Shown here piece after piece: positions 1 to 64,000 of a stretch of 64,000 bases of DNA. The stretch comes from Paenibacillus glycanilyticus. Lineage in GTDB: Bacteria; Bacillota; Bacilli; Paenibacillales; Paenibacillaceae. The translations under genes and the position numbers were made by a program. The notes under the pieces are model-generated. The model had not been told where the DNA came from. It did not search any database and was given only the letters and a program-made list of their open reading frames with translations. Each line of letters begins with the position of its first letter. Positions within the stretch are counted from its first letter, which is position 1. The stretch covers positions 124,001 to 188,000 of the forward strand of contig NZ_BSSQ01000005.1 in NCBI RefSeq assembly GCF_030161375.1. Reading direction: 5' to 3'.

Positions 1-2
1 CG

Positions 3-806
3 GTTACCGCTATAGGTGGAGAAGTCACGGACATTCAACTCGGACAAAAGGTTTTTGGCATTGGCTCGCATGCTTGTCATAACGTTTTTACAATGGATAC
101 AGAAGAGAATCGCACTTTATTTCCCTTACTCCCCGATCAAGACATGGCGTACGCTACCTTTGCACGATTAGCCGCAATTAGCGCTACTTCGCTGATGCAG
201 GCTAAGGTTCAGCATGGAGAGACCGTCATTGTCCTGGGGATGGGGCTAATCGGACAGCTTGCAGCCCAGCTTTATGCTATTCATGGTGCGCGAGTCATCG
301 GCGTTGATCCCGTTCCGCGGCGATTAGAAATCGCGCGGGCATCGGGAATCCCCCATACGCTTGTCTCCGACAATCTAGGCCTCACCATGGAGAAATTAAA
401 GGAAGTACGAGGATATACGGGAGCTGAGCTTGTCATCGAGGCCACGGGGATTCCTGACATGGTGAACAGCGCTCTAGAGCTGGTAAAGCCCATGGGCAGA
501 GTTGTGCTTCTGGGTTCCCCTAGAGGATCAGCAACTATTAAAACTTATGAGCACATTCATGTTAAAGGAGTTTCCTTGGTAGGCGCTCACGAAGGTTTGC
601 AAACCACTAACGGTCAATCCATGAGAAGCAAGTATATCCGGTATGCCCTCGATATGTTTCACACCGGCAAGTTATGCGTCTCCCCCCTGCTGACACATGT
701 GGTTGAAGCCTCGCAAGCGGGAAGCTGTTATGAACAGCTATTGAACGATAAGGAACGATCCATGGGCATGCTTTTAGATTGGCGTAAGTTTCATAAAGGG
801 GAATAA
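3..806 (+). CDS. Zinc-type MDR alcohol/polyol dehydrogenase, 5' truncated by window edge
   Basis: This is the C-terminal part of a medium-chain dehydrogenase/reductase that oxidises an alcohol or polyol with NAD(P). The reading frame is open back to position 3, and codons upstream of the first in-frame ATG (93) read like the end of a GroES-like catalytic domain (VTAIGGEV, then GQKVFGIG), so the true start lies outside the window. The Rossmann glycine motif VLGMGLIGQLAAQ follows, then GVDPVPRRLEIA, typical of the cofactor-binding strand-turn-strand. It ends six bases before the next gene, a Gfo/Idh/MocA oxidoreductase, so the two probably form one operon for sugar or polyol oxidation. The zinc-ligand region is off the window, so zinc dependence is family inference. 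Confidence 0.85.
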   Translation, partial: VTAIGGEVTDIQLGQKVFGIGSHACHNVFTMDTEENRTLFPLLPDQDMAYATFARLAAISATSLMQAKVQHGETVIVLGMGLIGQLAAQLYAIHGARVIGVDPVPRRLEIARASGIPHTLVSDNLGLTMEKLKEVRGYTGAELVIEATGIPDMVNSALELVKPMGRVVLLGSPRGSATIKTYEHIHVKGVSLVGAHEGLQTTNGQSMRSKYIRYALDMFHTGKLCVSPLLTHVVEASQAGSCYEQLLNDKERSMGMLLDWRKFHKGE

Positions 807-812
807 TTATTT

Positions 813-1871
813 ATGGCCAAGAAGAGATTTGGCATTGCAATTATCGGAGCCGGAATGATTGGATTCAAGCACGCACAGGTCTTAAGCAGTATGCAAAGAC
901 CTCAGCTTGTTGCCATTTACGACCATCGAATCGAGAATGCCCAAAGGCTTGCGGAACAGTTCGATTGTGATGCCTATTCCGATCTGGAGCAGTTGCTTAA
1001 ACGGGAGGATATTCAGATCGTCTCCATTTGCTCCCCAAGCGGTCTTCATGGGCAGCAGGCTATACTTTGCGCAAACGCAGGAAAGCACATCCTTGTCGAG
1101 AAACCGATGGACATCCGTTGGGAACAGGCACAGCAGATGATAGCCGCCTGCCATCATAATCAAGTCAAGCTAGGCGTGATCTCTCAGCATCGCTTCCACC
1201 CGGATATCATTAAGGCCAAGACGATGATTAATCAAGGGCAGCTTGGCAAGATCATTGCAGGCAATGCATCTATCAATTGGTATCGGAACCAAGAATACTA
1301 TGATAGTGCTTCATGGAGAGGCACCAAACGTTGGGATGGCGGAGGCGCGCTCATGAATCAAGGCATACATACGATCGATCTGCTACAATATTTGGCCGGC
1401 CCCGTGAACAGTGTGTACGCCCAATGCCGGACAGCGGGCCACGACCGTATCGAAGTGGAGGACGTGGCTGCAATTACCCTGCAATATAATAATGGTGCCA
1501 TTGGAACCCTATTCGCAACAACCTGCGCATATCCGGGATATCATACCCGCATAGAGCTGATTGGGACGAAAGGAACAATCATTTTAGAAAATAATAAGCT
1601 TCAATGCATTCATTTATCTGATGATCCCGCTTCATCCTATATCTCGCCTACCTCTCCATCTTCAAATCAGGGACAATTGGGTCCTGAGGACACGATGGGA
1701 GAAACTCATATAGATCAACTAGAAGACTTCCTCGATGCAATCGAGCTGGACCGTGAGCCTGCGGTCAACGGTGAAGAAGGCGCGAAGCCCCTCGGCATTG
1801 TCATCGCTTCCTATTTGTCATCGGATGCCGGGCGACCTGTGCAAATTCGCGAGATTTGGAATAATGGTTAG
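813..1871 (+). CDS. Gfo/Idh/MocA family sugar oxidoreductase
   Basis: This is an NAD(P)-dependent sugar or inositol dehydrogenase-like enzyme of 352 residues, a normal length for the family. The N-terminal Rossmann fold carries GAGMIGFKHAQVL, and the family-diagnostic EKPMDI motif sits near residue 95. The C-terminal alpha/beta half contains GGGALMNQGIHTIDLLQY, which includes the usual catalytic His/Asp region. The start ATG lies ten or so bases after an AAAGGGG stretch at the end of the upstream dehydrogenase. Family members act on inositols, glucose, glucose-fructose and N-acetyl sugars; the exact substrate cannot be read from sequence. A strong hairpin follows the gene. Confidence 0.9.
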   Translation: MAKKRFGIAIIGAGMIGFKHAQVLSSMQRPQLVAIYDHRIENAQRLAEQFDCDAYSDLEQLLKREDIQIVSICSPSGLHGQQAILCANAGKHILVEKPMDIRWEQAQQMIAACHHNQVKLGVISQHRFHPDIIKAKTMINQGQLGKIIAGNASINWYRNQEYYDSASWRGTKRWDGGGALMNQGIHTIDLLQYLAGPVNSVYAQCRTAGHDRIEVEDVAAITLQYNNGAIGTLFATTCAYPGYHTRIELIGTKGTIILENNKLQCIHLSDDPASSYISPTSPSSNQGQLGPEDTMGETHIDQLEDFLDAIELDREPAVNGEEGAKPLGIVIASYLSSDAGRPVQIREIWNNG

Positions 1872-1915
1872 AAAGCACGTAGCTTCCGACTTAAGCTACC
1901 GTTTATGAATCCTGG

Positions 1916-1962
1916 AAAGCAAACACCCCTTCTGCTGGTTTCGCAAAAGAGGTGTTTGCTTT
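1916..1962. terminator. Bidirectional hairpin terminator
   Basis: A perfect 12-bp inverted repeat (1916-1927 with 1951-1962, AAAGCAAACACC) lies between the convergent ends of the oxidoreductase (+) and the GH94-like gene (-). A/T-rich ends on both sides suit termination in both directions. Confidence 0.75.
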
Positions 1963-1979
1963 CATTTATCAGCGATAAA

Positions 1980-4211
1980 CTATTTAAACAGCTTGTAGTA
2001 ACAAAATAACATCCATGCGTGAACATGAGCGCAATAAGGCTGGAAGGCTTCTTCTACCCAGAAATGATATAAACCTTCTCTTTGGGATAATGAAGAGTTC
2101 AAGCTGTCCGCAAAAGTCCAATGCCCGACCCAATAATCCGGATAATACTCCGCAAATTGGTGGAAGGTCACCTTCTTGAACAACTTGACTGCTTCTTCTT
2201 TATCAAAGCTTGCAAGACCAATCATTAACGGACCCTGATGCGAGAACCAGATTCCGCCGTCTTCTCCGTCGCCGCTACTCCATAAAGGAACTTCTCTTGT
2301 TCGAGCGCCGTACCTTTCTTCGTCCAGTACCCTTGCTCGGATCTCGGCATACAGTTGCTTCTTCCTTTCAACAGGAAAGCTCTCGATCTGCAGCAGAAAA
2401 GTTTGGGGTTCGATGCATAACTGATCTATGCCGAACTTCAGCTCAGCTTTGTCATCCTCGCCTAAATAGCAGCGCGGAGAAAAGGTTCTACCCTGCATAT
2501 CCGTCATAAAAGCAGCAGATAACTCATCGTGGTAATCCTTGAATTGGCTCACAAAGGTTTCAAGCAAAGCCATGTCCTCTATAACGGAATCCGCGTATTC
2601 CAATTCCCTTAATAACCGCGGAATAAAGGCAAGCGCCATCGTTGTGTTTAAATGGGATTGCGCAAAGTGCTTATAGATATTCGGCGAATAAGGATGGAAG
2701 AAGCTGTCGCTCCAATCCGAATTGAGCATTCGAATTAAACCGTGCTGGCCTCTACCAACCGTATCTCTTAGATAAACAAAGTGCTTGACGAGAACCTTGA
2801 ACACCGTATCCTGACGACCAATTTCAACTGGATAGTAGCTGATGCATTCGTTAAGGAATTCATAATCGCCTGTGATATTCAGGTATTCGGCAACGGCCAT
2901 AAACATGTGCAGCTGCGCATCGCTTTCCATATAGACACCTGGATCGCTGTAACCAAAGCCAATATTTTGCCGCTTGATTTCCCCGTCTCTTGACGAATGT
3001 TTCATCGCATTTCGAATACAGGATTTCGCAAGCGCCGGATTCGTATAAATCAGAGGCAGACAATGCTGAAGATGGTCTCGGTTCGAAGCGTTTTCCCCTA
3101 GATGATACGCATAGACGGAGCCTTGCGGAACATAAGTTTCCCGGAAGTATTGGCTATAGGTTGCCATCGCTTCTAGCGTATACGCATTCCACAACATCTC
3201 GGTACGCAGAACCGGGTCTTTCTCTCTCTCCAGATCCGGAAGAATCTGATGCCATAAGTGGGCATACGCTCCCACGGATTCATCGCTTGGCTTTGCATGA
3301 TTAAGCATGTGTTCGATTTGACTCTGCATTTCGTCTCCTGCATGGTCGAAAGCCAAACCAATGATCAACTGAATGCTCTTCTGTTCTCCCGCGCAAAGCT
3401 CGGCCTCAAATTCCGCAAATAAGACATCCCCGATATCCGTATTCCTGAAACCAGCTCTACTTGTATGGGAAGTTCCTCCAACCGCATGCATAAACACGGA
3501 CGGAGGGGCAATGTCATGCGTGAAGCTATCTTCAATACTATCGGGCCATACAAGCAGCTTTACCGGTTCGCAAAATATTTCCGCTATTGCGGTGGCCTGA
3601 TCTCGCAGTGTGCTTAACTGATTTCGATATTGGACAAGACGCTTATCTGGAGATAGCGACTGATCATTCATTAACATGTATTGAACGAGCAGCTCTTCCG
3701 TATAGTTTATCGTCACCGGAGATTGACCTTCATTACTCAAGCTCAATTCAATTAGCATGGACGGATTGCCAGCATGAAGCTCCGAGGAGGGCTGCATAGA
3801 TATCGTTTTGGATACGGTCACCTGCTCGCCAAAGCTGTAGCTATACTGGGCATAACCTACTCCAAAGCGAGAATTCCATTGTATGGTTTCATTAGAATGA
3901 TCACCGACTAATAAGTATTCTGCAGTCGATTGATCGATTCCGCTCGAGACGCGGAGAACGGATTGATTCCATCCTTCGTTTTTCCCCGCATGATTCAGCC
4001 TGGCCCATCCGCGCTCGCCGGTTATAAATTCGTACATACCACTTGCATGCGCGAATATAGTGGCCCGATAGTTGCCTAGTAGAAAGCAAGGATCCACCGG
4101 GAGCTTTGCATCTTGGCCAGCTTTATCCTTGGCGAAAAACGGGTAGCCGCCCGTATAGTGATAGACCGGCAACCGATCCCTATCCAGCCCCCAATGGCCC
4201 ACTCGATTCAT
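1980..4211 (-). CDS. GH94-like glycoside phosphorylase / glycosidase family protein
   Basis: This cytoplasmic protein of about 743 residues has no signal peptide. The N-terminal third looks like the beta-supersandwich of GH94 phosphorylases (GNYRATIFAHASGMYEFIT, then GERGWARLNH). The helical barrel holds ESDAQLHMFMAVAEYLNITG, resembling the GH94 stretch before the catalytic loop, and LNSDWSDS at the place of the GDWND catalytic-acid motif. GH94 enzymes reversibly phosphorolyse beta-linked disaccharides; it could instead be a related (alpha/alpha)6 hydrolase. I prefer ATG 4211, with GAAAGG 12 bases upstream, over an in-frame TTG at 4238 that has no visible ribosome site. It lies downstream of a Rieske/reductase/amidohydrolase set and may be co-transcribed with it. 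Confidence 0.6.
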   Translation of the reverse strand: MNRVGHWGLDRDRLPVYHYTGGYPFFAKDKAGQDAKLPVDPCFLLGNYRATIFAHASGMYEFITGERGWARLNHAGKNEGWNQSVLRVSSGIDQSTAEYLLVGDHSNETIQWNSRFGVGYAQYSYSFGEQVTVSKTISMQPSSELHAGNPSMLIELSLSNEGQSPVTINYTEELLVQYMLMNDQSLSPDKRLVQYRNQLSTLRDQATAIAEIFCEPVKLLVWPDSIEDSFTHDIAPPSVFMHAVGGTSHTSRAGFRNTDIGDVLFAEFEAELCAGEQKSIQLIIGLAFDHAGDEMQSQIEHMLNHAKPSDESVGAYAHLWHQILPDLEREKDPVLRTEMLWNAYTLEAMATYSQYFRETYVPQGSVYAYHLGENASNRDHLQHCLPLIYTNPALAKSCIRNAMKHSSRDGEIKRQNIGFGYSDPGVYMESDAQLHMFMAVAEYLNITGDYEFLNECISYYPVEIGRQDTVFKVLVKHFVYLRDTVGRGQHGLIRMLNSDWSDSFFHPYSPNIYKHFAQSHLNTTMALAFIPRLLRELEYADSVIEDMALLETFVSQFKDYHDELSAAFMTDMQGRTFSPRCYLGEDDKAELKFGIDQLCIEPQTFLLQIESFPVERKKQLYAEIRARVLDEERYGARTREVPLWSSGDGEDGGIWFSHQGPLMIGLASFDKEEAVKLFKKVTFHQFAEYYPDYWVGHWTFADSLNSSLSQREGLYHFWVEEAFQPYCAHVHAWMLFCYYKLFK

Positions 4212-4306
4212 GCCTCTGCACAACCTTTCGTACGACAAGTTAATAATGTTTGCGATGACATGCGCTATTCAAGTTCTTATTCGGCTGTCATCCTTCTTGT
4301 ATCCAC

Positions 4307-5311
4307 TTATGCACGCTTCATGTTACTGCTGTGACCCGGGGATAGCTTGGCTTCGGGATCAATGTACACCTTGGCGTTGTTGATCGCGGTTGGCGCTTCT
4401 CCGAACCCGACCGCAATCAGCTTCAGCTTGCCTGGATAAGTTGTAATATCGCCCGCCGCGAAAATGCCAGGTATGTTTGTCTCCATGCGGGTATCGACTA
4501 CGATTGAACCGCTCTGTATGTCTATCCCCCATTCCGCAATCGGACCGAGGGAAGAAACGAATCCGTAATTTACAATAACGGCGTCCACCTCAAGGTTCAT
4601 CTCTTCCTTCGTCTTCATATCGAGAAGGGTCATTGCTTCAATTTCCTCATCCCCATGAAGGACAGTAATTTCCTTATTGGTCAGTACGTTAACTTTGGAA
4701 TTCATTAACGCCTGAACGCTGTGCTCATGCGCCCGAAACTTGTCGCGGCGATGGACAAGTGTAACTTGTTCGGCAATCGGTTCCAGCATAAGCGACCAAT
4801 CAAGCGCAGAATCTCCGCCTCCACTGATCAGCACCTTCTTCCCCGTAAAGCGCTTAAGATCGTCAACGAAATAATGCAAATTTTTACTCTCGTATTTCGC
4901 GGCTTCGGGAAGCTCAAGCCGCCTAGGTTCAAACGCCCCAACCCCACCAGTAATAATGACTGATTTTGCGAAATGTACGGATTTATCCGTAATAACCTCA
5001 AACAGTTTCTCATCATGCTTGATGACGTTTAGCACCTTTTCCTCCAGCGCAATGTCCGTCGTGAAATGGCTTAACTGTTCTTTCAGCCGTTCAACCAGCT
5101 CCTGGGCAGTCACTTTGGGGAATCCAGCAATATCGTAGATATATTTTTCGGGATAAAGTGCAGCAAGCTGTCCGCCAAGATGAGGCATACTCTCAATAAC
5201 CTTGACCGAAGCCTGGCGCATCCCCCCATAGAAAGCTGCGAACAAACCTGCCGGACCACCGCCGATAATCAGAAAATCAACCGGATTGTTTTTTGAATAT
5301 AAGCTTAACAA
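4307..5311 (-). CDS. Ferredoxin--NADP reductase type 2 (thioredoxin-reductase-like FNR)
   Basis: This 334-residue flavoprotein transfers electrons from NADPH through FAD to a ferredoxin. The N-terminal FAD motif is [20 protein letters not shown] and the NADPH-binding motif GGGDSALDW lies near residue 165. [16 protein letters not shown] and the C-terminal [20 protein letters not shown] are typical of the Bacillus YumC-type FNR, and the CxxC pair of true thioredoxin reductase is absent. The start is TTG with GGAGGG seven bases upstream. It follows a Rieske protein by 45 bases in the same operon, so that Rieske protein is its likely acceptor here (inference). Confidence 0.88.
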
Positions 5312-5356
5312 ACGTATACCCTCCGTCTAATCGAAATGTGATACAACCGTTCTCCG

Positions 5357-5719
5357 CTAGATCAAGACATAGATCAGGCCATCTTCCACTTCAACCTTAT
5401 AGCCGCGAAGCTTTACCTTCTCGTCAACCAAATGCTGGCCTGTAAGCAGATCAAACTCCCAGCCATGCCATGGACAACGTACAATCTCTTGATCTTTGCC
5501 GTACTTGTACTCATAGACCAGAGAAGGCAACCTTGTACCGCATACCGGACCTTGACATACGGGAGCGCCGGCATGGGGGCAAATGTTGCGCCAGGCATAA
5601 AACTGCCCTCCCACCGCAAATAAGCCGATTTCCATTCCCTTAACCGTAACGATCAATCGGTTGGCATCTCGCAGCTCTTCGACCGTAGCCGCTTCGTAAC
5701 GATTCCGCGTTTTTTCCAT
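5357..5719 (-). CDS. Rieske [2Fe-2S] ferredoxin-like protein
   Basis: This 120-residue soluble protein is a single Rieske domain. The cluster ligands are visible as CPHAGAPVC (the first Cys-x-His pair) and CPWHGWEFD (the second Cys-x-x-His pair). The stretch between them, through QGPVCGTRLPSLVYEYKYG, is longer than in minimal ferredoxins. It has no membrane segment and no oxygenase catalytic domain, so it should be an electron carrier. It begins five bases after the amidohydrolase stop, with GGGGGAG upstream of the ATG, and is followed by a ferredoxin reductase. No oxygenase large subunit is seen in this operon. Confidence 0.9.
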   Translation of the reverse strand: MEKTRNRYEAATVEELRDANRLIVTVKGMEIGLFAVGGQFYAWRNICPHAGAPVCQGPVCGTRLPSLVYEYKYGKDQEIVRCPWHGWEFDLLTGQHLVDEKVKLRGYKVEVEDGLIYVLI

Positions 5720-5724
5720 CTCTG

Positions 5725-6834
5725 CTACTCCCCCTTAACGGAAGCCGCTTCAGCATCTGTTATGGCAGCGGGCGCTTCATACAGCCCGTATAGCTCCATT
5801 GCGTTATCGACCAAAATGCGCTGGCGAAGATCCTTGCGAATCGGCTGAAGCGCCATCTTCGGATTATCGAAATCCCAGTGCGGATAATCGGATGAGAACA
5901 TGACCGTTCTGCCGGCGTCGACCATATCCATTATCTGATTCAGATGTTCGTTGTCAGCGGGCTCTTCAATCGGCTGCGTCGTCAGCCGGATATGATCCTT
6001 GATATACTCTGACGGAAGCCGTTTAAGCCATGGCACCAGATCTCTTAAACCTTTGTAATTCTTGTCCATCCGCCACATGAGATGGGGAAGCCAGGCAATA
6101 CCGCCTTCAATCGCGACGAATTTTAAGCCCGGGAACTTCTCGAATACGCCTTCGCACACAAGAGAATTGACATGGGCCATGTAATTGGTAGGCAGTATGT
6201 TATGCCACTCAAGGTAAGAAGTCGGATAACCGGATGGCGTGGGAGCGCCTGAGATGCCTCTGCCCTCCGTGCCCGGATGAACCGCAACCGGCAAGCCGTT
6301 GCGCTCGGCCGCTTCATAGATCGGATGATAGAAACGTTGACCAAACAGCATGCGAGATCCGCTGCACATAATAACCTGCACCATGTCTTTATTTGCTGCC
6401 ATACGGTCGATTTCTTGCGCCGCTGCCAGCGGATCCGCATGATTCACAAGAATTGAACCTTTGTACACGGGGCTAACCTTAAGCCAGGTTTCAACAAGCC
6501 AATTATTATAGGCAGTGGCGATCACGTTTCCGTAATCCGGATTAGGGTTAAGCGAAATCCCCAGAATGCCGGAGCCCGTCAATATGCCGTAATCAATACC
6601 ATACTTCTGAAAATGATGCTCAAGCATATATTTTGGGTCGCTGCCAGGCAAGCCGCCTCCCGGCGGTATCGCGTCGGAGCGAAGTACGCCGATCGGCGAA
6701 TGCCAGCCGCCCCCGTATCCCGCTCCCGCCGACTTCCAATATTCATGCCACACCCTTGGCAAGAAGGGCAGTAAATCCTCGGATCTGGCAATCGCATTAT
6801 GCACATCCGTATCAATAATTTTTGGCTTAACCAT
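5725..6834 (-). CDS. Amidohydrolase-2 (ACMSD-like) family metal-dependent hydrolase/decarboxylase
   Basis: This 369-residue protein is a TIM-barrel amidohydrolase of the group that includes ACMSD and gamma-resorcylate decarboxylase. The first metal-ligand motif appears as DTDVHN near residue 9 (Asp-x-His instead of His-x-His). HPGTEGRG carries a conserved strand-end histidine and FSSDYPHWD near residue 320 holds the usual catalytic aspartate. Members hydrolyse or decarboxylate cyclic acids and lactones. AAAGGAGA eight bases before the ATG supports the start. It is the first gene of a set with a Rieske protein and a ferredoxin reductase, a combination that suggests an oxidative pathway whose ring or lactone product it opens (inference). 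Confidence 0.82.
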   Translation of the reverse strand: MVKPKIIDTDVHNAIARSEDLLPFLPRVWHEYWKSAGAGYGGGWHSPIGVLRSDAIPPGGGLPGSDPKYMLEHHFQKYGIDYGILTGSGILGISLNPNPDYGNVIATAYNNWLVETWLKVSPVYKGSILVNHADPLAAAQEIDRMAANKDMVQVIMCSGSRMLFGQRFYHPIYEAAERNGLPVAVHPGTEGRGISGAPTPSGYPTSYLEWHNILPTNYMAHVNSLVCEGVFEKFPGLKFVAIEGGIAWLPHLMWRMDKNYKGLRDLVPWLKRLPSEYIKDHIRLTTQPIEEPADNEHLNQIMDMVDAGRTVMFSSDYPHWDFDNPKMALQPIRKDLRQRILVDNAMELYGLYEAPAAITDAEAASVKGE

Positions 6835-6916
6835 TGGTGAGCTCTCCTTTGTCCTGCAGAAGTGTAATCGCTTCGATAGCTATACTCTACATGGCAGGCA
6901 CCCTCGCGTACATGAA

Positions 6917-6963
6917 GAAAAGGCATGAGAATCTGGATTATTATCAGATCCTCATGCCTTTTC
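6917..6963 (-). terminator. Hairpin terminator after the AraC pair
   Basis: A long stem pairs 6917-6929 (GAAAAGGCATGAG) with 6951-6963, and ATCTG/CAGAT continues inward. It sits a few bases after the stop of the downstream AraC gene and separates it from the amidohydrolase operon. Confidence 0.7.
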
Positions 6964-6968
6964 AAGAC

Positions 6969-7802
6969 TTATGATTTTCGGAATTGTCTTGGAGACATCC
7001 CCGTCTCTTTCTGAAACAATCTGGAGAAATAAAAGGAGTCTTCAAACCCGCATTCCTCCGCAACTTGCTTGATAGGGATATTCGTATTTCTCAGCAGCAG
7101 CTTGGACTGATCCATCCTGATTTTATTTAAATACCGCATCGGACTAACGCCCGTATGCGCCTTGAATAAAACCGAGAAATAACCCGGTGACAAGGAAATG
7201 CTTCCTGCCAGCTGATCGCGGGTCAGATTCTCTTTGAAAGACTGCTTCATATACTGGATGGCCTTCTGAACAGCCGATGCAGCATCTGGATGGTCCTCCC
7301 GGTTGGCTCCGAGTCTTTGAATAAGCCTGAGCACACTTAACAATTGCAGCTTGACATGCCACTCGTAGCCGTTGTTTTTTTCATGCCAAAGCTCGTAAGC
7401 CTCCCGAAATGAAGACTCCAGCGCCGCCTTCTCAGGGCCACCGTTTCCCAGCTGCAACGGCAGTCTTCCCGCTGGCTCGAGGCTGAGCATCGTGCCCCCA
7501 TCCCATTGAATAATCCGGTACTGAAACAGAAAGGAATAGAAATGAAGAGGGTTGGAGCGGCTGGAAGTTAACCGCATGGGATGCCCCGGCCAAATTTGAA
7601 ATAAATCCCCAGGCCCAAGCGAGCGGTCTTCTCCGGCAAATGTCAGCTGTCCTTCTCCGCCATAAACATAAGCCAGCGAATGCAAGCCTGTCCGTTCCCT
7701 TGCAATCTGGTAATCGAGCTGCTCCCACACCTGTTTATCTCGAATAGCTACCTCTATAATCCGAGGAGTAAAACCGTTAAAAAAATCATAATCGATCAGC
7801 AT
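6969..7802 (-). CDS. AraC-family transcriptional regulator with cupin sensor domain
   Basis: This 277-residue regulator has an N-terminal cupin-type sensing domain (about residues 10-150, including GPGDLFQIWPGHPMR) and a C-terminal double helix-turn-helix (about 175-277). The second helix-turn-helix has the AraC signature IPIKQVAEECGFEDSFYFSR followed by FQKETGMSPRQFRK. Members sense a sugar or metabolite and activate nearby genes. It overlaps the preceding AraC gene by 17 bases, so the two are translationally coupled. It lies just upstream of the amidohydrolase/Rieske operon on the same strand and may control it. The ligand is unknown. Confidence 0.9.
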   Translation of the reverse strand: MLIDYDFFNGFTPRIIEVAIRDKQVWEQLDYQIARERTGLHSLAYVYGGEGQLTFAGEDRSLGPGDLFQIWPGHPMRLTSSRSNPLHFYSFLFQYRIIQWDGGTMLSLEPAGRLPLQLGNGGPEKAALESSFREAYELWHEKNNGYEWHVKLQLLSVLRLIQRLGANREDHPDAASAVQKAIQYMKQSFKENLTRDQLAGSISLSPGYFSVLFKAHTGVSPMRYLNKIRMDQSKLLLRNTNIPIKQVAEECGFEDSFYFSRLFQKETGMSPRQFRKS

Positions 7803-8706
7803 GTTTTTTTAACCCCTCGCTCACTTCAACGTCCTGCTGCCTGCCCCCATGTAATTCGTAGTTAGTCAACATAACCCGCCGGTAGTCCTCGGGAGATAGA
7901 TCTACAAATTGCTTAAAATTGCGGTAAAAGGTAGCCATGCTTTGAAACCCGCATTCATAGCATATTTCAGTAACCGGCATAACTGTTGTCGCTAATAATC
8001 TCTTAGCATGTTGTATGCGAAGGGTAGACATATAGCTTTTAAACTTCCTCCCCGTTGCTTCCAATATTAACCGGGATAAATGAGACTGGCTTATATGAAA
8101 TACCGAGGCCAATTGCGACAAGTTTATTTCTTTCTGGTAATTCTGATCCATATACTGCAGTACCGGTCTAATATGCTCATAATTTCGCATGCCATCCAGC
8201 CATGTCGTATTGCTGATTTCTTCTTTGGACATTCGAAGAAGCTCCACGCATACGGACATTAGCAGGCTTTTGACCGCCGTTCGGTAACCCGGAGCACGCT
8301 GCTCTTTCTCGGCATAAATCTGTTTAATCATCGACCGCAGACGTTCCAAAACATCGGTACTGCCGTGCAATCGGTTTTGAAAATGAAAAGGATAGTATCG
8401 AAAGGGTACCATCAATTCAGGCTCTTCTTTGGCAAGCAACCCCGAATCAAAGTTAAGGAATAGAAACTCGCAGGGACAGCCTTCATTCGATTGGGCGATA
8501 TGATTTTCCAATATATTCACAACAAAGATATCTCCCGGAACTACGGGATAGACCGTGCCGCCAAAATAAAACTTCCCGCTCCCGGATAGACATAAGCCCA
8601 TCTCAAAACTTTGGTGATGATGCTGCGTCTCGAGTTCAAAGCTTGGCGTCCATTTGAAACTGTTAACGGGAAGTTCACTATCCTCGTATGTAATGTGCAA
8701 TATCAT
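7786..8706 (-). CDS. AraC-family transcriptional regulator
   Basis: This 306-residue protein has an N-terminal cupin (about 15-150, with VVPGDIFVVNILENHIAQ) and C-terminal AraC DNA-binding domain (about 190-290) ending FKQFVDLSPEDYRR. The signature helix region reads MPVTEICYECGFQSMATFYR. AGGGAGG upstream of ATG 8706 supports the start. The C-terminus runs into the start of a second AraC gene with a 17-base overlap, an unusual tandem of two full regulators in one transcript that may act on the same locus. It does not look like a duplicate of its neighbour, because the two cupin domains differ clearly. Confidence 0.9.
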   Translation of the reverse strand: MILHITYEDSELPVNSFKWTPSFELETQHHHQSFEMGLCLSGSGKFYFGGTVYPVVPGDIFVVNILENHIAQSNEGCPCEFLFLNFDSGLLAKEEPELMVPFRYYPFHFQNRLHGSTDVLERLRSMIKQIYAEKEQRAPGYRTAVKSLLMSVCVELLRMSKEEISNTTWLDGMRNYEHIRPVLQYMDQNYQKEINLSQLASVFHISQSHLSRLILEATGRKFKSYMSTLRIQHAKRLLATTVMPVTEICYECGFQSMATFYRNFKQFVDLSPEDYRRVMLTNYELHGGRQQDVEVSEGLKKHADRL

Positions 8707-8762
8707 GAGCCATACCTCCCTTTAGACCATCATCCATTATTCTCCCAATTGTAACTGAAAAA

Positions 8763-8798
8763 CGCCCGAATGAGGAAGAATCCTTCCTCATTCGGGCG
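8763..8798 (-). terminator. Strong intrinsic terminator after the ADP-ribosylglycohydrolase gene
   Basis: A 16-bp perfect inverted repeat (8763-8778 with 8783-8798) has a 4-base loop and runs into a T stretch on the minus strand, directly after the minus-strand gene ending at 8807. Confidence 0.88.
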
Positions 8799-8806
8799 CC
8801 CCCGCG

Positions 8807-9970
8807 TTATTTCGTTACTATTTGCTGCTCCCTTAATTTCAAATAGACTTGGTGACTTCTTCGGGCACATTCCGAAATGGCGATCGGATGGAAACCAACA
8901 ACTGCCGAATACAAGGTATCTTGGAGCGGTTCGACCCAATGGCTTGGCAATTGCTTTGCACCCAGCGATGCTCCCATAATGGAACCTACTGTCGCCCCAT
9001 TACAATCCGTATCCCACCCGCCTAGAACCGATGTAGCAATTGCTAAATTAAAATCACCTTTCGCAAATACTAGGGATGCCGCTACCAAAGCGGCATTATT
9101 ATTGGTATGGACAGGGTCGTAATGCTTAAAGGCATCCCATATTCTCTCAACTAACACGAGTTGATCATCTGTGCTGCTCGCAATTAATACAGCTTTACGA
9201 ATGTCCCGTGCCAGACGGCAGTTTGCGGGAATTTCACTTAATCCAATTTCTACAATTTTAGTCGGATCCGATTCCACGAAAGCAGCGGCGATCATGGCGG
9301 CCACGAACATTTCACCGTAAATACCGTTACGTACATGAGAGAAGGAGGCATCCCGCCAAGCCAAATCGGCTGCCAGCTCAGGCTGGCCAGCTGCCCCGTA
9401 GGCTAAGCCGTCTGCACGGATTTGGGCGCCAATAAACTCGCGGTATGGATTCAAATAGGTGCGCACCCAATTTTTCTTCTGCTCCCAATCTGCCGGCCTG
9501 CTTTGCTCCCCGTAATGATGCGTAACTTGGGCGAAATTTAGATAGGACTGTGTTTCCGCCGTACAAACCTGGTTATAGGACAAGAGCTCATGCCACAGCT
9601 TGCCGATGTCCCAAGAATCCCAATCTAATCCTTTTCTTTCGAGCATGATTAAACCAAGTACGGTGTAACGGATATCATCATCCGTTTCCATATAGGCAAT
9701 ACGTTCTCTAGTACTGGCAGAACCCCAGGTAGCAAGTTCAATTCCATACTCATCCTTAGCTGTGGAGTATCCCGGAGTATAACCGTTAATCGGCCAAGCG
9801 TCTGCTCCCTTGAACCATAGATATACGTTCTCCCAACCCGTCCTTCCATGCGAGCCGGCCATGAAATTGGGCCATTCGAGCGGTTTTCCTAGCGCACAGC
9901 CAATGGCTCTCCCAAGCCATGCGCCGTAGAACTTATCTGACCACTGTTCATGGGTGAGCTCCTTGTCCAA
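8807..9970 (-). CDS. ADP-ribosylglycohydrolase (DraG/ARH3-like) family protein
   Basis: This 387-residue cytoplasmic protein belongs to the ADP-ribosylglycohydrolase fold, whose members cleave ADP-ribose or related ribosyl bonds with two magnesium ions. The first family motif appears as FYGAWLGRAIGCALGKPLEW, the metal-binding acidic patch as METDDDIRYT (near residue 97), and the C-terminal metal motif as GGWDTDCNGATVGSIMGA. The start is taken as TTG directly abutting the stop of the small upstream gene, so translation probably depends on coupling; no separate ribosome site is evident. A divergent ribokinase gene next door suggests released ribose or a ribosyl compound is salvaged (inference). 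Confidence 0.85.
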   Translation of the reverse strand: MDKELTHEQWSDKFYGAWLGRAIGCALGKPLEWPNFMAGSHGRTGWENVYLWFKGADAWPINGYTPGYSTAKDEYGIELATWGSASTRERIAYMETDDDIRYTVLGLIMLERKGLDWDSWDIGKLWHELLSYNQVCTAETQSYLNFAQVTHHYGEQSRPADWEQKKNWVRTYLNPYREFIGAQIRADGLAYGAAGQPELAADLAWRDASFSHVRNGIYGEMFVAAMIAAAFVESDPTKIVEIGLSEIPANCRLARDIRKAVLIASSTDDQLVLVERIWDAFKHYDPVHTNNNAALVAASLVFAKGDFNLAIATSVLGGWDTDCNGATVGSIMGASLGAKQLPSHWVEPLQDTLYSAVVGFHPIAISECARRSHQVYLKLREQQIVTK

Positions 9971-10204
9971 TTAGCGGGGACCGTTCGGGCGAAGACGCCT
10001 GATCTCCTCCAGCTCATCAGGTTCGTCTCTATTGGGATGCGTTAGCTCCAAAGCGCATAATTCCGCATAAATCGCCATTAATTCCGACTGGTTATCGCCA
10101 GATTCCTCAATCCGTTCCAGGAACCCGTCTACCAGACAGGCTTCATCGCTGCGTTGCTTCACTTCCTCGACCAATAAATCTTTAAGCCTAGCCCATCCAG
10201 CCAT
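9971..10204 (-). CDS. Small acidic protein of unknown function, coupled to ADP-ribosylglycohydrolase
   Basis: I do not recognise this 77-residue protein. It is acidic, largely helical by composition, begins MAGWARLKDLLVEEVKQRSD and ends in an Arg/Pro-rich tail (RRLRPNGPR). GGAGG seven bases before ATG 10204 decides the start; an upstream in-frame ATG at 10243 has no site. The stop codon touches the TTG of the hydrolase gene, which implies translational coupling and perhaps a stable complex. It could be a subunit or modulator of the hydrolase, but nothing in the sequence shows this directly. Confidence 0.6.
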   Translation of the reverse strand: MAGWARLKDLLVEEVKQRSDEACLVDGFLERIEESGDNQSELMAIYAELCALELTHPNRDEPDELEEIRRLRPNGPR

Positions 10205-10382
10205 CTCTTTACCTCCAATAATGTATTCATCTCTTACTTTCATTCTATTGGAGAATAGACTTCATTTCTTCCCAAAACATGCGCCTTATTCTCATTTCTT
10301 GTGTATTCATGAAAGAGCGTATCAATGGAAAGATTCAAGTTTTATAATGGCCAGGATAACAATGCGAGAGGGACGGTTAAAC

Positions 10383-11327
10383 ATGAAATCTATCTATGTT
10401 GTAGGCAGCATAAATATGGACGTCGTAAATACACTAGACCATTTCCCCCTTCCTGGCCAAACGATCGAGGGTCAACACACCCATTACCACCCGGGCGGGA
10501 AAGGAGCCAATCAGGCCGTAGCAGCAGCTATGGCTTGTTCCAAAGTCCAAATGGTTGGAGCAGTCGGCAATGATGCTTTCAAAGCAACATTGCTCCAATC
10601 CTTACAGGATAAGGGCGTAGGACAAGACTTCGTCATTTCAAAAAGCGGACAATCCGGTTTAGCATTTATTACGGTAAACAGCGAGGGAGAGAATTATATT
10701 GTGCTTTCTTCCGGAGCAAACAAACATTTATCCTCGCAAGACCTACCTGCTGAAATGTGGAATGACGCCGCATTGATTTTACTGCAGAATGAAATTCCAT
10801 GGGAGTTGACCCGCACGGTTATTCAAACCGCGGATAAATGCGGCATTCCGGTATGGATGAATCCGGCACCTGCATTTGCCATGCCAAGTGACTTGTTTAC
10901 GTCTATTCATACTTTAATTCTTAATGAAACGGAAGCGGAAATTCTGACGGCAATGTCTATTTCGAACGAAAATGATGCTGTTCAAGCTATTTCCCAACTT
11001 CTTATTGACGGTATTCGCCGTGTCATCTTAACGATGGGAAGCAAAGGGCTGTTATATGCTGATCAGCATAAGCGAATTACCCGCGTCGAGGCATATTCTG
11101 TTCTGCCCGTTGATACGACTGCTGCCGGCGATACCTTTATCGGCGCTTTTGCAGCTGCATGGTCGAATGGCTTGTCTTTCAGTGAAGGAGTAAATTTCGC
11201 GTCTGCGGCTGCAGCATTAACCGTTACTAAGTTAGGGGCTCAAGATAGCATTCCAAGCAAAGCAGAGATTGAAGCATTTATGTCCTCGAATCCTGCACCG
11301 CGACATATAGCAATGTCTGCCGTTTAA
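10383..11327 (+). CDS. rbsK: Ribokinase (PfkB family)
   Basis: This 314-residue sugar kinase phosphorylates ribose, or a similar free sugar, at the expense of ATP. It starts with the ribokinase pattern IYVVGSINMDVVNTLDHFPL, has the first PfkB signature GGKGANQAVAAA near residue 40, and the C-terminal anion-hole and catalytic-base motif DTTAAGDTFIGAF near residue 250. ATG 10383 is preferred because AGGGACGG precedes it and the protein then has ribokinase length; longer in-frame starts would extend into the promoter region. It is divergent from the ADP-ribosylglycohydrolase operon, so the pair may share control. Substrate specificity is family inference. Confidence 0.88.
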   Translation: MKSIYVVGSINMDVVNTLDHFPLPGQTIEGQHTHYHPGGKGANQAVAAAMACSKVQMVGAVGNDAFKATLLQSLQDKGVGQDFVISKSGQSGLAFITVNSEGENYIVLSSGANKHLSSQDLPAEMWNDAALILLQNEIPWELTRTVIQTADKCGIPVWMNPAPAFAMPSDLFTSIHTLILNETEAEILTAMSISNENDAVQAISQLLIDGIRRVILTMGSKGLLYADQHKRITRVEAYSVLPVDTTAAGDTFIGAFAAAWSNGLSFSEGVNFASAAAALTVTKLGAQDSIPSKAEIEAFMSSNPAPRHIAMSAV

Positions 11328-11335
11328 CCCAAATA

Positions 11336-11379
11336 AAAGGGAAGCTCCATAATCATTAAATGACATGGAGCTTCCCTTT
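11336..11379. terminator. Hairpin terminator between convergent genes
   Basis: A 15-bp perfect inverted repeat (11336-11350 with 11365-11379, AAAGGGAAGCTCCAT) lies between the ribokinase stop and the convergent siderophore-binding gene, with A/T flanks on both sides. Confidence 0.85.
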
Positions 11380-11416
11380 ATTCGATAAGTGAAATAGAGA
11401 TAAATGCGGTATCCCG

Positions 11417-12364
11417 TTATGGTGCGAGCAACTGTTCAACTTGGTTAAGATTATCCATCATGCCAAGAGGATAATAGGCTTTTATGCGGAAATCCTTATC
11501 CAATTCATAGACTTGATTGTTCTTGACGGCGCGAAGGTTTTTCCAGGTAGCCATGTTCTTGAAATCTTCTGGAAAATAGCTTTTGCTGATAAGCAGTACT
11601 TCCGGATCAATCTTCACAAGACCTTCCAGAGAGATGCTCTCGTATGTGTCCGGCACGCCCGGTGCCGCAGTCAAGCCGAATCGGTCGTACAAAATAGGTC
11701 CAACATCTCCCTTATCCGTCCTGCCCCACAGCGAGAACTTCTCCTTTCCGTCCGGCGTTATGTACGCGACTTCCTTGCCCGCCATTGTTTTCTGCAGCTC
11801 TGCCTTTAATGCCGCTTCCTTCGTCTTGTACTCTTCGATATAAGCGCGGGCAGCAGCCTCTTTCCCCAGTGCCTTGCCTATAAGCAAGTGGACTTCTTCC
11901 CATGTCATCGTCTGGAAATCGATCTGAATGACGGGAGAAATCGTGCTAAGCTTTTTATACTGTTCCTCATCGAACACTTTACCCGCCATTATGACGAGGT
12001 CCGGTTGAAGGGCGATAATCTTCTCAATATTGTAAGGGTACGTGCCAATCTGCTGTACACCTTGCATCTTATCGGCAAGATAGTCGAAGTATCCGTCATC
12101 ATCGTTCGCCACCGTACCGGAGCCGACAAGCGCTCCTCCAAGCGCAATCACGTTGTCTTCATAGAATACCGAAACAACGCGCTTCGGTTCCTTTTTAATT
12201 GTCACTTCGCCGTCCGCCCCCATCACGGTGACGGGGAAGGCGTTCGCATCAGCATTCGTCGTGACTTCAGCAACAGCTCCCCGGGAGTTGTTGGTATCGC
12301 TCGTTCCGCAGCCGGATAACGCCATTACTATGCAAAGCATAAGCCCTACAAAATTTGCTTTCAT
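11417..12364 (-). CDS. Iron-siderophore ABC transporter substrate-binding lipoprotein
   Basis: This 315-residue lipoprotein captures ferric siderophores outside the membrane and hands them to a FecCD-type permease. The signal peptide ends in the lipobox LSGC (Cys about residue 19). The body follows the periplasmic-binding-protein fold of the FecB/FepB type: KKEPKRVVSVFYEDNVIALG, then IGTYPYNIEKIIALQPDLVI, and the late PEVLLISK. GAGAGGAAG precedes the ATG. No permease or ATPase gene is next to it, so it must share those proteins with a distant locus. A Fur-box-like palindrome sits in its promoter, and an AraC regulator related to siderophore regulators lies immediately upstream. Confidence 0.88.
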   Translation of the reverse strand: MKANFVGLMLCIVMALSGCGTSDTNNSRGAVAEVTTNADANAFPVTVMGADGEVTIKKEPKRVVSVFYEDNVIALGGALVGSGTVANDDDGYFDYLADKMQGVQQIGTYPYNIEKIIALQPDLVIMAGKVFDEEQYKKLSTISPVIQIDFQTMTWEEVHLLIGKALGKEAAARAYIEEYKTKEAALKAELQKTMAGKEVAYITPDGKEKFSLWGRTDKGDVGPILYDRFGLTAAPGVPDTYESISLEGLVKIDPEVLLISKSYFPEDFKNMATWKNLRAVKNNQVYELDKDFRIKAYYPLGMMDNLNQVEQLLAP

Positions 12365-12391
12365 TATAAACTTCCTCTCTCGTCCATTCAG

Positions 12392-12406
12392 TGATAATGA
12401 TTATCA
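12392..12406 (-). promoter_or_regulatory. Fur box over the transcription start of the siderophore-binding gene
   Basis: TGATAATGATTATCA is a perfect 7-1-7 inverted repeat matching the Bacillus Fur consensus. It lies 28 bases before the start codon and about ten bases downstream of a TATAAT -10 element (12417-12422, minus strand), where bound Fur would block initiation. Confidence 0.88.
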
Positions 12407-12506
12407 ATAATTTGAAATTATACACAAGAAAACAACCCTTTTCTACCTGTATAAGGAGGAATTCAACCCGTAAACGGAGGTCTTGCCTAAGCAGATGATA
12501 GCAAAT

Positions 12507-12531
12507 TAAAAAAGCCGCTCTATTAGGCGGC
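12507..12531 (-). terminator. Intrinsic terminator after the PchR-like AraC gene
   Basis: On the minus strand a GCCGC/GCGGC stem with an 8-base loop (12514-12531) is followed by a run of six T. It sits just after the stop of the AraC gene at 12540. Confidence 0.7.
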
Positions 12532-12539
12532 CGTCGTCT

Positions 12540-13496
12540 TCATTTCAACAAGCTGGGATTAATACCGAATCTCCTGCGAAACTCGGCCGCGAAATGGCTC
12601 GGGTTGCTGTATCCGACCGCATTGGAAGCTTCATTGACGTTCATGCCCTGCTCCAAATAACGCCGTCCCGCATCCATTCGGGCTTGCCGCAGATAACCGA
12701 AGACCGTTGTACCAAACATCTCCCGGAAACCTTCCTTCAGCGTCCAATCGCTAACCGAGACAAGCTTTGCAAGCTCTGCCAGGGAAGGAGGATTCTCGAG
12801 ACGGTTCACCAAAAGTTCGCTCGCTTCGCGAATGGCGGATTTCGTTTTGCTGCGGCCGATTAATTGACTTGCCCGGTTTGAAAAAGCGGTCTGCTTGTTC
12901 TCGCCGCTCCATTGTCCGGACGCGAGCGACAGCAGCTCCATGGCTTTGCCTTCCAGATAAAAATAACGGTCGATTCCCTTATCAAAAGGGCACATCGCAA
13001 TTTGCCTCACGATAGTATTTACTAATGGAGGTGTCGCTGCTTCTTTCACATGAAACGGCTTATCATCAAGCATGCGGAATAATTCCTTATCCGTTGAACA
13101 ATGCCAGAAGTGATAAATGCGGCTAGCCCAAATATTCGGATCAAGCAGCAATTCAACCTTAACCGACCGTTTCCCGCGGATAACCTCGGAGCGTCCTTCC
13201 GCTTGCCTTGAGAGCAGCAAGAAAGAATGATTGTCCCGCTCATCCGCCTTTTCGTAATAGCCAAATACCTCATTGGAAATACCGCCCATGAGACAATAGC
13301 TAAGTTCAAACCAATCTTTATCGGACGGTTCGCCTTCCAATCGCATCGTCTCGCTGAAGGTCAGATCGCTAATGCATAACGTCATCCCTTCCCTCAAGTC
13401 CAACGCCCATGCGTGGCCTTCCATTCCTTCATCTTTATATGTATAACTGGATATCGCCTCGCGGTAACCCGATACCGTCAACGTTTGTTGTTTCAT
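12540..13496 (-). CDS. AraC-family regulator, PchR-like (probable siderophore-responsive activator)
   Basis: This 318-residue regulator has a degenerate N-terminal sensing half and a C-terminal AraC domain (about 210-318). The DNA-binding part, VSVSDWTLKEGFREMFGTTV then NEASNAVGYSNPSHFAAEFR and RRFGINP, resembles the PchR subgroup, where the sensor binds ferric siderophore. AAAGG lies close before ATG 13496. It is on the same strand upstream of the siderophore-binding lipoprotein, but a terminator and a Fur box separate them, so the regulator probably activates that gene rather than being co-transcribed. Siderophore response is inference from subgroup and neighbour. Confidence 0.85.
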   Translation of the reverse strand: MKQQTLTVSGYREAISSYTYKDEGMEGHAWALDLREGMTLCISDLTFSETMRLEGEPSDKDWFELSYCLMGGISNEVFGYYEKADERDNHSFLLLSRQAEGRSEVIRGKRSVKVELLLDPNIWASRIYHFWHCSTDKELFRMLDDKPFHVKEAATPPLVNTIVRQIAMCPFDKGIDRYFYLEGKAMELLSLASGQWSGENKQTAFSNRASQLIGRSKTKSAIREASELLVNRLENPPSLAELAKLVSVSDWTLKEGFREMFGTTVFGYLRQARMDAGRRYLEQGMNVNEASNAVGYSNPSHFAAEFRRRFGINPSLLK

Positions 13497-13589
13497 AACC
13501 TTTCCCGCTCTCCGTTACCTTAATTATCGTAGCTATCTCCCACACATCATATTGATAATTGTTCTCAGTGTCAAGATGGCATGCAGCAG

Positions 13590-13625
13590 AAAGGGCTGTC
13601 CCCGTTAAATGAGGGACAGCCCTTT
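13590..13625 (-). terminator. Hairpin between beta-helix operon and AraC gene
   Basis: A 13-bp perfect inverted repeat (13590-13602 with 13613-13625, AAAGGGCTGTCCC) lies between the end of the secreted-protein operon and the AraC gene start. The T tract is weak, so termination efficiency is uncertain. Confidence 0.55.
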
Positions 13626-13667
13626 GAAGATTAGACTCGCTAACAGACAGCAGCAAACCTTAACATC

Positions 13668-15023
13668 TTAATGATATTCGTAAGCTCCCCGGTCCACCGT
13701 TCCTCCAACGGGACGGCTGATGCCGTCAAAGTCCAGCGCTGCCTTAAACCCGTTATCCCCGCTGTTAATAGCCGGCGAATTGGCTTTCAAATGAAAATCT
13801 CTCGACGCTAGATTGTTGAACAACGGATCTGTCGTTACATTTCCCGTGCCTGTTTTGAGAACAGTGCCGTTATAGAAGATATTGCTGTTGTAATAGACCG
13901 ATGCGATCGGGTTGCCGCTGGAATCATTCGCTTTGCTTACCGTCTCTCCGTTCGCGTACAAAATATTATTCACGACATAGACATTGCTCGAATAATTCCC
14001 GATGATTTCTCCATAATCGAGATGCGTGCTCTGAGAGTTCGCATAAGTCGTATTGTTATTGACATACACATTTTGCGAACTGAAAATATTAATCCCTGCT
14101 CCGCCGTTCATATAGGAGATGTTGTTTTCCACAATCGTTTTTCCGGTATAAGGCGTCCCGCTAATTTGCGAGTTTTTATTATCGTCGACAATAATGCCGT
14201 TGCCATCGGAATACACGCCGTGATTCTGCCATTTGTAGTTGGTCTGATTGCCATACACCAAATTGCCGGACACGAAATTTTTGTATCCCGTGCTGGTGTC
14301 CGTATTCCGGGAGTGGAAAATATTGAGGCCGCTTTGCGCCCAAGCCGTAAACCAACAGTTGTTATACACCGTATTGCCCGTGTAATTGATATAATCGGCT
14401 TCTTCCGCCCCAATCCCTTGGCCTGGCGTATGATGCACCTTGTTGTTCAGAACGTTGATGTGCGAGGAATACACCGTTGGGCTTACATCCGCATTCTTCA
14501 CGATGCTGATGCCGTTCGTATTGAATTTGCCGATGTTCCCAAGCGTATTCGTATTCTCGTAGGATAACGCTTCCGTATTCGATAAGTTCTCGCTCCACCC
14601 GTAAATCTCGAAGCCTTCGATGTTAATATAGGAAGCTCCCTTTACTAGAATATGATGCCATGCGCCTTGGCTGACGCGCAGAACGGGAGTGTGACCCGGA
14701 TAAGCCTTGTAAGTAATATAAGCATTGGCCGTTCCGGAACGGGTAATCGTTAAGATCGGGTTCCCGTTATCCCAGTAGGTGCCGTTCATGACGTATACCG
14801 TATCCCCGGGATTCGTCTTGTTGGCAGCGGTTTGGATATACCGGAGCGCTTTGCTTGGCTCTGGCCCCAAGCCCGTATTATTGTCGTTTCCGTCAACGCT
14901 CACATAGTAAGTAACGGGCGATGCCGCATGCGCTTTGGCAGGCATATACAAACCTAACATCCATAAGCAGCTTGCAATCAAAAGCCATTTGAGCAAAACG
15001 AGATCGTATCTTTTTACCGTCAC
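13668..15023 (-). CDS. Secreted right-handed parallel beta-helix protein (PL9-like)
   Basis: This 451-residue protein has an N-terminal signal peptide (hydrophobic core LLKWLLIASCLWMLGLYM, cleavage after AHA near 33). The rest is a beta-helix: a DUF1565-type opening (YYVSVDGNDNNTG, NPGDTVYVMNGTY), then N-rich coils such as SSHINVLNNKVHH and TIVENNISYMNGGAGINIF, and a C-terminal capping segment ending VDRGAYEYH. Such proteins are often polysaccharide lyases of the PL9 type, but I cannot assign catalytic residues. It is clearly paralogous to the beta-helix section of the 1344-residue gene two places upstream, sharing the YSDGNGII and VENNISY coils. It starts at GTG behind GAGGAGG and has no anchor of its own. 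Confidence 0.85.
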   Translation of the reverse strand: MTVKRYDLVLLKWLLIASCLWMLGLYMPAKAHAASPVTYYVSVDGNDNNTGLGPEPSKALRYIQTAANKTNPGDTVYVMNGTYWDNGNPILTITRSGTANAYITYKAYPGHTPVLRVSQGAWHHILVKGASYINIEGFEIYGWSENLSNTEALSYENTNTLGNIGKFNTNGISIVKNADVSPTVYSSHINVLNNKVHHTPGQGIGAEEADYINYTGNTVYNNCWFTAWAQSGLNIFHSRNTDTSTGYKNFVSGNLVYGNQTNYKWQNHGVYSDGNGIIVDDNKNSQISGTPYTGKTIVENNISYMNGGAGINIFSSQNVYVNNNTTYANSQSTHLDYGEIIGNYSSNVYVVNNILYANGETVSKANDSSGNPIASVYYNSNIFYNGTVLKTGTGNVTTDPLFNNLASRDFHLKANSPAINSGDNGFKAALDFDGISRPVGGTVDRGAYEYH

Positions 15024-15043
15024 GATTACATCCTCCTCTATTG

Positions 15044-16663
15044 CTATTGGTTAACCGTTCCGTTTGTCATGATGTTGTATAAGATTTGCGCGGTTTCCGC
15101 TCTTGTGGAGAAGCCCTGCGGCATTAATTCCCCATTGCTTCCCGCTATAAAGCCAGCTTCCGCAAACACCTTCACCGCTTTAGACGCATAAGCTGCGATC
15201 TCAGTGCTATCTTTATAATCGTTGATCGTTTTGCCGCCTGTAAGTGCCGACGGCAGCTCGCCCATCTTATCCAGCACATTGTAAATCATGACGACCATAT
15301 CCTGCCTGCTGATGCTGGCTTCCGGTACGAAGAGATTGTTGCCCATTCCCGTCACAAGGCCTAATTGTTTGGCCGTTCCCAAATAAGCCGTGTAATAGGT
15401 GTTGCCCGCATCAGCGAAATTAGTTGTTGTGCTAGCGTCAGCTTCAATGCCGTATGTTCTCATCAGCATAACCAGAAAATCTCCTCGGGTTATCTTAAGG
15501 TCAGGCCCGAATTGAGTATTGCTGATCCCTTTAGTAATCCCTCTTGCCGCGGCAAAGGCTACCGCATCGTTATACCACGCATCGTCAGATACATCCGAGA
15601 ATTGTTTTTCGCTATAACCAACGGCATAGGTTGAAAAATGCTTCGTCCTGAAGCTTACCGTTTGCGCAGTCGGATTGTAATGGCTATTGGCAAGCGCATT
15701 CAAATTCCCATTCTTGTCTACATAGTAAACGACAATCGCATGCGGATTCTCACCGGCATGCGCGGAATAGGACAACTCCAGCGCTACAGTGCCGCCTTTA
15801 AAATCAGAGACGGTTTGATTGCCTGCCATAATTTCGAAGCTGTACAGCGGTCTGTCTCCAATCTTGTCCTTCAGGCTTTGCTGTGCTTGTGCCGAATACT
15901 TGGAAAGCTCGGATTTCGCATCTAACTTGGAGATGGAAATATGCACCTTGCCGGAAGCATTTGCGCCGGTGAGCGAGCTTTTGATTGCCTCAATAGCTTT
16001 TTTATTCAAGTTCAAGACAACGCCGCCGGCCTTGACAGTCACCGTCTCAATCTTGCTATTCGCTAGAGCCAAGAGAGATGCGGCAGACAATTCGAGGGAT
16101 AGGCGATTTGCGTTTGCGTCTGCTTGCAGCTCAATGATGACGGGAGCAGACTTGCTGCCCCCTGTTGTTCCTTCGGCTCCAGCGACAGCCTGCATAAGCT
16201 GGCTATCTGTTACGGTTGCCGTGGCTACGCCGTTGCTATCTGCGGATACCGCAACTTTTATCGTTCCCGCGGGACCAGCAGGAGTAGTCGGCGTAACGGG
16301 ATCCGGTGTACCCGGCGTGACAGTCACGGCTGTAACTTCCTTGCTGGCTGCGAGAGCACCGCTTAAATCGTTAATATGGACCAGGTAATGTTCGACATTG
16401 GACATAACCCCAGTCGTAATATGAACCTCAATTTTACCTTCCGAACTTGCAACGGTTTGCTCTAGCGCCTGCACGCTGTTATTCTCGGTATCTACAACTC
16501 TGACTAAGTAGGCCGTTCCGGCATTGAAGCCCGTTCCTTGAACAGTGATTACTCCGTCAGCATACCCAGCGCTTGTAATCGCGCTGCTAGCAAATACCGA
16601 CAATGGAAACAAAGCCAAACTTAGGATAGCAACCATTACGAGCGAGATCGTTTTCTTTGTCAT
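15044..16663 (-). CDS. S-layer-homology (SLH) cell-surface protein
   Basis: This 539-residue exported protein has a signal peptide (cleavage after VFA, residue 25), an N-terminal beta-rich domain (about 28-112), a Pro/Thr linker, a domain of about 220 residues ending in FSTYAVGY, and three SLH repeats (about 355-539) with the motifs FSDVSDDAWYNDAVAFAAAR, FGPDLKITRGDFLVML and ISRQDMVVMIYNVL. SLH repeats bind pyruvylated secondary wall polymer, so it is surface-anchored. It carries no recognisable enzyme and sits between two anchorless beta-helix proteins in one operon. The domain before the SLH repeats is shared with the 2332-residue protein near 43-50 kb. A scaffold or adhesin role is possible (inference). 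Confidence 0.9.
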   Translation of the reverse strand: MTKKTISLVMVAILSLALFPLSVFASSAITSAGYADGVITVQGTGFNAGTAYLVRVVDTENNSVQALEQTVASSEGKIEVHITTGVMSNVEHYLVHINDLSGALAASKEVTAVTVTPGTPDPVTPTTPAGPAGTIKVAVSADSNGVATATVTDSQLMQAVAGAEGTTGGSKSAPVIIELQADANANRLSLELSAASLLALANSKIETVTVKAGGVVLNLNKKAIEAIKSSLTGANASGKVHISISKLDAKSELSKYSAQAQQSLKDKIGDRPLYSFEIMAGNQTVSDFKGGTVALELSYSAHAGENPHAIVVYYVDKNGNLNALANSHYNPTAQTVSFRTKHFSTYAVGYSEKQFSDVSDDAWYNDAVAFAAARGITKGISNTQFGPDLKITRGDFLVMLMRTYGIEADASTTTNFADAGNTYYTAYLGTAKQLGLVTGMGNNLFVPEASISRQDMVVMIYNVLDKMGELPSALTGGKTINDYKDSTEIAAYASKAVKVFAEAGFIAGSNGELMPQGFSTRAETAQILYNIMTNGTVNQ

Positions 16664-16693
16664 GTGCCCTTTTTTCCTCCCTTCTTAGCTTGT

Positions 16694-19600
16694 CTAATTC
16701 GACGTTGATGAATGGGCGTATACGTTAACTCCCAGATTGGAATCCGCAAGAGCAGGCATTCCGCTAGCCAGCCACGCGTCTACTTTTGTCCCTGCTTTGG
16801 CATAAGAGATTGCTGTTGCTTGGCTAGTAGCCGCGATCATGACAACAGACACATGCGCATTAACGCCTGTTCCTTCCGTAAACTGGACAATCAGATATTT
16901 GCCTGCAAGCTCACTTGATTTCTCGCCCGTAATTGTAACGGTTCTTGTCTTGCCGGCGCCGCCGCTTTGTTCAGCACCAATTGTAATTGCATATTCAACG
17001 GCTTTCGGCTGTACGGTTACATTAGCTAGCGCTTTAATCGCAGTCCCTTCCACAACGCCGTTTACGGTGAAGCTGCCAGCTTCCGCATAGCTTTCAGGCT
17101 GAACGGCATCCCATGTTACGTTTGCAGTGGAAGTCGCGTCGTTATCATAGACGACCGTTACGGTAGAAGGCAGAGAAGGCGCGGTTCCCGCTTTGGTTGT
17201 AACGTTGACTGGCTGAACAGCGGTTACGACAGCATGGGAAGCTTGTGCGAGCAGCGTTACATTGCCCCATCTTGCCGTGCTGGAATAGCCGTTGCCTTGG
17301 TTATCGCTCCAGATGGCTGTTGCTGTTCTTGAACCTACGCCGTTGTCGTCATTAACCTGGGAATCAAAACCGATTGTTGTCCCTGCTGCTCCTTTGATGG
17401 TCTTGAACGGAATTTTGACTTCCACGATATATCCGGTTGACGTCTTTGAAGTTGCGCTAGTAAATTCCGAGACGTTGCCTTTTGCTCCTACCGTCTTCTC
17501 GTTGTCGTAGTTAATGCGATATTGTCTGTCATCGTCCTGATGAGAGGTTGTTTTGGCGTTATTCTCATCCAGGAATACTTCAACGGAGTCTTGTTCCCAT
17601 GGATTTGCGTTTTTCTTGCTGAGCACGGGATCCGCTACCTCCGAAAGGACGTACAGATTATCTTCATCCCATAACACGCGTACTTTGGAAGTAGCGCCCG
17701 AAGTTACCGGAGCCGTGGAATTATCGATATATTTGTTGACGTTGATAATAGGAGCTTCCTCCCATAGATCGTCCATCGTCCCGTCAATAACGGGAGTACC
17801 GTAAATCGCTTGGCCATTCTCCGGCACGAAAATCATTGACTGTCTTATGGCATCGATATCCGTCACGTCATTGCCAATAGGGTTTGCGCTAGTATAATTC
17901 GTTTCGTAAGCCCCGATGTCAATCTTCGCTCCTTGCGGACGGGCTGCTTGCGCAATATCCACTGCAGGCGCCAGCGTTCTAGTTCCTCTATCGATAGCAG
18001 GAGAATCCGACTTCACATGGAGGAACCCGGGATCCTTCGGATCAAGCGATTCGAATTTAGGATCCGCTACCACATCGTTAATTCCCATAACCGACGGTGT
18101 CCCGCCGTTGTAATAGATGTTGTTGGCATAAATGACAAATTCGCTGCCGCTTGCATTATTCATGGCATACTTGGTTTCGCCCGCACGCAAATCTCTCGAG
18201 TAGACAATATTATTGAAAATATTAACGTTCTCCGAGCTGCTCGCGAACAGCTGCGCATAAGTCAAATGAGGATTTTGGTTATTGTTGTAAAGCGTGTTAT
18301 TCATAATGTCTACGTTGGCGGAGTTGAACGAATGGATGCCTGATCCTCCGTTATTGTAGGAAATATTGTTCTCCACCAAGGTTTTCCCTTTGTACGCCGG
18401 GAATTTCGCCCCGGTATTTTTGTTATAGTCGATAATGATGCCGTTGCCGTCGGAGTAGCCCTTTGTCTGATTCCATTTCACGTTCGTTTGGTTATCATGG
18501 ACAACGTTGTTGCGGATAATGCTCTTATAACCTAGCTGACTGTCGACATCTACCCCACCCAGAACGCTGATGCCGCTGCAGGCATACATCGTGTACCACG
18601 CGTTATTGTAAACAAGGTTATTCTCGATCGTGATGTAATCCACATTCGCTGAACCTATGCCTCCGGCTGGGAGATCATGAACAATGCTGTTTTTGATCGT
18701 AATATGATGGTTAGGCGGCAAGCCGTTGTCCAGATTGGTTCCGCTGTTAATGTTGATCCCGTTCGTATTGGCTTTGGTAAACCTAGGATCGCCATAATTG
18801 ACCGGCAAGCCCGCCGTCGTCTGCTCGTACCAGTAATTATAGGCTGCTTCGCCGTCCGCCAGCGTCAGATTCTTGTTATTCCCTTTGATCTCAATGCCGT
18901 CGATAACGATATAACTAGCCTGAATGAGAATGACATCCCATGCGTTATCGGAGAATAGGACGGGATGAGCGCCAGGCGCCGCTTTGTAAGTAATATAAGC
19001 AGGCTGATTGGTTGCCGTATTGAGAGCACCGGATTTCGTAATGGTGACCATCCGGTTGCCGCCGCTGTACGTAAAGGTACCATCCATTAAATACACCGTA
19101 TCGCCAGGCGCGGTAAGATTCGCTGCCTTTTGAATGGTCTGGAACGGAGTATTCACGGATTTGCCGTCATTAGAATCGCTACCCGTAGGGCTGACATAAT
19201 AATTGACCGGAACGCCGATTACGGGAGCAGAGTCAATCAAGGACCCTGGGGAGGCATTTACAATTGGAGCCGTTCCCGCTGCATCGGATACGGATACTTT
19301 AATATTGTCGACCAGGATCGTGGATTTGCTATGCGTGCCCGCATCTACATTAAGCATCCATGCTGCTAATCCGTTGGTTTTGAACAAATTGGAGTTTTGT
19401 ATAGGCTCATTGTTTACAAGCTTGGCCGTAACCCCGTTCTGAACAAAATATAGATCATAACTCAGCGAGTCAACATGCACGACCATTTTAAGCGAGAAGG
19501 CCTTATCTACTTCCCAAGTTCCTCTAGCCGCCAACGCGCCGTTACCCGTAGCCGAGGAACGTGCATAAATTTTGCCGTTTCTAGCAATAAGCAGGTTATT

Positions 19601-20728
19601 GCTCTTCACGCCCCAAGAACCGTCAATTAATCTTAAATAATAATCGGCGTTGGCATCCTTCAGCTTGAAGTCCGCTTCTAGCGTATAGCTGCTGTGCTTT
19701 GTATCCGCTCCCCATGATTCGAATACCGGGAAGCCGATATCCCCCGGTTCGTCTTGGGTTGTCGTTACGTCCACCCATCTGCTGCCGCCGTCCTCGACAA
19801 TCTTCATTACGGATGGCGATTTCCCGTCCAGAATATTGGTTTTGATAACCGATCCGGTAGCCGTTCCCGCAATAGCGGAATCCGTATCCGTCGTTTCGAA
19901 CGTTGTAGTTCTCAACAAGTTGGTATCAGATGCCGGGATATAGGCATCTCTTGCATCATCGGAGTATGAAAGCTTGATATTATCGTAACGTACGGTGGTA
20001 TCGGTCTCAGACGCGGTACCAACCGCTTCGATATTGTAGTAGACGACACCCGTTGTCAGAAACCCGTGGTTATCGTAATTCATCAGCGGCTCGCCGCTGG
20101 CAAGCATCGTTGTTGTCCCGGACGCGTCCGTTATGAACAAATCGTATTTATTAATATCGTTATAGAGATCAAGCTTCACCTTATATGTCGTGTTTGCCGA
20201 CCAGGTGCCTCGCTTCACATAAGTCGATTGCGCTTCAGTGCCCGATTTGACTTGAATATCTCCGCTTGGCAGAAATTTGGCAATCGGAAGATTTTGCTTC
20301 CAGTCCCCCGGAATAACATTCAGACGGAATTCTTTGGCTTGGTTGCTGAATGTAAGGGAGCCTTCAAATGAGAACCGGTTGCCCGTTGCTTGCAAGCCTG
20401 CGTTGGCCCCATAGTAGAACCGCGTCTTGCCTTGCGCGTCCTTCGGAACGGTTACTTCCAGTGACCGGTTCCCGCTATCGTCGCTTACGATTTTCTTGGA
20501 GAAAGAAGCTTCCGTAGCAAACATGGACGGAACCGGCGTTATTTCGGCATCCGTTTGAAAGGAACCAAAATTCGGGTCTGTCGTTTCAAAAGTATGATTC
20601 TGGGAAATTGCCCCGGCCGCGGCTACCTTGCCGTTAAATTGCTGAAAACCGATGCTTATAAACGAAACCATGAGTGTAAGCGCTAAGATGCATGAAGTCA
20701 TTTTTCTGATTCTTTGTTTCTTCATCAT
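16694..20728 (-). CDS. Large secreted multidomain beta-helix protein with CBM9-like and Ig-like domains
   Basis: This 1344-residue exported protein begins with a signal peptide (LALTLMVSFISIGF, cleavage near 37). Two tandem concanavalin-like domains follow (about 45-260 and 275-485; each has FETTD near its start). A parallel beta-helix (about 508-970) has GDTVYLMDGTFTYSGGNRMV, YSDGNGIIIDYNKN and VENNISYNNGGSGIHSF. Next come a CBM9-like domain (YGTPVIDGTMDDLWEEAPII, then VRVLWDEDNLYVLSEV), a bacterial Ig-like domain (VTAVQPVNVTTKAGTAP) and a C-terminal domain of about 100 residues I do not recognise. GAGGAGG precedes the ATG. It is first in a three-gene operon with a consensus promoter and overlapping cre. 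It probably attacks polysaccharide but has no anchor. Confidence 0.87.
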   Translation of the reverse strand: MMKKQRIRKMTSCILALTLMVSFISIGFQQFNGKVAAAGAISQNHTFETTDPNFGSFQTDAEITPVPSMFATEASFSKKIVSDDSGNRSLEVTVPKDAQGKTRFYYGANAGLQATGNRFSFEGSLTFSNQAKEFRLNVIPGDWKQNLPIAKFLPSGDIQVKSGTEAQSTYVKRGTWSANTTYKVKLDLYNDINKYDLFITDASGTTTMLASGEPLMNYDNHGFLTTGVVYYNIEAVGTASETDTTVRYDNIKLSYSDDARDAYIPASDTNLLRTTTFETTDTDSAIAGTATGSVIKTNILDGKSPSVMKIVEDGGSRWVDVTTTQDEPGDIGFPVFESWGADTKHSSYTLEADFKLKDANADYYLRLIDGSWGVKSNNLLIARNGKIYARSSATGNGALAARGTWEVDKAFSLKMVVHVDSLSYDLYFVQNGVTAKLVNNEPIQNSNLFKTNGLAAWMLNVDAGTHSKSTILVDNIKVSVSDAAGTAPIVNASPGSLIDSAPVIGVPVNYYVSPTGSDSNDGKSVNTPFQTIQKAANLTAPGDTVYLMDGTFTYSGGNRMVTITKSGALNTATNQPAYITYKAAPGAHPVLFSDNAWDVILIQASYIVIDGIEIKGNNKNLTLADGEAAYNYWYEQTTAGLPVNYGDPRFTKANTNGININSGTNLDNGLPPNHHITIKNSIVHDLPAGGIGSANVDYITIENNLVYNNAWYTMYACSGISVLGGVDVDSQLGYKSIIRNNVVHDNQTNVKWNQTKGYSDGNGIIIDYNKNTGAKFPAYKGKTLVENNISYNNGGSGIHSFNSANVDIMNNTLYNNNQNPHLTYAQLFASSSENVNIFNNIVYSRDLRAGETKYAMNNASGSEFVIYANNIYYNGGTPSVMGINDVVADPKFESLDPKDPGFLHVKSDSPAIDRGTRTLAPAVDIAQAARPQGAKIDIGAYETNYTSANPIGNDVTDIDAIRQSMIFVPENGQAIYGTPVIDGTMDDLWEEAPIINVNKYIDNSTAPVTSGATSKVRVLWDEDNLYVLSEVADPVLSKKNANPWEQDSVEVFLDENNAKTTSHQDDDRQYRINYDNEKTVGAKGNVSEFTSATSKTSTGYIVEVKIPFKTIKGAAGTTIGFDSQVNDDNGVGSRTATAIWSDNQGNGYSSTARWGNVTLLAQASHAVVTAVQPVNVTTKAGTAPSLPSTVTVVYDNDATSTANVTWDAVQPESYAEAGSFTVNGVVEGTAIKALANVTVQPKAVEYAITIGAEQSGGAGKTRTVTITGEKSSELAGKYLIVQFTEGTGVNAHVSVVMIAATSQATAISYAKAGTKVDAWLASGMPALADSNLGVNVYAHSSTSN

Positions 20729-20834
20729 TCCTTGTTTCCTCCTCTTAATGGCTGTGAATCTATTAGCATAATAATTACATGAGTAACAGGTTTGCTGTCT
20801 CGCACCTCCTATGGCTCATTTACTCGTTTGGCGC

Positions 20835-20863
20835 TTTATACATCCCCTTGGAAGCGTTGTCAA
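20835..20863 (-). promoter_or_regulatory. Consensus sigma-A promoter of the secreted beta-helix operon
   Basis: On the minus strand a perfect -35 (TTGACA, 20858-20863) is followed after exactly 17 bases by TATAAA (20835-20840). It would start transcription about 100 bases before the 1344-residue gene and leave a leader that contains a stray AGGAGG but no obvious peptide. Confidence 0.75.
20849..20862. promoter_or_regulatory. cre-like site overlapping the -35 element
   Basis: TGGAAGCGTTGTCA matches the catabolite-responsive-element consensus TGNAANCGNTNNCA at every fixed position and covers most of the -35 hexamer. CcpA bound here would be expected to repress the secreted operon when preferred sugars are present. 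Confidence 0.68.
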
Positions 20864-21398
20864 TTTTTGCTGACCAAACTCTTCTTCCGTTCATATTTTT
20901 ACATGATTGCATTTTTTTTAAAATCAAAGATCTTTAGATTCCTATCACTATATTAGGTTTGGTTTCGGACAAAACGGCAATTGTCCCGTATATCCATTTT
21001 CTGTAACACAAAAAAGCCCCATGCCGGGGCTTTTTTGGTATGTTCTAAATGCTTTTATCATAAGCCCTTCACTTGTCGCCCGTTGGACGCTTATCCTTTT
21101 ACTTTGCGGCGAATGAGCATGGTTTCATGCAATTAACGTTTGAACATGGGCGGGGTCTTGAAGGCATGGGACTAGATGTTCTAAGTTTGCTGCTCCCGCC
21201 TGTACAGCCTGCTGTTCGTTTTGTTTCAATGCCCGCCTGTTGATTGCTGTTCGCATTCATAACCTGTTAACCCCGTTCCTTAGATTGGATTAGCTTACAA
21301 GTTGATCATACGATTGTCTGAATGATAAAGCTTATGCGATCTTCGGAAATAATCCGCTTTTCTTCGTGATCGTTCCATTAATCTACGCTGGAAGGGAA
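20864..21398. other. Intergenic region of about 530 bases without a gene
   Basis: This stretch separates the PhyH gene from the promoter of the beta-helix operon. It contains a clear hairpin terminator (21009-21037) and an imperfect inverted repeat GGACAA/TTGTCC near 20967-20986. I see no coding frame with a ribosome site, no tRNA and no riboswitch-like structure. The part between 21040 and 21398, downstream of the PhyH stop, holds nothing I can identify. Confidence 0.5.
21009..21037 (-). terminator. Intrinsic terminator downstream of the PhyH gene
   Basis: AAAAAAGCCCC pairs with GGGGCTTTTTT around a short loop. The T run on either strand allows termination in both directions, though only the minus-strand PhyH transcript is expected to reach it. 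Confidence 0.75.
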
Positions 21399-22235
21399 TC
21401 AACACTCCGCGCCGGACATCTCGTTTGTGAACGTCCGCTTATATTCTTGAGGACTAAGTTTCTCTGCGGACTCGGCGACATAATGGAATTGCAAAGCGCG
21501 ACGCCGCTTGGGCGACAAATTATACGGCGTTCCATGCTTCAGCAGGCCGTGGAAGAACAGAAGGCCCCCCGACTGCAGCGGAACCGCCACGTCCTTCTCT
21601 ACCGCAACATGCGTATCGCATAGCTGCCAATCGCGTACGGCGTAATGCGGAGTTGCCCCGTCGGCGTGCGAACCTGGCAGCACGTGCATGCATCCGTTGT
21701 CAAGCGTAGCTTCGTCTAGCGCGATCCACACTCCGACTACCGGTTTATTGTAAGCAAGATTTCCGTACGCCATATCCTGATGCCAAGGCTTTTCTCCTCC
21801 GCCATGCGGCGGCTTCAGCAAAGCCATATCCTGCACGAGCCTAGGCTTATCCCCCAGAATCGCTTCAACCGCGCGCAAGATAGCCGGATGATAAGCCACA
21901 TGCCTGAGCCGATCATCGCATTCCACAAATTGATGCACTTTGCGCACGGCTAGTTCTCTCTCTTCATTAGACTTCAGCTCGCTTGAAGGTTTGCTGAACT
22001 GAATCGCCGCGCCTTTCGTATCTGAGAATATCATGGACATCAGCGCTTCGATTGCATTCTCCACTTCCTGTTGCCCTAACACGCTATCAACGGCTAAGTA
22101 GCCGGCTTCTTTGTACTCCTTCCATTCTTCTTCCCCCAGTACATCAAGGCTCGAATAAGTCTTGGAAATGCTGTCATACCGATACAGCCGTTCCGATATT
22201 TCCTGAGGCGTTAAAGAGTCTGTTTTTCTCTTCAT
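21399..22235 (-). CDS. Phytanoyl-CoA dioxygenase (PhyH) family protein
   Basis: This protein of about 278 residues is an Fe(II)/2-oxoglutarate-dependent oxygenase of the PhyH family, which hydroxylates varied small substrates. The iron-binding facial triad begins with the HxD motif in KPWHQDMAYGN, and the distal histidine is in FFHGLLKHGTPYN. The stretch GVWIALDEATLDNGCMHVLP, followed by GSHADGA, is highly typical. I choose ATG 22235 because GGTGG lies eight bases upstream; ATG 22250 has no clear ribosome site. A divergent AraC regulator starts 140 bases away and probably controls it. Its substrate is unknown; sugar-region placement suggests a carbohydrate or related metabolite. Confidence 0.88.
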   Translation of the reverse strand: MKRKTDSLTPQEISERLYRYDSISKTYSSLDVLGEEEWKEYKEAGYLAVDSVLGQQEVENAIEALMSMIFSDTKGAAIQFSKPSSELKSNEERELAVRKVHQFVECDDRLRHVAYHPAILRAVEAILGDKPRLVQDMALLKPPHGGGEKPWHQDMAYGNLAYNKPVVGVWIALDEATLDNGCMHVLPGSHADGATPHYAVRDWQLCDTHVAVEKDVAVPLQSGGLLFFHGLLKHGTPYNLSPKRRRALQFHYVAESAEKLSPQEYKRTFTNEMSGAEC

Positions 22236-22373
22236 CCCATGCACCACCATTTATCAAATTTGTCGCTTTCTATTTTCAATGGTATAGTAAATGGCGAACA
22301 ATCCAAATGTCATATTTCAATAAACGATTTATACAATTTGACGAATCCAATATAGAAAGGAGCTGGTTAGGAG

Positions 22374-23183
22374 ATGGAGTCGATACCTACGTTCAAGTTG
22401 GGAGAATCATATGGGAAAATGGCCTGCGAACGTACGTGGAAGTGGAACCGAAGCGATATTCCGTTCAACGATTACGATCTATGGTACGTATGGAGAGGGG
22501 AAGGACGGCTCGTCCTGAACGGAGAAGAGAGAAAAGTCGAGCGCCATCAATGTTATTTGTTCCGGCCCGGCGACCGCGTGGAAGCTTGGCATAATCCCGA
22601 CCAGCCCCTACTCGTTACCTATATGCATTTCGAGACGGAGAACGCTCACCGTTTCTTAACCTCCCTCCCTTCCCACTGCGATTTTATCTCTTCGTTTGCC
22701 TTCGAGGCTTACCTGGACAGGTATGTTCATGTGATGTCGTTCCGAGCGCATCGCTCCGCGGAAGAAGCGGAGATGCTCCTGCGGCTGCTGCTCATTCAAT
22801 ATGAAAGAGAATATCTATCTCTCGAGCAAGCAGTGCCGCGTTATCGGAACCCGCATATCGAGACAATGACGAAGATTGCCGCTTCGATCCGCGAGAATCC
22901 CGCCCAAGCCGGCAGCATAGCAGACCTTGCCAAGCAAGCATTCTTATCCCCGCGCTACTTCTCCGCGAAGTTCAAAGAAACGATGGGACAAACGATTGAA
23001 AGCTACATTATTGAGAAGAAGATTGAACGCGCGGAGCTCCTTTTGAGCCAGAACGGAATGACGGTTAGCGAGGTTGCTGACGCGCTTGGGTATCCCAACA
23101 TCTATTATTTCAGCAAGCAGTTCAAGAAGGAACGGGGCTATAGCCCCTCGAAAGCCATGCAGCACAAAAAGCCCGATCAGTAA
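22374..23183 (+). CDS. AraC-family regulator, divergent from the PhyH dioxygenase
   Basis: This 269-residue regulator has an N-terminal cupin (about 20-110, with ERHQCYLFRPGDRVEAWHNP) and a C-terminal AraC domain (about 165-265) with SIADLAKQAFLSPRYFSAKF and MTVSEVADALGYPNIYYFSK, followed by FKKERGYSPSKA. AAGGAG 11 bases and a second AGGAG immediately before the ATG mark the start. Cupin AraC proteins sense small sugars or related ligands. The head-to-head arrangement with a PhyH dioxygenase suggests it activates that gene in response to the dioxygenase substrate (inference). The stop abuts a long hairpin that may be the left end of an IS remnant. Confidence 0.9.
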   Translation: MESIPTFKLGESYGKMACERTWKWNRSDIPFNDYDLWYVWRGEGRLVLNGEERKVERHQCYLFRPGDRVEAWHNPDQPLLVTYMHFETENAHRFLTSLPSHCDFISSFAFEAYLDRYVHVMSFRAHRSAEEAEMLLRLLLIQYEREYLSLEQAVPRYRNPHIETMTKIAASIRENPAQAGSIADLAKQAFLSPRYFSAKFKETMGQTIESYIIEKKIERAELLLSQNGMTVSEVADALGYPNIYYFSKQFKKERGYSPSKAMQHKKPDQ

Positions 23184-23231
23184 AAGGGGGTGTCCCATAA
23201 GTCATGTAAATGACGATGGGACACCCCTTTG
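23183..23231 (+). terminator. Hairpin after AraC gene; possibly also the left end of the IS remnant
   Basis: A GGGGTGTCCCAT arm pairs with ATGGGACACCCC (23187-23198 with 23216-23227) and T follows on the plus strand. It would terminate the AraC transcript. The outer sequence also resembles IS terminal repeats, so the two readings are not exclusive. Confidence 0.65.
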
Positions 23232-23911
23232 TTTGTATTTGGGCTAAACAGCAGCCTGCGCATTAAATGTTCTTCCGATCGCCATTGCTCAGGGATTCCT
23301 TGGAATCAACGAGGTATGGTTGGCATCCCTTCACAAAAGCGAACGCTGTCGCTTCTCCAGAATCATTTAATGCTCCGTCTACCCTTAACCTTTTCATAAA
23401 ATGCTCAAACAAAAAGAAGCCGACCCTTGTGAAACTGGAGGTACCACCCAACCAGTTTAAGTAAAGAGAGGCTTCTTTATGTGCAAAGAATATACCATGG
23501 ATCAACTGTCCTTGCCAATGGACTTGCAAGAAGATATCCCCGAAAATCATCTCTTACGCGTCATCAACGATGCGGTCAATCGCTTAGATATGAAGCTTTC
23601 TCCCGGAGGTGGCCGGGACAGCTACCACCCCAAAATGCTCATGAAAGTCGTTATCTATGCGTACACACAGCGCATCTACTCCTCTCGCCAAATCGCCAGA
23701 GCGGTACGCGAAAACATCATGTTTATGTGGTTAGCCGTTAGCCTGGAGGTCGGGTGGCTTTCGCTTGCCCATAACTTGCTGAAGAAAGCAGCAAGAGCAA
23801 AAATATCGCTGCAAGGTATGAGCCCTCTGCAGCGATATTTTATTAAAAAACGTTTCTATTTACCTATGCGAGCCATCTTTACAGTGAGCGATCACCTTTT
23901 GAGACGGCCCC
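23186..23911 (+). mobile_element. Internally deleted IS1182-family element (about 0.73 kb)
   Basis: Only the first and last parts of an IS1182-type transposase remain, joined in frame. The possible ends are GGGGGTGTCCCATAAGTCA at 23186 and, on the other strand, GGGGCCGTCTCAAAAGGTGA ending at 23911; they match imperfectly as inverted repeats. A stem pairing 23413-23421 with 23470-23478 precedes the reading frame, and a 14-bp palindrome (23800-23813 with 23828-23841) lies near the right end. No convincing target-site duplication is visible, so the exact limits are uncertain. Confidence 0.6.
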
Positions 23912-23955
23912 TTTATCCATATTATGAAGTGAACACTCTCTGCTGCAGCCTCTGA
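23479..23955 (+). pseudogene. IS1182-family transposase remnant with internal deletion
   Basis: The 158-codon frame has an intact IS1182 N-terminus (LPENHLLRVINDAVNRLDMK-like opening, then YHPKMLMKVVIYAYTQRIYS and ARAVRENIMFMWLA) that jumps straight to the family C-terminus (VSLEVGWLSLAHNLLKKAA). The catalytic DDE core and several hundred residues are missing, so it cannot encode an active transposase. The frame survived the deletion and reads past the element into the antisense of the GH42 gene end. A full IS1182 transposase is about 450-550 residues (family knowledge). Confidence 0.85.
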
Positions 23956-26021
23956 ACAACTACAACGCCATAAGGTCCTATCTCGATTTTACCTGCTAGT
24001 TTATTCTGAGTTATACAATCTTGAACAAACTCTTTAAAGACGATTTCTTGCGAACTGCACGTATAATTCAGGAAAATAACAATTTCCCCGTCGGGATGGC
24101 TCCTAGTCACGACTTCTACTTCAGCCGGAGCATATACCCAAGCTTCCGCCGGATCCGTAAGATGGAGTAGATCCAATAGCTGATCTGTATTCTCCTTCGT
24201 AAAGAACATCCCGCAATAAATGACTTCGCCTTTTCCTACCTTATGGCGGACCACGGCAGGTCTGTCTTTGTAATAATCTGTCCTGTAGCGCGCAATTACT
24301 TCCGCTGTAGGCGAATCAACCTGCAATACTTCATTAAAGACGGGAGCTGTGACAATCTCATCAGACTCTGCAAACTTCATATACGAATCCTCATGTCCCT
24401 TAACCATCGTAAAGTCGATGACTTCAATGCCGCACAAGTCTTTGACAACTCCGGGAAAAGGCATCATATAGCAGCGGTTCGACCGATCCTTATACCCGCT
24501 TCTTGGCCCCAAGACCAAAATCCCGCCTTGCTCTACATACTGGGTCAGGTAATGAACATCATCGCTTTCTAACAGCTGGGCATTTGGATAAAACAAAACT
24601 TTGTAATTTTGCAGCTCCGCAAGCTTACAGCTTCGCTGCATGGGCAGCATATCCGTTAATAGATGCCGCTCCGTCAGAGACTGGTAGATCCCCTCTTCGC
24701 TCTTCCATTCCTCAGAACCGATATAACCTTCGATTTTACTATTGCTGTCATTATCGTAGTCATATAGAATCGCAGCTGACGCAGCGCATTTGCTGCGCAA
24801 CATAAGCTTGCCGACAGCCGCAATCTCATCGGCGAGCCGCCCCGCTTCTTCAAGCCTTCTATGCGGTTGATTCCCGTAATGGTTGAGTCCATGCCATAAG
24901 GACTCCGCGCCTACCGTACACGTCCTCCACCGGAAGAACAGCAAACCATCCGCACCGTGCGCGATCGATTGCCAAGCCCATAGACGCATTTGTCCCGGCT
25001 TTGGAGTTGGCTGCAAATAATCCCCAAAGTCGTATTGATTAAGCACGTTACCCGACTGTCCCCCAGGACCGGCCTGTTGTTCTAAAATCATGAATTTGGA
25101 TGAAAGCCCGCGAACCCGGCTTAAATTCCTGCCATGCATCCGATCGCGGAAATGCGAAGGCAGATCTTTACGGCTCAACTGGAAAGCGGGGTAGGAATCA
25201 TAAGACATGAAATCAACCGCTTGCTCGGTTAAAGCATAGTTATCTATGTTCTGGAACAATCCATTATGGGTAACAAACTGATGCGGCGCATGTGCTTTGA
25301 GTATATCGTATTGTTTTCTGGCGAATGCAATGGTCACATCGGACGTGAAGCGATAAAAATCAAGCAATAATCCCGTGTTATGGTAAGTTGGCGTTGGCCG
25401 CGGCAAAAACACCTGCTCCCAATCGCTATACGTTTGCGCCCAGAATGCCGTTCCCCACGCCTGATTGAGCGCATCCAAAGTTTCGTATTTGGTCTTGCAC
25501 CAGTCCCGGAAGGCATGATGATCGGAATCGGCAAAACTTACGTCCATATGGCAATTCAACTCGTTATCGATTTGCCAGCCAATGACGCTTGGGCAATCCT
25601 TATAATGCTGGGCCAAGGCAAGCACGATTTTTCGGGACAGCTCATGATAAATCTTCGATGTATAGTTATAATGCCTTCTTGAACCGTGCTGCATGACCAC
25701 CCCGTCGAACGTACGGCGCAGCACTTCGGGATATTTAGAGGTTAACCAAGCAGGCGGCGCATAGGTTGGCGTGCCCATAATGACCTTCAGATCATATTTC
25801 TGGCAGAGGGATATCGCTTCATCGAATAATTCAAAGCAATACGCGCCCTCTTCAGGCTCGAGTATATTCCATGCCGTCTCGGCCATGCGCACCACATTAA
25901 ATCCCAGTTCTTTCATTCTTCTAAAGTCTTCCTCCCACATCGACCGTTCCCAGTGTTCTGGATAGTAACACACGCCAAGGAGAAACTCTTCTGTCTTAAA
26001 GCTTTTGTCTAAATCTATCAT
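23922..26021 (-). CDS. GH42 beta-galactosidase
   Basis: This 699-residue cytoplasmic enzyme hydrolyses terminal beta-galactosides. The GH42 opening FLLGVCYYPEHWERSMWEED is present, the acid/base glutamate lies in IGWQIDNELNCH (about residue 145), and the nucleophile in MILEQQAGPGG (about 310). The central trimerisation domain and a small C-terminal beta domain follow. ATG 26021 is chosen because GGAGG lies eight bases upstream; the longer frame to 26036 would place that site inside the gene. It follows the FAD oxidoreductase in one operon under the LacI-type operator pair. GH42 enzymes commonly act on galacto-oligosaccharides from pectic or arabinogalactan side chains, so plant polysaccharide use fits. 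Confidence 0.92.
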   Translation of the reverse strand: MIDLDKSFKTEEFLLGVCYYPEHWERSMWEEDFRRMKELGFNVVRMAETAWNILEPEEGAYCFELFDEAISLCQKYDLKVIMGTPTYAPPAWLTSKYPEVLRRTFDGVVMQHGSRRHYNYTSKIYHELSRKIVLALAQHYKDCPSVIGWQIDNELNCHMDVSFADSDHHAFRDWCKTKYETLDALNQAWGTAFWAQTYSDWEQVFLPRPTPTYHNTGLLLDFYRFTSDVTIAFARKQYDILKAHAPHQFVTHNGLFQNIDNYALTEQAVDFMSYDSYPAFQLSRKDLPSHFRDRMHGRNLSRVRGLSSKFMILEQQAGPGGQSGNVLNQYDFGDYLQPTPKPGQMRLWAWQSIAHGADGLLFFRWRTCTVGAESLWHGLNHYGNQPHRRLEEAGRLADEIAAVGKLMLRSKCAASAAILYDYDNDSNSKIEGYIGSEEWKSEEGIYQSLTERHLLTDMLPMQRSCKLAELQNYKVLFYPNAQLLESDDVHYLTQYVEQGGILVLGPRSGYKDRSNRCYMMPFPGVVKDLCGIEVIDFTMVKGHEDSYMKFAESDEIVTAPVFNEVLQVDSPTAEVIARYRTDYYKDRPAVVRHKVGKGEVIYCGMFFTKENTDQLLDLLHLTDPAEAWVYAPAEVEVVTRSHPDGEIVIFLNYTCSSQEIVFKEFVQDCITQNKLAGKIEIGPYGVVVVQRLQQRVFTS

Positions 26022-26044
26022 CAATAAATCCTCCATTAATTAGC

Positions 26045-28348
26045 TTAATAGCAGCGCACTTCGTATACTCCCGCAGAAGAGTCCCCATTCGTAGCCAATA
26101 TAACAATACGAAGTTGGTTAGTGACAATCGGTTGCTCCAGAGTATGTCTCGAGAGCCGTTGATAGTTATCTTCCACATGTACGAGCGTCGTCCAAGCATC
26201 ATCCAGGAACGCTTCAATGACATATTCCTTCGGACACTGGGGATCCTGATAGAATGGCTCATACTTGTGATATTCTTGGAATAAGTGTCCGGGGAAGACG
26301 AGCTGAACCTCCTGAATGGTTTGCTGCTGGCTCCAGCTCAACTGAATAAATGGCGGAACGGGATCCGTTGGATCCGATAACCAAAGATTCGTATATTGAT
26401 GTGGACGAGCAACGCCGCTAACGAGATTTTCTCCTCCAAAGCAGGCCTGGGCCGGCGTGATCCGGTAGCTAAGCGTGCCCCCATCGGATAAGTAGCGGCG
26501 CATCTTGCCTGCTCCCATGTCATAGGCGGAGACATGACCGGGAATAACGGTTCCGGCAGTATGCCACTCAACAGCCGAATTAGCACCCAGTTGCAACCTG
26601 ACATATCCCGGCTTAGCGGAAGCCTGACGCCAGTTCACCTTCCATTCCACCCATTGCTTAACTCCAACCGGCACGGTCAATTCGGCTTCGGCATAAACGT
26701 CGCCCGTCTCCGCCCGATAGTCCCAAATATGGTCAACGGGAACTATACTTGCTTGTACTCGCTGCGGAATGCCTGATGTGTTGCTCAAACAGACGGATAT
26801 CGTATCGATACAGCCATCCTCTATCGCAATCCATTGTCCGCGCATATGGGTGAGCGGCTCGTTCTGCTGCTTTCTTTGCTCCTGGAGCTTGCTGGAACGG
26901 AACCCATTCGTATAATCGCGGCTTTCTGGACCAACGCCATAAGCCACAGCCGATGAACTGACTTGAATGGCCGCTTCCCTAGCCAGATCATGGTCGTCTT
27001 CATTCTTATAGTTAGGGAGGAAGCAGCCGTCGCGAAGCAGTCTCTGCTGTATATCTTGTACTTTCGAGCCCGTGAGTTCTGCTAGCTCCACCTGCTGATT
27101 GATCGCGTAGGCCGCGCTTGTTCCTGCCGCTTGCCCCATGAGGGCCGTCGTCGACATAACACGGACGGTTCCAAGCGCAGCATGGGTTACGCTAACGTTA
27201 CGTCCAGCCATCATAAGATTACGCATATCCTTGGACAGCATGATACGCAGCGGTATGCCATAAGGGCCGCAATAGCTCTTCTGGGCATACTCCGTTGTCT
27301 CGCTGTAGCCTTCGGCACTTGCGGGCTCTGCCGTCTCTGCAAGAAGTCCGCCCGGTGTATGGAGATCCACGAACCATCCTCCGTAAGCGATCTCGTCTTG
27401 GAATACCGTTCGATTCTGAATATCATGCTCCGTCATGAAATATCGCCCTAAGATTCGCCTGCTCTCCCGTTTCCCCGGAACTTGGCCAATCCAATCCAGT
27501 GCCAGATTCGCAGTCTGCTCCCTCAGCACGGGATCGTGATTCTTCATCCAATCCCATATGCCAAGCGTGTGTCTGGTAAGCTCATGCCGAATGGTTTCAT
27601 TGTCATAGATGGTATTCCAGGGTATTCCAATCTCGATCCACCAGTAACCGGATTCCGTATCGTAGAAAGTACGGCCTTGCTTGTAGAAGTAATCCGGATC
27701 CTCATGCTTTACCGCCCAGGAAGGCGCTTTAAAGGGAACGGGCCGTCCCATATCCTTGGCTCGGAAATGAATGGAATTGCCCATCGTATTGGAACTTGCT
27801 TGAAGCGGAGCATGAGGCTCACCGAACTCCTCTTGTCCTTCTGATCCCCAGCGCCATTCGCAGCCGGCCAGATCTGCCACGATGCCATCGCCCGTACTAT
27901 CGATGAAGATACTGCCCCCAATCTCAAGCTCGGTCTCCGCGTTTGCGATTACCGCCCGCACGGAACGAATCTTATCGCCATCCAGCTGTACGCTTGTGAC
28001 GGAGGTATTCAAATGAAACGTCAGGTTAGGCGTCCTTACCGCCATATCGTACATCACCATGTCCCATACGCTGTTGGTCCATCCATTCTCGCGAATTTTC
28101 TCATGATTGACTGCTCGCTCCTCAATCAACAGCTCGGAGATAATGCCAGTCTCTCTGGCGTAAGCATGAAAGTTGGCTGCTCCATGGGGAGTAACGCGAA
28201 CTTCAGAGGAACTGTTGCCCCCGAATACGGGTCTATCTTGGATAAGGCAAGTGCTTGCTCCGCTTCGGGCGGCTGCGACAGCAGCGCAAAAACCCGCGAG
28301 TCCTCCGCCGCACACCACGACATCGTATGATTGTTGAATATATTTCAT
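26045..28348 (-). CDS. FAD-dependent oxidoreductase with C-terminal discoidin-like domain
   Basis: This 767-residue protein begins with the FAD-binding motif VVVCGGGLAGFCAAVAAARS and VFGGNSSSEVRVTPHG, a pattern of the FAD_oxidored family frequent in carbohydrate loci. MAGRNVSVTHAALGTVRVMS is the conserved second part of the flavin domain. The last 150 residues (PPFIQLSWSQQQTIQEVQLV onward) look like a galactose-binding/discoidin-type beta-sandwich. No signal peptide is present, so it acts inside the cell. It heads an operon with GH42 beta-galactosidase, controlled by a divergent LacI regulator. The reaction is unknown; oxidation of a sugar or sugar derivative is the working inference. Confidence 0.82.
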   Translation of the reverse strand: MKYIQQSYDVVVCGGGLAGFCAAVAAARSGASTCLIQDRPVFGGNSSSEVRVTPHGAANFHAYARETGIISELLIEERAVNHEKIRENGWTNSVWDMVMYDMAVRTPNLTFHLNTSVTSVQLDGDKIRSVRAVIANAETELEIGGSIFIDSTGDGIVADLAGCEWRWGSEGQEEFGEPHAPLQASSNTMGNSIHFRAKDMGRPVPFKAPSWAVKHEDPDYFYKQGRTFYDTESGYWWIEIGIPWNTIYDNETIRHELTRHTLGIWDWMKNHDPVLREQTANLALDWIGQVPGKRESRRILGRYFMTEHDIQNRTVFQDEIAYGGWFVDLHTPGGLLAETAEPASAEGYSETTEYAQKSYCGPYGIPLRIMLSKDMRNLMMAGRNVSVTHAALGTVRVMSTTALMGQAAGTSAAYAINQQVELAELTGSKVQDIQQRLLRDGCFLPNYKNEDDHDLAREAAIQVSSSAVAYGVGPESRDYTNGFRSSKLQEQRKQQNEPLTHMRGQWIAIEDGCIDTISVCLSNTSGIPQRVQASIVPVDHIWDYRAETGDVYAEAELTVPVGVKQWVEWKVNWRQASAKPGYVRLQLGANSAVEWHTAGTVIPGHVSAYDMGAGKMRRYLSDGGTLSYRITPAQACFGGENLVSGVARPHQYTNLWLSDPTDPVPPFIQLSWSQQQTIQEVQLVFPGHLFQEYHKYEPFYQDPQCPKEYVIEAFLDDAWTTLVHVEDNYQRLSRHTLEQPIVTNQLRIVILATNGDSSAGVYEVRCY

Positions 28349-28376
28349 TATGAAACTCTCCTTTATTTCATTATTA

Positions 28377-28390
28377 TTTACTCGAGTAAA
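28377..28390. promoter_or_regulatory. LacI-type operator upstream of the FAD oxidoreductase/GH42 operon
   Basis: TTTACTCGAGTAAA is a perfect 14-bp palindrome with the central CG typical of LacI-family operators. It lies 29 bases before the oxidoreductase start and 15 bases downstream of its -10, a position that blocks elongation or initiation. Confidence 0.8.
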
Positions 28391-28405
28391 TTAAAAATCG
28401 AACTC

Positions 28406-28435
28406 ATTGTAGCATTGCATGTGATTGCTTGCCAA
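28406..28435 (-). promoter_or_regulatory. Promoter of the FAD oxidoreductase/GH42 operon
   Basis: On the minus strand TTGGCA (28430-28435) and TACAAT (28406-28411) are separated by 18 bases. The perfect operator palindrome lies just downstream. Confidence 0.6.
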
Positions 28436-28453
28436 GCGCTTTTTCTGTATGAT
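28425..28453 (+). promoter_or_regulatory. Promoter of the LacI-type regulator gene
   Basis: TTGCTT (28425-28430) and TATGAT (28448-28453) are 17 bases apart, pointing to a start about 40 bases before ATG 28492. It overlaps the opposing promoter back to back. Confidence 0.6.
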
Positions 28454-28466
28454 TTACACGAGTAGA
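28453..28466. promoter_or_regulatory. Second LacI-type operator, upstream of the regulator gene itself
   Basis: TTTACACGAGTAGA matches the perfect operator at 28377 in 12 of 14 positions. It touches the -10 element of the regulator promoter and so should allow autorepression. The two operators are 76 bases apart centre to centre, about seven helical turns, which would permit looping. Confidence 0.7.
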
Positions 28467-28491
28467 TTTCAAAACGGAGGCATGCAATAAC

Positions 28492-29481
28492 ATGGTAAGT
28501 CGTAAAGACGTCGCGCAGCTTGCTGGCGTATCAGTAGCTGTCGTATCTTATGTGCTCAACGGTAAAAACAACGTCAAGGAAGAAACAAGAAATCGCGTTC
28601 TTGCCGCTATGCAAGAGCTGAAATATGAACCTAACCTATTAGCGCGAAGCTTGAAAACCCAACGGACGCAGCAACTAGCCGTGTTTGTGAATTACCTTGG
28701 CAACCCCTTTGAAGCAGGCATCTTATTGCGCTTGGAAGCGGCTGCGCGTCAAGAGGGCTATTTAGTATTTTTCCAAACCTATACGCCTGATCTGGAGCAG
28801 CCCTTAATATCCGCCCTGCGAGGGAGAGTAGATGGCCTCGTATTATTAGGCCAGCAGCTCGAGTACGAGACCTTCCAGCGTCTGAAGGCATTAGATGTGC
28901 CGGTATTATCCGTCACTCAGTCTCCCATGCTGCAGGAATGGGGGATACCCTGCATTGATCTGGATTGGGTGAAGCAATATCGGGAAGCCATCCTCTTCTT
29001 GAAGAATAAGGGCCATCATCGGATCGCTTATATGACGGATACGGTGTCAGGATGCTATCACCTTCACCGGCTGCGGGCTTTTCAAGAGGCCATCCGTTTG
29101 GAAGGCCTCGCTTTGCCCGAACAGCTTATCCTCGATGGAGGCGGCAAGGTGGAGACCGCAACTCCAATGTTCCATGATTTTATCGAGCAGAACGCTTCTA
29201 ACTTGCCGATGAGCGCGCTTGTTTGCTCTAATGACCTCATGGCCGCAGCTGTTGTTGACGCCTGTAAGACTAACAGCATCAAAGTACCTGAACAGCTGGC
29301 CATCATAGGTTCGGAAGACATTCTTATGACGCAGCATACGGATCCCAAGCTAACGGTCATCCATTATCCTCGAGAGATGTTAGGCACATTAGCGATGAAT
29401 ATGATGAAGCAGCTGCTGCTGAAATCGCCAATGGAATCTTTCACTGTCGAGGGAGAATTGTTGCCTAGAGGGACGGCGTAG
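28492..29481 (+). CDS. LacI-family transcriptional repressor
   Basis: This 329-residue repressor has the canonical N-terminal helix-turn-helix and hinge (RKDVAQLAGVSVAVVSYVLN, then VKEETRNRVLAAMQELKYEP and NLLARSL) followed by a periplasmic-binding-protein-like sensor (about 62-329) with VDGLVLLGQQLEYETF and the helix motif around KVPEQLAIIGSEDI. ACGGAGG precedes the ATG. It is divergent from the FAD oxidoreductase/GH42 operon and two near-identical palindromes flank the shared promoter, so it very probably controls both directions in response to a galactoside or its oxidation product. Its last 17 bases overlap the end of the convergent sensor kinase gene. Confidence 0.94.
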   Translation: MVSRKDVAQLAGVSVAVVSYVLNGKNNVKEETRNRVLAAMQELKYEPNLLARSLKTQRTQQLAVFVNYLGNPFEAGILLRLEAAARQEGYLVFFQTYTPDLEQPLISALRGRVDGLVLLGQQLEYETFQRLKALDVPVLSVTQSPMLQEWGIPCIDLDWVKQYREAILFLKNKGHHRIAYMTDTVSGCYHLHRLRAFQEAIRLEGLALPEQLILDGGGKVETATPMFHDFIEQNASNLPMSALVCSNDLMAAAVVDACKTNSIKVPEQLAIIGSEDILMTQHTDPKLTVIHYPREMLGTLAMNMMKQLLLKSPMESFTVEGELLPRGTA

Positions 29482-31186
29482 TCTCTGCATCCGCAGGAAA
29501 CTGGATGAGGATCGTTGTTCCCATTCCCAAATAGCTATGGACATATATTCCATACTTTGATCCATACTGAAGCTTAATGCGTTCATCAACGTTTCGGATG
29601 CCATAGCCCAGCGCTTCTTCCCCCAGGCTAGATAACTGGGCGATGGTCATCCTGTCCATTCCAATCCCGTCGTCAATGACCTTTATCTGAATGACTCCGT
29701 TCTCCAGCCTGCCTGTAATCCGCAGATTCAAGCGATTGTTCTTGTACCAGGCATGCTCTAAACAATTCTCAATAAAGGGCTGAAGAATCAATTTCACGGA
29801 CTGCATAGGCAGAAGAACGGGATCCACATCATAATTGACGCTGAACTTGTCGTCATACTTGATTCTCTGGATATCGATATATAACTGTACCTGCTCAAGT
29901 TCCTTTTCAAGGGTAATTAAGGACTTGCCATTATTCAACGTTAACCGGTAGAACTGACTTAGCTTAATGATCATCTGATGCATGCGTTCAGGCTGTCCCA
30001 GCTGTCCTAACGTACTAATTGCAGATAAAGTGTTATAGAGAAAATGAGGATTAATCTGCGCCTGCAGAGCTGATAATTCTGCCGTGGTGCTTCTAAGCTT
30101 GGTCTCATAGACCTCTTCAATCAGATGATTAATGGTAGAGGCCATCTGGTTGAAGGAATTTGAGATTTTGGCGAATTCGTCTTTATCTTTGATCTGAATG
30201 CGTTTCAGATAATTACCTTGATGGAAGCTGTCCATCGCGCTTACGATTTTCGTGACCCTGCGGGAAAAATATTGCGATATAAAAGCCGCAATAAGAAGGA
30301 GAACGATCATGCTAACGATACATGCCACAAGCGTGGCGATTTTGAGCTTTCTTGCCTCTGCTTGCATTTCATACATGGGAACATACAGGATCATCTTCCC
30401 TTGCATAACGGGAATCTCCTCTTCCACTTTCATATAGTCATGTTTGCTCTCGAGGGTGGACAAAGGGATGTTCCCCTTACTTGCAGGCTCGCTCTTGTAA
30501 ACGGCTTTCCCCGTACTGTCGAGAATCATAAGAACGCTATCGTTACCCGGCTTCTCTATATTATCCGTATCAAATAACTCATGAATCGGCACTTGAATGC
30601 GGAGCACCCCAAGATTAACCAGAGGAAATCTCGAGACATCTTCGATAAGACGCACGACCGAAATAACTTGTTCCTCAGAGTCATTGAAGTACTGCCCCCA
30701 CTTGGAATGATCCTGTGTCAGCTTGACCTGATGATCCCATGGCCGATCCTTCAGCCGCGAGCTGTAATAAATGCTAAACTCCTTGCGGCTTTTATCAGAA
30801 TGCCGGTCTGTATTATAAACCTCGGGCAAGGTCTCATTATTCATATATAAGGTGACATGAACCGTGTGAGAGGACAGCTGCAAAGCAGACTCCAGCTTGG
30901 GCTGCAAATACTGGGTATATTGTTCCCAGGCGGTCAGCGGCGTCTGCGGCGTGTTCAGCACCTTTTGTATTCTCGTATCCCAGAACAGGAAGTCGGAAAC
31001 TTTCTGTATATCCGTGATTCTGAATTCCAGGTTGCTGCGAAGCTGCTGGATCACCAGATTCGTGTTTTCTTCGGTTTGCTTCGTTAAGCTATTGATGGAG
31101 ACTCTGTAAGAGAAATTGCCAATGGCCAATATCGTAATTAATACTAGCGAAGAAAAGGCAAGAATTAATTTATTGCGGAAGCTCAT
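29465..31186 (-). CDS. YesM-type sensor histidine kinase
   Basis: This 573-residue membrane kinase has TM1 (about 7-27), an extracellular sensor (28-280), TM2 (282-304), a HAMP linker (305-358), then the His_kinase phosphoacceptor region INPHFLYNTLSAISTLGQ with His381, and the HATPase domain with N-box LILQPFIENCLEHAW and the G-box region VIDDGIGMDR. In this family the kinase senses extracellular sugars, directly or via the binding protein, and phosphorylates a YesN-type regulator. Its ATG follows the regulator stop by two bases (GAAGGGG upstream). The set is downstream of an LplABC-type transporter, so it probably controls that importer. Confidence 0.93.
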   Translation of the reverse strand: MSFRNKLILAFSSLVLITILAIGNFSYRVSINSLTKQTEENTNLVIQQLRSNLEFRITDIQKVSDFLFWDTRIQKVLNTPQTPLTAWEQYTQYLQPKLESALQLSSHTVHVTLYMNNETLPEVYNTDRHSDKSRKEFSIYYSSRLKDRPWDHQVKLTQDHSKWGQYFNDSEEQVISVVRLIEDVSRFPLVNLGVLRIQVPIHELFDTDNIEKPGNDSVLMILDSTGKAVYKSEPASKGNIPLSTLESKHDYMKVEEEIPVMQGKMILYVPMYEMQAEARKLKIATLVACIVSMIVLLLIAAFISQYFSRRVTKIVSAMDSFHQGNYLKRIQIKDKDEFAKISNSFNQMASTINHLIEEVYETKLRSTTAELSALQAQINPHFLYNTLSAISTLGQLGQPERMHQMIIKLSQFYRLTLNNGKSLITLEKELEQVQLYIDIQRIKYDDKFSVNYDVDPVLLPMQSVKLILQPFIENCLEHAWYKNNRLNLRITGRLENGVIQIKVIDDGIGMDRMTIAQLSSLGEEALGYGIRNVDERIKLQYGSKYGIYVHSYLGMGTTILIQFPADAETTPSL

Positions 31187-31188
31187 GG

Positions 31189-32760
31189 TTACCCCTTCTT
31201 TCGATAGTCCCCGGGCGATACACCGAATTTCTTTTTGAATAACCGATAGAAATGGGTCATGTTCTTAAAGCCCAATCTGTCCGCCGCATCATAAATTTTC
31301 ATCGTAGGATCATCCAATAATTGCTTCACTCGCTCCAGCCTCAAGTTCAGAATATAGTCCGAGAAATGCATGGAGGTTTCTTCCTTGAACATTTGCCCCA
31401 AGTGATTGGGCGAATACAGGAATTGCTTGGCTAAATCCTTTAGCGTAACCCCTTCTTCCAAGTGCTCCAATACGTGTTGCTCTACTTTTTCAATAAGCTT
31501 TTTATTCCGTTTGGCCAGCTTGTTATGCAGCAGTTCGGATACTTGAAACATTTGTCTCCGCAGCCAGTCGCGAAGATCCTGCACCGTCTCGAATTGATAA
31601 ATAACGGCTAGATGCTGGAAATCCCATTGCAGCAGATCGTATATATTTTCATTCTTCTCGTTCAGGAAATCGTTTACTTTGCCGAATACGTATATCGTGA
31701 AATGATAGACGGAATTGCGGCTGTCCAGCTTCAAGATCAGATTGCCGAGCTGTTCAAGAAGATCATAAATGTCTACTAATTGATAGTTCTGTATCGCGTA
31801 AAAAAGCTGGGAGAGCAGCTCTTCTGCCGAGCCTAGAATTTGCTGGGACGATTCTAGATTTAACTGAGTGGACGCAAACGGCAGTATTCTTCCTTTTCCG
31901 TTGAACATTTTTTGTCCCAACGCTTGATTGGCTTCCCCATATGATTTTCTGAGCTCATGCAATTCGGGTACGGAGTTGCCCAGTCCTACCGTAATGGTGA
32001 AAGCGGAATGCCGACGGGCATCTTCAATTAACTGCTCTAGCCGCTGCATCGTCTCCTGACTGCTTGTTTCCGGAATTACTATTCCTAGTCGTTTGTTTTC
32101 CAGCGCTGCGTATAAAACATTTTCCTGTTGCAGATAGGTTGTCAGGTAAGACATCGTACTTTTTATCTGCTGCTGATTCTCATTCGGTTCAAGCGAATTC
32201 AACCTGCGATCGACATCGTCCAATTCGAGTATCGCCGCTCTCCAGTACACGGCTTGGTAGCGCAGCTTCACGTCATTCAGATAACCTGCGTCGGACTCGC
32301 CTTCCAGCAGCTGCTTGACGGCATTGTTTTTGACAATATGCTGAGAAGCGTCCCATTGATCCTTTAATTGAGCGAAATTTCTCTCCCTCTCGATTCTCGT
32401 TACCGCATTGCCAAGCGTCTCAATCAATTCATTATAATTTATGGGCTTTAGAATATAGCCTTCCACGCTGAATTGTATCGCCTTCTTCGCATATTCGAAA
32501 TCTTCGTAACCGCTTATAAAAATAAATATAATGGAAGGCTTAATCAGCTTTGTTCTTCTGGCTAACTCAAGTCCTGACATGATCGGCATCTTAATGTCTG
32601 TTATGACAATATCGGGCGCGAGCTCCTCAATATAATCAAGCGCCGTAAACCCGTCATTCGCCTCAGCAACCAGCTGCAAGTTAAGCTTTTCCCAAGGGAT
32701 GAAGGTGCGTAATCCTGTTATTTCAAGCTGCTGATCGTCTACGATTAACACATTATGCAT
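31189..32760 (-). CDS. YesN-type response regulator with AraC DNA-binding domain
   Basis: This 523-residue regulator has an N-terminal receiver domain (1-120, phospho-acceptor Asp55 in DIVITDIKMPIMSG, conserved Lys in GYILKPINYNEL), a long central linker of about 290 residues, and a C-terminal AraC domain (about 420-523) with ATGVTLKDLA-like EEGVTLKDLAKQFLYSPNHL and KIYDAADRLGFKNMTHFYRL, then FKKKFGVSPGDYRKK. GGGTGATGAATC precedes the ATG. It is co-transcribed with the YesM-type kinase and follows the binding-protein gene across a hairpin. It should activate the importer promoter upstream when the inducing sugar is present (inference). Confidence 0.93.
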   Translation of the reverse strand: MHNVLIVDDQQLEITGLRTFIPWEKLNLQLVAEANDGFTALDYIEELAPDIVITDIKMPIMSGLELARRTKLIKPSIIFIFISGYEDFEYAKKAIQFSVEGYILKPINYNELIETLGNAVTRIERERNFAQLKDQWDASQHIVKNNAVKQLLEGESDAGYLNDVKLRYQAVYWRAAILELDDVDRRLNSLEPNENQQQIKSTMSYLTTYLQQENVLYAALENKRLGIVIPETSSQETMQRLEQLIEDARRHSAFTITVGLGNSVPELHELRKSYGEANQALGQKMFNGKGRILPFASTQLNLESSQQILGSAEELLSQLFYAIQNYQLVDIYDLLEQLGNLILKLDSRNSVYHFTIYVFGKVNDFLNEKNENIYDLLQWDFQHLAVIYQFETVQDLRDWLRRQMFQVSELLHNKLAKRNKKLIEKVEQHVLEHLEEGVTLKDLAKQFLYSPNHLGQMFKEETSMHFSDYILNLRLERVKQLLDDPTMKIYDAADRLGFKNMTHFYRLFKKKFGVSPGDYRKKG

Positions 32761-32791
32761 GATTCATCACCCTATCAAATTCGAATCCTAG

Positions 32792-32829
32792 TAAAATGAA
32801 GGATATACCCAAGTATACCCTCCATTTTA
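32792..32829 (-). terminator. Long hairpin between the binding-protein gene and its two-component genes
   Basis: On the minus strand a 17-bp stem with two G-U pairs encloses a short loop. It would stop or reduce read-through from the highly expressed importer genes into the response regulator, or act as a processing site. Confidence 0.65.
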
Positions 32830-32846
32830 GCATCTTCATAAACGTA

Positions 32847-34520
32847 TTAGCCGTTAATCTTTTTGAGATTTTCTTGCCATTTCTCCGTCATATACTTCAG
32901 TACTTGCTCGTAGCCGGCAGCATCCGCATCGCTTTGGGCTTTATTGATAATTTGAGTTACCTCGTCGCTATTTTTAGCAAACACGGCACGTGCATAAGCT
33001 TCTTTCATGATGTCTTTGACTTGACCATAGATGATGCCAAGATCCGTGTCCGGCATAGGCTGAATGCCCTCAAACTCGGTCGTATCGTAAGAGCTTGGCT
33101 TCAGCACTTTGTTGGCCGCGATTCCGTCGAATTGACCTTCCACCTTCTCTACGTAACGCTCATCATTCAGATTAATCAAGTTTTGGCGCAGATTGGAGTT
33201 GGCAAAGTAGTTGCCGGAACCAATCTTCAGCTTGTCTTTGTCTGCTTGCGCGATCGTTTTCGCTTTCTCATTCGGAATCGGTACGCCATCAGCGTCCGCT
33301 TCATCCCACAGCAAGCCCTTAGGTCCAAATGTCAATAACTGCTGGCCTTCCTCCGAAGTCGCCCAATCCATGTAAGCGAAGATCTTCTCGGGATCCTTCG
33401 CATGCTTCGTAATGACACTTACGTTCCATCCAAGCGTGGAATAATTCGCGGGCGTGATCTTGGATGCGTCCAGCCCTTGATTATGGAGAGGCGCAATAAC
33501 TTCGTAACCATTGTCTTTGTTGGTCTGAGCCAAGATAGCATGCCCTTCCTGAACTTGGAAAATATTATTAAGTCCTACGACAGCTACGCGGCCTGTTTTT
33601 AGTTTTTCTTGTACCTGGTCACTTTTTTGGGTGAATGCGTCCTGCGTAATCAATTTTTTATTAAACAGATTGTTTAATTCCTTTAATGAATCGAGCAAAG
33701 CAGGGTCCTTGAAGACGGACTGCAATTGATTGTTTTCCGGGTATGCTTTTAAGCTGTCAAGGAAAAATGTCGTCTTGCCCTCGCCATAGCCTGAATAGAT
33801 TAGGTTCCCCGCCTGCAAAATGCCTCCGCCTGACAGTTCGCCGGTCTCTAAAGGAACTACGTTAGGGTAAGCTTCCTTCACTTTCTGCAGGTAAGCTTCT
33901 AGATCCTCATAAGTCTCGAGCTTAGGCGATCCAAGAGCCTTGTAAATTTCCTTGTTTACAGCCCAGCCGGTATTGCCGTTCTGCCCGCCGTACCAATTCG
34001 GGAAGCCATAGAGCTCGCCGTCGGAGGATTTCAACATGCCTAGCGTTTTATCTCCAGCCCATTTTTTAAGACTAGGGTATTTATCTACATACTGACTGAT
34101 AGGAACCAATTGTCCTGCCTGAACCAGCTTTTCAAGGTCTGCGCTTCGATCAAGCGTAATCACGTCCGGCAGCTGGCCCGATACAATCATCGTATTGAAT
34201 TTTTGCGATGCCGCTCCGCCTGATTGTACATATTCCACGTTTACGCCTTTTTGTTCCTTAATCCATTGAGAGGTCGGGTCCTGACCCCATGGATCTGGTA
34301 CAGCCCAATCGTAGTGAATATACCAGCTGAAGTTCAAACCCTTAAAATCTGCCAAAGCGGGTGAATCGGTCTGCTCCTCAGTCTTGGCCGGATTATTGGT
34401 TGCTGCCGCTGGTTCCGTATTCCCGTTGTTGCTCTTGCTGTTACTGCAGCCAGCTGCAATAAGACTAATAGATAGAAGTGCGACTGACCATAGTTGGGAT
34501 CGACGATAAGCTTTTTTCAT
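32847..34520 (-). CDS. Sugar ABC transporter substrate-binding lipoprotein (LplA-like)
   Basis: This 557-residue lipoprotein binds oligosaccharides at the cell surface for import. The signal peptide ends at the lipobox IAAGC (Cys about residue 25), followed by an Asn/Ser/Thr/Glu linker. The mature domain follows the extracellular solute-binding family 1 fold of the large LplA/YtcQ type: GLNFSWYIHYDWAVPDPWGQ, FNTMIVSGQLPDVITL and YGFPNWYGGQNGNTGWAVNK. GAGAGGGG precedes the ATG. It is the third gene of an importer operon behind two permeases and, as usual for this family, no ATPase gene is nearby; a shared MsmX-type ATPase is expected elsewhere. Confidence 0.92.
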   Translation of the reverse strand: MKKAYRRSQLWSVALLSISLIAAGCSNSKSNNGNTEPAAATNNPAKTEEQTDSPALADFKGLNFSWYIHYDWAVPDPWGQDPTSQWIKEQKGVNVEYVQSGGAASQKFNTMIVSGQLPDVITLDRSADLEKLVQAGQLVPISQYVDKYPSLKKWAGDKTLGMLKSSDGELYGFPNWYGGQNGNTGWAVNKEIYKALGSPKLETYEDLEAYLQKVKEAYPNVVPLETGELSGGGILQAGNLIYSGYGEGKTTFFLDSLKAYPENNQLQSVFKDPALLDSLKELNNLFNKKLITQDAFTQKSDQVQEKLKTGRVAVVGLNNIFQVQEGHAILAQTNKDNGYEVIAPLHNQGLDASKITPANYSTLGWNVSVITKHAKDPEKIFAYMDWATSEEGQQLLTFGPKGLLWDEADADGVPIPNEKAKTIAQADKDKLKIGSGNYFANSNLRQNLINLNDERYVEKVEGQFDGIAANKVLKPSSYDTTEFEGIQPMPDTDLGIIYGQVKDIMKEAYARAVFAKNSDEVTQIINKAQSDADAAGYEQVLKYMTEKWQENLKKING

Positions 34521-34589
34521 CTCTGTTTGCCCCTCTCAATGTCTCATTATATATGTGGAACAAAGGCATGTCCTTTGCTGACACCAAAT

Positions 34590-35477
34590 TTATTCTTTCA
34601 TGGAACCAATCAACACGCCTTTTACGAAGAAGCGCTGCAGGAACGGGTATACCATAATGATCGGCAAGGTGGTTACCATCATCGTTGCCATGACCAGCGA
34701 CTTGGTCGAAACCCCTTTTAACTGGCGTACAAATTCGCTTGCTTCTCCCCCTGCCGACGATAATTGCTCCGACATCGCATTTGAGTTGATGATCTGATTA
34801 AGCAAGGTCTGAATCGGCATCAAATGGGGATTGTTAATGTAGATGGATGCTGTGAACCAATCGTTCCATAAGCCTACTGCCGTGAATAACGATAACGTTG
34901 CAATGACGGGTCCCGAGATTGGCACGATGATGGAAAAGAAAGTACGGATATAATTGCAGCCGTCAATCTTAGCCGACTCCTCCAATCCGTCCGGAAGCTC
35001 TTGAAAGAAGGTGCGGAATATAATCAGGTTCCATACCACGATGATTCCAGGCACGACAAGCACCCAGAACGTATCGATCAAGTGAAGGCTTCTGATCAGG
35101 ATGAAGGATGGAATTAAACCTCCGCTGAAAAACATCGTAACGATACACATGATCATAAATAGCTTGCGGCCAATTAGGTTTTTCTTGGTTAATCCGTAAG
35201 CGAACATCGATGTAAATAGGATGGATAGAAAGGTTCCAACTACTGTCCGAAAGATGGAAATGACAAATGCTTGTATCAGTCGCTCATCCTTGAACACCAC
35301 TTGATAATTTTCTAAAGTAAATACTCTTGGCCAGAACGTAATACCGCCTAGCGCCGTATCGGCACCAACATTAAAGGAAATGACGAGACTGTTCCAGAAT
35401 GGATACAAGGTTACAAAAGACAAGCCAAGCAACAGGACAACGATGATTGCATCGGGAACTCTTTTGGCGATTTTCAA
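34590..35477 (-). CDS. Sugar ABC transporter permease (YtcP/LplC type)
   Basis: This 295-residue membrane protein has about six transmembrane helices (first VPDAIIVVLLLGLSFVTLYP) and the ABC permease EAA-loop motif EELPDGLEESAKIDGCNYIR. The C-terminus, FLQRFFVKGVLIGSMKE, is characteristic of the YtcP/LplC subgroup. The start is the TTG at 35477, because AGGAGG lies nine bases upstream and TTG AAA ATC matches the usual short N-terminus; the longer frame to 35579 would overlap the partner permease. It forms a heterodimer with the neighbouring LplB-type permease. Confidence 0.93.
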   Translation of the reverse strand: MKIAKRVPDAIIVVLLLGLSFVTLYPFWNSLVISFNVGADTALGGITFWPRVFTLENYQVVFKDERLIQAFVISIFRTVVGTFLSILFTSMFAYGLTKKNLIGRKLFMIMCIVTMFFSGGLIPSFILIRSLHLIDTFWVLVVPGIIVVWNLIIFRTFFQELPDGLEESAKIDGCNYIRTFFSIIVPISGPVIATLSLFTAVGLWNDWFTASIYINNPHLMPIQTLLNQIINSNAMSEQLSSAGGEASEFVRQLKGVSTKSLVMATMMVTTLPIIMVYPFLQRFFVKGVLIGSMKE

Positions 35478-35490
35478 ATAAAGGCACCTC

Positions 35491-36465
35491 CTACCATAAG
35501 CTTGACCGCCCCATGCGGCGAGCCAATAAATTTGCAAGCACGAGCAACACGACGCTGATCGCTGACTTGAATAATCCAACAGCCGTTGCGTAAGAGTATC
35601 GCTGCCCTAGTATCCCGACTCGATACACATAAGTGTCAATGACATCCGATACCGGTCTTAGCAACGTATTAGCGCCGTTATTGGTCAGATTCAAAATATC
35701 ATCAAAACCCGCATTCAATATTCCGCCAATGTTCAGAATCAGGAAAATAATGATAATCGGAGTAATGCTCGGGATCGTAATGCTGACAATTTGTCTAAGT
35801 CTACCCGCTCCATCCATGGCTGAAGCTTCATAAAGATGCGGATCAATTCCCGCTATAGCCGCGAGGTATACGATGGCACCAAACCCCACATCCTTCCACA
35901 CGCTGGATGAGACCAGGATTCCCCAGAAATATTGGGAAGTAGACAGCCAGTTGACAGGTTCATGAATGATTCCAAGCTTCATCAGGAAAATATTAAAGCT
36001 TCCGTTGTCCACCGACAGCATCGAAATGACGAAGCTTGAGACGATAACCCATGACATAAAGTGCGGCAGATAAGACACCGTTTGAACGAATCGTTTGAAG
36101 CGAAAGCCTTTTAATTCATTTAGAAGCAAGGCTAGCACGATAGGAGCAGGGAAGCCGAACATAAGCTTCAGCAAGCTGATCGAAAGCGTATTTCGCATAA
36201 CGCGATAGAAGTCTGACGAGTGGACAAACATGTCAAAATGCTTCATTCCTACCCACTGGCTGTCAAGGAAGCCAGTGAATAAATTATAGTTTTGAAAGGA
36301 CATCAGTACTCCCCACATGGGCACGTAACTAAAGAGCACAACCAGTAGCACTCCCGGAATGACCATTAATTGCAGGTCCCATTGTCCAATGTAAGCTTGT
36401 AAAATCCCCTTCTTGGAAGGACTGCGTTTTTTTGTTTTTTTCGCCGCAAGCAGCTCCGTGTGCAT
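35491..36465 (-). CDS. Sugar ABC transporter permease (LplB type)
   Basis: This 324-residue protein is the first gene of the importer operon. After a Lys-rich N-terminus come about six transmembrane helices (LQLMVIPGVLLVVLFSYVPM is the first), the family motif SFQNYNLFTGF, and the EAA loop LYEASAMDGAGRLRQIVSIT. It ends in ARRMGRSSLW, typical of LplB-like permeases. ATG 36465 has AAGGAGAG six bases upstream, better than the longer in-frame start at 36546. The gene stop lies 13 bases before the TTG of its partner. The promoter region has a good -10 but no -35 (see separate entry). Confidence 0.93.
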   Translation of the reverse strand: MHTELLAAKKTKKRSPSKKGILQAYIGQWDLQLMVIPGVLLVVLFSYVPMWGVLMSFQNYNLFTGFLDSQWVGMKHFDMFVHSSDFYRVMRNTLSISLLKLMFGFPAPIVLALLLNELKGFRFKRFVQTVSYLPHFMSWVIVSSFVISMLSVDNGSFNIFLMKLGIIHEPVNWLSTSQYFWGILVSSSVWKDVGFGAIVYLAAIAGIDPHLYEASAMDGAGRLRQIVSITIPSITPIIIIFLILNIGGILNAGFDDILNLTNNGANTLLRPVSDVIDTYVYRVGILGQRYSYATAVGLFKSAISVVLLVLANLLARRMGRSSLW

Positions 36466-36495
36466 GATTTTCTCTCCTTCTCTCTTATTGCTTTC

Positions 36496-36501
36496 ATTAT
36501 A
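36496..36501 (-). promoter_or_regulatory. -10 element of the first importer operon (weak -35, probably activated)
   Basis: TATAAT on the minus strand lies 30 bases before the LplB-type start. The hexamer 17 bases further upstream (TATTTC) is a poor -35, fitting a promoter that needs the YesN-type activator encoded downstream. Confidence 0.5.
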
Positions 36502-36569
36502 TCGATATCGCTGATAGCGAAATATGTCCCCTGCCAACGAAAACATATTCGTAAAATCGGAATGGATAT

Positions 36570-36607
36570 AAAAAAAGCCGCAACCGCGATTTCCGCAGCT
36601 GCAGCTT
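36570..36607 (-). terminator. Intrinsic terminator after the 1132-residue beta-helix/CARDB gene
   Basis: On the minus strand AAGCTGCAGCTGC pairs with GCGGTTGCGGCTT through G-C and G-U pairs (36575-36587 with 36595-36607) and a run of seven T follows. Confidence 0.85.
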
Positions 36608-36626
36608 ATTCAAAGGAAGAATCACA

Positions 36627-39600
36627 TTATGGAGTAACAGCCTTTAAGATATAGAAATCATCGCCATAAGCCGTACCCGCGTTATTGTACATATAGATTA
36701 AGGCGGTCGTGTTGCTTGCTCCCGTTGTGAAGGTAATCGTTTGTTTCGTATAGTCGCCGGTCGAGATCGGCAGCTTTTGCTCGTTCCCTCCATAGTTTTT
36801 CACGCCGATATAGCCGGTCCCACCGCTAGTGACCTTGCCCCAGGCAGTGAACGTATACGTCGTATTGGGCTGTAATCCCGTTACCGTCTGCTCGCATGCG
36901 CCCGTCCATGCCACTTTGCATGAATTGGCCCCTCCAATAGCGTTTGATGCCACAACCTGATAGCTTCCCCAACCTGTCCAGCCGGTAATACCGCCCTCGA
37001 AGTTAGCGTTGACAACCAGATTCGGATTTTTTGGTATTCGCACCAATTGCACGTCATCTATATAGCTTACGGCGGTTGTATCGGCATACATATAAATATT
37101 CGCGCCTGTCCAACCGTTAGTTGGAGTGAAGCGTAGGGTAATGCGCGTATACGCGGTATCCGTCACGACTTGCTTGACCGCCGTACCTCCAAAATCTTTG
37201 GCGCCTACCGTGACGCTATAGCCTGGGGATGTTTTTGCCCACACCGATAATTCATATTCTTCCCCGGCAATTAAACCCGTTACATATTGGCTCACTCCGC
37301 CGAGCCATCCGGTCTTGCCCGCGCGAGGACCTGAATATCCGCCTGCAGCCGAGAGGCTTCCCCCTCCCCATGCTGTCCAAGCCGTGTTTGCGGCATCCTC
37401 AAATCCGGGATTAACGATCAGATTCGTGACGGAGTTCAAAACTTCCGTTCGTTCATTATTCGTCTCGTCTGACTCGCTAATCAAATTCTGATTATCCACG
37501 AACGCCGTAACGGTCAACTCTTGCGAATCCGCAATCCAGCCCTGAGAAGTAAACGTCCTGGTCTCTCCGGCAGCCATCTGCGTTGTGCTTCCTGCCCAAT
37601 CTACCCTTGTTCCGTTAATCTTAAAGTTTGTGCCTAGCCACTGGGAAGGCGTTTGGGTTGTACCCTGATTTTTCACCGTAGCTACAAAGTGAATTTTCTC
37701 GCCTTCTTTGAAATCTCTTTCTGCAACCTCCAGCTTGGTTACCACCAAATCGTTAGATGGCGTAAATCCGCCTGGAGCCGTCAGCGACACCGTGCTTTCA
37801 TTATTGGATTCGTCCACCTCGGAGACTGCGCCCCATGTATCGGCAACGCCGCGGAGCGATAATTGCTCGCGGTCAACTACCCATCCTTTGCGAGAGACTA
37901 AGGTAACGGTCTCCCCAGGATTAAGGGTGAAGGCATCCGGCGTCCCCGCCCAATCTGCCTCAACGGCGGCACCGTCTATATAGAATCTGGCACCAAACCA
38001 TTCAGTAACGGGAACATTGCCTTGGTTCTTCACATTCATTACAAAATGAACCGTGGAGCCTATTCCCCAACTGGATTCCTGGACGCTAAGCGATACCGGT
38101 ACAAGGTCTTTGCCTACGATGAGATTGATATATTGCGACATTTGATTATTGTCTTCTTGGGCCTCGCTAATACTATTGGTTGCATCAACCGAGCCCTTCA
38201 ATAAAAAGCCTGATTTTGTTGCATTCCAAGCCGTTGATGTAAAAGTCACGGACTGCCCGGGACTTAAGTTAATAGAGGAAGAATCGCTTTTAACGACTTG
38301 CCCATCCACCTTAAACTCGTTTGTTAACGTTTGGTTTCCCGTTGCCGTTGTACCGTTATTGCGAACCGTCAACTGGAAGTGAATCGGATCGCCTACGGCA
38401 AAGCTTGCTTCCTGTACCTGAAGTGCCGTAACCTGCAGATCTACTCCCGCAAGCGATGTTCCTGCTCCGTTGTAGGCTCCGATATTGGGTGCTGCGGTGG
38501 AAGAAACGGAATTCCCCCAGTAATCCTTGCCCCCGTTATTTGCGATCAACACTCCTCCGGCGAGTGCCGGCGAGCCGTTTAATAGCTTATATCCATCAAC
38601 CGTATTCATGCCGGTTCCACCGCTTCCAGGGTTAACCAGCAGAGGATCACTCGTTATTTTATTCGAATCCGAAGGCTCTGTAACAGGATGATTGCCGTAG
38701 AATACGTTATGGTCGAACGTAATATTGCTGCTCTGACCCCATGAATAACTGCCATTGCCCAGGTTGTAGAAAATATTGTTTTTCGACGAGATGTTGGACG
38801 CATATCCGCCCCAATCGCTAAACTTGTAGACCGATGAATGGGAATCGCCTTTGATATACACGGTATTATTGTAGATCTCGCCGTTGGTCGCCGAACCATA
38901 GAAACCAAAGGTTGCAGCTCCGTCATTCTGGCTAATATTGTTGCGAATCCTGAAGTTGCGGTTGGACTGCGGAGCCCAAGTCCCGTCCGCATAGATGCCA
39001 ACCGAACCGCCTTCGTTATCGTGGGTATAGTTATACTGCAGAACGGCACCATCCTGAAGATAATCTACTCCTAACCCATAGCCGTCTTTGGTTGTTCTGG
39101 TCAAATAAGCTTCATTATATTGAATCAGGGCATTAGTTGAATTGTAGCTCCAGATGCCGTTGCTATAATCGCCGGAACGGGCGTTGGCGTTATACACGAC
39201 GTTGTGTTCAATTAGAGGTGCTGCCGTATCTCGGATACTGATCCCATCTCCGCCAACATCATAGACTAGGTTATTCCTTACAATCACGCCGCTTGATGGA
39301 TAGTAAGCAGGTCTTGTCGAATTGCAGGTCACTAGATTTGAATTGCACCACCAATCGGAAGTGATTACAATTCCCGCACGGTCGGTGTTGTAGACTGTAT
39401 TATTTTCAATCCGCACATCATCGATTTTCGTCTGAACTGCCGTGCCATAGGTATGGACCCATATTCCGCCGTTTTGTTTATCCGTATTGAGCCCATTCAC
39501 ATCATGAATGGTCAGATTTCTGAGATAGATATGACTTAAATCTCCCGCATCCTGCGCTTCAATGGATACGCCCATCTTCTGACCTTGCGCGGATCCCGTG

Positions 39601-40025
39601 TTGGTAATTTCGAGATTGTTGATTTCCCAATATTGTTGGTTATACAAATAGACTGCGCCTGTACCCACGAGCCCTCCCCCGTTAATGATAGGCTTGCTGC
39701 CTGTACCGAATTTGTCGATTATAATCGGGTTTCCATTAGCCCCAGAGCCTTTGGGATAAAGCTTGCCCGACCATGATCCTCCGGCTTTAAACAAGATCGT
39801 ATCGCCCGGCTGGAACGTTGTGGCGTTCACCTTGGTTAACGTCTTCCACGCCGTTTGCGTGCTAGTACCTCCGAGATTGTCATCTCCTCCGATATTGTCT
39901 ACATAATAGGTATTGCCGCTGCCGGCTGCTTCAATAGGTCCATCTCCTATATACATAGAGGCGCTGCTAGCCACCATCAGGCATAAGCAGAACATGGCCA
40001 TCATTCTCATCCATCTCGTCATCAT
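36627..40025 (-). CDS. Large secreted beta-helix protein with three CARDB and two CBM-like domains
   Basis: This exported protein of about 1132 residues has a Met-rich signal peptide (MMAMFCLCLMVASSASMY). A parallel beta-helix spans about 38-535 (YYVDNIGGDDNLGGT, FQPGDTILFKAGGSWSGKLY, then N-rich coils). Three CARDB-type adhesion domains follow (starts near 540, 655 and 785: DLQVTALQVQEASFAVGD, DLVPVSLSVQESSWGIGS, DLVVTKLEVAERDFKEGE). Two CBM-like beta-sandwiches close it (NLIVNPGFEDAANTAWTAWG and NLVVNANFEGGITGWTGWG). The third Met is taken as start because AAGGA is then well spaced. It follows a parvulin-like lipoprotein in one operon. A polysaccharide-lyase or hydrolase role is likely, but catalytic residues cannot be assigned. 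Confidence 0.85.
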   Translation of the reverse strand: MMTRWMRMMAMFCLCLMVASSASMYIGDGPIEAAGSGNTYYVDNIGGDDNLGGTSTQTAWKTLTKVNATTFQPGDTILFKAGGSWSGKLYPKGSGANGNPIIIDKFGTGSKPIINGGGLVGTGAVYLYNQQYWEINNLEITNTGSAQGQKMGVSIEAQDAGDLSHIYLRNLTIHDVNGLNTDKQNGGIWVHTYGTAVQTKIDDVRIENNTVYNTDRAGIVITSDWWCNSNLVTCNSTRPAYYPSSGVIVRNNLVYDVGGDGISIRDTAAPLIEHNVVYNANARSGDYSNGIWSYNSTNALIQYNEAYLTRTTKDGYGLGVDYLQDGAVLQYNYTHDNEGGSVGIYADGTWAPQSNRNFRIRNNISQNDGAATFGFYGSATNGEIYNNTVYIKGDSHSSVYKFSDWGGYASNISSKNNIFYNLGNGSYSWGQSSNITFDHNVFYGNHPVTEPSDSNKITSDPLLVNPGSGGTGMNTVDGYKLLNGSPALAGGVLIANNGGKDYWGNSVSSTAAPNIGAYNGAGTSLAGVDLQVTALQVQEASFAVGDPIHFQLTVRNNGTTATGNQTLTNEFKVDGQVVKSDSSSINLSPGQSVTFTSTAWNATKSGFLLKGSVDATNSISEAQEDNNQMSQYINLIVGKDLVPVSLSVQESSWGIGSTVHFVMNVKNQGNVPVTEWFGARFYIDGAAVEADWAGTPDAFTLNPGETVTLVSRKGWVVDREQLSLRGVADTWGAVSEVDESNNESTVSLTAPGGFTPSNDLVVTKLEVAERDFKEGEKIHFVATVKNQGTTQTPSQWLGTNFKINGTRVDWAGSTTQMAAGETRTFTSQGWIADSQELTVTAFVDNQNLISESDETNNERTEVLNSVTNLIVNPGFEDAANTAWTAWGGGSLSAAGGYSGPRAGKTGWLGGVSQYVTGLIAGEEYELSVWAKTSPGYSVTVGAKDFGGTAVKQVVTDTAYTRITLRFTPTNGWTGANIYMYADTTAVSYIDDVQLVRIPKNPNLVVNANFEGGITGWTGWGSYQVVASNAIGGANSCKVAWTGACEQTVTGLQPNTTYTFTAWGKVTSGGTGYIGVKNYGGNEQKLPISTGDYTKQTITFTTGASNTTALIYMYNNAGTAYGDDFYILKAVTP

Positions 40026-40059
40026 GCACATTCCTTTCTAATTGTTATGAATAGCAACT

Positions 40060-41097
40060 TCATGCGGATAATGCTTTATAGACTTGGTCATTAAATGTGA
40101 TCTCGGCTTGCCTAACCTTCCCTTCGATCATGTTGTTGAATTGCTCCTCGATGTAATGGTTTTTTACCGCGTCTTTTACTTTCTCGAACTCCTCGTATCC
40201 GCCAGCAAGTCTGTCCTTCACATGGAACACTACCCATGCCGATTGTTCATCAACGATCTCGCTGCTCTCGCCGGCTTTTAAATGCTGAATGGACGCCCAT
40301 ATCGACGGATGCCCCGCTTCAACAGAATCAAGCCCACTCGTATAGTCGACCTGTTCATAGTGAATATGATAGGGATCGGACAACTGATCTAAAGTGCCGT
40401 TCCCTTTCTCCCATGCCGTCAACATGTTCTTCAAGATAAGAAGCGCATGATCCCGATCAGCGTCTGTAAAGGCAAGCGTCAAGATTTCAACTTGGAATTG
40501 ATCCGGCTTTCGATACCGTTCATCTTTTGTTTTCTCGTACTCCGTTTTAAGTTGATTTTGCCCAATCTGCTGAGTCCTCGCCCAAGCTTCCTTAAGCTTG
40601 ATGTTCAAGGTGGACTGGGTGTACTGAAGATACTGATCTTCGCTGAAGGCAACGGGCCCATAGATTACCCCGCCTTCGGCAACGGTCTGTTCCCTGCGCT
40701 TGTTCTCGGACTTCCACTCCGTGAGAAAGCTCTTGTAGTCCAAAGATTGAACGAGATTCTTCTCCGCGGCCAGCTCCCCTTCAACTTTGTAGCGAACGAG
40801 CTTGTTCATGGCATTCTTTTTCAACAAATCCTTGGGAGACTCCCCGCCATACGTCCCATTCCAAAATGTTGTGCTTTCTTCCACCCCATACTTCTCATGA
40901 AAGTAATTAATAACCAAACTCCGCTCGCGATTCATGGCGGTTTGCATCTCTTCTTTCTCAATGGGAATGCCGTTCACCCAAGCCACGTTTAACGGTCGCG
41001 GCGGATTCCCGCATGAGCTTAGCATGAGGCTTATTGCACCGGACATTAGGAGCATCGCTCCAAGTGCCTTAAAAGCATGGTTTGTTCTTTGCCGCAA
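40060..41097 (-). CDS. Parvulin-like peptidyl-prolyl isomerase lipoprotein (PrsA/SurA-like)
   Basis: This 345-residue lipoprotein has a signal peptide ending in the lipobox LSSC (Cys about 29). The N-terminal half is helical with the SurA/PrsA-type opening VAWVNGIPIEKEEMQTAMNR. The C-terminal part (about 195-310) resembles a parvulin domain: EILTLAFTDADRDHALLILK, then HPSIWASIQHLKAGESSEIV and VVFHVKDRLAGGYEEFE. Such proteins fold exported proteins outside the membrane. TTG 41097 is preceded by AGGAGG. It lies directly upstream of the giant beta-helix protein, so it may be a dedicated foldase for it (inference). Isomerase activity itself is not certain because several active-site positions are diverged. 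Confidence 0.75.
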   Translation of the reverse strand: MRQRTNHAFKALGAMLLMSGAISLMLSSCGNPPRPLNVAWVNGIPIEKEEMQTAMNRERSLVINYFHEKYGVEESTTFWNGTYGGESPKDLLKKNAMNKLVRYKVEGELAAEKNLVQSLDYKSFLTEWKSENKRREQTVAEGGVIYGPVAFSEDQYLQYTQSTLNIKLKEAWARTQQIGQNQLKTEYEKTKDERYRKPDQFQVEILTLAFTDADRDHALLILKNMLTAWEKGNGTLDQLSDPYHIHYEQVDYTSGLDSVEAGHPSIWASIQHLKAGESSEIVDEQSAWVVFHVKDRLAGGYEEFEKVKDAVKNHYIEEQFNNMIEGKVRQAEITFNDQVYKALSA

Positions 41098-41128
41098 TCT
41101 ATCATCACCTCCTATCTCCCATTCGTCA

Positions 41129-41142
41129 TGAATGCGCTTTCA
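41129..41142. promoter_or_regulatory. cre-like site at the start of the foldase/beta-helix operon
   Basis: TGAATGCGCTTTCA has one mismatch to the cre consensus TGNAANCGNTNNCA. It lies over the expected transcription start of the lipoprotein operon, directly after its -10 hexamer. Confidence 0.6.
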
Positions 41143-41144
41143 AT

Positions 41145-41173
41145 ATTAGATGCATTGTCATTCTACTAGACAA
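41145..41173 (-). promoter_or_regulatory. Promoter of the foldase/beta-helix operon
   Basis: On the minus strand TTGTCT (41168-41173) and TCTAAT (41145-41150) are exactly 17 bases apart, about 50 bases before the TTG start of the lipoprotein gene. Confidence 0.55.
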
Positions 41174-41242
41174 ATGGCGCCTTTATCTATGTTCCAAATC
41201 AATGAAAAGATAGTCCTGAGGCACTCATTTGCTCGTTACGGC

Positions 41243-41270
41243 TTGTTTCTCGAGAGAGAGCCTTTATAAT
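41243..41270 (+). promoter_or_regulatory. Promoter of the sugar isomerase/epimerase gene
   Basis: TTGTTT (41243-41248) and a perfect TATAAT (41265-41270) are separated by 16 bases, about 40 bases before the start codon. Confidence 0.65.
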
Positions 41271-41310
41271 GGAGTGGGGATTTCAGTAAAATAATGGGAG
41301 AGTGATCATT

Positions 41311-42075
41311 TTGAGCAAACCAAAAGTAGGCATCCAGTTGTATACGCTTCGCGATGAAACAGAAAAGGATTTGCTGGGCACAATCCGCAAAGTTGCGGAA
41401 ATGGGATACGAGGCAGTCGAATTCGCAGGATTTTACAATACGCCGGCAGAACAATTGAAAGCGCTTTTGGATGAGCTTCAACTGGACGCGCCTTCCGCGC
41501 ATATCGGACTCAACTTCAATGAACCGGAGAAGCTGGCTGCCGATCTTCAAGTTCAAATCGATTATGCCAAGACGCTTGGTCTGACCTATATTGTCGTTCC
41601 TTCGGCGCCGCTGCCGGAAGAGCCTACAGAGGTTGACGTGCACAATTTGGCCCGCATTCTTGAACAGGCAGGTAAACAAGTGACGGCCGCTGGCTTGAAA
41701 TTCGGATACCATAACCACGCTTTTGAATTCAAACCGGTTAACGGTAAGCCCGTCATCGACCATCTGCTTGAGCTTGTCCCTGCCGAGTATTTGATTGCCG
41801 AGTTCGATTTGGGCTGGGTGCACTATGCCGGATATACGCCAGCCGAGTATGTACAAAAATATGAAGGCCGTGTTCCGCTAGCGCATTTCAAAGATTTCGC
41901 TTCGGGCCGCAGCGATACGGAAGTCGGCAAAGGCTCTGTCGATTTGAAGAGCGTGCTCGATATATCCGAAGAATGCGGCATCCGCTACTGCATTGTCGAA
42001 CAAGAACAGTTTGCCAACTCTTCACTTGAAAGCGCAAAGATTTGTCTGGAATTTTTCAGAGAAAATGGTTTTTAA
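41311..42075 (+). CDS. Sugar phosphate isomerase/epimerase (xylose-isomerase-like TIM barrel)
   Basis: This 254-residue protein is a TIM-barrel isomerase/epimerase of the AP-endonuclease-2 superfamily. It starts PKVGIQLYTLRDETEKDLLG, has the metal-ligand strand patterns FGYHNHAFEFKPVNG and LIAEFDLGWVHYAGY, and ends with a late glutamate in RYCIVEQEQF. These carry the divalent-metal ligands in relatives that epimerise or isomerise ketoses and inosose. TTG 41311 is chosen because GGGAG lies ten bases upstream; GTG 41302 is a less well spaced alternative. It is a single gene with its own promoter and a strong terminator, flanked by secreted enzymes. The sugar is unknown. Confidence 0.85.
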   Translation: MSKPKVGIQLYTLRDETEKDLLGTIRKVAEMGYEAVEFAGFYNTPAEQLKALLDELQLDAPSAHIGLNFNEPEKLAADLQVQIDYAKTLGLTYIVVPSAPLPEEPTEVDVHNLARILEQAGKQVTAAGLKFGYHNHAFEFKPVNGKPVIDHLLELVPAEYLIAEFDLGWVHYAGYTPAEYVQKYEGRVPLAHFKDFASGRSDTEVGKGSVDLKSVLDISEECGIRYCIVEQEQFANSSLESAKICLEFFRENGF

Positions 42076-42116
42076 CATTTGTGAATGATGTAATGCGATC
42101 TCTATTAAATAAAGCA

Positions 42117-42144
42117 ACGGCCGCCATTTTTTTATGGCGGCCGT
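42117..42144 (+). terminator. Strong terminator after the isomerase gene
   Basis: ACGGCCGCCAT (42117-42127) pairs perfectly with ATGGCGGCCGT (42134-42144) around a T-rich loop. It also separates the convergent lyase-like gene. Confidence 0.8.
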
Positions 42145-42194
42145 AATCTTTAGAAGAACCGAGTAATTGCTGCCCGGCCTATAATTGCTGACTA

Positions 42195-43019
42195 TTAAGG
42201 AGCCACATCGCTATACGTTGTGCCCCATTTGTAATTGTCGTAATAGACCTTCATCGTATTGTTCTGTGCTCCTCGGTACATACCGAAGGAATTGTAATAT
42301 TGATTGATGAAGTTTTTGCCTTGAAAGCCTGCCAGGAAGCCGAGGTAGCCGGTCCAATTGACGACCTGTGTGCCGTTGTACCAGATCTTCACCCCGCCAT
42401 TGCCGCTGGCATCGGGTTTGAAGCCAATTACAATAGAGTTAAATTGATCCGTCGTTACTTCCTGCGACCACAGGGTAAGAGCGTTCCCGCTTGGACCGTT
42501 GACGCCGTCGATGTTGTAGTAATCTTTATTGCGAACTTTGAACTGGTAGGTCAGCTTACCGTTCACGTTTGCCAATTCAAGCGCTCCTTGCGGAGAAACG
42601 TAATAGCTGTCCTGATGGAATTGGTCAAGCACAACCCAGTTGGTCGGCAGCGCGCTGTCGGATGGAATTCCGATCTGAAACCCGTTATACCGCCATTCCC
42701 CGAACGGCTGATTTCTTGCGGCATAATATTCGTTCCTCTGCTTCTCGCCGGCTGTATATGGATTAGCCTGCAGCTTCAGGCTTGAGCCCGTTCCGGATGG
42801 CGTCCATGTCGAGAAATAAGGCATGACCATGTTGTTGCGGTCCAGCTCTTTCTCCTCGAATGTCACTCCGCTGTCAGTCAAGTCCCAGCTCGTGGAATTG
42901 ATCGAAGCTCCTTCAACGTCAATGTTGGCTATGATGCTTGCGGATGCTACGGACGCAAAAATCGTTACGGAACTGACAAGACCAAGCATTCCTAAAGTCC
43001 ATTTTCTTTTGATTGCCAT
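42195..43019 (-). CDS. Secreted polysaccharide lyase-like jelly-roll protein (heparin-lyase-I-like fold)
   Basis: This 274-residue exported protein has a signal peptide (LGMLGLVSSVTIFASVASAS, cleavage near 28). The remainder resembles a single jelly-roll domain of the Polysacc_lyase type: NEYYAARNQPFGEWRYNGFQ, GIPSDSALPTNWVVLDQFHQ and the closing YDNYKWGTTY. The QFHQ histidine/glutamine and the late Tyr-x-x-Tyr cluster resemble the active-site layout of uronate lyases with this fold. It would cleave an acidic polysaccharide outside the cell. The substrate could be glucuronan, alginate or a glycosaminoglycan-like polymer. GGAGG precedes the ATG. It is downstream of the 2332-residue SLH protein but separated by a hairpin. 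Confidence 0.7.
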   Translation of the reverse strand: MAIKRKWTLGMLGLVSSVTIFASVASASIIANIDVEGASINSTSWDLTDSGVTFEEKELDRNNMVMPYFSTWTPSGTGSSLKLQANPYTAGEKQRNEYYAARNQPFGEWRYNGFQIGIPSDSALPTNWVVLDQFHQDSYYVSPQGALELANVNGKLTYQFKVRNKDYYNIDGVNGPSGNALTLWSQEVTTDQFNSIVIGFKPDASGNGGVKIWYNGTQVVNWTGYLGFLAGFQGKNFINQYYNSFGMYRGAQNNTMKVYYDNYKWGTTYSDVAP

Positions 43020-43132
43020 AAATATTGGCCTCCTTTAAATAAATGGATGTCTAAATCAATAGCAGCATGCCTGAAAGAGTGGCTTGTTCTCAACTGATTC
43101 GACTATCACCTCCCTCCATGGCTCACCCCAAA

Positions 43133-43146
43133 TGAAAACGCATTCA
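43133..43146. promoter_or_regulatory. cre-like site upstream of the lyase-like gene
   Basis: TGAAAACGCATTCA has one mismatch to the cre consensus, at the T after the central CG. It lies about 115 bases before the lyase start, just after the end of the giant SLH gene. Confidence 0.55.
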
Positions 43147-43159
43147 TAAGTAGCAATGA

Positions 43160-43187
43160 ATCAAGGGGATATGACTATCCCCTTGAT
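43160..43187 (-). terminator. Hairpin after the giant SLH gene
   Basis: A perfect 12-bp inverted repeat (ATCAAGGGGATA, 43160-43171 with 43176-43187) directly follows the stop of the 2332-residue gene. The T run is short. Confidence 0.65.
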
Positions 43188-43195
43188 TACCCGCT

Positions 43196-46100
43196 TTACT
43201 GGTTATACACACGATACAGCAGCATCGCCGCTTCGGCTCTTGTCGTTGTGCCAAGCGGGCGGAGGAGGCTGCCCGAGCCCTGCACTACCCCGCTTCCGAT
43301 CAACGTTTGCACGCTGCTCTTGGCATAATCGGCAACTTGCGCCGCATCGTGGAATGTTGCCAGATCGGCAGACGTTCCGCTGCCCGGATTGTTGCCTGCC
43401 AGGCGCATCGCGCGTTCAACCATGACGATCATGTCCTGCCTTGTAATATCTTCCGCCGGATTCAAGCGGCCGTTGCCTACGCCGTTGCTGAGCCCCAGTG
43501 TCAGAGCTATTCCGGCAGCTTCATAGTAATAGTCCGTTTGATGTACGTCGGCAAAGTTCGTCTCCACATCGGCTGTAAGTCCCAGCGCCTTTATCAACAG
43601 CTGGAGGAAATCCGCTCTCGTGATGTTGGCGTTCGGATTAAAGGTTGTATCCGATGTTCCGTTTACAATACCCTGAGACACCAATACTTCCACCGCTTCT
43701 TTCGCCCATGCCGCTTGGTCCAGATCCTTAAACGTTTTCACCTCGTAGCCTACCGCATACAGACTGAAATGGGTTGTTGTAAAGGTCAGTTTACCTGTTG
43801 CCGCATCAAACTTTGCCGGCATCCTGATAATCTGTCCAGCGCCGTCGATATACCAGATGGCAATGTGCTCCGGATGGTTCAATTCCTGCGCGGTTGGCGT
43901 ATACGGAATGCTGACAGTTACCGGTGCATTGTTGTTTTTCCATGCAACCGCTTTTCCATCCAGCAGCGCCTGCAATTCAATGACCGGTTTATCTCCAATC
44001 TTCCGTTTCGCATCGGCGTTTAACAGCGAGGTATCCGCCCATCCGATGGAAATTCCAACAACAGTTGCTTGTTTCAAGTCATTTGCTTTGAACATGTTAT
44101 CCGGCAGGGTAACCGTGCCGACCGGGGTTATTAGGTTTACGGCCTTGTCTGATTTACCGTTGCCCGCATTCCCGTTTAGGAAACCGGATGCGGGAATGTT
44201 CAACCTATAGGCAGAAGCGCCAGCCAGCTCGCTCATTGTCACACTGACGATTTTATGTCCTTGCTGATCGGCATCTGTTTGCCCGAAAGCTTGTATGAGC
44301 GTCGCCTCGTCTACATTCGCTTGAGCCGTGCCGGCAGCCAATACCGGCTTCAGAACGATATTCCCCTTGTCCGGTGATGGAGTTACGGGAGTAGGCGGCG
44401 TTGATGGAGTGACGGCAGGAACGGTATAGCGATATTCTTCGGCATTTGGACTCTCCGAGACGCCGTTCACTGCACTCACCGTGAAATAATACGTCGTGCC
44501 TGCATCAAGACCTGGAATTTCGCTACCTGAATAGCCGTTCTCCGGTACGCTAAGCTGCTTCGTATACGCATGCGATTGTGTACCGTATTTAATGGTATAG
44601 CCCTGCGCGCCTTCGACTTGGCCAAATACGGCCTTCGTCTTGGCATCCGTTGTCTCCATGCTCGTCATTACGGGCTTGCTTAAGCCGTTTAGCTGCTCGA
44701 CCTTGAAGTCGTCGAAGTAAACCGGCGTCAGAACGGAGAACAGACCAACCGTTCCTTTCGTCAACGACGTATCCGTAACGTCATAAGCCAATACGTCGTC
44801 GATATACAGCTTCAGGCGACTGCCGTCGAAGACGGCCTTCATCTTGTGCTCGGCCACTTGCTTGTTCAGCGTGAAATCAAACGCAAGATCCGGAAGAAAA
44901 GCATTGTTTACTTTTCTTCTCAGCATGACTTTTTCGGTATTCGCCGTTTTGTCGTATTTGTAATCCGCTACATAGTAATTGGCCGCCGTGTTGACTCTGC
45001 CGAGCAAGCCTACTTCCTTGGTTGTATCGTCCGGTAATAGCGTAAAGGTCGCGGAGACGGTATAATCGCTCCAATCCGCGCCTTGCGGTAGCCACAGACG
45101 CTCTGGGTTTCCGTTTGCCGTTTTAATTTTACCGTTCTCCATAACGGGCGAACCGGAAGACAGCACCCAATCGCTGGCATACTCGCCGTCATTGAAATCG
45201 TCCGTGAACAGCGTCGCTGCGTTCGCCATGGCCTTCCACTCGTTAGAGAGGCTGCTTGCGCCGTTAGCGTTGCGTCCCTCGATTACGAAGTAATAAGGCG
45301 CTTGGGATACGGGAACGTTCACGGCATAGCCCGAGGCCGTAATGTTGTCTATCACTTTCGTATAGCCGCCAGGGCTTAGACCGTACTTAAGCGTATACGA
45401 CGTGTTCTTCGGATCGGTCGTAAAGTTGACGATCAGGCGGTTGCCATCCGAAATGATATTCGTAATGGTCGGCGTAACGGCATCGGGCACTTTAGGCGCG
45501 AAAGAGAGCTCTCGCGAATTCGCGCTTTCCCCGTTCGGGTCAATCGCCGAGACGGCGAAATAATACGTTGTATCGTTATTTAGTCCTGTAATTACCGGAT
45601 TCGCGCTTGTCGTCAGCAACGTATGCGTATATTGACCCGGTTGCGTTCCGTATTTGACTTTGTATGCAACGGCTCCCGGCACTTCCGAGTAGGTTAAGAA
45701 CAACTTAGCGTTGCCAACGGCGATGGACTGAAAATCCGGTGTATGCACGCTAGCATTCTGAACGAGCACGCCATCGAATTTCGCGCTGGCTTGATTCGTA
45801 TAGAGACCAACGGCGCCGGAAGCGAATGCCGCGTCTGTCGTCGCCAGCTGCTGCACACCGTCTACATCAAGCTCCAGACTGTTCCCGTTCATAACGGCTC
45901 TTAAGCGATGAGCCGTATCGGAAGATAAAGCGACATTCTTCTCCACGAGCGGTGTGAATTGGCCATCCGCTTTCTTCTTAATAGCGAGTTTGCCATTGTC
46001 ATAAGAGAACAGGTAGAAGTTATTCTCGTCCTGGACTCTTCCGAGCAGCCCCGTCTCTCCTCCGTTCATATCCTTGATCCAGGCAAAGTAGCTGATATTA

Positions 46101-49100
46101 TCGAAGCTTTTCTTCGAATAGAGAGCCGAGCTTCCCGCCGCATTACTTTGCTTCAGCAGCTTTTCGTTCTCGTCCACGGGCTTCGCGCCCGTCATATGAG
46201 ATACGGGATCCTTCGTGTTATAAGGTACGATGCTGTCATTTACTCCCTGCCAGCTGCCGTCCTTCACGATCCAGTTATCGGCCAGATTGCGCGTGGCTCC
46301 GTCATAGTTAAACGTGTCGTTTAATAAGGCCGGCTTCAGGTAACCCATCGACATCATGCTGTTTATATAAAAGTTTTCCGGCAAGTAACTGGTTGCGATT
46401 TCATAAGAGGACTGGGTGAAGTACCCGTTCACAACCTTTGCGTAGTAGTCCGATACACCCACGCTTTGCAGCTTCACGATATCGGCCGCTGCCGCTTCGT
46501 TCCCCGGCGCATTCATGAATCCAAAAAAATTCATGATTCTCGTATTCTGCAAGCTAGGATCAATGCCAAGCACAACATAGGTTGCGCTTTGTCGGGAACC
46601 CTTCGTATCCGTCGAATCGAATTCATGTCCCATGCCAAGCTGTCCCATATAGTCGCCATCCTGCGCAATGTGCGTCCACGACTTCCGCTGCGAGGCTTCA
46701 TGGAGCTTAAGCGGATTTTGCAAATATTGCTCCAAAGTCACCCCCTTGAAGGACCAGTTGCTTGGCTTGATCGTACGCTGTACTTTATCCGCCTTTTCAG
46801 CCAATCGCTCCGCTTCCGTCGCAGCCGTAGAGAAATTCGTCGTTTTCTCGAACGATTCTTTCACTTTGGTTAACCCCTGCGCGTTCAGCTCCGCGATAAA
46901 AGCGGCGTGATCGTAATTTTGCAAAATGTCCTTCACGTTTTCCAAGCCTAGAACAAAAGAAGATGTAAAGAAAATAGTAAGATTTGGTTCCCAGAAGTTA
47001 ACTCCCGTACCGTTCCACGTATTGGGATCTCCGTTCATCGCGAGGCGATCCCCCGGACGCGGATTACCCAACTCGTTGTAGTCGTTCAGCGTATAGGCCG
47101 TACTGATTAGGCCGGCTTTGAACAACGTCAGAAGCTTGGATTTCTCGGTATCCGTGAACATCCCCATAACCGATTGGTCATTCCACAAGAGCGCAATGCT
47201 GTATAGCATCGGGGATTGCGATCTGGAATCCAGCCCGCCCTGGAGATTAGGCATGTTGGCCGGCGTGCTGAGCATCTTCTTCACGGTCGACACATAACGG
47301 TCGATATATACGGAATCGCGATCGCCCGAAGCTATTTCCTCGGCAATAAAACTAAGTCCCTTGGCGGCCTTAAGCTCGGCTCCCGAGCCTTCCGCCGCGT
47401 CTTTATTGCCGAACACAATATTGGCGGAGTCAGCCATAGCCTTCTTCAAATCGGCTTGTTGCGGCGGCAGATACGGGTAATCCGTGTTGACTGCTTCTAC
47501 GGAAGCCGTCGTCAAATCATCGGGCGTCACATTCCCGACCGCGTCTTTGAGCGCGCCGGCCTGAATGCGCAGCATATTCTGATTGCCGCTTAACGGCTCG
47601 TTCAAAATCATCGTTAGCGTGCTTCCGCTTAGAATCGCCTTGTCCGCTTCGCCCAATGCGCGGTAGTTCGCTCCTCCGTCCGAGGAGAATTGCATAGCTT
47701 GCTTCAGCTGGGCATCGCTTGGCAGATTATTGAACGCATTCTCGCTGAATACAATTACCAGCTTTTTGTTGAAATTCGAAGGATAAGCCGATAGGATTTG
47801 CGGCGCGCTGGAATCCGAGGCTATGGCACCCGATGTATAACTTTGCGCAACCGTATTCCCCGCCGCGTCTTTGAGCGCGTTTGCCGCCACGAGCAGCTTG
47901 TTCGAATCGCCGCTTATAGGCAACGTCCGCGTTACCTTGAGTTTACCGCCCGTTATCTCCACGGTGTCCCCGCTGGCTAATGGCAGGAAGTTTGTGCCGT
48001 CCGCGGAAAATTTGACGGCATTCTTCAAATCTTCCGAGGAAGCCAGATTGCTAAACAAAGCTTCATCAGCCGATAAGGTCAATTGCTTGCCCGTCAGATC
48101 GGTTTGAAGAACGGGATTAAGCACCGGAGCCGTCACGTCGTATACGAGCGTATTCGTGGTCACCATCGAAGCAAGGACGTTTTGCCCACTGTCCTGCAAC
48201 GTGTTTGCGGCCACTTGCACCTTGGCCCCAGAAGCGCTTAACCGGTTCACCAGCGTAATCGTCAGCTTTGTTCCGTTCAGAGTCACTTGATCCCCGCTTT
48301 CAAGCGCGGCGAAATTCATCCCATCCCTGGCGATGGTAACGGCGGCTTTCAACGCGGCGGGATTTGCCGTAGCATTGCCAAGGTTATCGCTAAATTGCAG
48401 ATCAACGGTTCGGTTCTCATTGCTGACAACGCTGTCCACATAGGAAGGCGGTTCATTATCGTAATTGACGACCAATTGCGGGGCATTTGCTCCGCTTTCT
48501 TTGCCGCTTACCGTCCGGTTTACCGAAGGCGTTCCCAGTAGAACGAAGGAAACGACGCCATCCGCCAGCTTCTGCTGCTCTACGTAGGAAGTGACATCCC
48601 ATTCATACCATCCGTTTCCTCCCCCTACGCTGGACGCGGTAATCGCGGAGCCGTAAGTTGGTTGATTGGAGTAGGTAAGCCCGGATTCCGTCCATGCGTC
48701 ATCAACCGCATACAAAGTGAGCGGCTCAGCCGCAGCGCCCGCATCCGTGAAATTCAATCGAAATTTTGCCGAATTGTAGATGCCAAGCGAATCCACGTTA
48801 AATTTGAAGAAAATGCGGCGATTGTAAGTCGAACCGCCCTCTTTAAGCAGCATCGCCGTTTCGGTCCCATAGTTGCTCGACAAGTTGGCGGCACCGCTGT
48901 CGACTCTCGCGTCTTCCGAGACCGTTATCGTTCTGCCTTGCTCAAGTCCGCCCAAGTTCGACGTGACCGTTTCAATCGCTGTTGGTGTGGCGTTGCTTTC
49001 CGATTGAAGAGCTCCCGAAGCAACCTTCAGTTTATTCCGAATGCCCATAAGCGCTTCATTAAAGGTAACCGTTAGAACATTGCCGGTAATGGCTACCTGA

Positions 49101-50194
49101 TCCTCGGATTGCAACGCCGCGTAAGTTGCCCCTTCGTCTTGCGACAACGATACGCTTGCTTTCAGCTGATCCGCCGTACCCATCACACTGATGGGCTTGT
49201 CATAAACAAGCGCCACGCTTTTGCCGTTATTACCGACCGTTGCCGACAGAAATGCCGGCGCGCTGGCATCCTGCATGCCGATAAGCGCCTCCGTCGTGAC
49301 GGGCGAGAGCAGAATGTTGCCTGCGGCATCCTTTACCGATGAACCAGCCACACGGATTTTGTTTAATGATCCGCTTAATGCTTGCTGTAGCCCTACTTGA
49401 ATGTTGTTTCCGCTGATTTCAACTGTGTCGTCCGCGCCAAGCGGATTAAAGTTCACGCCGTCCGTCGCCAGCGAGATCTGATCTTTCAGAACAACTCCCG
49501 CATTCTCTGCAAGAGCTTCGTTGTATGTTAATTGAATGCCTTTGAAGTCTACTCCAACCGCGCTAGATTGGTAGACCGGCGGCGTATCGTCCGATGTATA
49601 TTCCAGCTTCGGTCTTTGCGTATCGTACGGTCTTTCGGTATCGTAAATTTGAACTTGGGTGTTTGTCGAATTGGCAATCATAATGGAAGCTTTGCCAACC
49701 GCTTTTTGCGCCTTGATGTAGTCAGTCAGGTCAATCGAATAATAGCCGTCCGTTGTCCCTATGTTGATCGAACCTATTTTATCTCCGTAATAAGGCTTAT
49801 TATTCCAGTTAATCGTTGTTTGATCCCACGCCTGATCATCAACCGCGTACACGTTTAAAGAAACGGCAGCCGCCGGGGCTTTGGCGTACACTTTCACTTC
49901 CGCTTTCGTTATCGCGTCCGCAGACGGGAGCATGCTAACGTTGAATCTCATAAACACTCTTCTCGTTACGGAGAGATTGGAGTCTTCCTTGATGCTCAAT
50001 AAATTGGCATTTGGATCATTGTAATTGGTGGAAGGATTTCCCCCGTCCACATAAGCGTCCGCTTCGGCGAATATGGCATTAGTCGCCGCATGTACGGATT
50101 GCGGCTGAATTAAGATCGAACCGTTCAGCGCGGTAAACGCCAGGCTGGCGATCAACATTTGACTGACAAACCTTTTTATTCGTAAGGATTTCAT
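43196..50194 (-). CDS. Giant (2332 aa) S-layer-anchored multidomain polysaccharide-active protein
   Basis: Domains in order: signal peptide (1-36); CBM96-like domain (37-200); two SwmB-like calcium-type beta domains (204-305, 312-412); second CBM96-like (418-578); three more SwmB-like (582-686, 688-793, 798-900, several with KDAAGN); an all-helical region I cannot assign (about 905-1300) with NGTGVNFWEPNLTIFF and WTHIAQDGDYMGQLGMGHEF, possibly a lyase-type alpha/alpha toroid; concanavalin-like domain (1303-1480); two FN3 (1483-1650); a second concanavalin-like (1660-1835, sharing VGLLGRV-like stretches); FN3 (1838-1925); Pro/Thr linker; pre-SLH domain (1945-2150); three SLH repeats (2152-2332). 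It is surface-bound. GAAGGG precedes the ATG. It follows the binding-protein gene of an importer operon, so its degradation products probably feed that importer. Confidence 0.88.
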   Translation of the reverse strand: MKSLRIKRFVSQMLIASLAFTALNGSILIQPQSVHAATNAIFAEADAYVDGGNPSTNYNDPNANLLSIKEDSNLSVTRRVFMRFNVSMLPSADAITKAEVKVYAKAPAAAVSLNVYAVDDQAWDQTTINWNNKPYYGDKIGSINIGTTDGYYSIDLTDYIKAQKAVGKASIMIANSTNTQVQIYDTERPYDTQRPKLEYTSDDTPPVYQSSAVGVDFKGIQLTYNEALAENAGVVLKDQISLATDGVNFNPLGADDTVEISGNNIQVGLQQALSGSLNKIRVAGSSVKDAAGNILLSPVTTEALIGMQDASAPAFLSATVGNNGKSVALVYDKPISVMGTADQLKASVSLSQDEGATYAALQSEDQVAITGNVLTVTFNEALMGIRNKLKVASGALQSESNATPTAIETVTSNLGGLEQGRTITVSEDARVDSGAANLSSNYGTETAMLLKEGGSTYNRRIFFKFNVDSLGIYNSAKFRLNFTDAGAAAEPLTLYAVDDAWTESGLTYSNQPTYGSAITASSVGGGNGWYEWDVTSYVEQQKLADGVVSFVLLGTPSVNRTVSGKESGANAPQLVVNYDNEPPSYVDSVVSNENRTVDLQFSDNLGNATANPAALKAAVTIARDGMNFAALESGDQVTLNGTKLTITLVNRLSASGAKVQVAANTLQDSGQNVLASMVTTNTLVYDVTAPVLNPVLQTDLTGKQLTLSADEALFSNLASSEDLKNAVKFSADGTNFLPLASGDTVEITGGKLKVTRTLPISGDSNKLLVAANALKDAAGNTVAQSYTSGAIASDSSAPQILSAYPSNFNKKLVIVFSENAFNNLPSDAQLKQAMQFSSDGGANYRALGEADKAILSGSTLTMILNEPLSGNQNMLRIQAGALKDAVGNVTPDDLTTASVEAVNTDYPYLPPQQADLKKAMADSANIVFGNKDAAEGSGAELKAAKGLSFIAEEIASGDRDSVYIDRYVSTVKKMLSTPANMPNLQGGLDSRSQSPMLYSIALLWNDQSVMGMFTDTEKSKLLTLFKAGLISTAYTLNDYNELGNPRPGDRLAMNGDPNTWNGTGVNFWEPNLTIFFTSSFVLGLENVKDILQNYDHAAFIAELNAQGLTKVKESFEKTTNFSTAATEAERLAEKADKVQRTIKPSNWSFKGVTLEQYLQNPLKLHEASQRKSWTHIAQDGDYMGQLGMGHEFDSTDTKGSRQSATYVVLGIDPSLQNTRIMNFFGFMNAPGNEAAAADIVKLQSVGVSDYYAKVVNGYFTQSSYEIATSYLPENFYINSMMSMGYLKPALLNDTFNYDGATRNLADNWIVKDGSWQGVNDSIVPYNTKDPVSHMTGAKPVDENEKLLKQSNAAGSSALYSKKSFDNISYFAWIKDMNGGETGLLGRVQDENNFYLFSYDNGKLAIKKKADGQFTPLVEKNVALSSDTAHRLRAVMNGNSLELDVDGVQQLATTDAAFASGAVGLYTNQASAKFDGVLVQNASVHTPDFQSIAVGNAKLFLTYSEVPGAVAYKVKYGTQPGQYTHTLLTTSANPVITGLNNDTTYYFAVSAIDPNGESANSRELSFAPKVPDAVTPTITNIISDGNRLIVNFTTDPKNTSYTLKYGLSPGGYTKVIDNITASGYAVNVPVSQAPYYFVIEGRNANGASSLSNEWKAMANAATLFTDDFNDGEYASDWVLSSGSPVMENGKIKTANGNPERLWLPQGADWSDYTVSATFTLLPDDTTKEVGLLGRVNTAANYYVADYKYDKTANTEKVMLRRKVNNAFLPDLAFDFTLNKQVAEHKMKAVFDGSRLKLYIDDVLAYDVTDTSLTKGTVGLFSVLTPVYFDDFKVEQLNGLSKPVMTSMETTDAKTKAVFGQVEGAQGYTIKYGTQSHAYTKQLSVPENGYSGSEIPGLDAGTTYYFTVSAVNGVSESPNAEEYRYTVPAVTPSTPPTPVTPSPDKGNIVLKPVLAAGTAQANVDEATLIQAFGQTDADQQGHKIVSVTMSELAGASAYRLNIPASGFLNGNAGNGKSDKAVNLITPVGTVTLPDNMFKANDLKQATVVGISIGWADTSLLNADAKRKIGDKPVIELQALLDGKAVAWKNNNAPVTVSIPYTPTAQELNHPEHIAIWYIDGAGQIIRMPAKFDAATGKLTFTTTHFSLYAVGYEVKTFKDLDQAAWAKEAVEVLVSQGIVNGTSDTTFNPNANITRADFLQLLIKALGLTADVETNFADVHQTDYYYEAAGIALTLGLSNGVGNGRLNPAEDITRQDMIVMVERAMRLAGNNPGSGTSADLATFHDAAQVADYAKSSVQTLIGSGVVQGSGSLLRPLGTTTRAEAAMLLYRVYNQ

Positions 50195-50231
50195 AAATTC
50201 ATCCCTTCAATATGTAGTTGTCCACCATCAT

Positions 50232-50245
50232 TGATTACGCTTACA
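50232..50245. promoter_or_regulatory. cre-like site ahead of the giant SLH gene
   Basis: Read on the minus strand TGTAAGCGTAATCA has one mismatch to TGNAANCGNTNNCA. It lies 38 bases before the start codon, between the upstream hairpin and the gene, a roadblock-type position. Confidence 0.5.
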
Positions 50246-50259
50246 TTTTGCAATAAACG

Positions 50260-50288
50260 AAAAGTGAAGACGATTCGTCTCCACTTTT
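50260..50288 (-). terminator. Hairpin after the second binding-protein gene
   Basis: AAAAGTG pairs with CACTTTT and an inner AGACGA/TCGTCT stem continues (with one bulge). It follows the binding-protein stop by 15 bases and could attenuate read-through into the giant gene. Confidence 0.65.
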
Positions 50289-50303
50289 CAGCTGCTTGCT
50301 TCC

Positions 50304-51881
50304 TTACTTCTTGCCGTTCGCGTTATACCATTCCGTTGCTTGCTTGATTAGATCGTCGCCGCCGCGCGATCTCCAATTTTTCACGTACTCGTCGAAATAA
50401 TCTACAGGCTGGTCGCCCATTACGATTTTTGCCGCCGTTTCAATAAACATGGTGCCGGGAACCGCGAACTCGCCGATCTCAGGCAGCGAAGATTTGAACG
50501 TCGGAGCGCCTAACAGAATGTTCGGTTGGCCTTCTTGCTTGCCTACGGTGAAGAACTCTTCCAATTTAGCTACGGCTTCGTCTCCGACTTGAACCTTTTT
50601 CAGATCAGGATTCCAACCGGCTAGATTAAACGTAATGGTTCTCCAGAGGGCCGTTTTGTCGTCGGTATCTTTTTGCTGGTTATAAGTAATTTTGCCTGCG
50701 CTGTCTTTGGTGTACGTGACGTCCGGAATACCGAAGGTAACAAATTCCTGTCCTTCTTCCGTAACGAGCCAATCGAAGAACTTGACGATCGCTTCCGGAT
50801 CTTTCGCTTTCTTGGTAACGGAGAACGTTTTGTTGTAAGCGGAAATGCCAAAGCCCGCATATTGCACGCCAGGTGCTTTAGGAGATATCATAGGCTCCAC
50901 GATTGCGCCTTTGCCGGGCAGCGCTTTATTTAATTTATCTTGCCAGTCCCAGCCGAGATTTGGATCGTGAACCCACAAGCCGACTTGGTCGTTTTGAATT
51001 TTTTGTTCCCATGTATTGCGTTTGTTCGACATGAATTCGCTGTCGAGCAATTTCTCGTCGTACAGCTGCTTGAGGAACGTAAGAGCCTGTTTCATTTGAG
51101 GACTCGTGTTCGAAGGCACAACCTCTCCGTTAATAACCGTCGCTCCATACTCGTTCGCTCCGAACATGCCGAGAATCGTGTCCAGCCACGTAAAGTTCTC
51201 TCGGCCGGACAATGGAATCTCGTCCTTCTTGCCGTTGCCGTTTGGATCTTTGTCGCGGAATGCGCGCAGCATGGTCAACAATTCATCCGGTGTTTTAGGC
51301 GTCTCCGTAATGCCTACTTTGTCCATCCAATCCTTGCGCACGAAGAACATGCGGTTGACCTTAGAATCTCCGGCTGCTGATTCAGGAATGGCATAAATTT
51401 TTCCGTCACGGGTTACGCCGTCCCAAGCCGCTTGCGGAATAACCTTTTTCAGGTTAGGGCCATATTTATCAATATAGTCATTCAAGGGAATCAATTGGTT
51501 GTTCGCATACAAGTCACCGTTCACGCCATAATCGGAGATCACGTCCGGCAGCTCGCCGCTGGCGAATTTAACCTTTTTCAGGTTATCCGCCTGTGCTGCG
51601 GGCAAAAACGTAATATCCAGAATCGTGTTCGTTTTCTCTGCCAGGTATTTAATCGTAGGATCATCCATCGCATTGCCGCCTGGGACAGGTTGGCTATTAT
51701 CCGTCGTTAACAGGCTAATCTTAACCGGCGCTTTTGGCGCTTCTGTTGCATCTGCATTTGCTGCGGGGCTTGCCGAGGATTCCGTCTTCGCGTTATTCGT
51801 ATTATTGTTGCCGCATGCTGCGAGAGCGCCAGCCATTGTTACCGCTAGAGCTACGCTGACCCATTTTTTCGAAGCGTTCAT
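50304..51881 (-). CDS. Sugar ABC transporter substrate-binding lipoprotein (LplA-like), second system
   Basis: This 525-residue lipoprotein has a signal peptide ending at LAAC (Cys about 23) and an Asn/Ala-rich linker. The mature part is a large oligosaccharide-binding protein of the LplA/YtcQ type: NTILDITFLPAAQADNLKKV, FASGELPDVISDYGVNG and KDPNGNGKKDEIPLSG, a segment with the DPNGNGKKDE calcium-binding-like loop common in this family. GGGAGG precedes the ATG. It is third in the operon after two permeases, the usual order, and is followed by the giant SLH protein. It is only distantly similar to the binding protein at 32.8-34.5 kb, so the two importers should carry different oligosaccharides. 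Confidence 0.93.
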   Translation of the reverse strand: MNASKKWVSVALAVTMAGALAACGNNNTNNAKTESSASPAANADATEAPKAPVKISLLTTDNSQPVPGGNAMDDPTIKYLAEKTNTILDITFLPAAQADNLKKVKFASGELPDVISDYGVNGDLYANNQLIPLNDYIDKYGPNLKKVIPQAAWDGVTRDGKIYAIPESAAGDSKVNRMFFVRKDWMDKVGITETPKTPDELLTMLRAFRDKDPNGNGKKDEIPLSGRENFTWLDTILGMFGANEYGATVINGEVVPSNTSPQMKQALTFLKQLYDEKLLDSEFMSNKRNTWEQKIQNDQVGLWVHDPNLGWDWQDKLNKALPGKGAIVEPMISPKAPGVQYAGFGISAYNKTFSVTKKAKDPEAIVKFFDWLVTEEGQEFVTFGIPDVTYTKDSAGKITYNQQKDTDDKTALWRTITFNLAGWNPDLKKVQVGDEAVAKLEEFFTVGKQEGQPNILLGAPTFKSSLPEIGEFAVPGTMFIETAAKIVMGDQPVDYFDEYVKNWRSRGGDDLIKQATEWYNANGKK

Positions 51882-51956
51882 TTGAAAATTCCTCCCTTTT
51901 TAATATGTGACCCTGTATGTTTCTATATATGAAGACATAATGTCGACATAACGGCG

Positions 51957-52838
51957 TTATTCTTTCACGGAGCCAAGCGTAGCTCCTTTTACGAAATGTT
52001 TCTGCAGAAACGGATAGATCACCACGATCGGCGCGGTAGCAAGCACAATCGTTGCCATCTCAAGTGCCTTCGGCAAAAGCTTGCCCCCGGTATCTCCCGC
52101 TACCGCTGCCGCTATGTCGTTCGAGCTGCCTGCCGCAATCAGGAAATAAATATACATTTGGAGCGTTTGGAGATGCCGATCGTTAATGTACAGAAGCGGC
52201 GCGAAATAGCTGTTCCAGTGACCAACCGCGTAGAACAGCAGCAGCGTCACCATGATGGGTTTGGATAACGGAACAACAATCTGCCACACGATGCGGTAGT
52301 CGCTCATTCCGTCCACCTTCGCCGCATCAAAAAGCTCCTCGGGCAAACTGCGGAAAAACGTAATGCACAATATCATGTTAAACGCGCTGATTGCCCCCGG
52401 TACAATCAAAGCCCATATGGTATTAATCATGTGCAATTCCTTCACGACGAGATAGGTCGGAATTAAGGGCGCCTGAAATACCAGCGTGAAAATAATGAAG
52501 AGCATGATGGCTCTGCGGCCTCTCAGATACAACTTGGATAACGGGTATGAACCAACCACGGTCAATAGCATATTGAGCGCAGTCGCGATGACGACGACCT
52601 TCACCGTCATCCAGCCGGCCTTCCAGAACGCATCATTAGCCGCTACAAATTTGAATTGCTGCAAGGTTGGTTCTACCGGCCAGAAGGAAACTCTGGACTG
52701 GATGATGGCATTGTTGGAAGAGAATGCGCCTGCTACGACATGAAGGAGCGGAAGAACGGCAACCAGACTCATGACGACCAGCAGCAGGATGTTGAAAACG
52801 TCGAATGATTTCTCGCCCAAGGATTGTTTGATTTTCAT
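51957..52838 (-). CDS. Sugar ABC transporter permease (YtcP/LplC type), second system
   Basis: This 293-residue membrane protein has about six transmembrane helices (SFDVFNILLLVVMSLVAVLP is the first) and the EAA loop SLPEELFDAAKVDGMSDYRI. It ends HFVKGATLGSVKE, almost the same tail as the YtcP/LplC permease of the first system. ATG 52838 has AGGAGG six bases upstream and fits the family N-terminus (MKIKQSLGEKSFD); the longer frame to 52937 overlaps the partner gene. With the LplB-type permease it forms the channel for the second importer. Confidence 0.93.
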   Translation of the reverse strand: MKIKQSLGEKSFDVFNILLLVVMSLVAVLPLLHVVAGAFSSNNAIIQSRVSFWPVEPTLQQFKFVAANDAFWKAGWMTVKVVVIATALNMLLTVVGSYPLSKLYLRGRRAIMLFIIFTLVFQAPLIPTYLVVKELHMINTIWALIVPGAISAFNMILCITFFRSLPEELFDAAKVDGMSDYRIVWQIVVPLSKPIMVTLLLFYAVGHWNSYFAPLLYINDRHLQTLQMYIYFLIAAGSSNDIAAAVAGDTGGKLLPKALEMATIVLATAPIVVIYPFLQKHFVKGATLGSVKE

Positions 52839-52848
52839 TTGCTGCCTC

Positions 52849-53829
52849 CTAGTACAAGCTCTCGCCCGTTGTTGATTTGCTGATTTTATTCGCTCCCACG
52901 AGAAGGACAAAACCAATGACCGATTTGAACAATCCAATAGCCGTTGTCATGGAAAATTGACCGTTCATAATGCCTAAACGATAAGCATAGGTATCCAAAA
53001 TTTCCCCAACCTCATACGTAATCGGGCTTAAGAAGATATACACCTGTTCAAATCCTACGTCCATGACGTTGCCGATTTTGAGGAGCAGGAGAATCGTAAT
53101 CGCTGGCAGGATGCCTGGGAACGTGACATTCTGGAACTGCTTCCAGCGCCCTGCCCCATCTATCTTGGCCGCTTCGTACAGCGAAGGATTTATGCCGGAT
53201 AAAGCAGCCAGGAAGATGATCGTGCTCCAGCCCATCTCCTTCCATATGCCGGCAGATACAACGACGGACCGGAACGCTGAAGGCGATTGCAAGAAATCGA
53301 ATGCATGTCCCCCTAATCCTTCAATCATGCCGTTGACGAGGCCGCTTTGCACCGAAAGCATCATGTAAGCCAAGCCGTAGACGAGCGTCCAAGACAGAAA
53401 ATGCGGTAAGTACAAAACCGTTTGCACCCAGCGCTTGAAGCCCATATTGCGAACCTCATTCAGCAGGCATGCTAGAATAATCGGCGCCGGGAAAGAGAAC
53501 ACGATTTGGTACAAACTGATCAGCAGCGTATTTTTAATTAATCGGGCATACTCCGGATTCGTATACATGAGTTTAAACCATTGAAATCCGACCCATTTGC
53601 TTTTGAGAAAACCTTCAAAGATGTTGTAATCCTTGAAGGCAATAACGCTGCCAAGCAGAGGAATGTACTTGAAGGTTATAAAATAAATGAAGACGGGAAT
53701 CAACATGATATAGAGGGCATTGTTTTTCTTCACGAATTGAAAGAAACTCAGCTCTCCGGTTTTCCGTTTCCTGTTAGACAACGGCTTCTTTACCTGGACC
53801 GAAGCTGCTTCTAGGATCTCGTTATTCAT
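52849..53829 (-). CDS. Sugar ABC transporter permease (LplB type), second system
   Basis: This 326-residue permease opens the second importer operon. It has about six transmembrane helices (ALYIMLIPVFIYFITFKYIP first), the family motif AFKDYNIFEGFLKSKWVGFQ, and the EAA loop INPSLYEAAKIDGAGRWKQF. It ends SKSTTGESLY. GAGGTG lies six bases before ATG 53829; an in-frame GTG nine bases upstream is less likely. A TATAAT at 53860-53865 lies about 30 bases upstream. The gene directly upstream encodes a cytoplasmic six-hairpin enzyme, separated by about 100 bases that contain this promoter. Confidence 0.93.
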   Translation of the reverse strand: MNNEILEAASVQVKKPLSNRKRKTGELSFFQFVKKNNALYIMLIPVFIYFITFKYIPLLGSVIAFKDYNIFEGFLKSKWVGFQWFKLMYTNPEYARLIKNTLLISLYQIVFSFPAPIILACLLNEVRNMGFKRWVQTVLYLPHFLSWTLVYGLAYMMLSVQSGLVNGMIEGLGGHAFDFLQSPSAFRSVVVSAGIWKEMGWSTIIFLAALSGINPSLYEAAKIDGAGRWKQFQNVTFPGILPAITILLLLKIGNVMDVGFEQVYIFLSPITYEVGEILDTYAYRLGIMNGQFSMTTAIGLFKSVIGFVLLVGANKISKSTTGESLY

Positions 53830-53859
53830 AGGTCCCACCTCTTCTCTGTTTATATTTCT

Positions 53860-53865
53860 ATTATA
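53860..53865 (-). promoter_or_regulatory. -10 element of the second importer operon (weak -35, probably activated)
   Basis: TATAAT on the minus strand, with only TAGGAC at the -35 position. As in the first importer, this fits control by the linked AraC-type response regulator. Confidence 0.5.
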
Positions 53866-53932
53866 TAAACGGCTGTTTCACGGTCCTAGTGGGGAATCTT
53901 TCGAAGTTCATGGCAATCTTCTGTTCTTTGCG

Positions 53933-56122
53933 TTATTCGACGCGATAAGTCAAACGGCCGCCTTCAAAGCTAGATTTAACGAGGGGAACCGTCCCCCTCT
54001 CCCAATCGGCGAACAAAAGAATAGGCACTTGCAGCGACCCTCGAACCGGGGCAAAAGATTGCTTCCCAGCAACCGCATCGTACACGAAGCCCGCTGCCGC
54101 ATCCAAATAACCGAACACGGCTACGCCTCTTGGATAGAAGCTCAGGTTATTGCCGTAGAACGTTTCGAAGAACAAGGCCACCTGCTGCGTATTGGTCGTG
54201 GTTTGCCAGCTCCAGTAATTCTCTATGAGATGGAAGAGATCCAGCCCCCGGTAGGCCGCGGCGATGTCTCTAAGCATATTCATGGATATCCAGCCTACTT
54301 TGCCCGAGTGACTGGCGAGTCCCGGAATAAATTGACCTTCGTTCTCCGTGTCTTCATAGCTCGTATGGCGGCAGCCGTATCGGCCCAATGTTTTGTCCGT
54401 TGCCGTTTCCATGTCCAGGCGCAGTCTTTCATCTAGCAAGCCGGTACGATGGCCGACCATATCGAGCAAGGAAAGGCCATTCACCGTATAAATATGATAA
54501 GCATCCCAGCCTAGCAGCTCGCCCGTCTTTGGCTCGCCCGTCCACGGATCCACGGTTCCGTCCATCGTTCTCGACAGCGTGACGGCATAATGATCCTTCA
54601 GCCACCCCTTCTCCTCGATGGTCGCAAGAGCCGTCTGAGCATACTGCTCATAGACTTCCAATTCCTTAGCGTCCGCATCGCCCGCATGACGTAGGATTTG
54701 AATGCCTGCCTGAATTGCGGCCAATGACTTCACGCCCAAATAAACTTGTTCCGAGCCGTATTGAATGGCAGGAGAAGCATCGTCGACGGTATTGGCGCAG
54801 CCTTTATCCGGGATGCCGTTTCCGGTCGTATCGCAACAAGCGATAAAAGCCATTAATTTACGGATAAACCCGCTATGCCGAACAATCGTAGCATCCTTGC
54901 CGGATCTCCGCCAATGCGCGAAAGCCAGAAGAATGTAATTCGTACTTTCTTCGACTTCCATCTCGTGAGGGTAATACTGCTTCGTGCTATCGCCGAATAC
55001 CCCCATATCATGGGATAAATAGAGCGTACCCTCGCCCCGTTCTCCGAGCAGAAGCTTCCCGTCTTTGCCAAAGAATGGCCATTCATTAAGCTCAAGCTCC
55101 AGCAACTCCGGCCAGAACGCAAGATAGAACGGCCCTTGCGTATACTCCACGTCGACGGTGGAATGGAAGTAACAATTGCCCTCCCACACGGTAAACCAGT
55201 CTTGCCCGTTGTCCCTTACCACCCACCATGTATTCAGCAGCCAGGCGTGCAAGGTTTGAGCCAGCAATTTAGAAGTAGATTCTCCAAGCGTATGATTGGA
55301 CAGAATACGATCGACCTTCTCCGAATTATCCGCTACTTCATCGGCATGACGAATGGACCATTCAACAACCTGATCAAGTCCGGCAAAGCTTTGCGTATAT
55401 TTGAATGGACTGCGATGGCCCAATACATTCAATACGGGCTGATCCCAAGCGCACCATGCAAGGGATAGGGAGTCGCCTTTCATTCCTTTGCCCAGCGAGA
55501 AGGATGCCGTCACGCAGTCGTCTTCCCACACGCCCGAAAGAATTGAGATGTGATCCCGGCATGATATGGTTTCCTCTTCCGTGCGAATTCCGCTCTGATG
55601 ATCCCCTTCGTCTTGCGGCCGCAAAACAACGGATTCATATACAGCTTCAATTCCCGCCGCATTCGATTCTAGAGCGGAGCTAAAGGCAAATCCTTCTCCC
55701 GAGAAGCCCAAGAACAGCTTGCCTTCCACCGTTTCGTCGTACTGCGCAATCCAGCGGTACGAGGAAGGCAAGCGATCCACTTCGAGACTCAGATAAATGA
55801 CTGGCACCGTACTGAAAAAGTTATCTCTCGGACGAAACGGAATGCGGGCCGTTAACTTCACGTGAATACCCGTCTCCGGATCGATGCCGCTTAACGTCAT
55901 CGTTGTCGCCGTCATCTCCTGATCAACGAACTCGAAGGATTGTCCCTCCTGCGCCAGCGGAAGCGTCAGCACCCGCTCTCCGAGCGTCACTCCCGCTCTA
56001 ATCTGAATCGGCAAGCCGGGATGGTTGCCATGCCGGACGAGGTACGATTGCCGGTTAACCGGATCCCAGGCAAATCCCAGCCTTGATCCCAATACTGTCA
56101 GTGCGTCTCCCATTAATTGCAT
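53933..56122 (-). CDS. Six-hairpin glycosidase-like enzyme (possible clan GH-O relative)
   Basis: This 729-residue cytoplasmic protein has an N-terminal beta-sandwich (about 1-280) and a C-terminal (alpha/alpha)6-like barrel. The segment WFTVWEGNCYFHSTVDVEYT, followed by FYLAFWPELLELELNEW, is laid out like the nucleophile region of GH116/GH52 beta-glycosidases (a Glu, then S/T-x-D-V, then WPxLEL). Later conserved-looking stretches are GEGTLYLSHDMGVFGDST, YPHEMEVEESTNY and ANTVDDASPAIQYGSEQVYL. The assignment is by pattern only, so family and substrate remain open. GGAGG precedes the ATG. It lies between the two-component genes and the importer permeases, so it probably cleaves the imported oligosaccharide. 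Confidence 0.6.
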   Translation of the reverse strand: MQLMGDALTVLGSRLGFAWDPVNRQSYLVRHGNHPGLPIQIRAGVTLGERVLTLPLAQEGQSFEFVDQEMTATTMTLSGIDPETGIHVKLTARIPFRPRDNFFSTVPVIYLSLEVDRLPSSYRWIAQYDETVEGKLFLGFSGEGFAFSSALESNAAGIEAVYESVVLRPQDEGDHQSGIRTEEETISCRDHISILSGVWEDDCVTASFSLGKGMKGDSLSLAWCAWDQPVLNVLGHRSPFKYTQSFAGLDQVVEWSIRHADEVADNSEKVDRILSNHTLGESTSKLLAQTLHAWLLNTWWVVRDNGQDWFTVWEGNCYFHSTVDVEYTQGPFYLAFWPELLELELNEWPFFGKDGKLLLGERGEGTLYLSHDMGVFGDSTKQYYPHEMEVEESTNYILLAFAHWRRSGKDATIVRHSGFIRKLMAFIACCDTTGNGIPDKGCANTVDDASPAIQYGSEQVYLGVKSLAAIQAGIQILRHAGDADAKELEVYEQYAQTALATIEEKGWLKDHYAVTLSRTMDGTVDPWTGEPKTGELLGWDAYHIYTVNGLSLLDMVGHRTGLLDERLRLDMETATDKTLGRYGCRHTSYEDTENEGQFIPGLASHSGKVGWISMNMLRDIAAAYRGLDLFHLIENYWSWQTTTNTQQVALFFETFYGNNLSFYPRGVAVFGYLDAAAGFVYDAVAGKQSFAPVRGSLQVPILLFADWERGTVPLVKSSFEGGRLTYRVE

Positions 56123-56243
56123 CGTTCATTCCTCCTGTATGTCTGTTCTCGCTTCGGTTTGCTTATCATTATAGGTCCGCTGTCTTCCGCCAAACAGTAG
56201 AGGAGGTTTCGTTTTACTACGACAATCTTCGGGAAATAGCAAA

Positions 56244-56280
56244 AAAAGACTGTACCGCGCGTCGCACGGTACAGTCTTTT
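56244..56280 (-). terminator. Intrinsic terminator after the second two-component operon
   Basis: A perfect 14-bp stem (AAAAGACTGTACCG, 56244-56257 with 56267-56280) follows the response-regulator stop and is flanked by a T run on the minus strand. Confidence 0.85.
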
Positions 56281-56291
56281 GTGACGAAAAA

Positions 56292-57380
56292 TCAGGATTT
56301 CATCCGTTTCTTGTAATCGAGCGGGCTTAACCCATAATGCTTCTTAAACAATTGAGAGAAATACGTCACGTCCTCATAACCAACCTGATTGGCAATCGCG
56401 TAGATTTTTTCCGTGGTTGCCATTAAGATGTTGCGAGCTTCGCGCATTCGCACCGTTACCGTGTATGTGCCGATCGTCATTCCGGTTTCCTGCTTGAATA
56501 AGGTGCACATATACGTTTTATTCATGGCTGCGTGATCCGCAAGCTCCTGAAGATTAATCTGCTCTCCGTAGTGCCGGTCGATATACATTTTTATTTTATC
56601 GATAACCTTTACGGATTGCTGATCGCGGATGCCCCTCATCGCATCCACAAGCTGATAAGCGCCTTCTTCCAGCCTTCGAACCGCACATAACCGGAAGTAG
56701 CTTCGAACCTCTTGCAGCGACAGGGCGGCTTCGCCAAGCCCAATATCGTTGCCCTCCTCCAGCGCTAGCTTTATGCGGTCGGAAGTCAATTCCTCGATGA
56801 TCGTGCTTAGCCACAGATTGCTTAACGGATTCAGCAAGTTAAAGTTGCCTGCTACCCAGCTTTCCAGCAATTCCAGCGTTTCTACAATTAGAAGAGGCAG
56901 CGTCTCTACATGCAAAGTTCGAATATGCTCCAGCCATTTATCCACCCATTGTTTATGATGAGGCAGCTTTTTGAGCATTAACTGGGCTGCAACTCGATGA
57001 CGATCCGCGTCCAACTTTTCACTAGCCTTGTCCAAGGCACGGAAGAGCAGCTCCTCATCCACCGGCTTCAGAATGTAATCCAGAGCATGTAATTGAATAC
57101 TCTGCTTAGCGTATTGAAAATCATCGTAACTGGAAACAACCATACAGCGCATCCAGGGATACCGCTCGTTGATTGCGCCGATGAGCGCCAGCCCGTCCAT
57201 GACCGGCATGCGGATGTCCGTTATGCATAAATCCGCATAGTGATTATCTAGCCAATCCAGCGCTTTCACGCCATTGGCAGCCGTCCCGGCAACTACGGTC
57301 GTCGGATGGTAAGCTTCTATTGATAAAGATAAACTGTCACGAATCAGAGAGGAGTCATCTACAAGAAGTACGCGTATCAT
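56292..57380 (-). CDS. YesN-type response regulator (short form), second system
   Basis: This 362-residue regulator has a receiver domain (1-120, Asp55 in DLCITDIRMPVMDG; Lys in DYILKPVDEELL), a short middle part and a C-terminal AraC domain (about 262-362) with INLQELADHAAMNKTYMCTL and KIYAIANQVGYEDVTYFSQL, followed by FKKHYGLSPLDYKKR. The linker is about 160 residues shorter than in the YesN-like regulator at 31-33 kb. Its ATG overlaps the kinase stop (ATGA), so the two are translationally coupled. It should activate the second importer operon downstream (inference). Confidence 0.93.
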   Translation of the reverse strand: MIRVLLVDDSSLIRDSLSLSIEAYHPTTVVAGTAANGVKALDWLDNHYADLCITDIRMPVMDGLALIGAINERYPWMRCMVVSSYDDFQYAKQSIQLHALDYILKPVDEELLFRALDKASEKLDADRHRVAAQLMLKKLPHHKQWVDKWLEHIRTLHVETLPLLIVETLELLESWVAGNFNLLNPLSNLWLSTIIEELTSDRIKLALEEGNDIGLGEAALSLQEVRSYFRLCAVRRLEEGAYQLVDAMRGIRDQQSVKVIDKIKMYIDRHYGEQINLQELADHAAMNKTYMCTLFKQETGMTIGTYTVTVRMREARNILMATTEKIYAIANQVGYEDVTYFSQLFKKHYGLSPLDYKKRMKS

Positions 57381-59188
57381 CCGCCAGTTCTCTCCTTTGG
57401 TTTATTCGGGAAAATAACGCTAACGCGAGTCCCGCCTTCATCCGCCATTCTTTCTATTGTGATACCCGCAAGACTATGATGCGGATAAAATGTTTTAATA
57501 CGATAATGAACATTCAGAATGCCGATTCTCGAAAGCTGCAGGAAATCCTGTTCGGTTTGCACTTGTCCCAGCGCTTCCTGGATCTCACTCAGCTTCTCGC
57601 CGGATATGCCCGCTCCGTCATCTTCGATATCCACGCGGACGTAATCGTTCTCCCATCGGTAAGCCGAGATAACAATCCTTAATCGCTCACCGGTCATTTC
57701 GTAACCATGCTTGATGCAGTTTTCCACAAAGGGCTGCAAGCAAGCCTTCAGGCACGCTGATTGCTCAATCCCGGCCTGAATCTCAAATCGGAACTCCAGC
57801 TCGCTGGGATATAAATGATCCATAATTAGCATGTAATCCCGAATATGCTTCACTTCGTCTTCAAGGGTAACTACAGATTCTTTATAATTGGACGTATACC
57901 TCAGCATATTCGAAAGCGCGATGGTCGATTTGCGAATGGGCTGATGTCCGGCCAGATTCGCCATGGCATTAATAGACTCTAAAGCATTATACAGAAAATG
58001 GGAATTGATTTGAGACTGAAGGGCAGACAATACGGCCCGTTGCTGAACCATCTTGGATTCGGCCAATTGATGGATGGAAGAATCGATGCGGTCAAGCAGC
58101 AAGTTATACGTCTCCGCCAGATCGGCAACTTCGTCCGTACCTTTCACATCGGTGCGAATATCAAAGCGTCCCAGCTTCGTTGTTGTCATCGTCCTGCGAA
58201 GTACCTTAATGCGCCTCGTAACCGAACGCGCCACTAGATAGACGAGAACAATGGCAATGACTAGACTAAGCATGGCAATGGCAGCGGTCCAATTCCGAAT
58301 TTCAATAATGCGCTGTGCCAAATCTTTATAAGGTACAAACACCACTACCCGCCAATTTACTTTCGGAATGGATTGATAGACGACCATCTGCATCTTGCTT
58401 TTATCATACAGATAGGCAGAAGCCTCGCTCTTCATCCGGGCTACCAGCGAATCTTCCAGATTAGCATTAATCATGGAGAGATCCGGCGCGGAAATAATCT
58501 TGCCGTCTTCATTGGCAATAATCGCTTGGCCATTCTTCCCCAGTTCAATCTGATCTAGAATTTGCTGAGTTGGCAGCAAGGAAATATCCACGGCCAAATA
58601 CACGGGTTGATCGGTGTAATACAGCTTTTGCACATAGGTCAGAATCGGAATTCGGATAAATTGTCCGTTGCTGTTTTTGTAATCGTTGCGAAGCTGCACA
58701 AACGACTGAATCCGGCCCGTGTCCGCTATCTTTTCTTTCAGTCCCGAGTCGGAGAAAGAGTATTCCGTATTTAATACGGCATCCCTAATGGGATTGCGAT
58801 ATACCATTTGATTGCCGTTCTCGTTATACAAAATAATGGAAAGCGTTTCCTGATGAAAATTGATATAAGGGCCAATCACCCGATTTTCCATGTCCTTGAG
58901 CTTCGTGTAGTTCTGATAGGTATCCCCTGGTTTAAGTAGCGTCCAAGCCTGGAAATCCTGACTGACCGCAAGCGTTTGGAAAAACTGTTCGTTATCGTTT
59001 ATATACCGGGTCAAATTCAATGTGGCCTGCTTCAAAATCTGATTGCTGAAGCGCTGGGCATCGGATTCAATCGCCCTGGCGCTCTTGTAATAGCTAAATC
59101 CCCCGATCGTAATAACGACAAGGATGACAATGCAGGAGATCATGAGAATAAGCTTCCATTGCAAGGAACTTTTAATGAAACGGAACAA
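57377..59188 (-). CDS. YesM-type sensor histidine kinase with Cache-like sensor, second system
   Basis: This 603-residue kinase has TM1 (about 12-34), a large extracellular dCache-like sensor (35-295), TM2 (300-320), HAMP (320-375) and the phosphoacceptor region INSHFLYNALESINAMANL with His397. The ATP-binding part has CLQPFVENCIKHGYEM and DIEDDGAGIS. In almost all relatives the residue before the histidine is proline (INPHF); here it is serine. It starts at TTG with GGAGGAGAG upstream. It is translationally coupled to its regulator and heads a locus with an importer and surface enzymes. The signal is presumably a polysaccharide fragment. Confidence 0.93.
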   Translation of the reverse strand: MFRFIKSSLQWKLILMISCIVILVVITIGGFSYYKSARAIESDAQRFSNQILKQATLNLTRYINDNEQFFQTLAVSQDFQAWTLLKPGDTYQNYTKLKDMENRVIGPYINFHQETLSIILYNENGNQMVYRNPIRDAVLNTEYSFSDSGLKEKIADTGRIQSFVQLRNDYKNSNGQFIRIPILTYVQKLYYTDQPVYLAVDISLLPTQQILDQIELGKNGQAIIANEDGKIISAPDLSMINANLEDSLVARMKSEASAYLYDKSKMQMVVYQSIPKVNWRVVVFVPYKDLAQRIIEIRNWTAAIAMLSLVIAIVLVYLVARSVTRRIKVLRRTMTTTKLGRFDIRTDVKGTDEVADLAETYNLLLDRIDSSIHQLAESKMVQQRAVLSALQSQINSHFLYNALESINAMANLAGHQPIRKSTIALSNMLRYTSNYKESVVTLEDEVKHIRDYMLIMDHLYPSELEFRFEIQAGIEQSACLKACLQPFVENCIKHGYEMTGERLRIVISAYRWENDYVRVDIEDDGAGISGEKLSEIQEALGQVQTEQDFLQLSRIGILNVHYRIKTFYPHHSLAGITIERMADEGGTRVSVIFPNKPKERTGG

Positions 59189-59407
59189 CCGAACTCTCCT
59201 CCTAGCTTCTTAGACTGTCTTAAACGCTTTTCGGACTGCCCGTTAACCAAAAAAAATAAGATGTTCCTTTCAATTCTAGCAGAAAACCGCTAGGACTAGA
59301 ATGAACACCTTTTAACCTTCAATTATGAAATGCATGATTAAGTATAAGCTGAATTCAGCTCTCGTTCCATGGGGTAATCTTCTGCTTTTGTATGACAATC
59401 TTCGTTT

Positions 59408-60373
59408 CTATCCATCAAGCCTTACGTCTAATTGCCAAGATATAACCTCTCCCGATTTAATCCTCATCAACTTATCGTTCCTGTAGGCAAGCGTGAGATC
59501 ATCATAAAAACCATTGCAAGGTTCAATCGCACAGACAGAGTTCTTGAGATAGTTCCCTTCGTCGATCCATATGCCGAGGTACGGAATTTCTTCGGCAGAC
59601 CAGCGCAGTGCGATAGACTCTCCTGTATTTCGTTCTACCAATCCCGCATGTCCTTCTCTAATCTCGCCGTTTACGTAGAACTTGCGGGAATCCCGGTTCG
59701 AAGCAGGACCAATACGGTTTATCGGATAAGGGAGAACCTCGTCGCCTTTCGGCCAGCTGTACAAGCTTCCTTCCTGTAAGAGATTGCCACCGTCGACGCA
59801 AAGGATTTGGGCCACGTCATCCGGGAGGATCACTTCAGAATGCGCGGTGGTTGCAAAGAGCGGATGTGCGCACCAAAAGGCTAACAGCGTATCCGAACCA
59901 CGATTCGTGCAGGAGTAATTGAAGCGTAATGTCTGGTCCTCAACAAAGCTAATCTCTCTGGTGAAGGTGTACGGCAGCGAGCGCCCATCAACCGAGCAAG
60001 CGATTAAGCCATCCCCAATAACAGAATTCCACGGAATGGACCAGAGTTCGCCATGGTCTGGAATCGGACTTCCGAGGTAAGGACCTTCACAGGGATAGTC
60101 ACAGGCCAGAATGGACGGAAAGCATTCGTCCCAACCACTGATGCCGGATTCGCCGAAGTCAGAACCGTACGCAACCGGATACAGTTCGCGAGCATCGGAA
60201 CCAATAAGCCATTCCTTGCCTGTCGTCTTGTAAAGCAAGGACACGATCTTTGCTCCGAGTTCCGGAATGACGATAAGCTTGACCTTATCGGATTCCAACT
60301 CAATCGCTTGTAATCCTTGATACGCGGTTTTACTGGCAATCCCGCCTTGGTACGCCCCCAACCCGTTCTTCAT
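59408..60373 (-). CDS. Aldose 1-epimerase-like (galactose mutarotase superfamily) protein
   Basis: This 321-residue cytoplasmic protein belongs to the galactose mutarotase-like beta-supersandwich superfamily. Markers include VKLIVIPELGAKIVSLLYKT, GWDECFPSI, the HGELWSIPW histidine, and CAHPLFATTAHSEVILPDD, where mutarotases keep active-site histidines, plus a late glutamate in CAIEPCNGFYDD. It may interconvert sugar anomers or act on a modified sugar. Its ATG overlaps the creatininase stop (ATGA). It is the last gene of an operon with a Rieske ferredoxin, a reductase, an aldo/keto reductase and a creatininase-like enzyme, which makes a sugar-derivative pathway likely. Confidence 0.82.
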   Translation of the reverse strand: MKNGLGAYQGGIASKTAYQGLQAIELESDKVKLIVIPELGAKIVSLLYKTTGKEWLIGSDARELYPVAYGSDFGESGISGWDECFPSILACDYPCEGPYLGSPIPDHGELWSIPWNSVIGDGLIACSVDGRSLPYTFTREISFVEDQTLRFNYSCTNRGSDTLLAFWCAHPLFATTAHSEVILPDDVAQILCVDGGNLLQEGSLYSWPKGDEVLPYPINRIGPASNRDSRKFYVNGEIREGHAGLVERNTGESIALRWSAEEIPYLGIWIDEGNYLKNSVCAIEPCNGFYDDLTLAYRNDKLMRIKSGEVISWQLDVRLDG

Positions 60374-61281
60374 GTCTCACGGCTCCATTCTTTTCCTATT
60401 GCTGACGGACTTTCGTACGGCTTCCATTGCGACTCAGCAGAGACGGCAGGCTGCCCTGGATGGGGGGACACACTCACCCAGTCATTGAACTGCTTCCGAA
60501 GTTCCGTCCAGATTCGTTCTACGTCGTCATAGGTTAACCTTCTTGGAGCCAACCGTCCCGAATGGCGTATTTCAACCAGATCAGTTGACATAGCGGTGGC
60601 TCCGGTAACTAAGCTATGCAAGCAGGTTTGCATGATCGCTTGCCCTAGTTTTTCGCTGGCCTCCGGCGCATCTTCTCCAATAGCCAAAGGTCCACCGGAA
60701 CCAGGCTCATTGTGCAAATTCAACTTAGAGAAGTTAACAAGATCCTGTCGAATGTACATCAACTGCGAAATTTCATATTTGCCCGCATGATCGCCTTCGA
60801 AGCTTCCCGCCGCCAATTCCGGATCGCTGGCCACCCATACCCGAACCCCGCAATAACTTTCGAATAAAGATGCAGCTCGGCGCAAGTCCAGCTGATTCCC
60901 TCCGCTATGTCCGGAGATAACAATAATCCCTAAGAATCCGGCATTGGCAAAGGCCCGAAGCTGATAGAGAAAGAAAGGGAGCAGAACATGCGGCGGCATG
61001 CTTGTCATGCATGCGTTATTCTCGCCTACCGTATCTTCAAGCCATCTGGCGTGATAGCCGGATTCGTGGATATGATAGCCAAGGGAAGGAGCGACAATTC
61101 CCCCGACTTGCGCGGCAGCCTGTTCACAGAGCCATTCGGCCTTAATCGTGTCGAGTCCAAATGCGGCAATTTGACCATGGGGCTCGCAAAGCCCCATAGG
61201 CAGATAGACGACAGGACACTCGGTTTGGCGCTGCTGGAACTCTGAGGGCAACAATTCGGACCAACGTACTTTATTCATCAC
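60370..61281 (-). CDS. Creatininase-family amidohydrolase
   Basis: This 303-residue protein carries the creatininase-family metal site: YLPMGLCEPHGQIAAFGLDT (Glu, His and Asp ligands), the GHSGGNQLDL motif near 125, and DHAGKYEISQLMYI with a conserved His and Glu. Relatives open cyclic amides or lactams (creatinine, FAPy, mycofactocin maturation), using two metal ions. It sits between an aldo/keto reductase and an epimerase-like protein, where hydrolysis of a sugar lactone or amide would fit better than creatinine degradation (inference). Only a weak ribosome site (GGTGATGCGTG) precedes the ATG; the gene starts three bases after the previous stop, so coupling is likely. Confidence 0.85.
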   Translation of the reverse strand: MMNKVRWSELLPSEFQQRQTECPVVYLPMGLCEPHGQIAAFGLDTIKAEWLCEQAAAQVGGIVAPSLGYHIHESGYHARWLEDTVGENNACMTSMPPHVLLPFFLYQLRAFANAGFLGIIVISGHSGGNQLDLRRAASLFESYCGVRVWVASDPELAAGSFEGDHAGKYEISQLMYIRQDLVNFSKLNLHNEPGSGGPLAIGEDAPEASEKLGQAIMQTCLHSLVTGATAMSTDLVEIRHSGRLAPRRLTYDDVERIWTELRKQFNDWVSVSPHPGQPAVSAESQWKPYESPSAIGKEWSRET

Positions 61282-61284
61282 GCA

Positions 61285-62265
61285 TCACCAGAACTTGGTG
61301 TCATAGAAATTTCTAATCCACCTATGATAGCGGAAAATTTCCTCAAACACCTCGTCCGGAAGCGGATCCTTCGCCAGTACCGCAATATTCTGGTCCGCAT
61401 ATTCAGGCACATGCATGGACACAAGCGCAGTCGTCACGCCCGGATGCTTCAACACGAATTTGATTGCAAGCTCCGCCAGGCTGTCCGCATATTGCGGAAC
61501 GAATTGACGCAAGCGGTCTATGCGTTCCATATACATGCTCCTAGGCACATAATCGAAAAACGATTTGCGATAATCACTGTCTTCGAATTTAGTATCCTCG
61601 GTCAGGAATCCGCTCAACCCTCCCTCATCCATGATGCAGCGGGCAATAAAGGCTACGTTGTTCTCCTGGCAGAACGGGATTAGGCAATCGAGCGCAAGCG
61701 GATCGAATATATTAAAAACCGTTTGAACGGCATCCACCATACCGCTTTGCACGAGCGGAAGAGCGATATCATGCCGTTGATCCGGCAAAGAAACGCCGAT
61801 ATAGCGAATCTTCCCTTCTTGCTTAAGCTGCAGCAACTCTTCCAGCCAATATTCATGTTTGTTCCATTGAGGCCAGTATTGGTGAAGCTGCATGAGGTCG
61901 ATGCAGTCGACGTCGAGCTCCCGAAGGGAGATCTCCGTACTTTCCCGAAGCCAACCTTTCGGAAAGGCTTCCTCCACCGGTATGACCGTACCCCAGCCCA
62001 CTCCGCCAGGATAACGAGACTGAATTTTACTTGCCAGGAACGGTTTTTTGCCTGTCCATTCCTTCAATGCCTTGCCGACCAGCCTCTCGGAATCACCGTA
62101 AGCCCGTGCCGTGTCTATTAAATTAACGCCTTTTTCGAGACTATGCAGAACAGAACGGATCAACTCTTCCTCCTGATAGGATCCAAGCGTCCCTCCTAAT
62201 CCCATAGCTCCGAAGCCGAGACGCGTGATGCTTTCGTCTGAACCGGCAAACTTCGAAAATTGCAT
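61285..62265 (-). CDS. Aldo/keto reductase
   Basis: This 326-residue TIM-barrel oxidoreductase uses NAD(P)H to reduce or oxidise sugars and other carbonyls. The catalytic tetrad is visible: Asp and Tyr in LIDTARAYGDSERLVGKAL (about 49 and 54), Lys in PFLASKIQSRY (about 80) and His in DLMQLHQYWP. The sequence then follows a family of sugar or galactose dehydrogenase-like AKRs (KEGKIRYIGVSLPDQRHDIA). GAGGAG precedes the ATG. It is third in the operon after the Rieske ferredoxin and its reductase; as with L-galactose or L-fucose dehydrogenases of this fold, it may oxidise a free sugar to a lactone that the creatininase-like enzyme opens (inference). Confidence 0.88.
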   Translation of the reverse strand: MQFSKFAGSDESITRLGFGAMGLGGTLGSYQEEELIRSVLHSLEKGVNLIDTARAYGDSERLVGKALKEWTGKKPFLASKIQSRYPGGVGWGTVIPVEEAFPKGWLRESTEISLRELDVDCIDLMQLHQYWPQWNKHEYWLEELLQLKQEGKIRYIGVSLPDQRHDIALPLVQSGMVDAVQTVFNIFDPLALDCLIPFCQENNVAFIARCIMDEGGLSGFLTEDTKFEDSDYRKSFFDYVPRSMYMERIDRLRQFVPQYADSLAELAIKFVLKHPGVTTALVSMHVPEYADQNIAVLAKDPLPDEVFEEIFRYHRWIRNFYDTKFW

Positions 62266-62291
62266 ACCAGAACTCCTCTCACGTTTATGCT

Positions 62292-63524
62292 TTAAAGCAA
62301 AGATTTTAATCGGATCGCGGGATCGGACAATTGTTCCGAAGACGGCTTCGCCCGTCTCTCGATAAGCTTCTCCAGAATGCGAATCTCTTTCCCGAGGCTT
62401 CCGTCTCCTATGCCGCTGGCGGCAACAATCGTCCCCTCTTCGTCAAGATGGACATACAATTGGTTCCCGTTCAATCCCGACCGTTCTACGGTTACGCATC
62501 CGAGATCCGGAAGTCCAACAACCTGGAGCGTCTTATCGTATTGATCGGACCAGAACCAAGGTACGGCCGCGTAGGATTCCGTGCCGCCCACAAGATTCCT
62601 AGCGGCAACAATCGCTTGATCAACCGCATTGCGCCATGCTTCAAGCCGCATTCGCTGACCGCCGAACAAATGATGAGGGAACGAGCAGCAATCTCCCGCC
62701 GCATATATATGAGGATCGCTCGTACGGAGCTGATCATCCACGACAATGCCGTTATCGACGACCAGTCCGCTCGCGGAAGCCAGCGTTGTCTCCGGAATGG
62801 CGCCGATACCCGCTACTATGACATCGCACTTCAGAATGGTACCGTCAGACAAGGTGACAGCATGCTCGCGCCCTGCGGGTGCATGAATCTGCTCGATACC
62901 CGTCCCGAGCTTGAATTGAACGCCAGCCTCGCGGTGCCGGCTTTCCATTTGGCCGGCAATTTGAGCCGGTACCCCGCGCATTAGAATGCGCGGCGCAAGA
63001 TCAAGCAAAGTGACCTCGCATCCCGTCTCCCTGGCGCTTGCCGCGACCTCAAGCCCAATGAAGCCTCCGCCAATCACTACAACCCTCTTCCCGGCTGACA
63101 ATCTGGAGCGGAGAACAAGAGCATCGGCATACGTGCGAAGATACATCACACCGGAGGTGTCGGATCCTTCCAGCATCAGTCTGCGCGGATTGGCTCCCGT
63201 TGCAAGCAGCAACCTGTCATATCCCTTCGAGCTCCCGTCCTCGAAAACAACCCGCTTTTGCCCACGCTCAATCTTGATCGCTTCTTTGCCCGTGATTAGA
63301 TTAATCTGGTATGCGCCGCATTTCTGCTCGTCAAGGATCGTTGCGGGCGCGGGCGTCTGGGGCATAAGAAGAACCGTCTTTGACAGCGGGGGCCGTTCGT
63401 AAGGATGCATGTTCTCTCTGCCGACAATGGTAATCTCCCCATTAAATCCACCTTCCCGCAGTTCTATCGCTGCCCTTGCTCCAGCTTCGCCGGCACCTAC
63501 AATAACAATCGACTCTATCGTCAT
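62292..63524 (-). CDS. FAD-dependent ferredoxin reductase (Rieske/putidaredoxin reductase type)
   Basis: This 410-residue flavoprotein passes electrons from NADH through FAD to a Rieske or 2Fe-2S ferredoxin. FAD motif: IVIVGAGEAGARAAIELREG; substrate and NAD motif: VVVIGGGFIGLEVAASARET; C-terminal flavin motif: HIYAAGDCCSFPHHLFGGQ, followed by a reductase C-terminal domain. ATG 63524 is preferred because AAGGAG lies nine bases upstream and the overlap with the previous gene disappears. It starts 13 bases after the Rieske ferredoxin stop, a typical two-gene electron-transfer module for a Rieske oxygenase or cytochrome P450. No oxygenase is in the window. Confidence 0.9.
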   Translation of the reverse strand: MTIESIVIVGAGEAGARAAIELREGGFNGEITIVGRENMHPYERPPLSKTVLLMPQTPAPATILDEQKCGAYQINLITGKEAIKIERGQKRVVFEDGSSKGYDRLLLATGANPRRLMLEGSDTSGVMYLRTYADALVLRSRLSAGKRVVVIGGGFIGLEVAASARETGCEVTLLDLAPRILMRGVPAQIAGQMESRHREAGVQFKLGTGIEQIHAPAGREHAVTLSDGTILKCDVIVAGIGAIPETTLASASGLVVDNGIVVDDQLRTSDPHIYAAGDCCSFPHHLFGGQRMRLEAWRNAVDQAIVAARNLVGGTESYAAVPWFWSDQYDKTLQVVGLPDLGCVTVERSGLNGNQLYVHLDEEGTIVAASGIGDGSLGKEIRILEKLIERRAKPSSEQLSDPAIRLKSLL

Positions 63525-63537
63525 CACGTTCATCTCC

Positions 63538-63855
63538 TTACTCAATCCTCACATACACTTTGCCGCCTGTCACCTTCACGGGATACGTTTGAAGCGCGTC
63601 ACAAGCCGGCGTCTTCTTCGCTTGGCCGGTTGTATAGTCAAATCTTCCATTATGCTTCGGACACTCGATTATGTTTCCCATGACTAATCCATCGGACAAA
63701 TGAACGCGTTCATGGGTGCAGTAGCCGTTTGTAGCATAAAACGCATTTTTATCGGACCGGTACACAGCCAGCGTAACGGAGCCGTAATCGAACCGAATGA
63801 CATCCTCCTCCTCAATGTCATTCGAATCGCATACTTCAATCCATGGCTCTTGCAT
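63538..63855 (-). CDS. Rieske-type [2Fe-2S] ferredoxin
   Basis: This 105-residue Rieske ferredoxin has the cluster ligands CTHERVHL and CPKHNGRFD, the short spacing seen in biphenyl- or toluene-dioxygenase ferredoxins, and ends YPVKVTGGKVYVRIE. It lacks a membrane segment. ATG 63855 is preferred because AGGAGG lies eight bases upstream. It overlaps by 20 bases the 3' end of another frame open to the window edge, so it is coupled to that gene. It differs clearly from the Rieske protein at 5.4-5.7 kb. Confidence 0.92.
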   Translation of the reverse strand: MQEPWIEVCDSNDIEEEDVIRFDYGSVTLAVYRSDKNAFYATNGYCTHERVHLSDGLVMGNIIECPKHNGRFDYTTGQAKKTPACDALQTYPVKVTGGKVYVRIE

Positions 63856-64000
63856 AATGATTTCCTCCTTCAACGGGAATTGGTTTATAGCGGTAAGGCT
63901 GTGCGCTCACCGGCAACTCTCGCACAATCGTGTAGGCAGGGTCTTTTCCCTGCTTCCGCAATGCGCTTACAACTTCCCTTATAGCCGCCCACGTACTCCG
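63836..64000 (-). CDS. Partial gene of unknown function, 5' truncated by window edge
   Basis: The last 54 codons of a gene are visible, reading minus from position 64000 to a TGA at 63836-63838. The tail includes LRKQGKDPAYTIVRELPVSA and ends in a Pro/Tyr/His-rich segment. I do not recognise it. It overlaps the start of the Rieske ferredoxin gene, so it belongs to the same operon. In comparable operons an oxygenase component or an associated hydrolase occupies this place, but the fragment alone does not decide this. The Rieske ribosome site lies within its last codons. Confidence 0.6.
   Translation of the reverse strand, partial: RSTWAAIREVVSALRKQGKDPAYTIVRELPVSAQPYRYKPIPVEGGNHYARAMD

Follow-up and report, generated by a model that had tools for sequence, protein, structure and literature searches.

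Toroid polysaccharide lyases rely on an asparagine as neutralizer and on tyrosine and histidine as base and acid, as two publications describe (PMC12088678, PMC13169297). According to the former, the catalytic set of PL8 consists of His233, Tyr242 and Asn183, and that of PL35 of Asn191/Asn192, Tyr246 and His401, the histidine being supplied by the beta-sheet domain, as can be deduced from where that paper sets the domain boundaries (PMC12088678). In BoPL38 the proton is taken by Tyr298 or His243 depending on the substrate (PMC13169297), and PL38 is tabulated as an (alpha/alpha)7 barrel in PMC12088678. In the hyaluronate, chondroitin and xanthan lyases of PL8, a helical toroid is followed by a beta domain, which would also be the order in the protein described here if its helical core is a toroid, as is probable. 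In PL17, PL15, PL39 and PL35 the toroid is followed by an antiparallel beta-sheet domain, whereas our protein carries a CBM66-like sandwich at that place.

We analyzed a stretch of 64,000 nucleotides from the soil bacterium Paenibacillus glycanilyticus (hereafter the window), in which a very long open reading frame encodes a protein with a helical domain that resembles ring-shaped enzymes cutting acidic sugar chains. This domain is probably a polysaccharide-cutting enzyme that has not been described before; no publication on it was found among the open-access papers listed. An earlier note, made from the sequence alone, had singled out the same region as the one potentially catalytic part of the protein. 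We conclude that it had found a real, unassigned and probably catalytic domain, and that its interpretation is supported in part.

Architecture of the protein

The open reading frame has exactly the coordinates and length given in the earlier note. We regard it as a real gene because a P. glycanilyticus protein of equal length has a 93% identical core (P0002; L002) and because 20 proteins in all, besides the window's own, match the core. Its parts are as follows.

43196..50194, minus strand: whole open reading frame, 2332 aa, ATG start
50084..50194, minus strand: signal peptide, residues 1-37, by reading (Lys/Arg start, hydrophobic stretch, VHA-A end)
49601..50062, minus strand: CBM96 / DNRLRE domain 1, residues 45-198 (Pfam, NCBIfam)
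48959..49582, minus strand: Big_5-type repeats 1-2, residues 205-412 (self-alignment; Big_5 precomputed in five homologues)
48464..48931, minus strand: CBM96 domain 2, residues 422-577 (Pfam)
47495..48448, minus strand: Big_5-type repeats 3-5, residues 583-900 (self-alignment)
46328..47497, minus strand: helical domain of unassigned family, residues 900-1289, probably a toroid and proposed as the catalytic unit
45749..46318, minus strand: CBM66-like beta sandwich 1, residues 1293-1482 (structure search; homologues)
45230..45751, minus strand: FN3-like units 1-2, residues 1482-1655 (Pfam, self-comparison)
44681..45232, minus strand: ConA/CBM66-like sandwich 2, residues 1655-1838 (PF06439, self-comparison)
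44399..44683, minus strand: FN3-like unit 3, residues 1838-1932 (Pfam, self-comparison)
43205..43747, minus strand: SLH repeats 1-3, residues 2150-2330, anchoring the protein in the cell wall (Pfam; matches to the S-layer protein sap)

Pfam applied to the whole protein returned CBM96 and PF06439 (ConA-like) in two stretches each, SLH in three and fn3 in two. The CBM96 assignment is well above the cut-offs (PF24517, 209.3 bits against 26, in two stretches; NF033679, 160 bits against 34), and the three SLH stretches, together with the signal peptide recognized by reading, mark the protein as wall-anchored. Self-comparison resolved five Ig-like repeats of 28-39% identity (residues 205-309, 309-412, 583-690, 690-798 and 798-900), two sandwiches 29% identical to each other (E 2e-16) and three FN3-like units of 28-37% identity, two of them fn3 by Pfam. 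The label "SwmB-like" for the five repeats was the earlier note's own: the repeats received no Pfam label in the window protein, and precomputed annotation gives Big_5 in five of its homologues, namely P0007, P0008, P0011, P0018 and P0021.

The helical core as a sequence family

The earlier note could not place the helical region in a known family, and profile and sequence searches did not place it either. Residues 905-1300 received no Pfam assignment in the scan of the whole protein, and the core piece alone gave a best Pfam E of 0.14, nothing in NCBIfam at E<=1 and a best match among PDB sequences of E 0.087 (14.8 bits; 3nmb, a putative sugar hydrolase). When the 20 members of our core alignment (A6) were scanned, the best values were E 0.016 against Pfam-A and E 0.059 against NCBIfam, each seen in a single member for a family whose name suggests no relation, and no family reached its curated cut-off; no credible match to a known noncatalytic module, which in the earlier note would have counted against a catalytic role, appeared among them. 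A PDB search with the A6 profile, at HMMER sensitivity, yielded no chain at E<=10, and this covers PL15, PL17, PL35, PL39 and PL38, families that the PDB contains. Likewise, PF07470 (GH88/GH105) matched none of the 20 members at E<=10, and PF07940, the profile of the heparinase-type beta-sheet domain of PL15, PL17, PL35 and PL39, did not match the whole window protein at E<=1. In profile comparisons with hhalign the family scored 0.1% against PL8_N, 0.2% against GH88 and at most 0.2% in all comparisons including Hepar_II_III_N, a test of little power since these three known toroid families (20, 19 and 15 sequences for PL8_N, GH88 and Hepar_II_III_N, all from Paenibacillales genomes) also fail to detect one another. 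By sequence the helical core is a new family, whose fold and chemistry are probably of known kinds, the chemistry with an unusual set of residues.

Residues 895-1340 match 21 proteins of 1296-2546 aa including the window's own, the other 20 at E<=3.3e-114; where an organism is named (12 proteins), it is Paenibacillus in 11 and a Paenibacillaceae metagenome-assembled genome (MAG) in one. A profile search restricted to proteins of about 245-780 aa added P0022 (602 aa), P0023 (588 aa) and P0024 (319 aa). Single-sequence searching found matches in 4 of 99 genomes including our own and added two members of 25 and 27% identity, both in one genome (G090). A profile matched 13 of the 392 genomes searched within the order, again including our own. 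Across the phylum, the wide profile matched 2 of 398 genomes, namely our own and one with a doubtful match (E 4e-4). One member (L007) comes from a Lachnospiraceae MAG.

From 71 full-score sequences, among which many genes occur more than once, we picked a 28-row set for MAFFT and the 20 rows of A6, which are 18-78% identical to the window; four further low-scoring secondary stretches were left out of the alignments. Within the family, hhalign related 7 close to 13 distant rows at 100%, and the two most distant rows to 7 and 18 others at 93.2 and 99.2%. By sequence, the A6 rows are one family. Of the 21 proteins matched by residues 895-1340, 20 are annotated with CBM96, as are 5 of 7 distant members, and a search with L044, among the most distant members, returned four proteins, none with an enzymatic name. 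A database label such as "CBM96 family carbohydrate-binding protein" can mask a probable catalytic domain.

The chain around the core holds four carbohydrate-binding-type and eight Ig/FN3-type modules, company in which the core might be expected to be one more binding or structural module. We consider this improbable. P0022 and P0023, in which no signal peptide is apparent on reading, contain nothing but the core and one sandwich, so that these two are retained together as an independent unit; furthermore, a set of six polar residues is invariant in all 20 rows down to 18% identity. If the core is indeed an enzyme, these minimal homologues would be ready test pieces for the enzymology of acidic polysaccharides.

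The homologue at L043 (7964-9394, minus strand) begins at profile position 117 and lacks the first third, possibly as a broken or short form. At L041 two toroid proteins (5577-10784 and 14825-19903, plus strand) lie on either side of one ABC transporter. P0012 and P0014 are both named Paenibacillus sp. CMAA1364.

Predicted fold and conserved residues

Structure models predict an all-helical core, in agreement with the earlier note, and twelve helices can be read in the model. We infer that these form a six-hairpin toroid with the conserved residues around one cleft. When core and sandwich were searched together, sandwich matches filled the results, and the core was therefore folded and searched alone. 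The sandwich is CBM66-like by this search; the CBM66 of Bacillus subtilis levanase resembles the sandwich only and not the helical core. With the core alone, Foldseek gave the PL8 structure 1c82 the highest probability among the matches listed (0.72, E 0.17). The earlier suggestion of a PL8-like toroid is plausible as to the class of fold, and PL8 may be a relative by fold, but membership of PL8 is unsupported. As the identity of the core, PL8 was rejected: PL8_N (PF08124) matched none of the 20 members at E<=10, the beta domain behind the toroid is of another type, and the histidine that stands beside tyrosine and asparagine in PL8 is not conserved here, although the asparagine and the tyrosine are.

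Statements on conservation rest on A6 rather than on the local MAFFT alignment. The four residues to which we would assign roles in catalysis are invariant there.

46997..46999, minus strand: Asn1066 codon, 20/20, proposed carboxylate neutralizer
46622..46624, minus strand: Glu1191 codon, 20/20, putative catalytic role
46592..46594, minus strand: Arg1201 codon, 20/20, putative catalytic role
46577..46579, minus strand: Tyr1206 codon, 20/20, proposed base/acid

Asp1249 and Lys1253 are also invariant, which brings the invariant polar residues to six; Glu1069 is kept in 19 rows, and Asn1058 and Asp1196 in 18 each. The two asparagines depend on the alignment, since the local MAFFT alignment has Asn1058 in 28/28 and Asn1066 in 26/28. 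No histidine is invariant in the 20 rows (His1096 and His1175, 10 each; His1190, 6; His1165, 3). Trp1173 is invariant in alignment A1, which comprises 20 full-length proteins, but is kept in only 7 of the 20 rows of A6. The motifs quoted from the helical region are present in the translation, but the emphasis on the Trp/His-rich segment is not supported, and of the residue types whose invariance had been put forward as a check, asparagine and tyrosine hold and tryptophan and histidine do not. Among the nine best-conserved polar residues, seven are no more than 4 residues away from the long-loop face of the model, two lie mid-helix and none on the opposite face, a clustering that is only suggestive (p 0.05 by chance).

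In a structure search with VIA, GH105 was the top row, and 13 of the best 15 rows were lyases. None of PL8, PL12, PL21, PL23 and PL39 is among the best 50, an absence that excludes none of them. The GH105 row, with GH88, GH52, GH76 and GH116 enzymes below rank 15, could suggest that the toroid is a glycoside hydrolase, acting on a neutral or acidic polysaccharide like other (alpha/alpha)6 hydrolases, with Glu1191 and either Glu1069 or Asp1249 as acid/base pair. The conservation of these acids and the GH52-like and GH42 genes in the window accord with this reading, which we nevertheless judge possible but less likely given the predominance of lyases, the position of Asp1249 seven residues from a helix end in the model, and the invariant Arg1201-x4-Tyr1206 pair and Asn1066, which would have no obvious place beside two acids. 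The substrates of GH105 and GH88 unsaturated uronyl hydrolases are small unsaturated products, for the most part intracellular, whereas the window protein is wall-anchored and carries carbohydrate-binding modules. Dermatan sulfate epimerase occupies only one row, and the lyases around it differ by no more than roughly 1 to 2 Z; a uronate C5-epimerase or another non-cleaving polymer enzyme seems more improbable still than a binding module, as the loci look catabolic, with transporter, glycosidase and lyases.

We favor, with modest confidence, the hypothesis that this protein degrades polysaccharides while anchored to the wall, with residues ~904-1289 as a catalytic toroid that acts as a beta-elimination lyase and needs no histidine for catalysis; the CBM66-like sandwich that follows would belong to the minimal unit. 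The SLH repeats would tether the protein to the wall, and the CBM96 modules, perhaps with the sandwiches, would hold a uronic-acid-containing polysaccharide, which the toroid would cleave by beta-elimination. Asn1066 and Arg1201 may neutralize the uronate carboxylate, Tyr1206 may abstract the proton at C5, donate one to the leaving oxygen, or both, and Glu1191 may orient or polarize these residues, all without a catalytic histidine. In this it would differ from BoPL38, which also uses His243 and whose (alpha/alpha)7 barrel contrasts with the twelve modelled helices. If true, the toroid lyases would gain an undescribed enzyme family whose catalytic residues do not include the customary histidine. 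More tentatively, and on balance with some doubt, we suggest a new CAZy-level lyase family, almost confined to Paenibacillales in the collections searched, with a single His-less toroid (Tyr/Arg/Asn/Glu) built into very large wall-anchored proteins together with CBM66-like and CBM96 modules, its substrate being maybe an uncommon uronic-acid heteropolysaccharide.

Gene neighbourhood and substrate

The neighbouring genes in the window are as follows.

42195..43019, minus strand: PF14099 polysaccharide lyase, 274 aa, downstream neighbour (Pfam)
50304..51881, minus strand: ABC transporter component, solute-binding protein (SBP_bac_1), upstream neighbour (Pfam; conserved)
51957..53838, minus strand: two ABC permeases (Pfam; conserved)
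53933..56122, minus strand: GH52-like glycosidase, 729 aa (PF03512, PF16335; Pfam)
56292..59188, minus strand: response regulator (AraC-type) and sensor kinase (Pfam)

We compared 18 context loci (L002-L008 and L035-L045), among which L002 is the orthologous region of the window, L044 and L045 are near-identical and some, such as L037-L039, come from one and the same genome. Relatives of the window's ABC transporter genes lie within the retrieved stretch at 17 of them, all but L007, and adjoin the toroid gene in 12; oligosaccharides released by the enzyme would enter the cell through this adjacently encoded transporter. The PF14099 gene is common only to the window and L002 and has no PDB sequence match at E<=10. 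In a hand-picked set of 20 neighbour open reading frames, heparinase II/III (PF07940) was found in three, adjoining the toroid gene at L038 and further off at L044 and L003 (in the last about 4.9 kb downstream, at 25.2 bits against a cut-off of 24), and PF16332 with CBM96 in one that adjoins the toroid gene at L043. The other 16 encode GFO/IDH/MocA, FAD or 2-hydroxyacid oxidoreductases, CBM6, F5/8, SLH or CBM96/dockerin proteins, EutA or unassigned products.

Neighbourhood and CBM96 modules point to the breakdown of a polysaccharide, probably an acidic one, and indicate no single substrate. P. glycanilyticus, the species of the relative with the 93% identical core, is a degrader of Nostoc commune polysaccharide, a link that we did not find among the open-access papers listed. 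One CBM96 binds alginate (PMC9971899).

Some further features of these loci may be recorded. The GH52-like glycosidase fits both GH52 and GtaA-type profiles and matches solved structures weakly (4c1o, a beta-xylosidase, E 0.0052). Past the two-component genes, the window encodes a creatininase-family protein (60370-61281) and a pyridine-nucleotide oxidoreductase (62292-63545), both on the minus strand. At L004 the solute-binding protein gene is separated from the toroid gene by a 583-aa frame (5233-6984, plus strand) that has no Pfam match at E<=1e-4. Elsewhere in our own genome (G000:C27:36643-37149), a 237-aa open frame contains half of a PL8 N-terminal domain (profile positions 1-159 of 323). 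Finally, at L036 (5634-12593, plus strand) the toroid and a polysaccharide deacetylase (PF01522) are joined in one chain, perhaps in keeping with an acetylated substrate.
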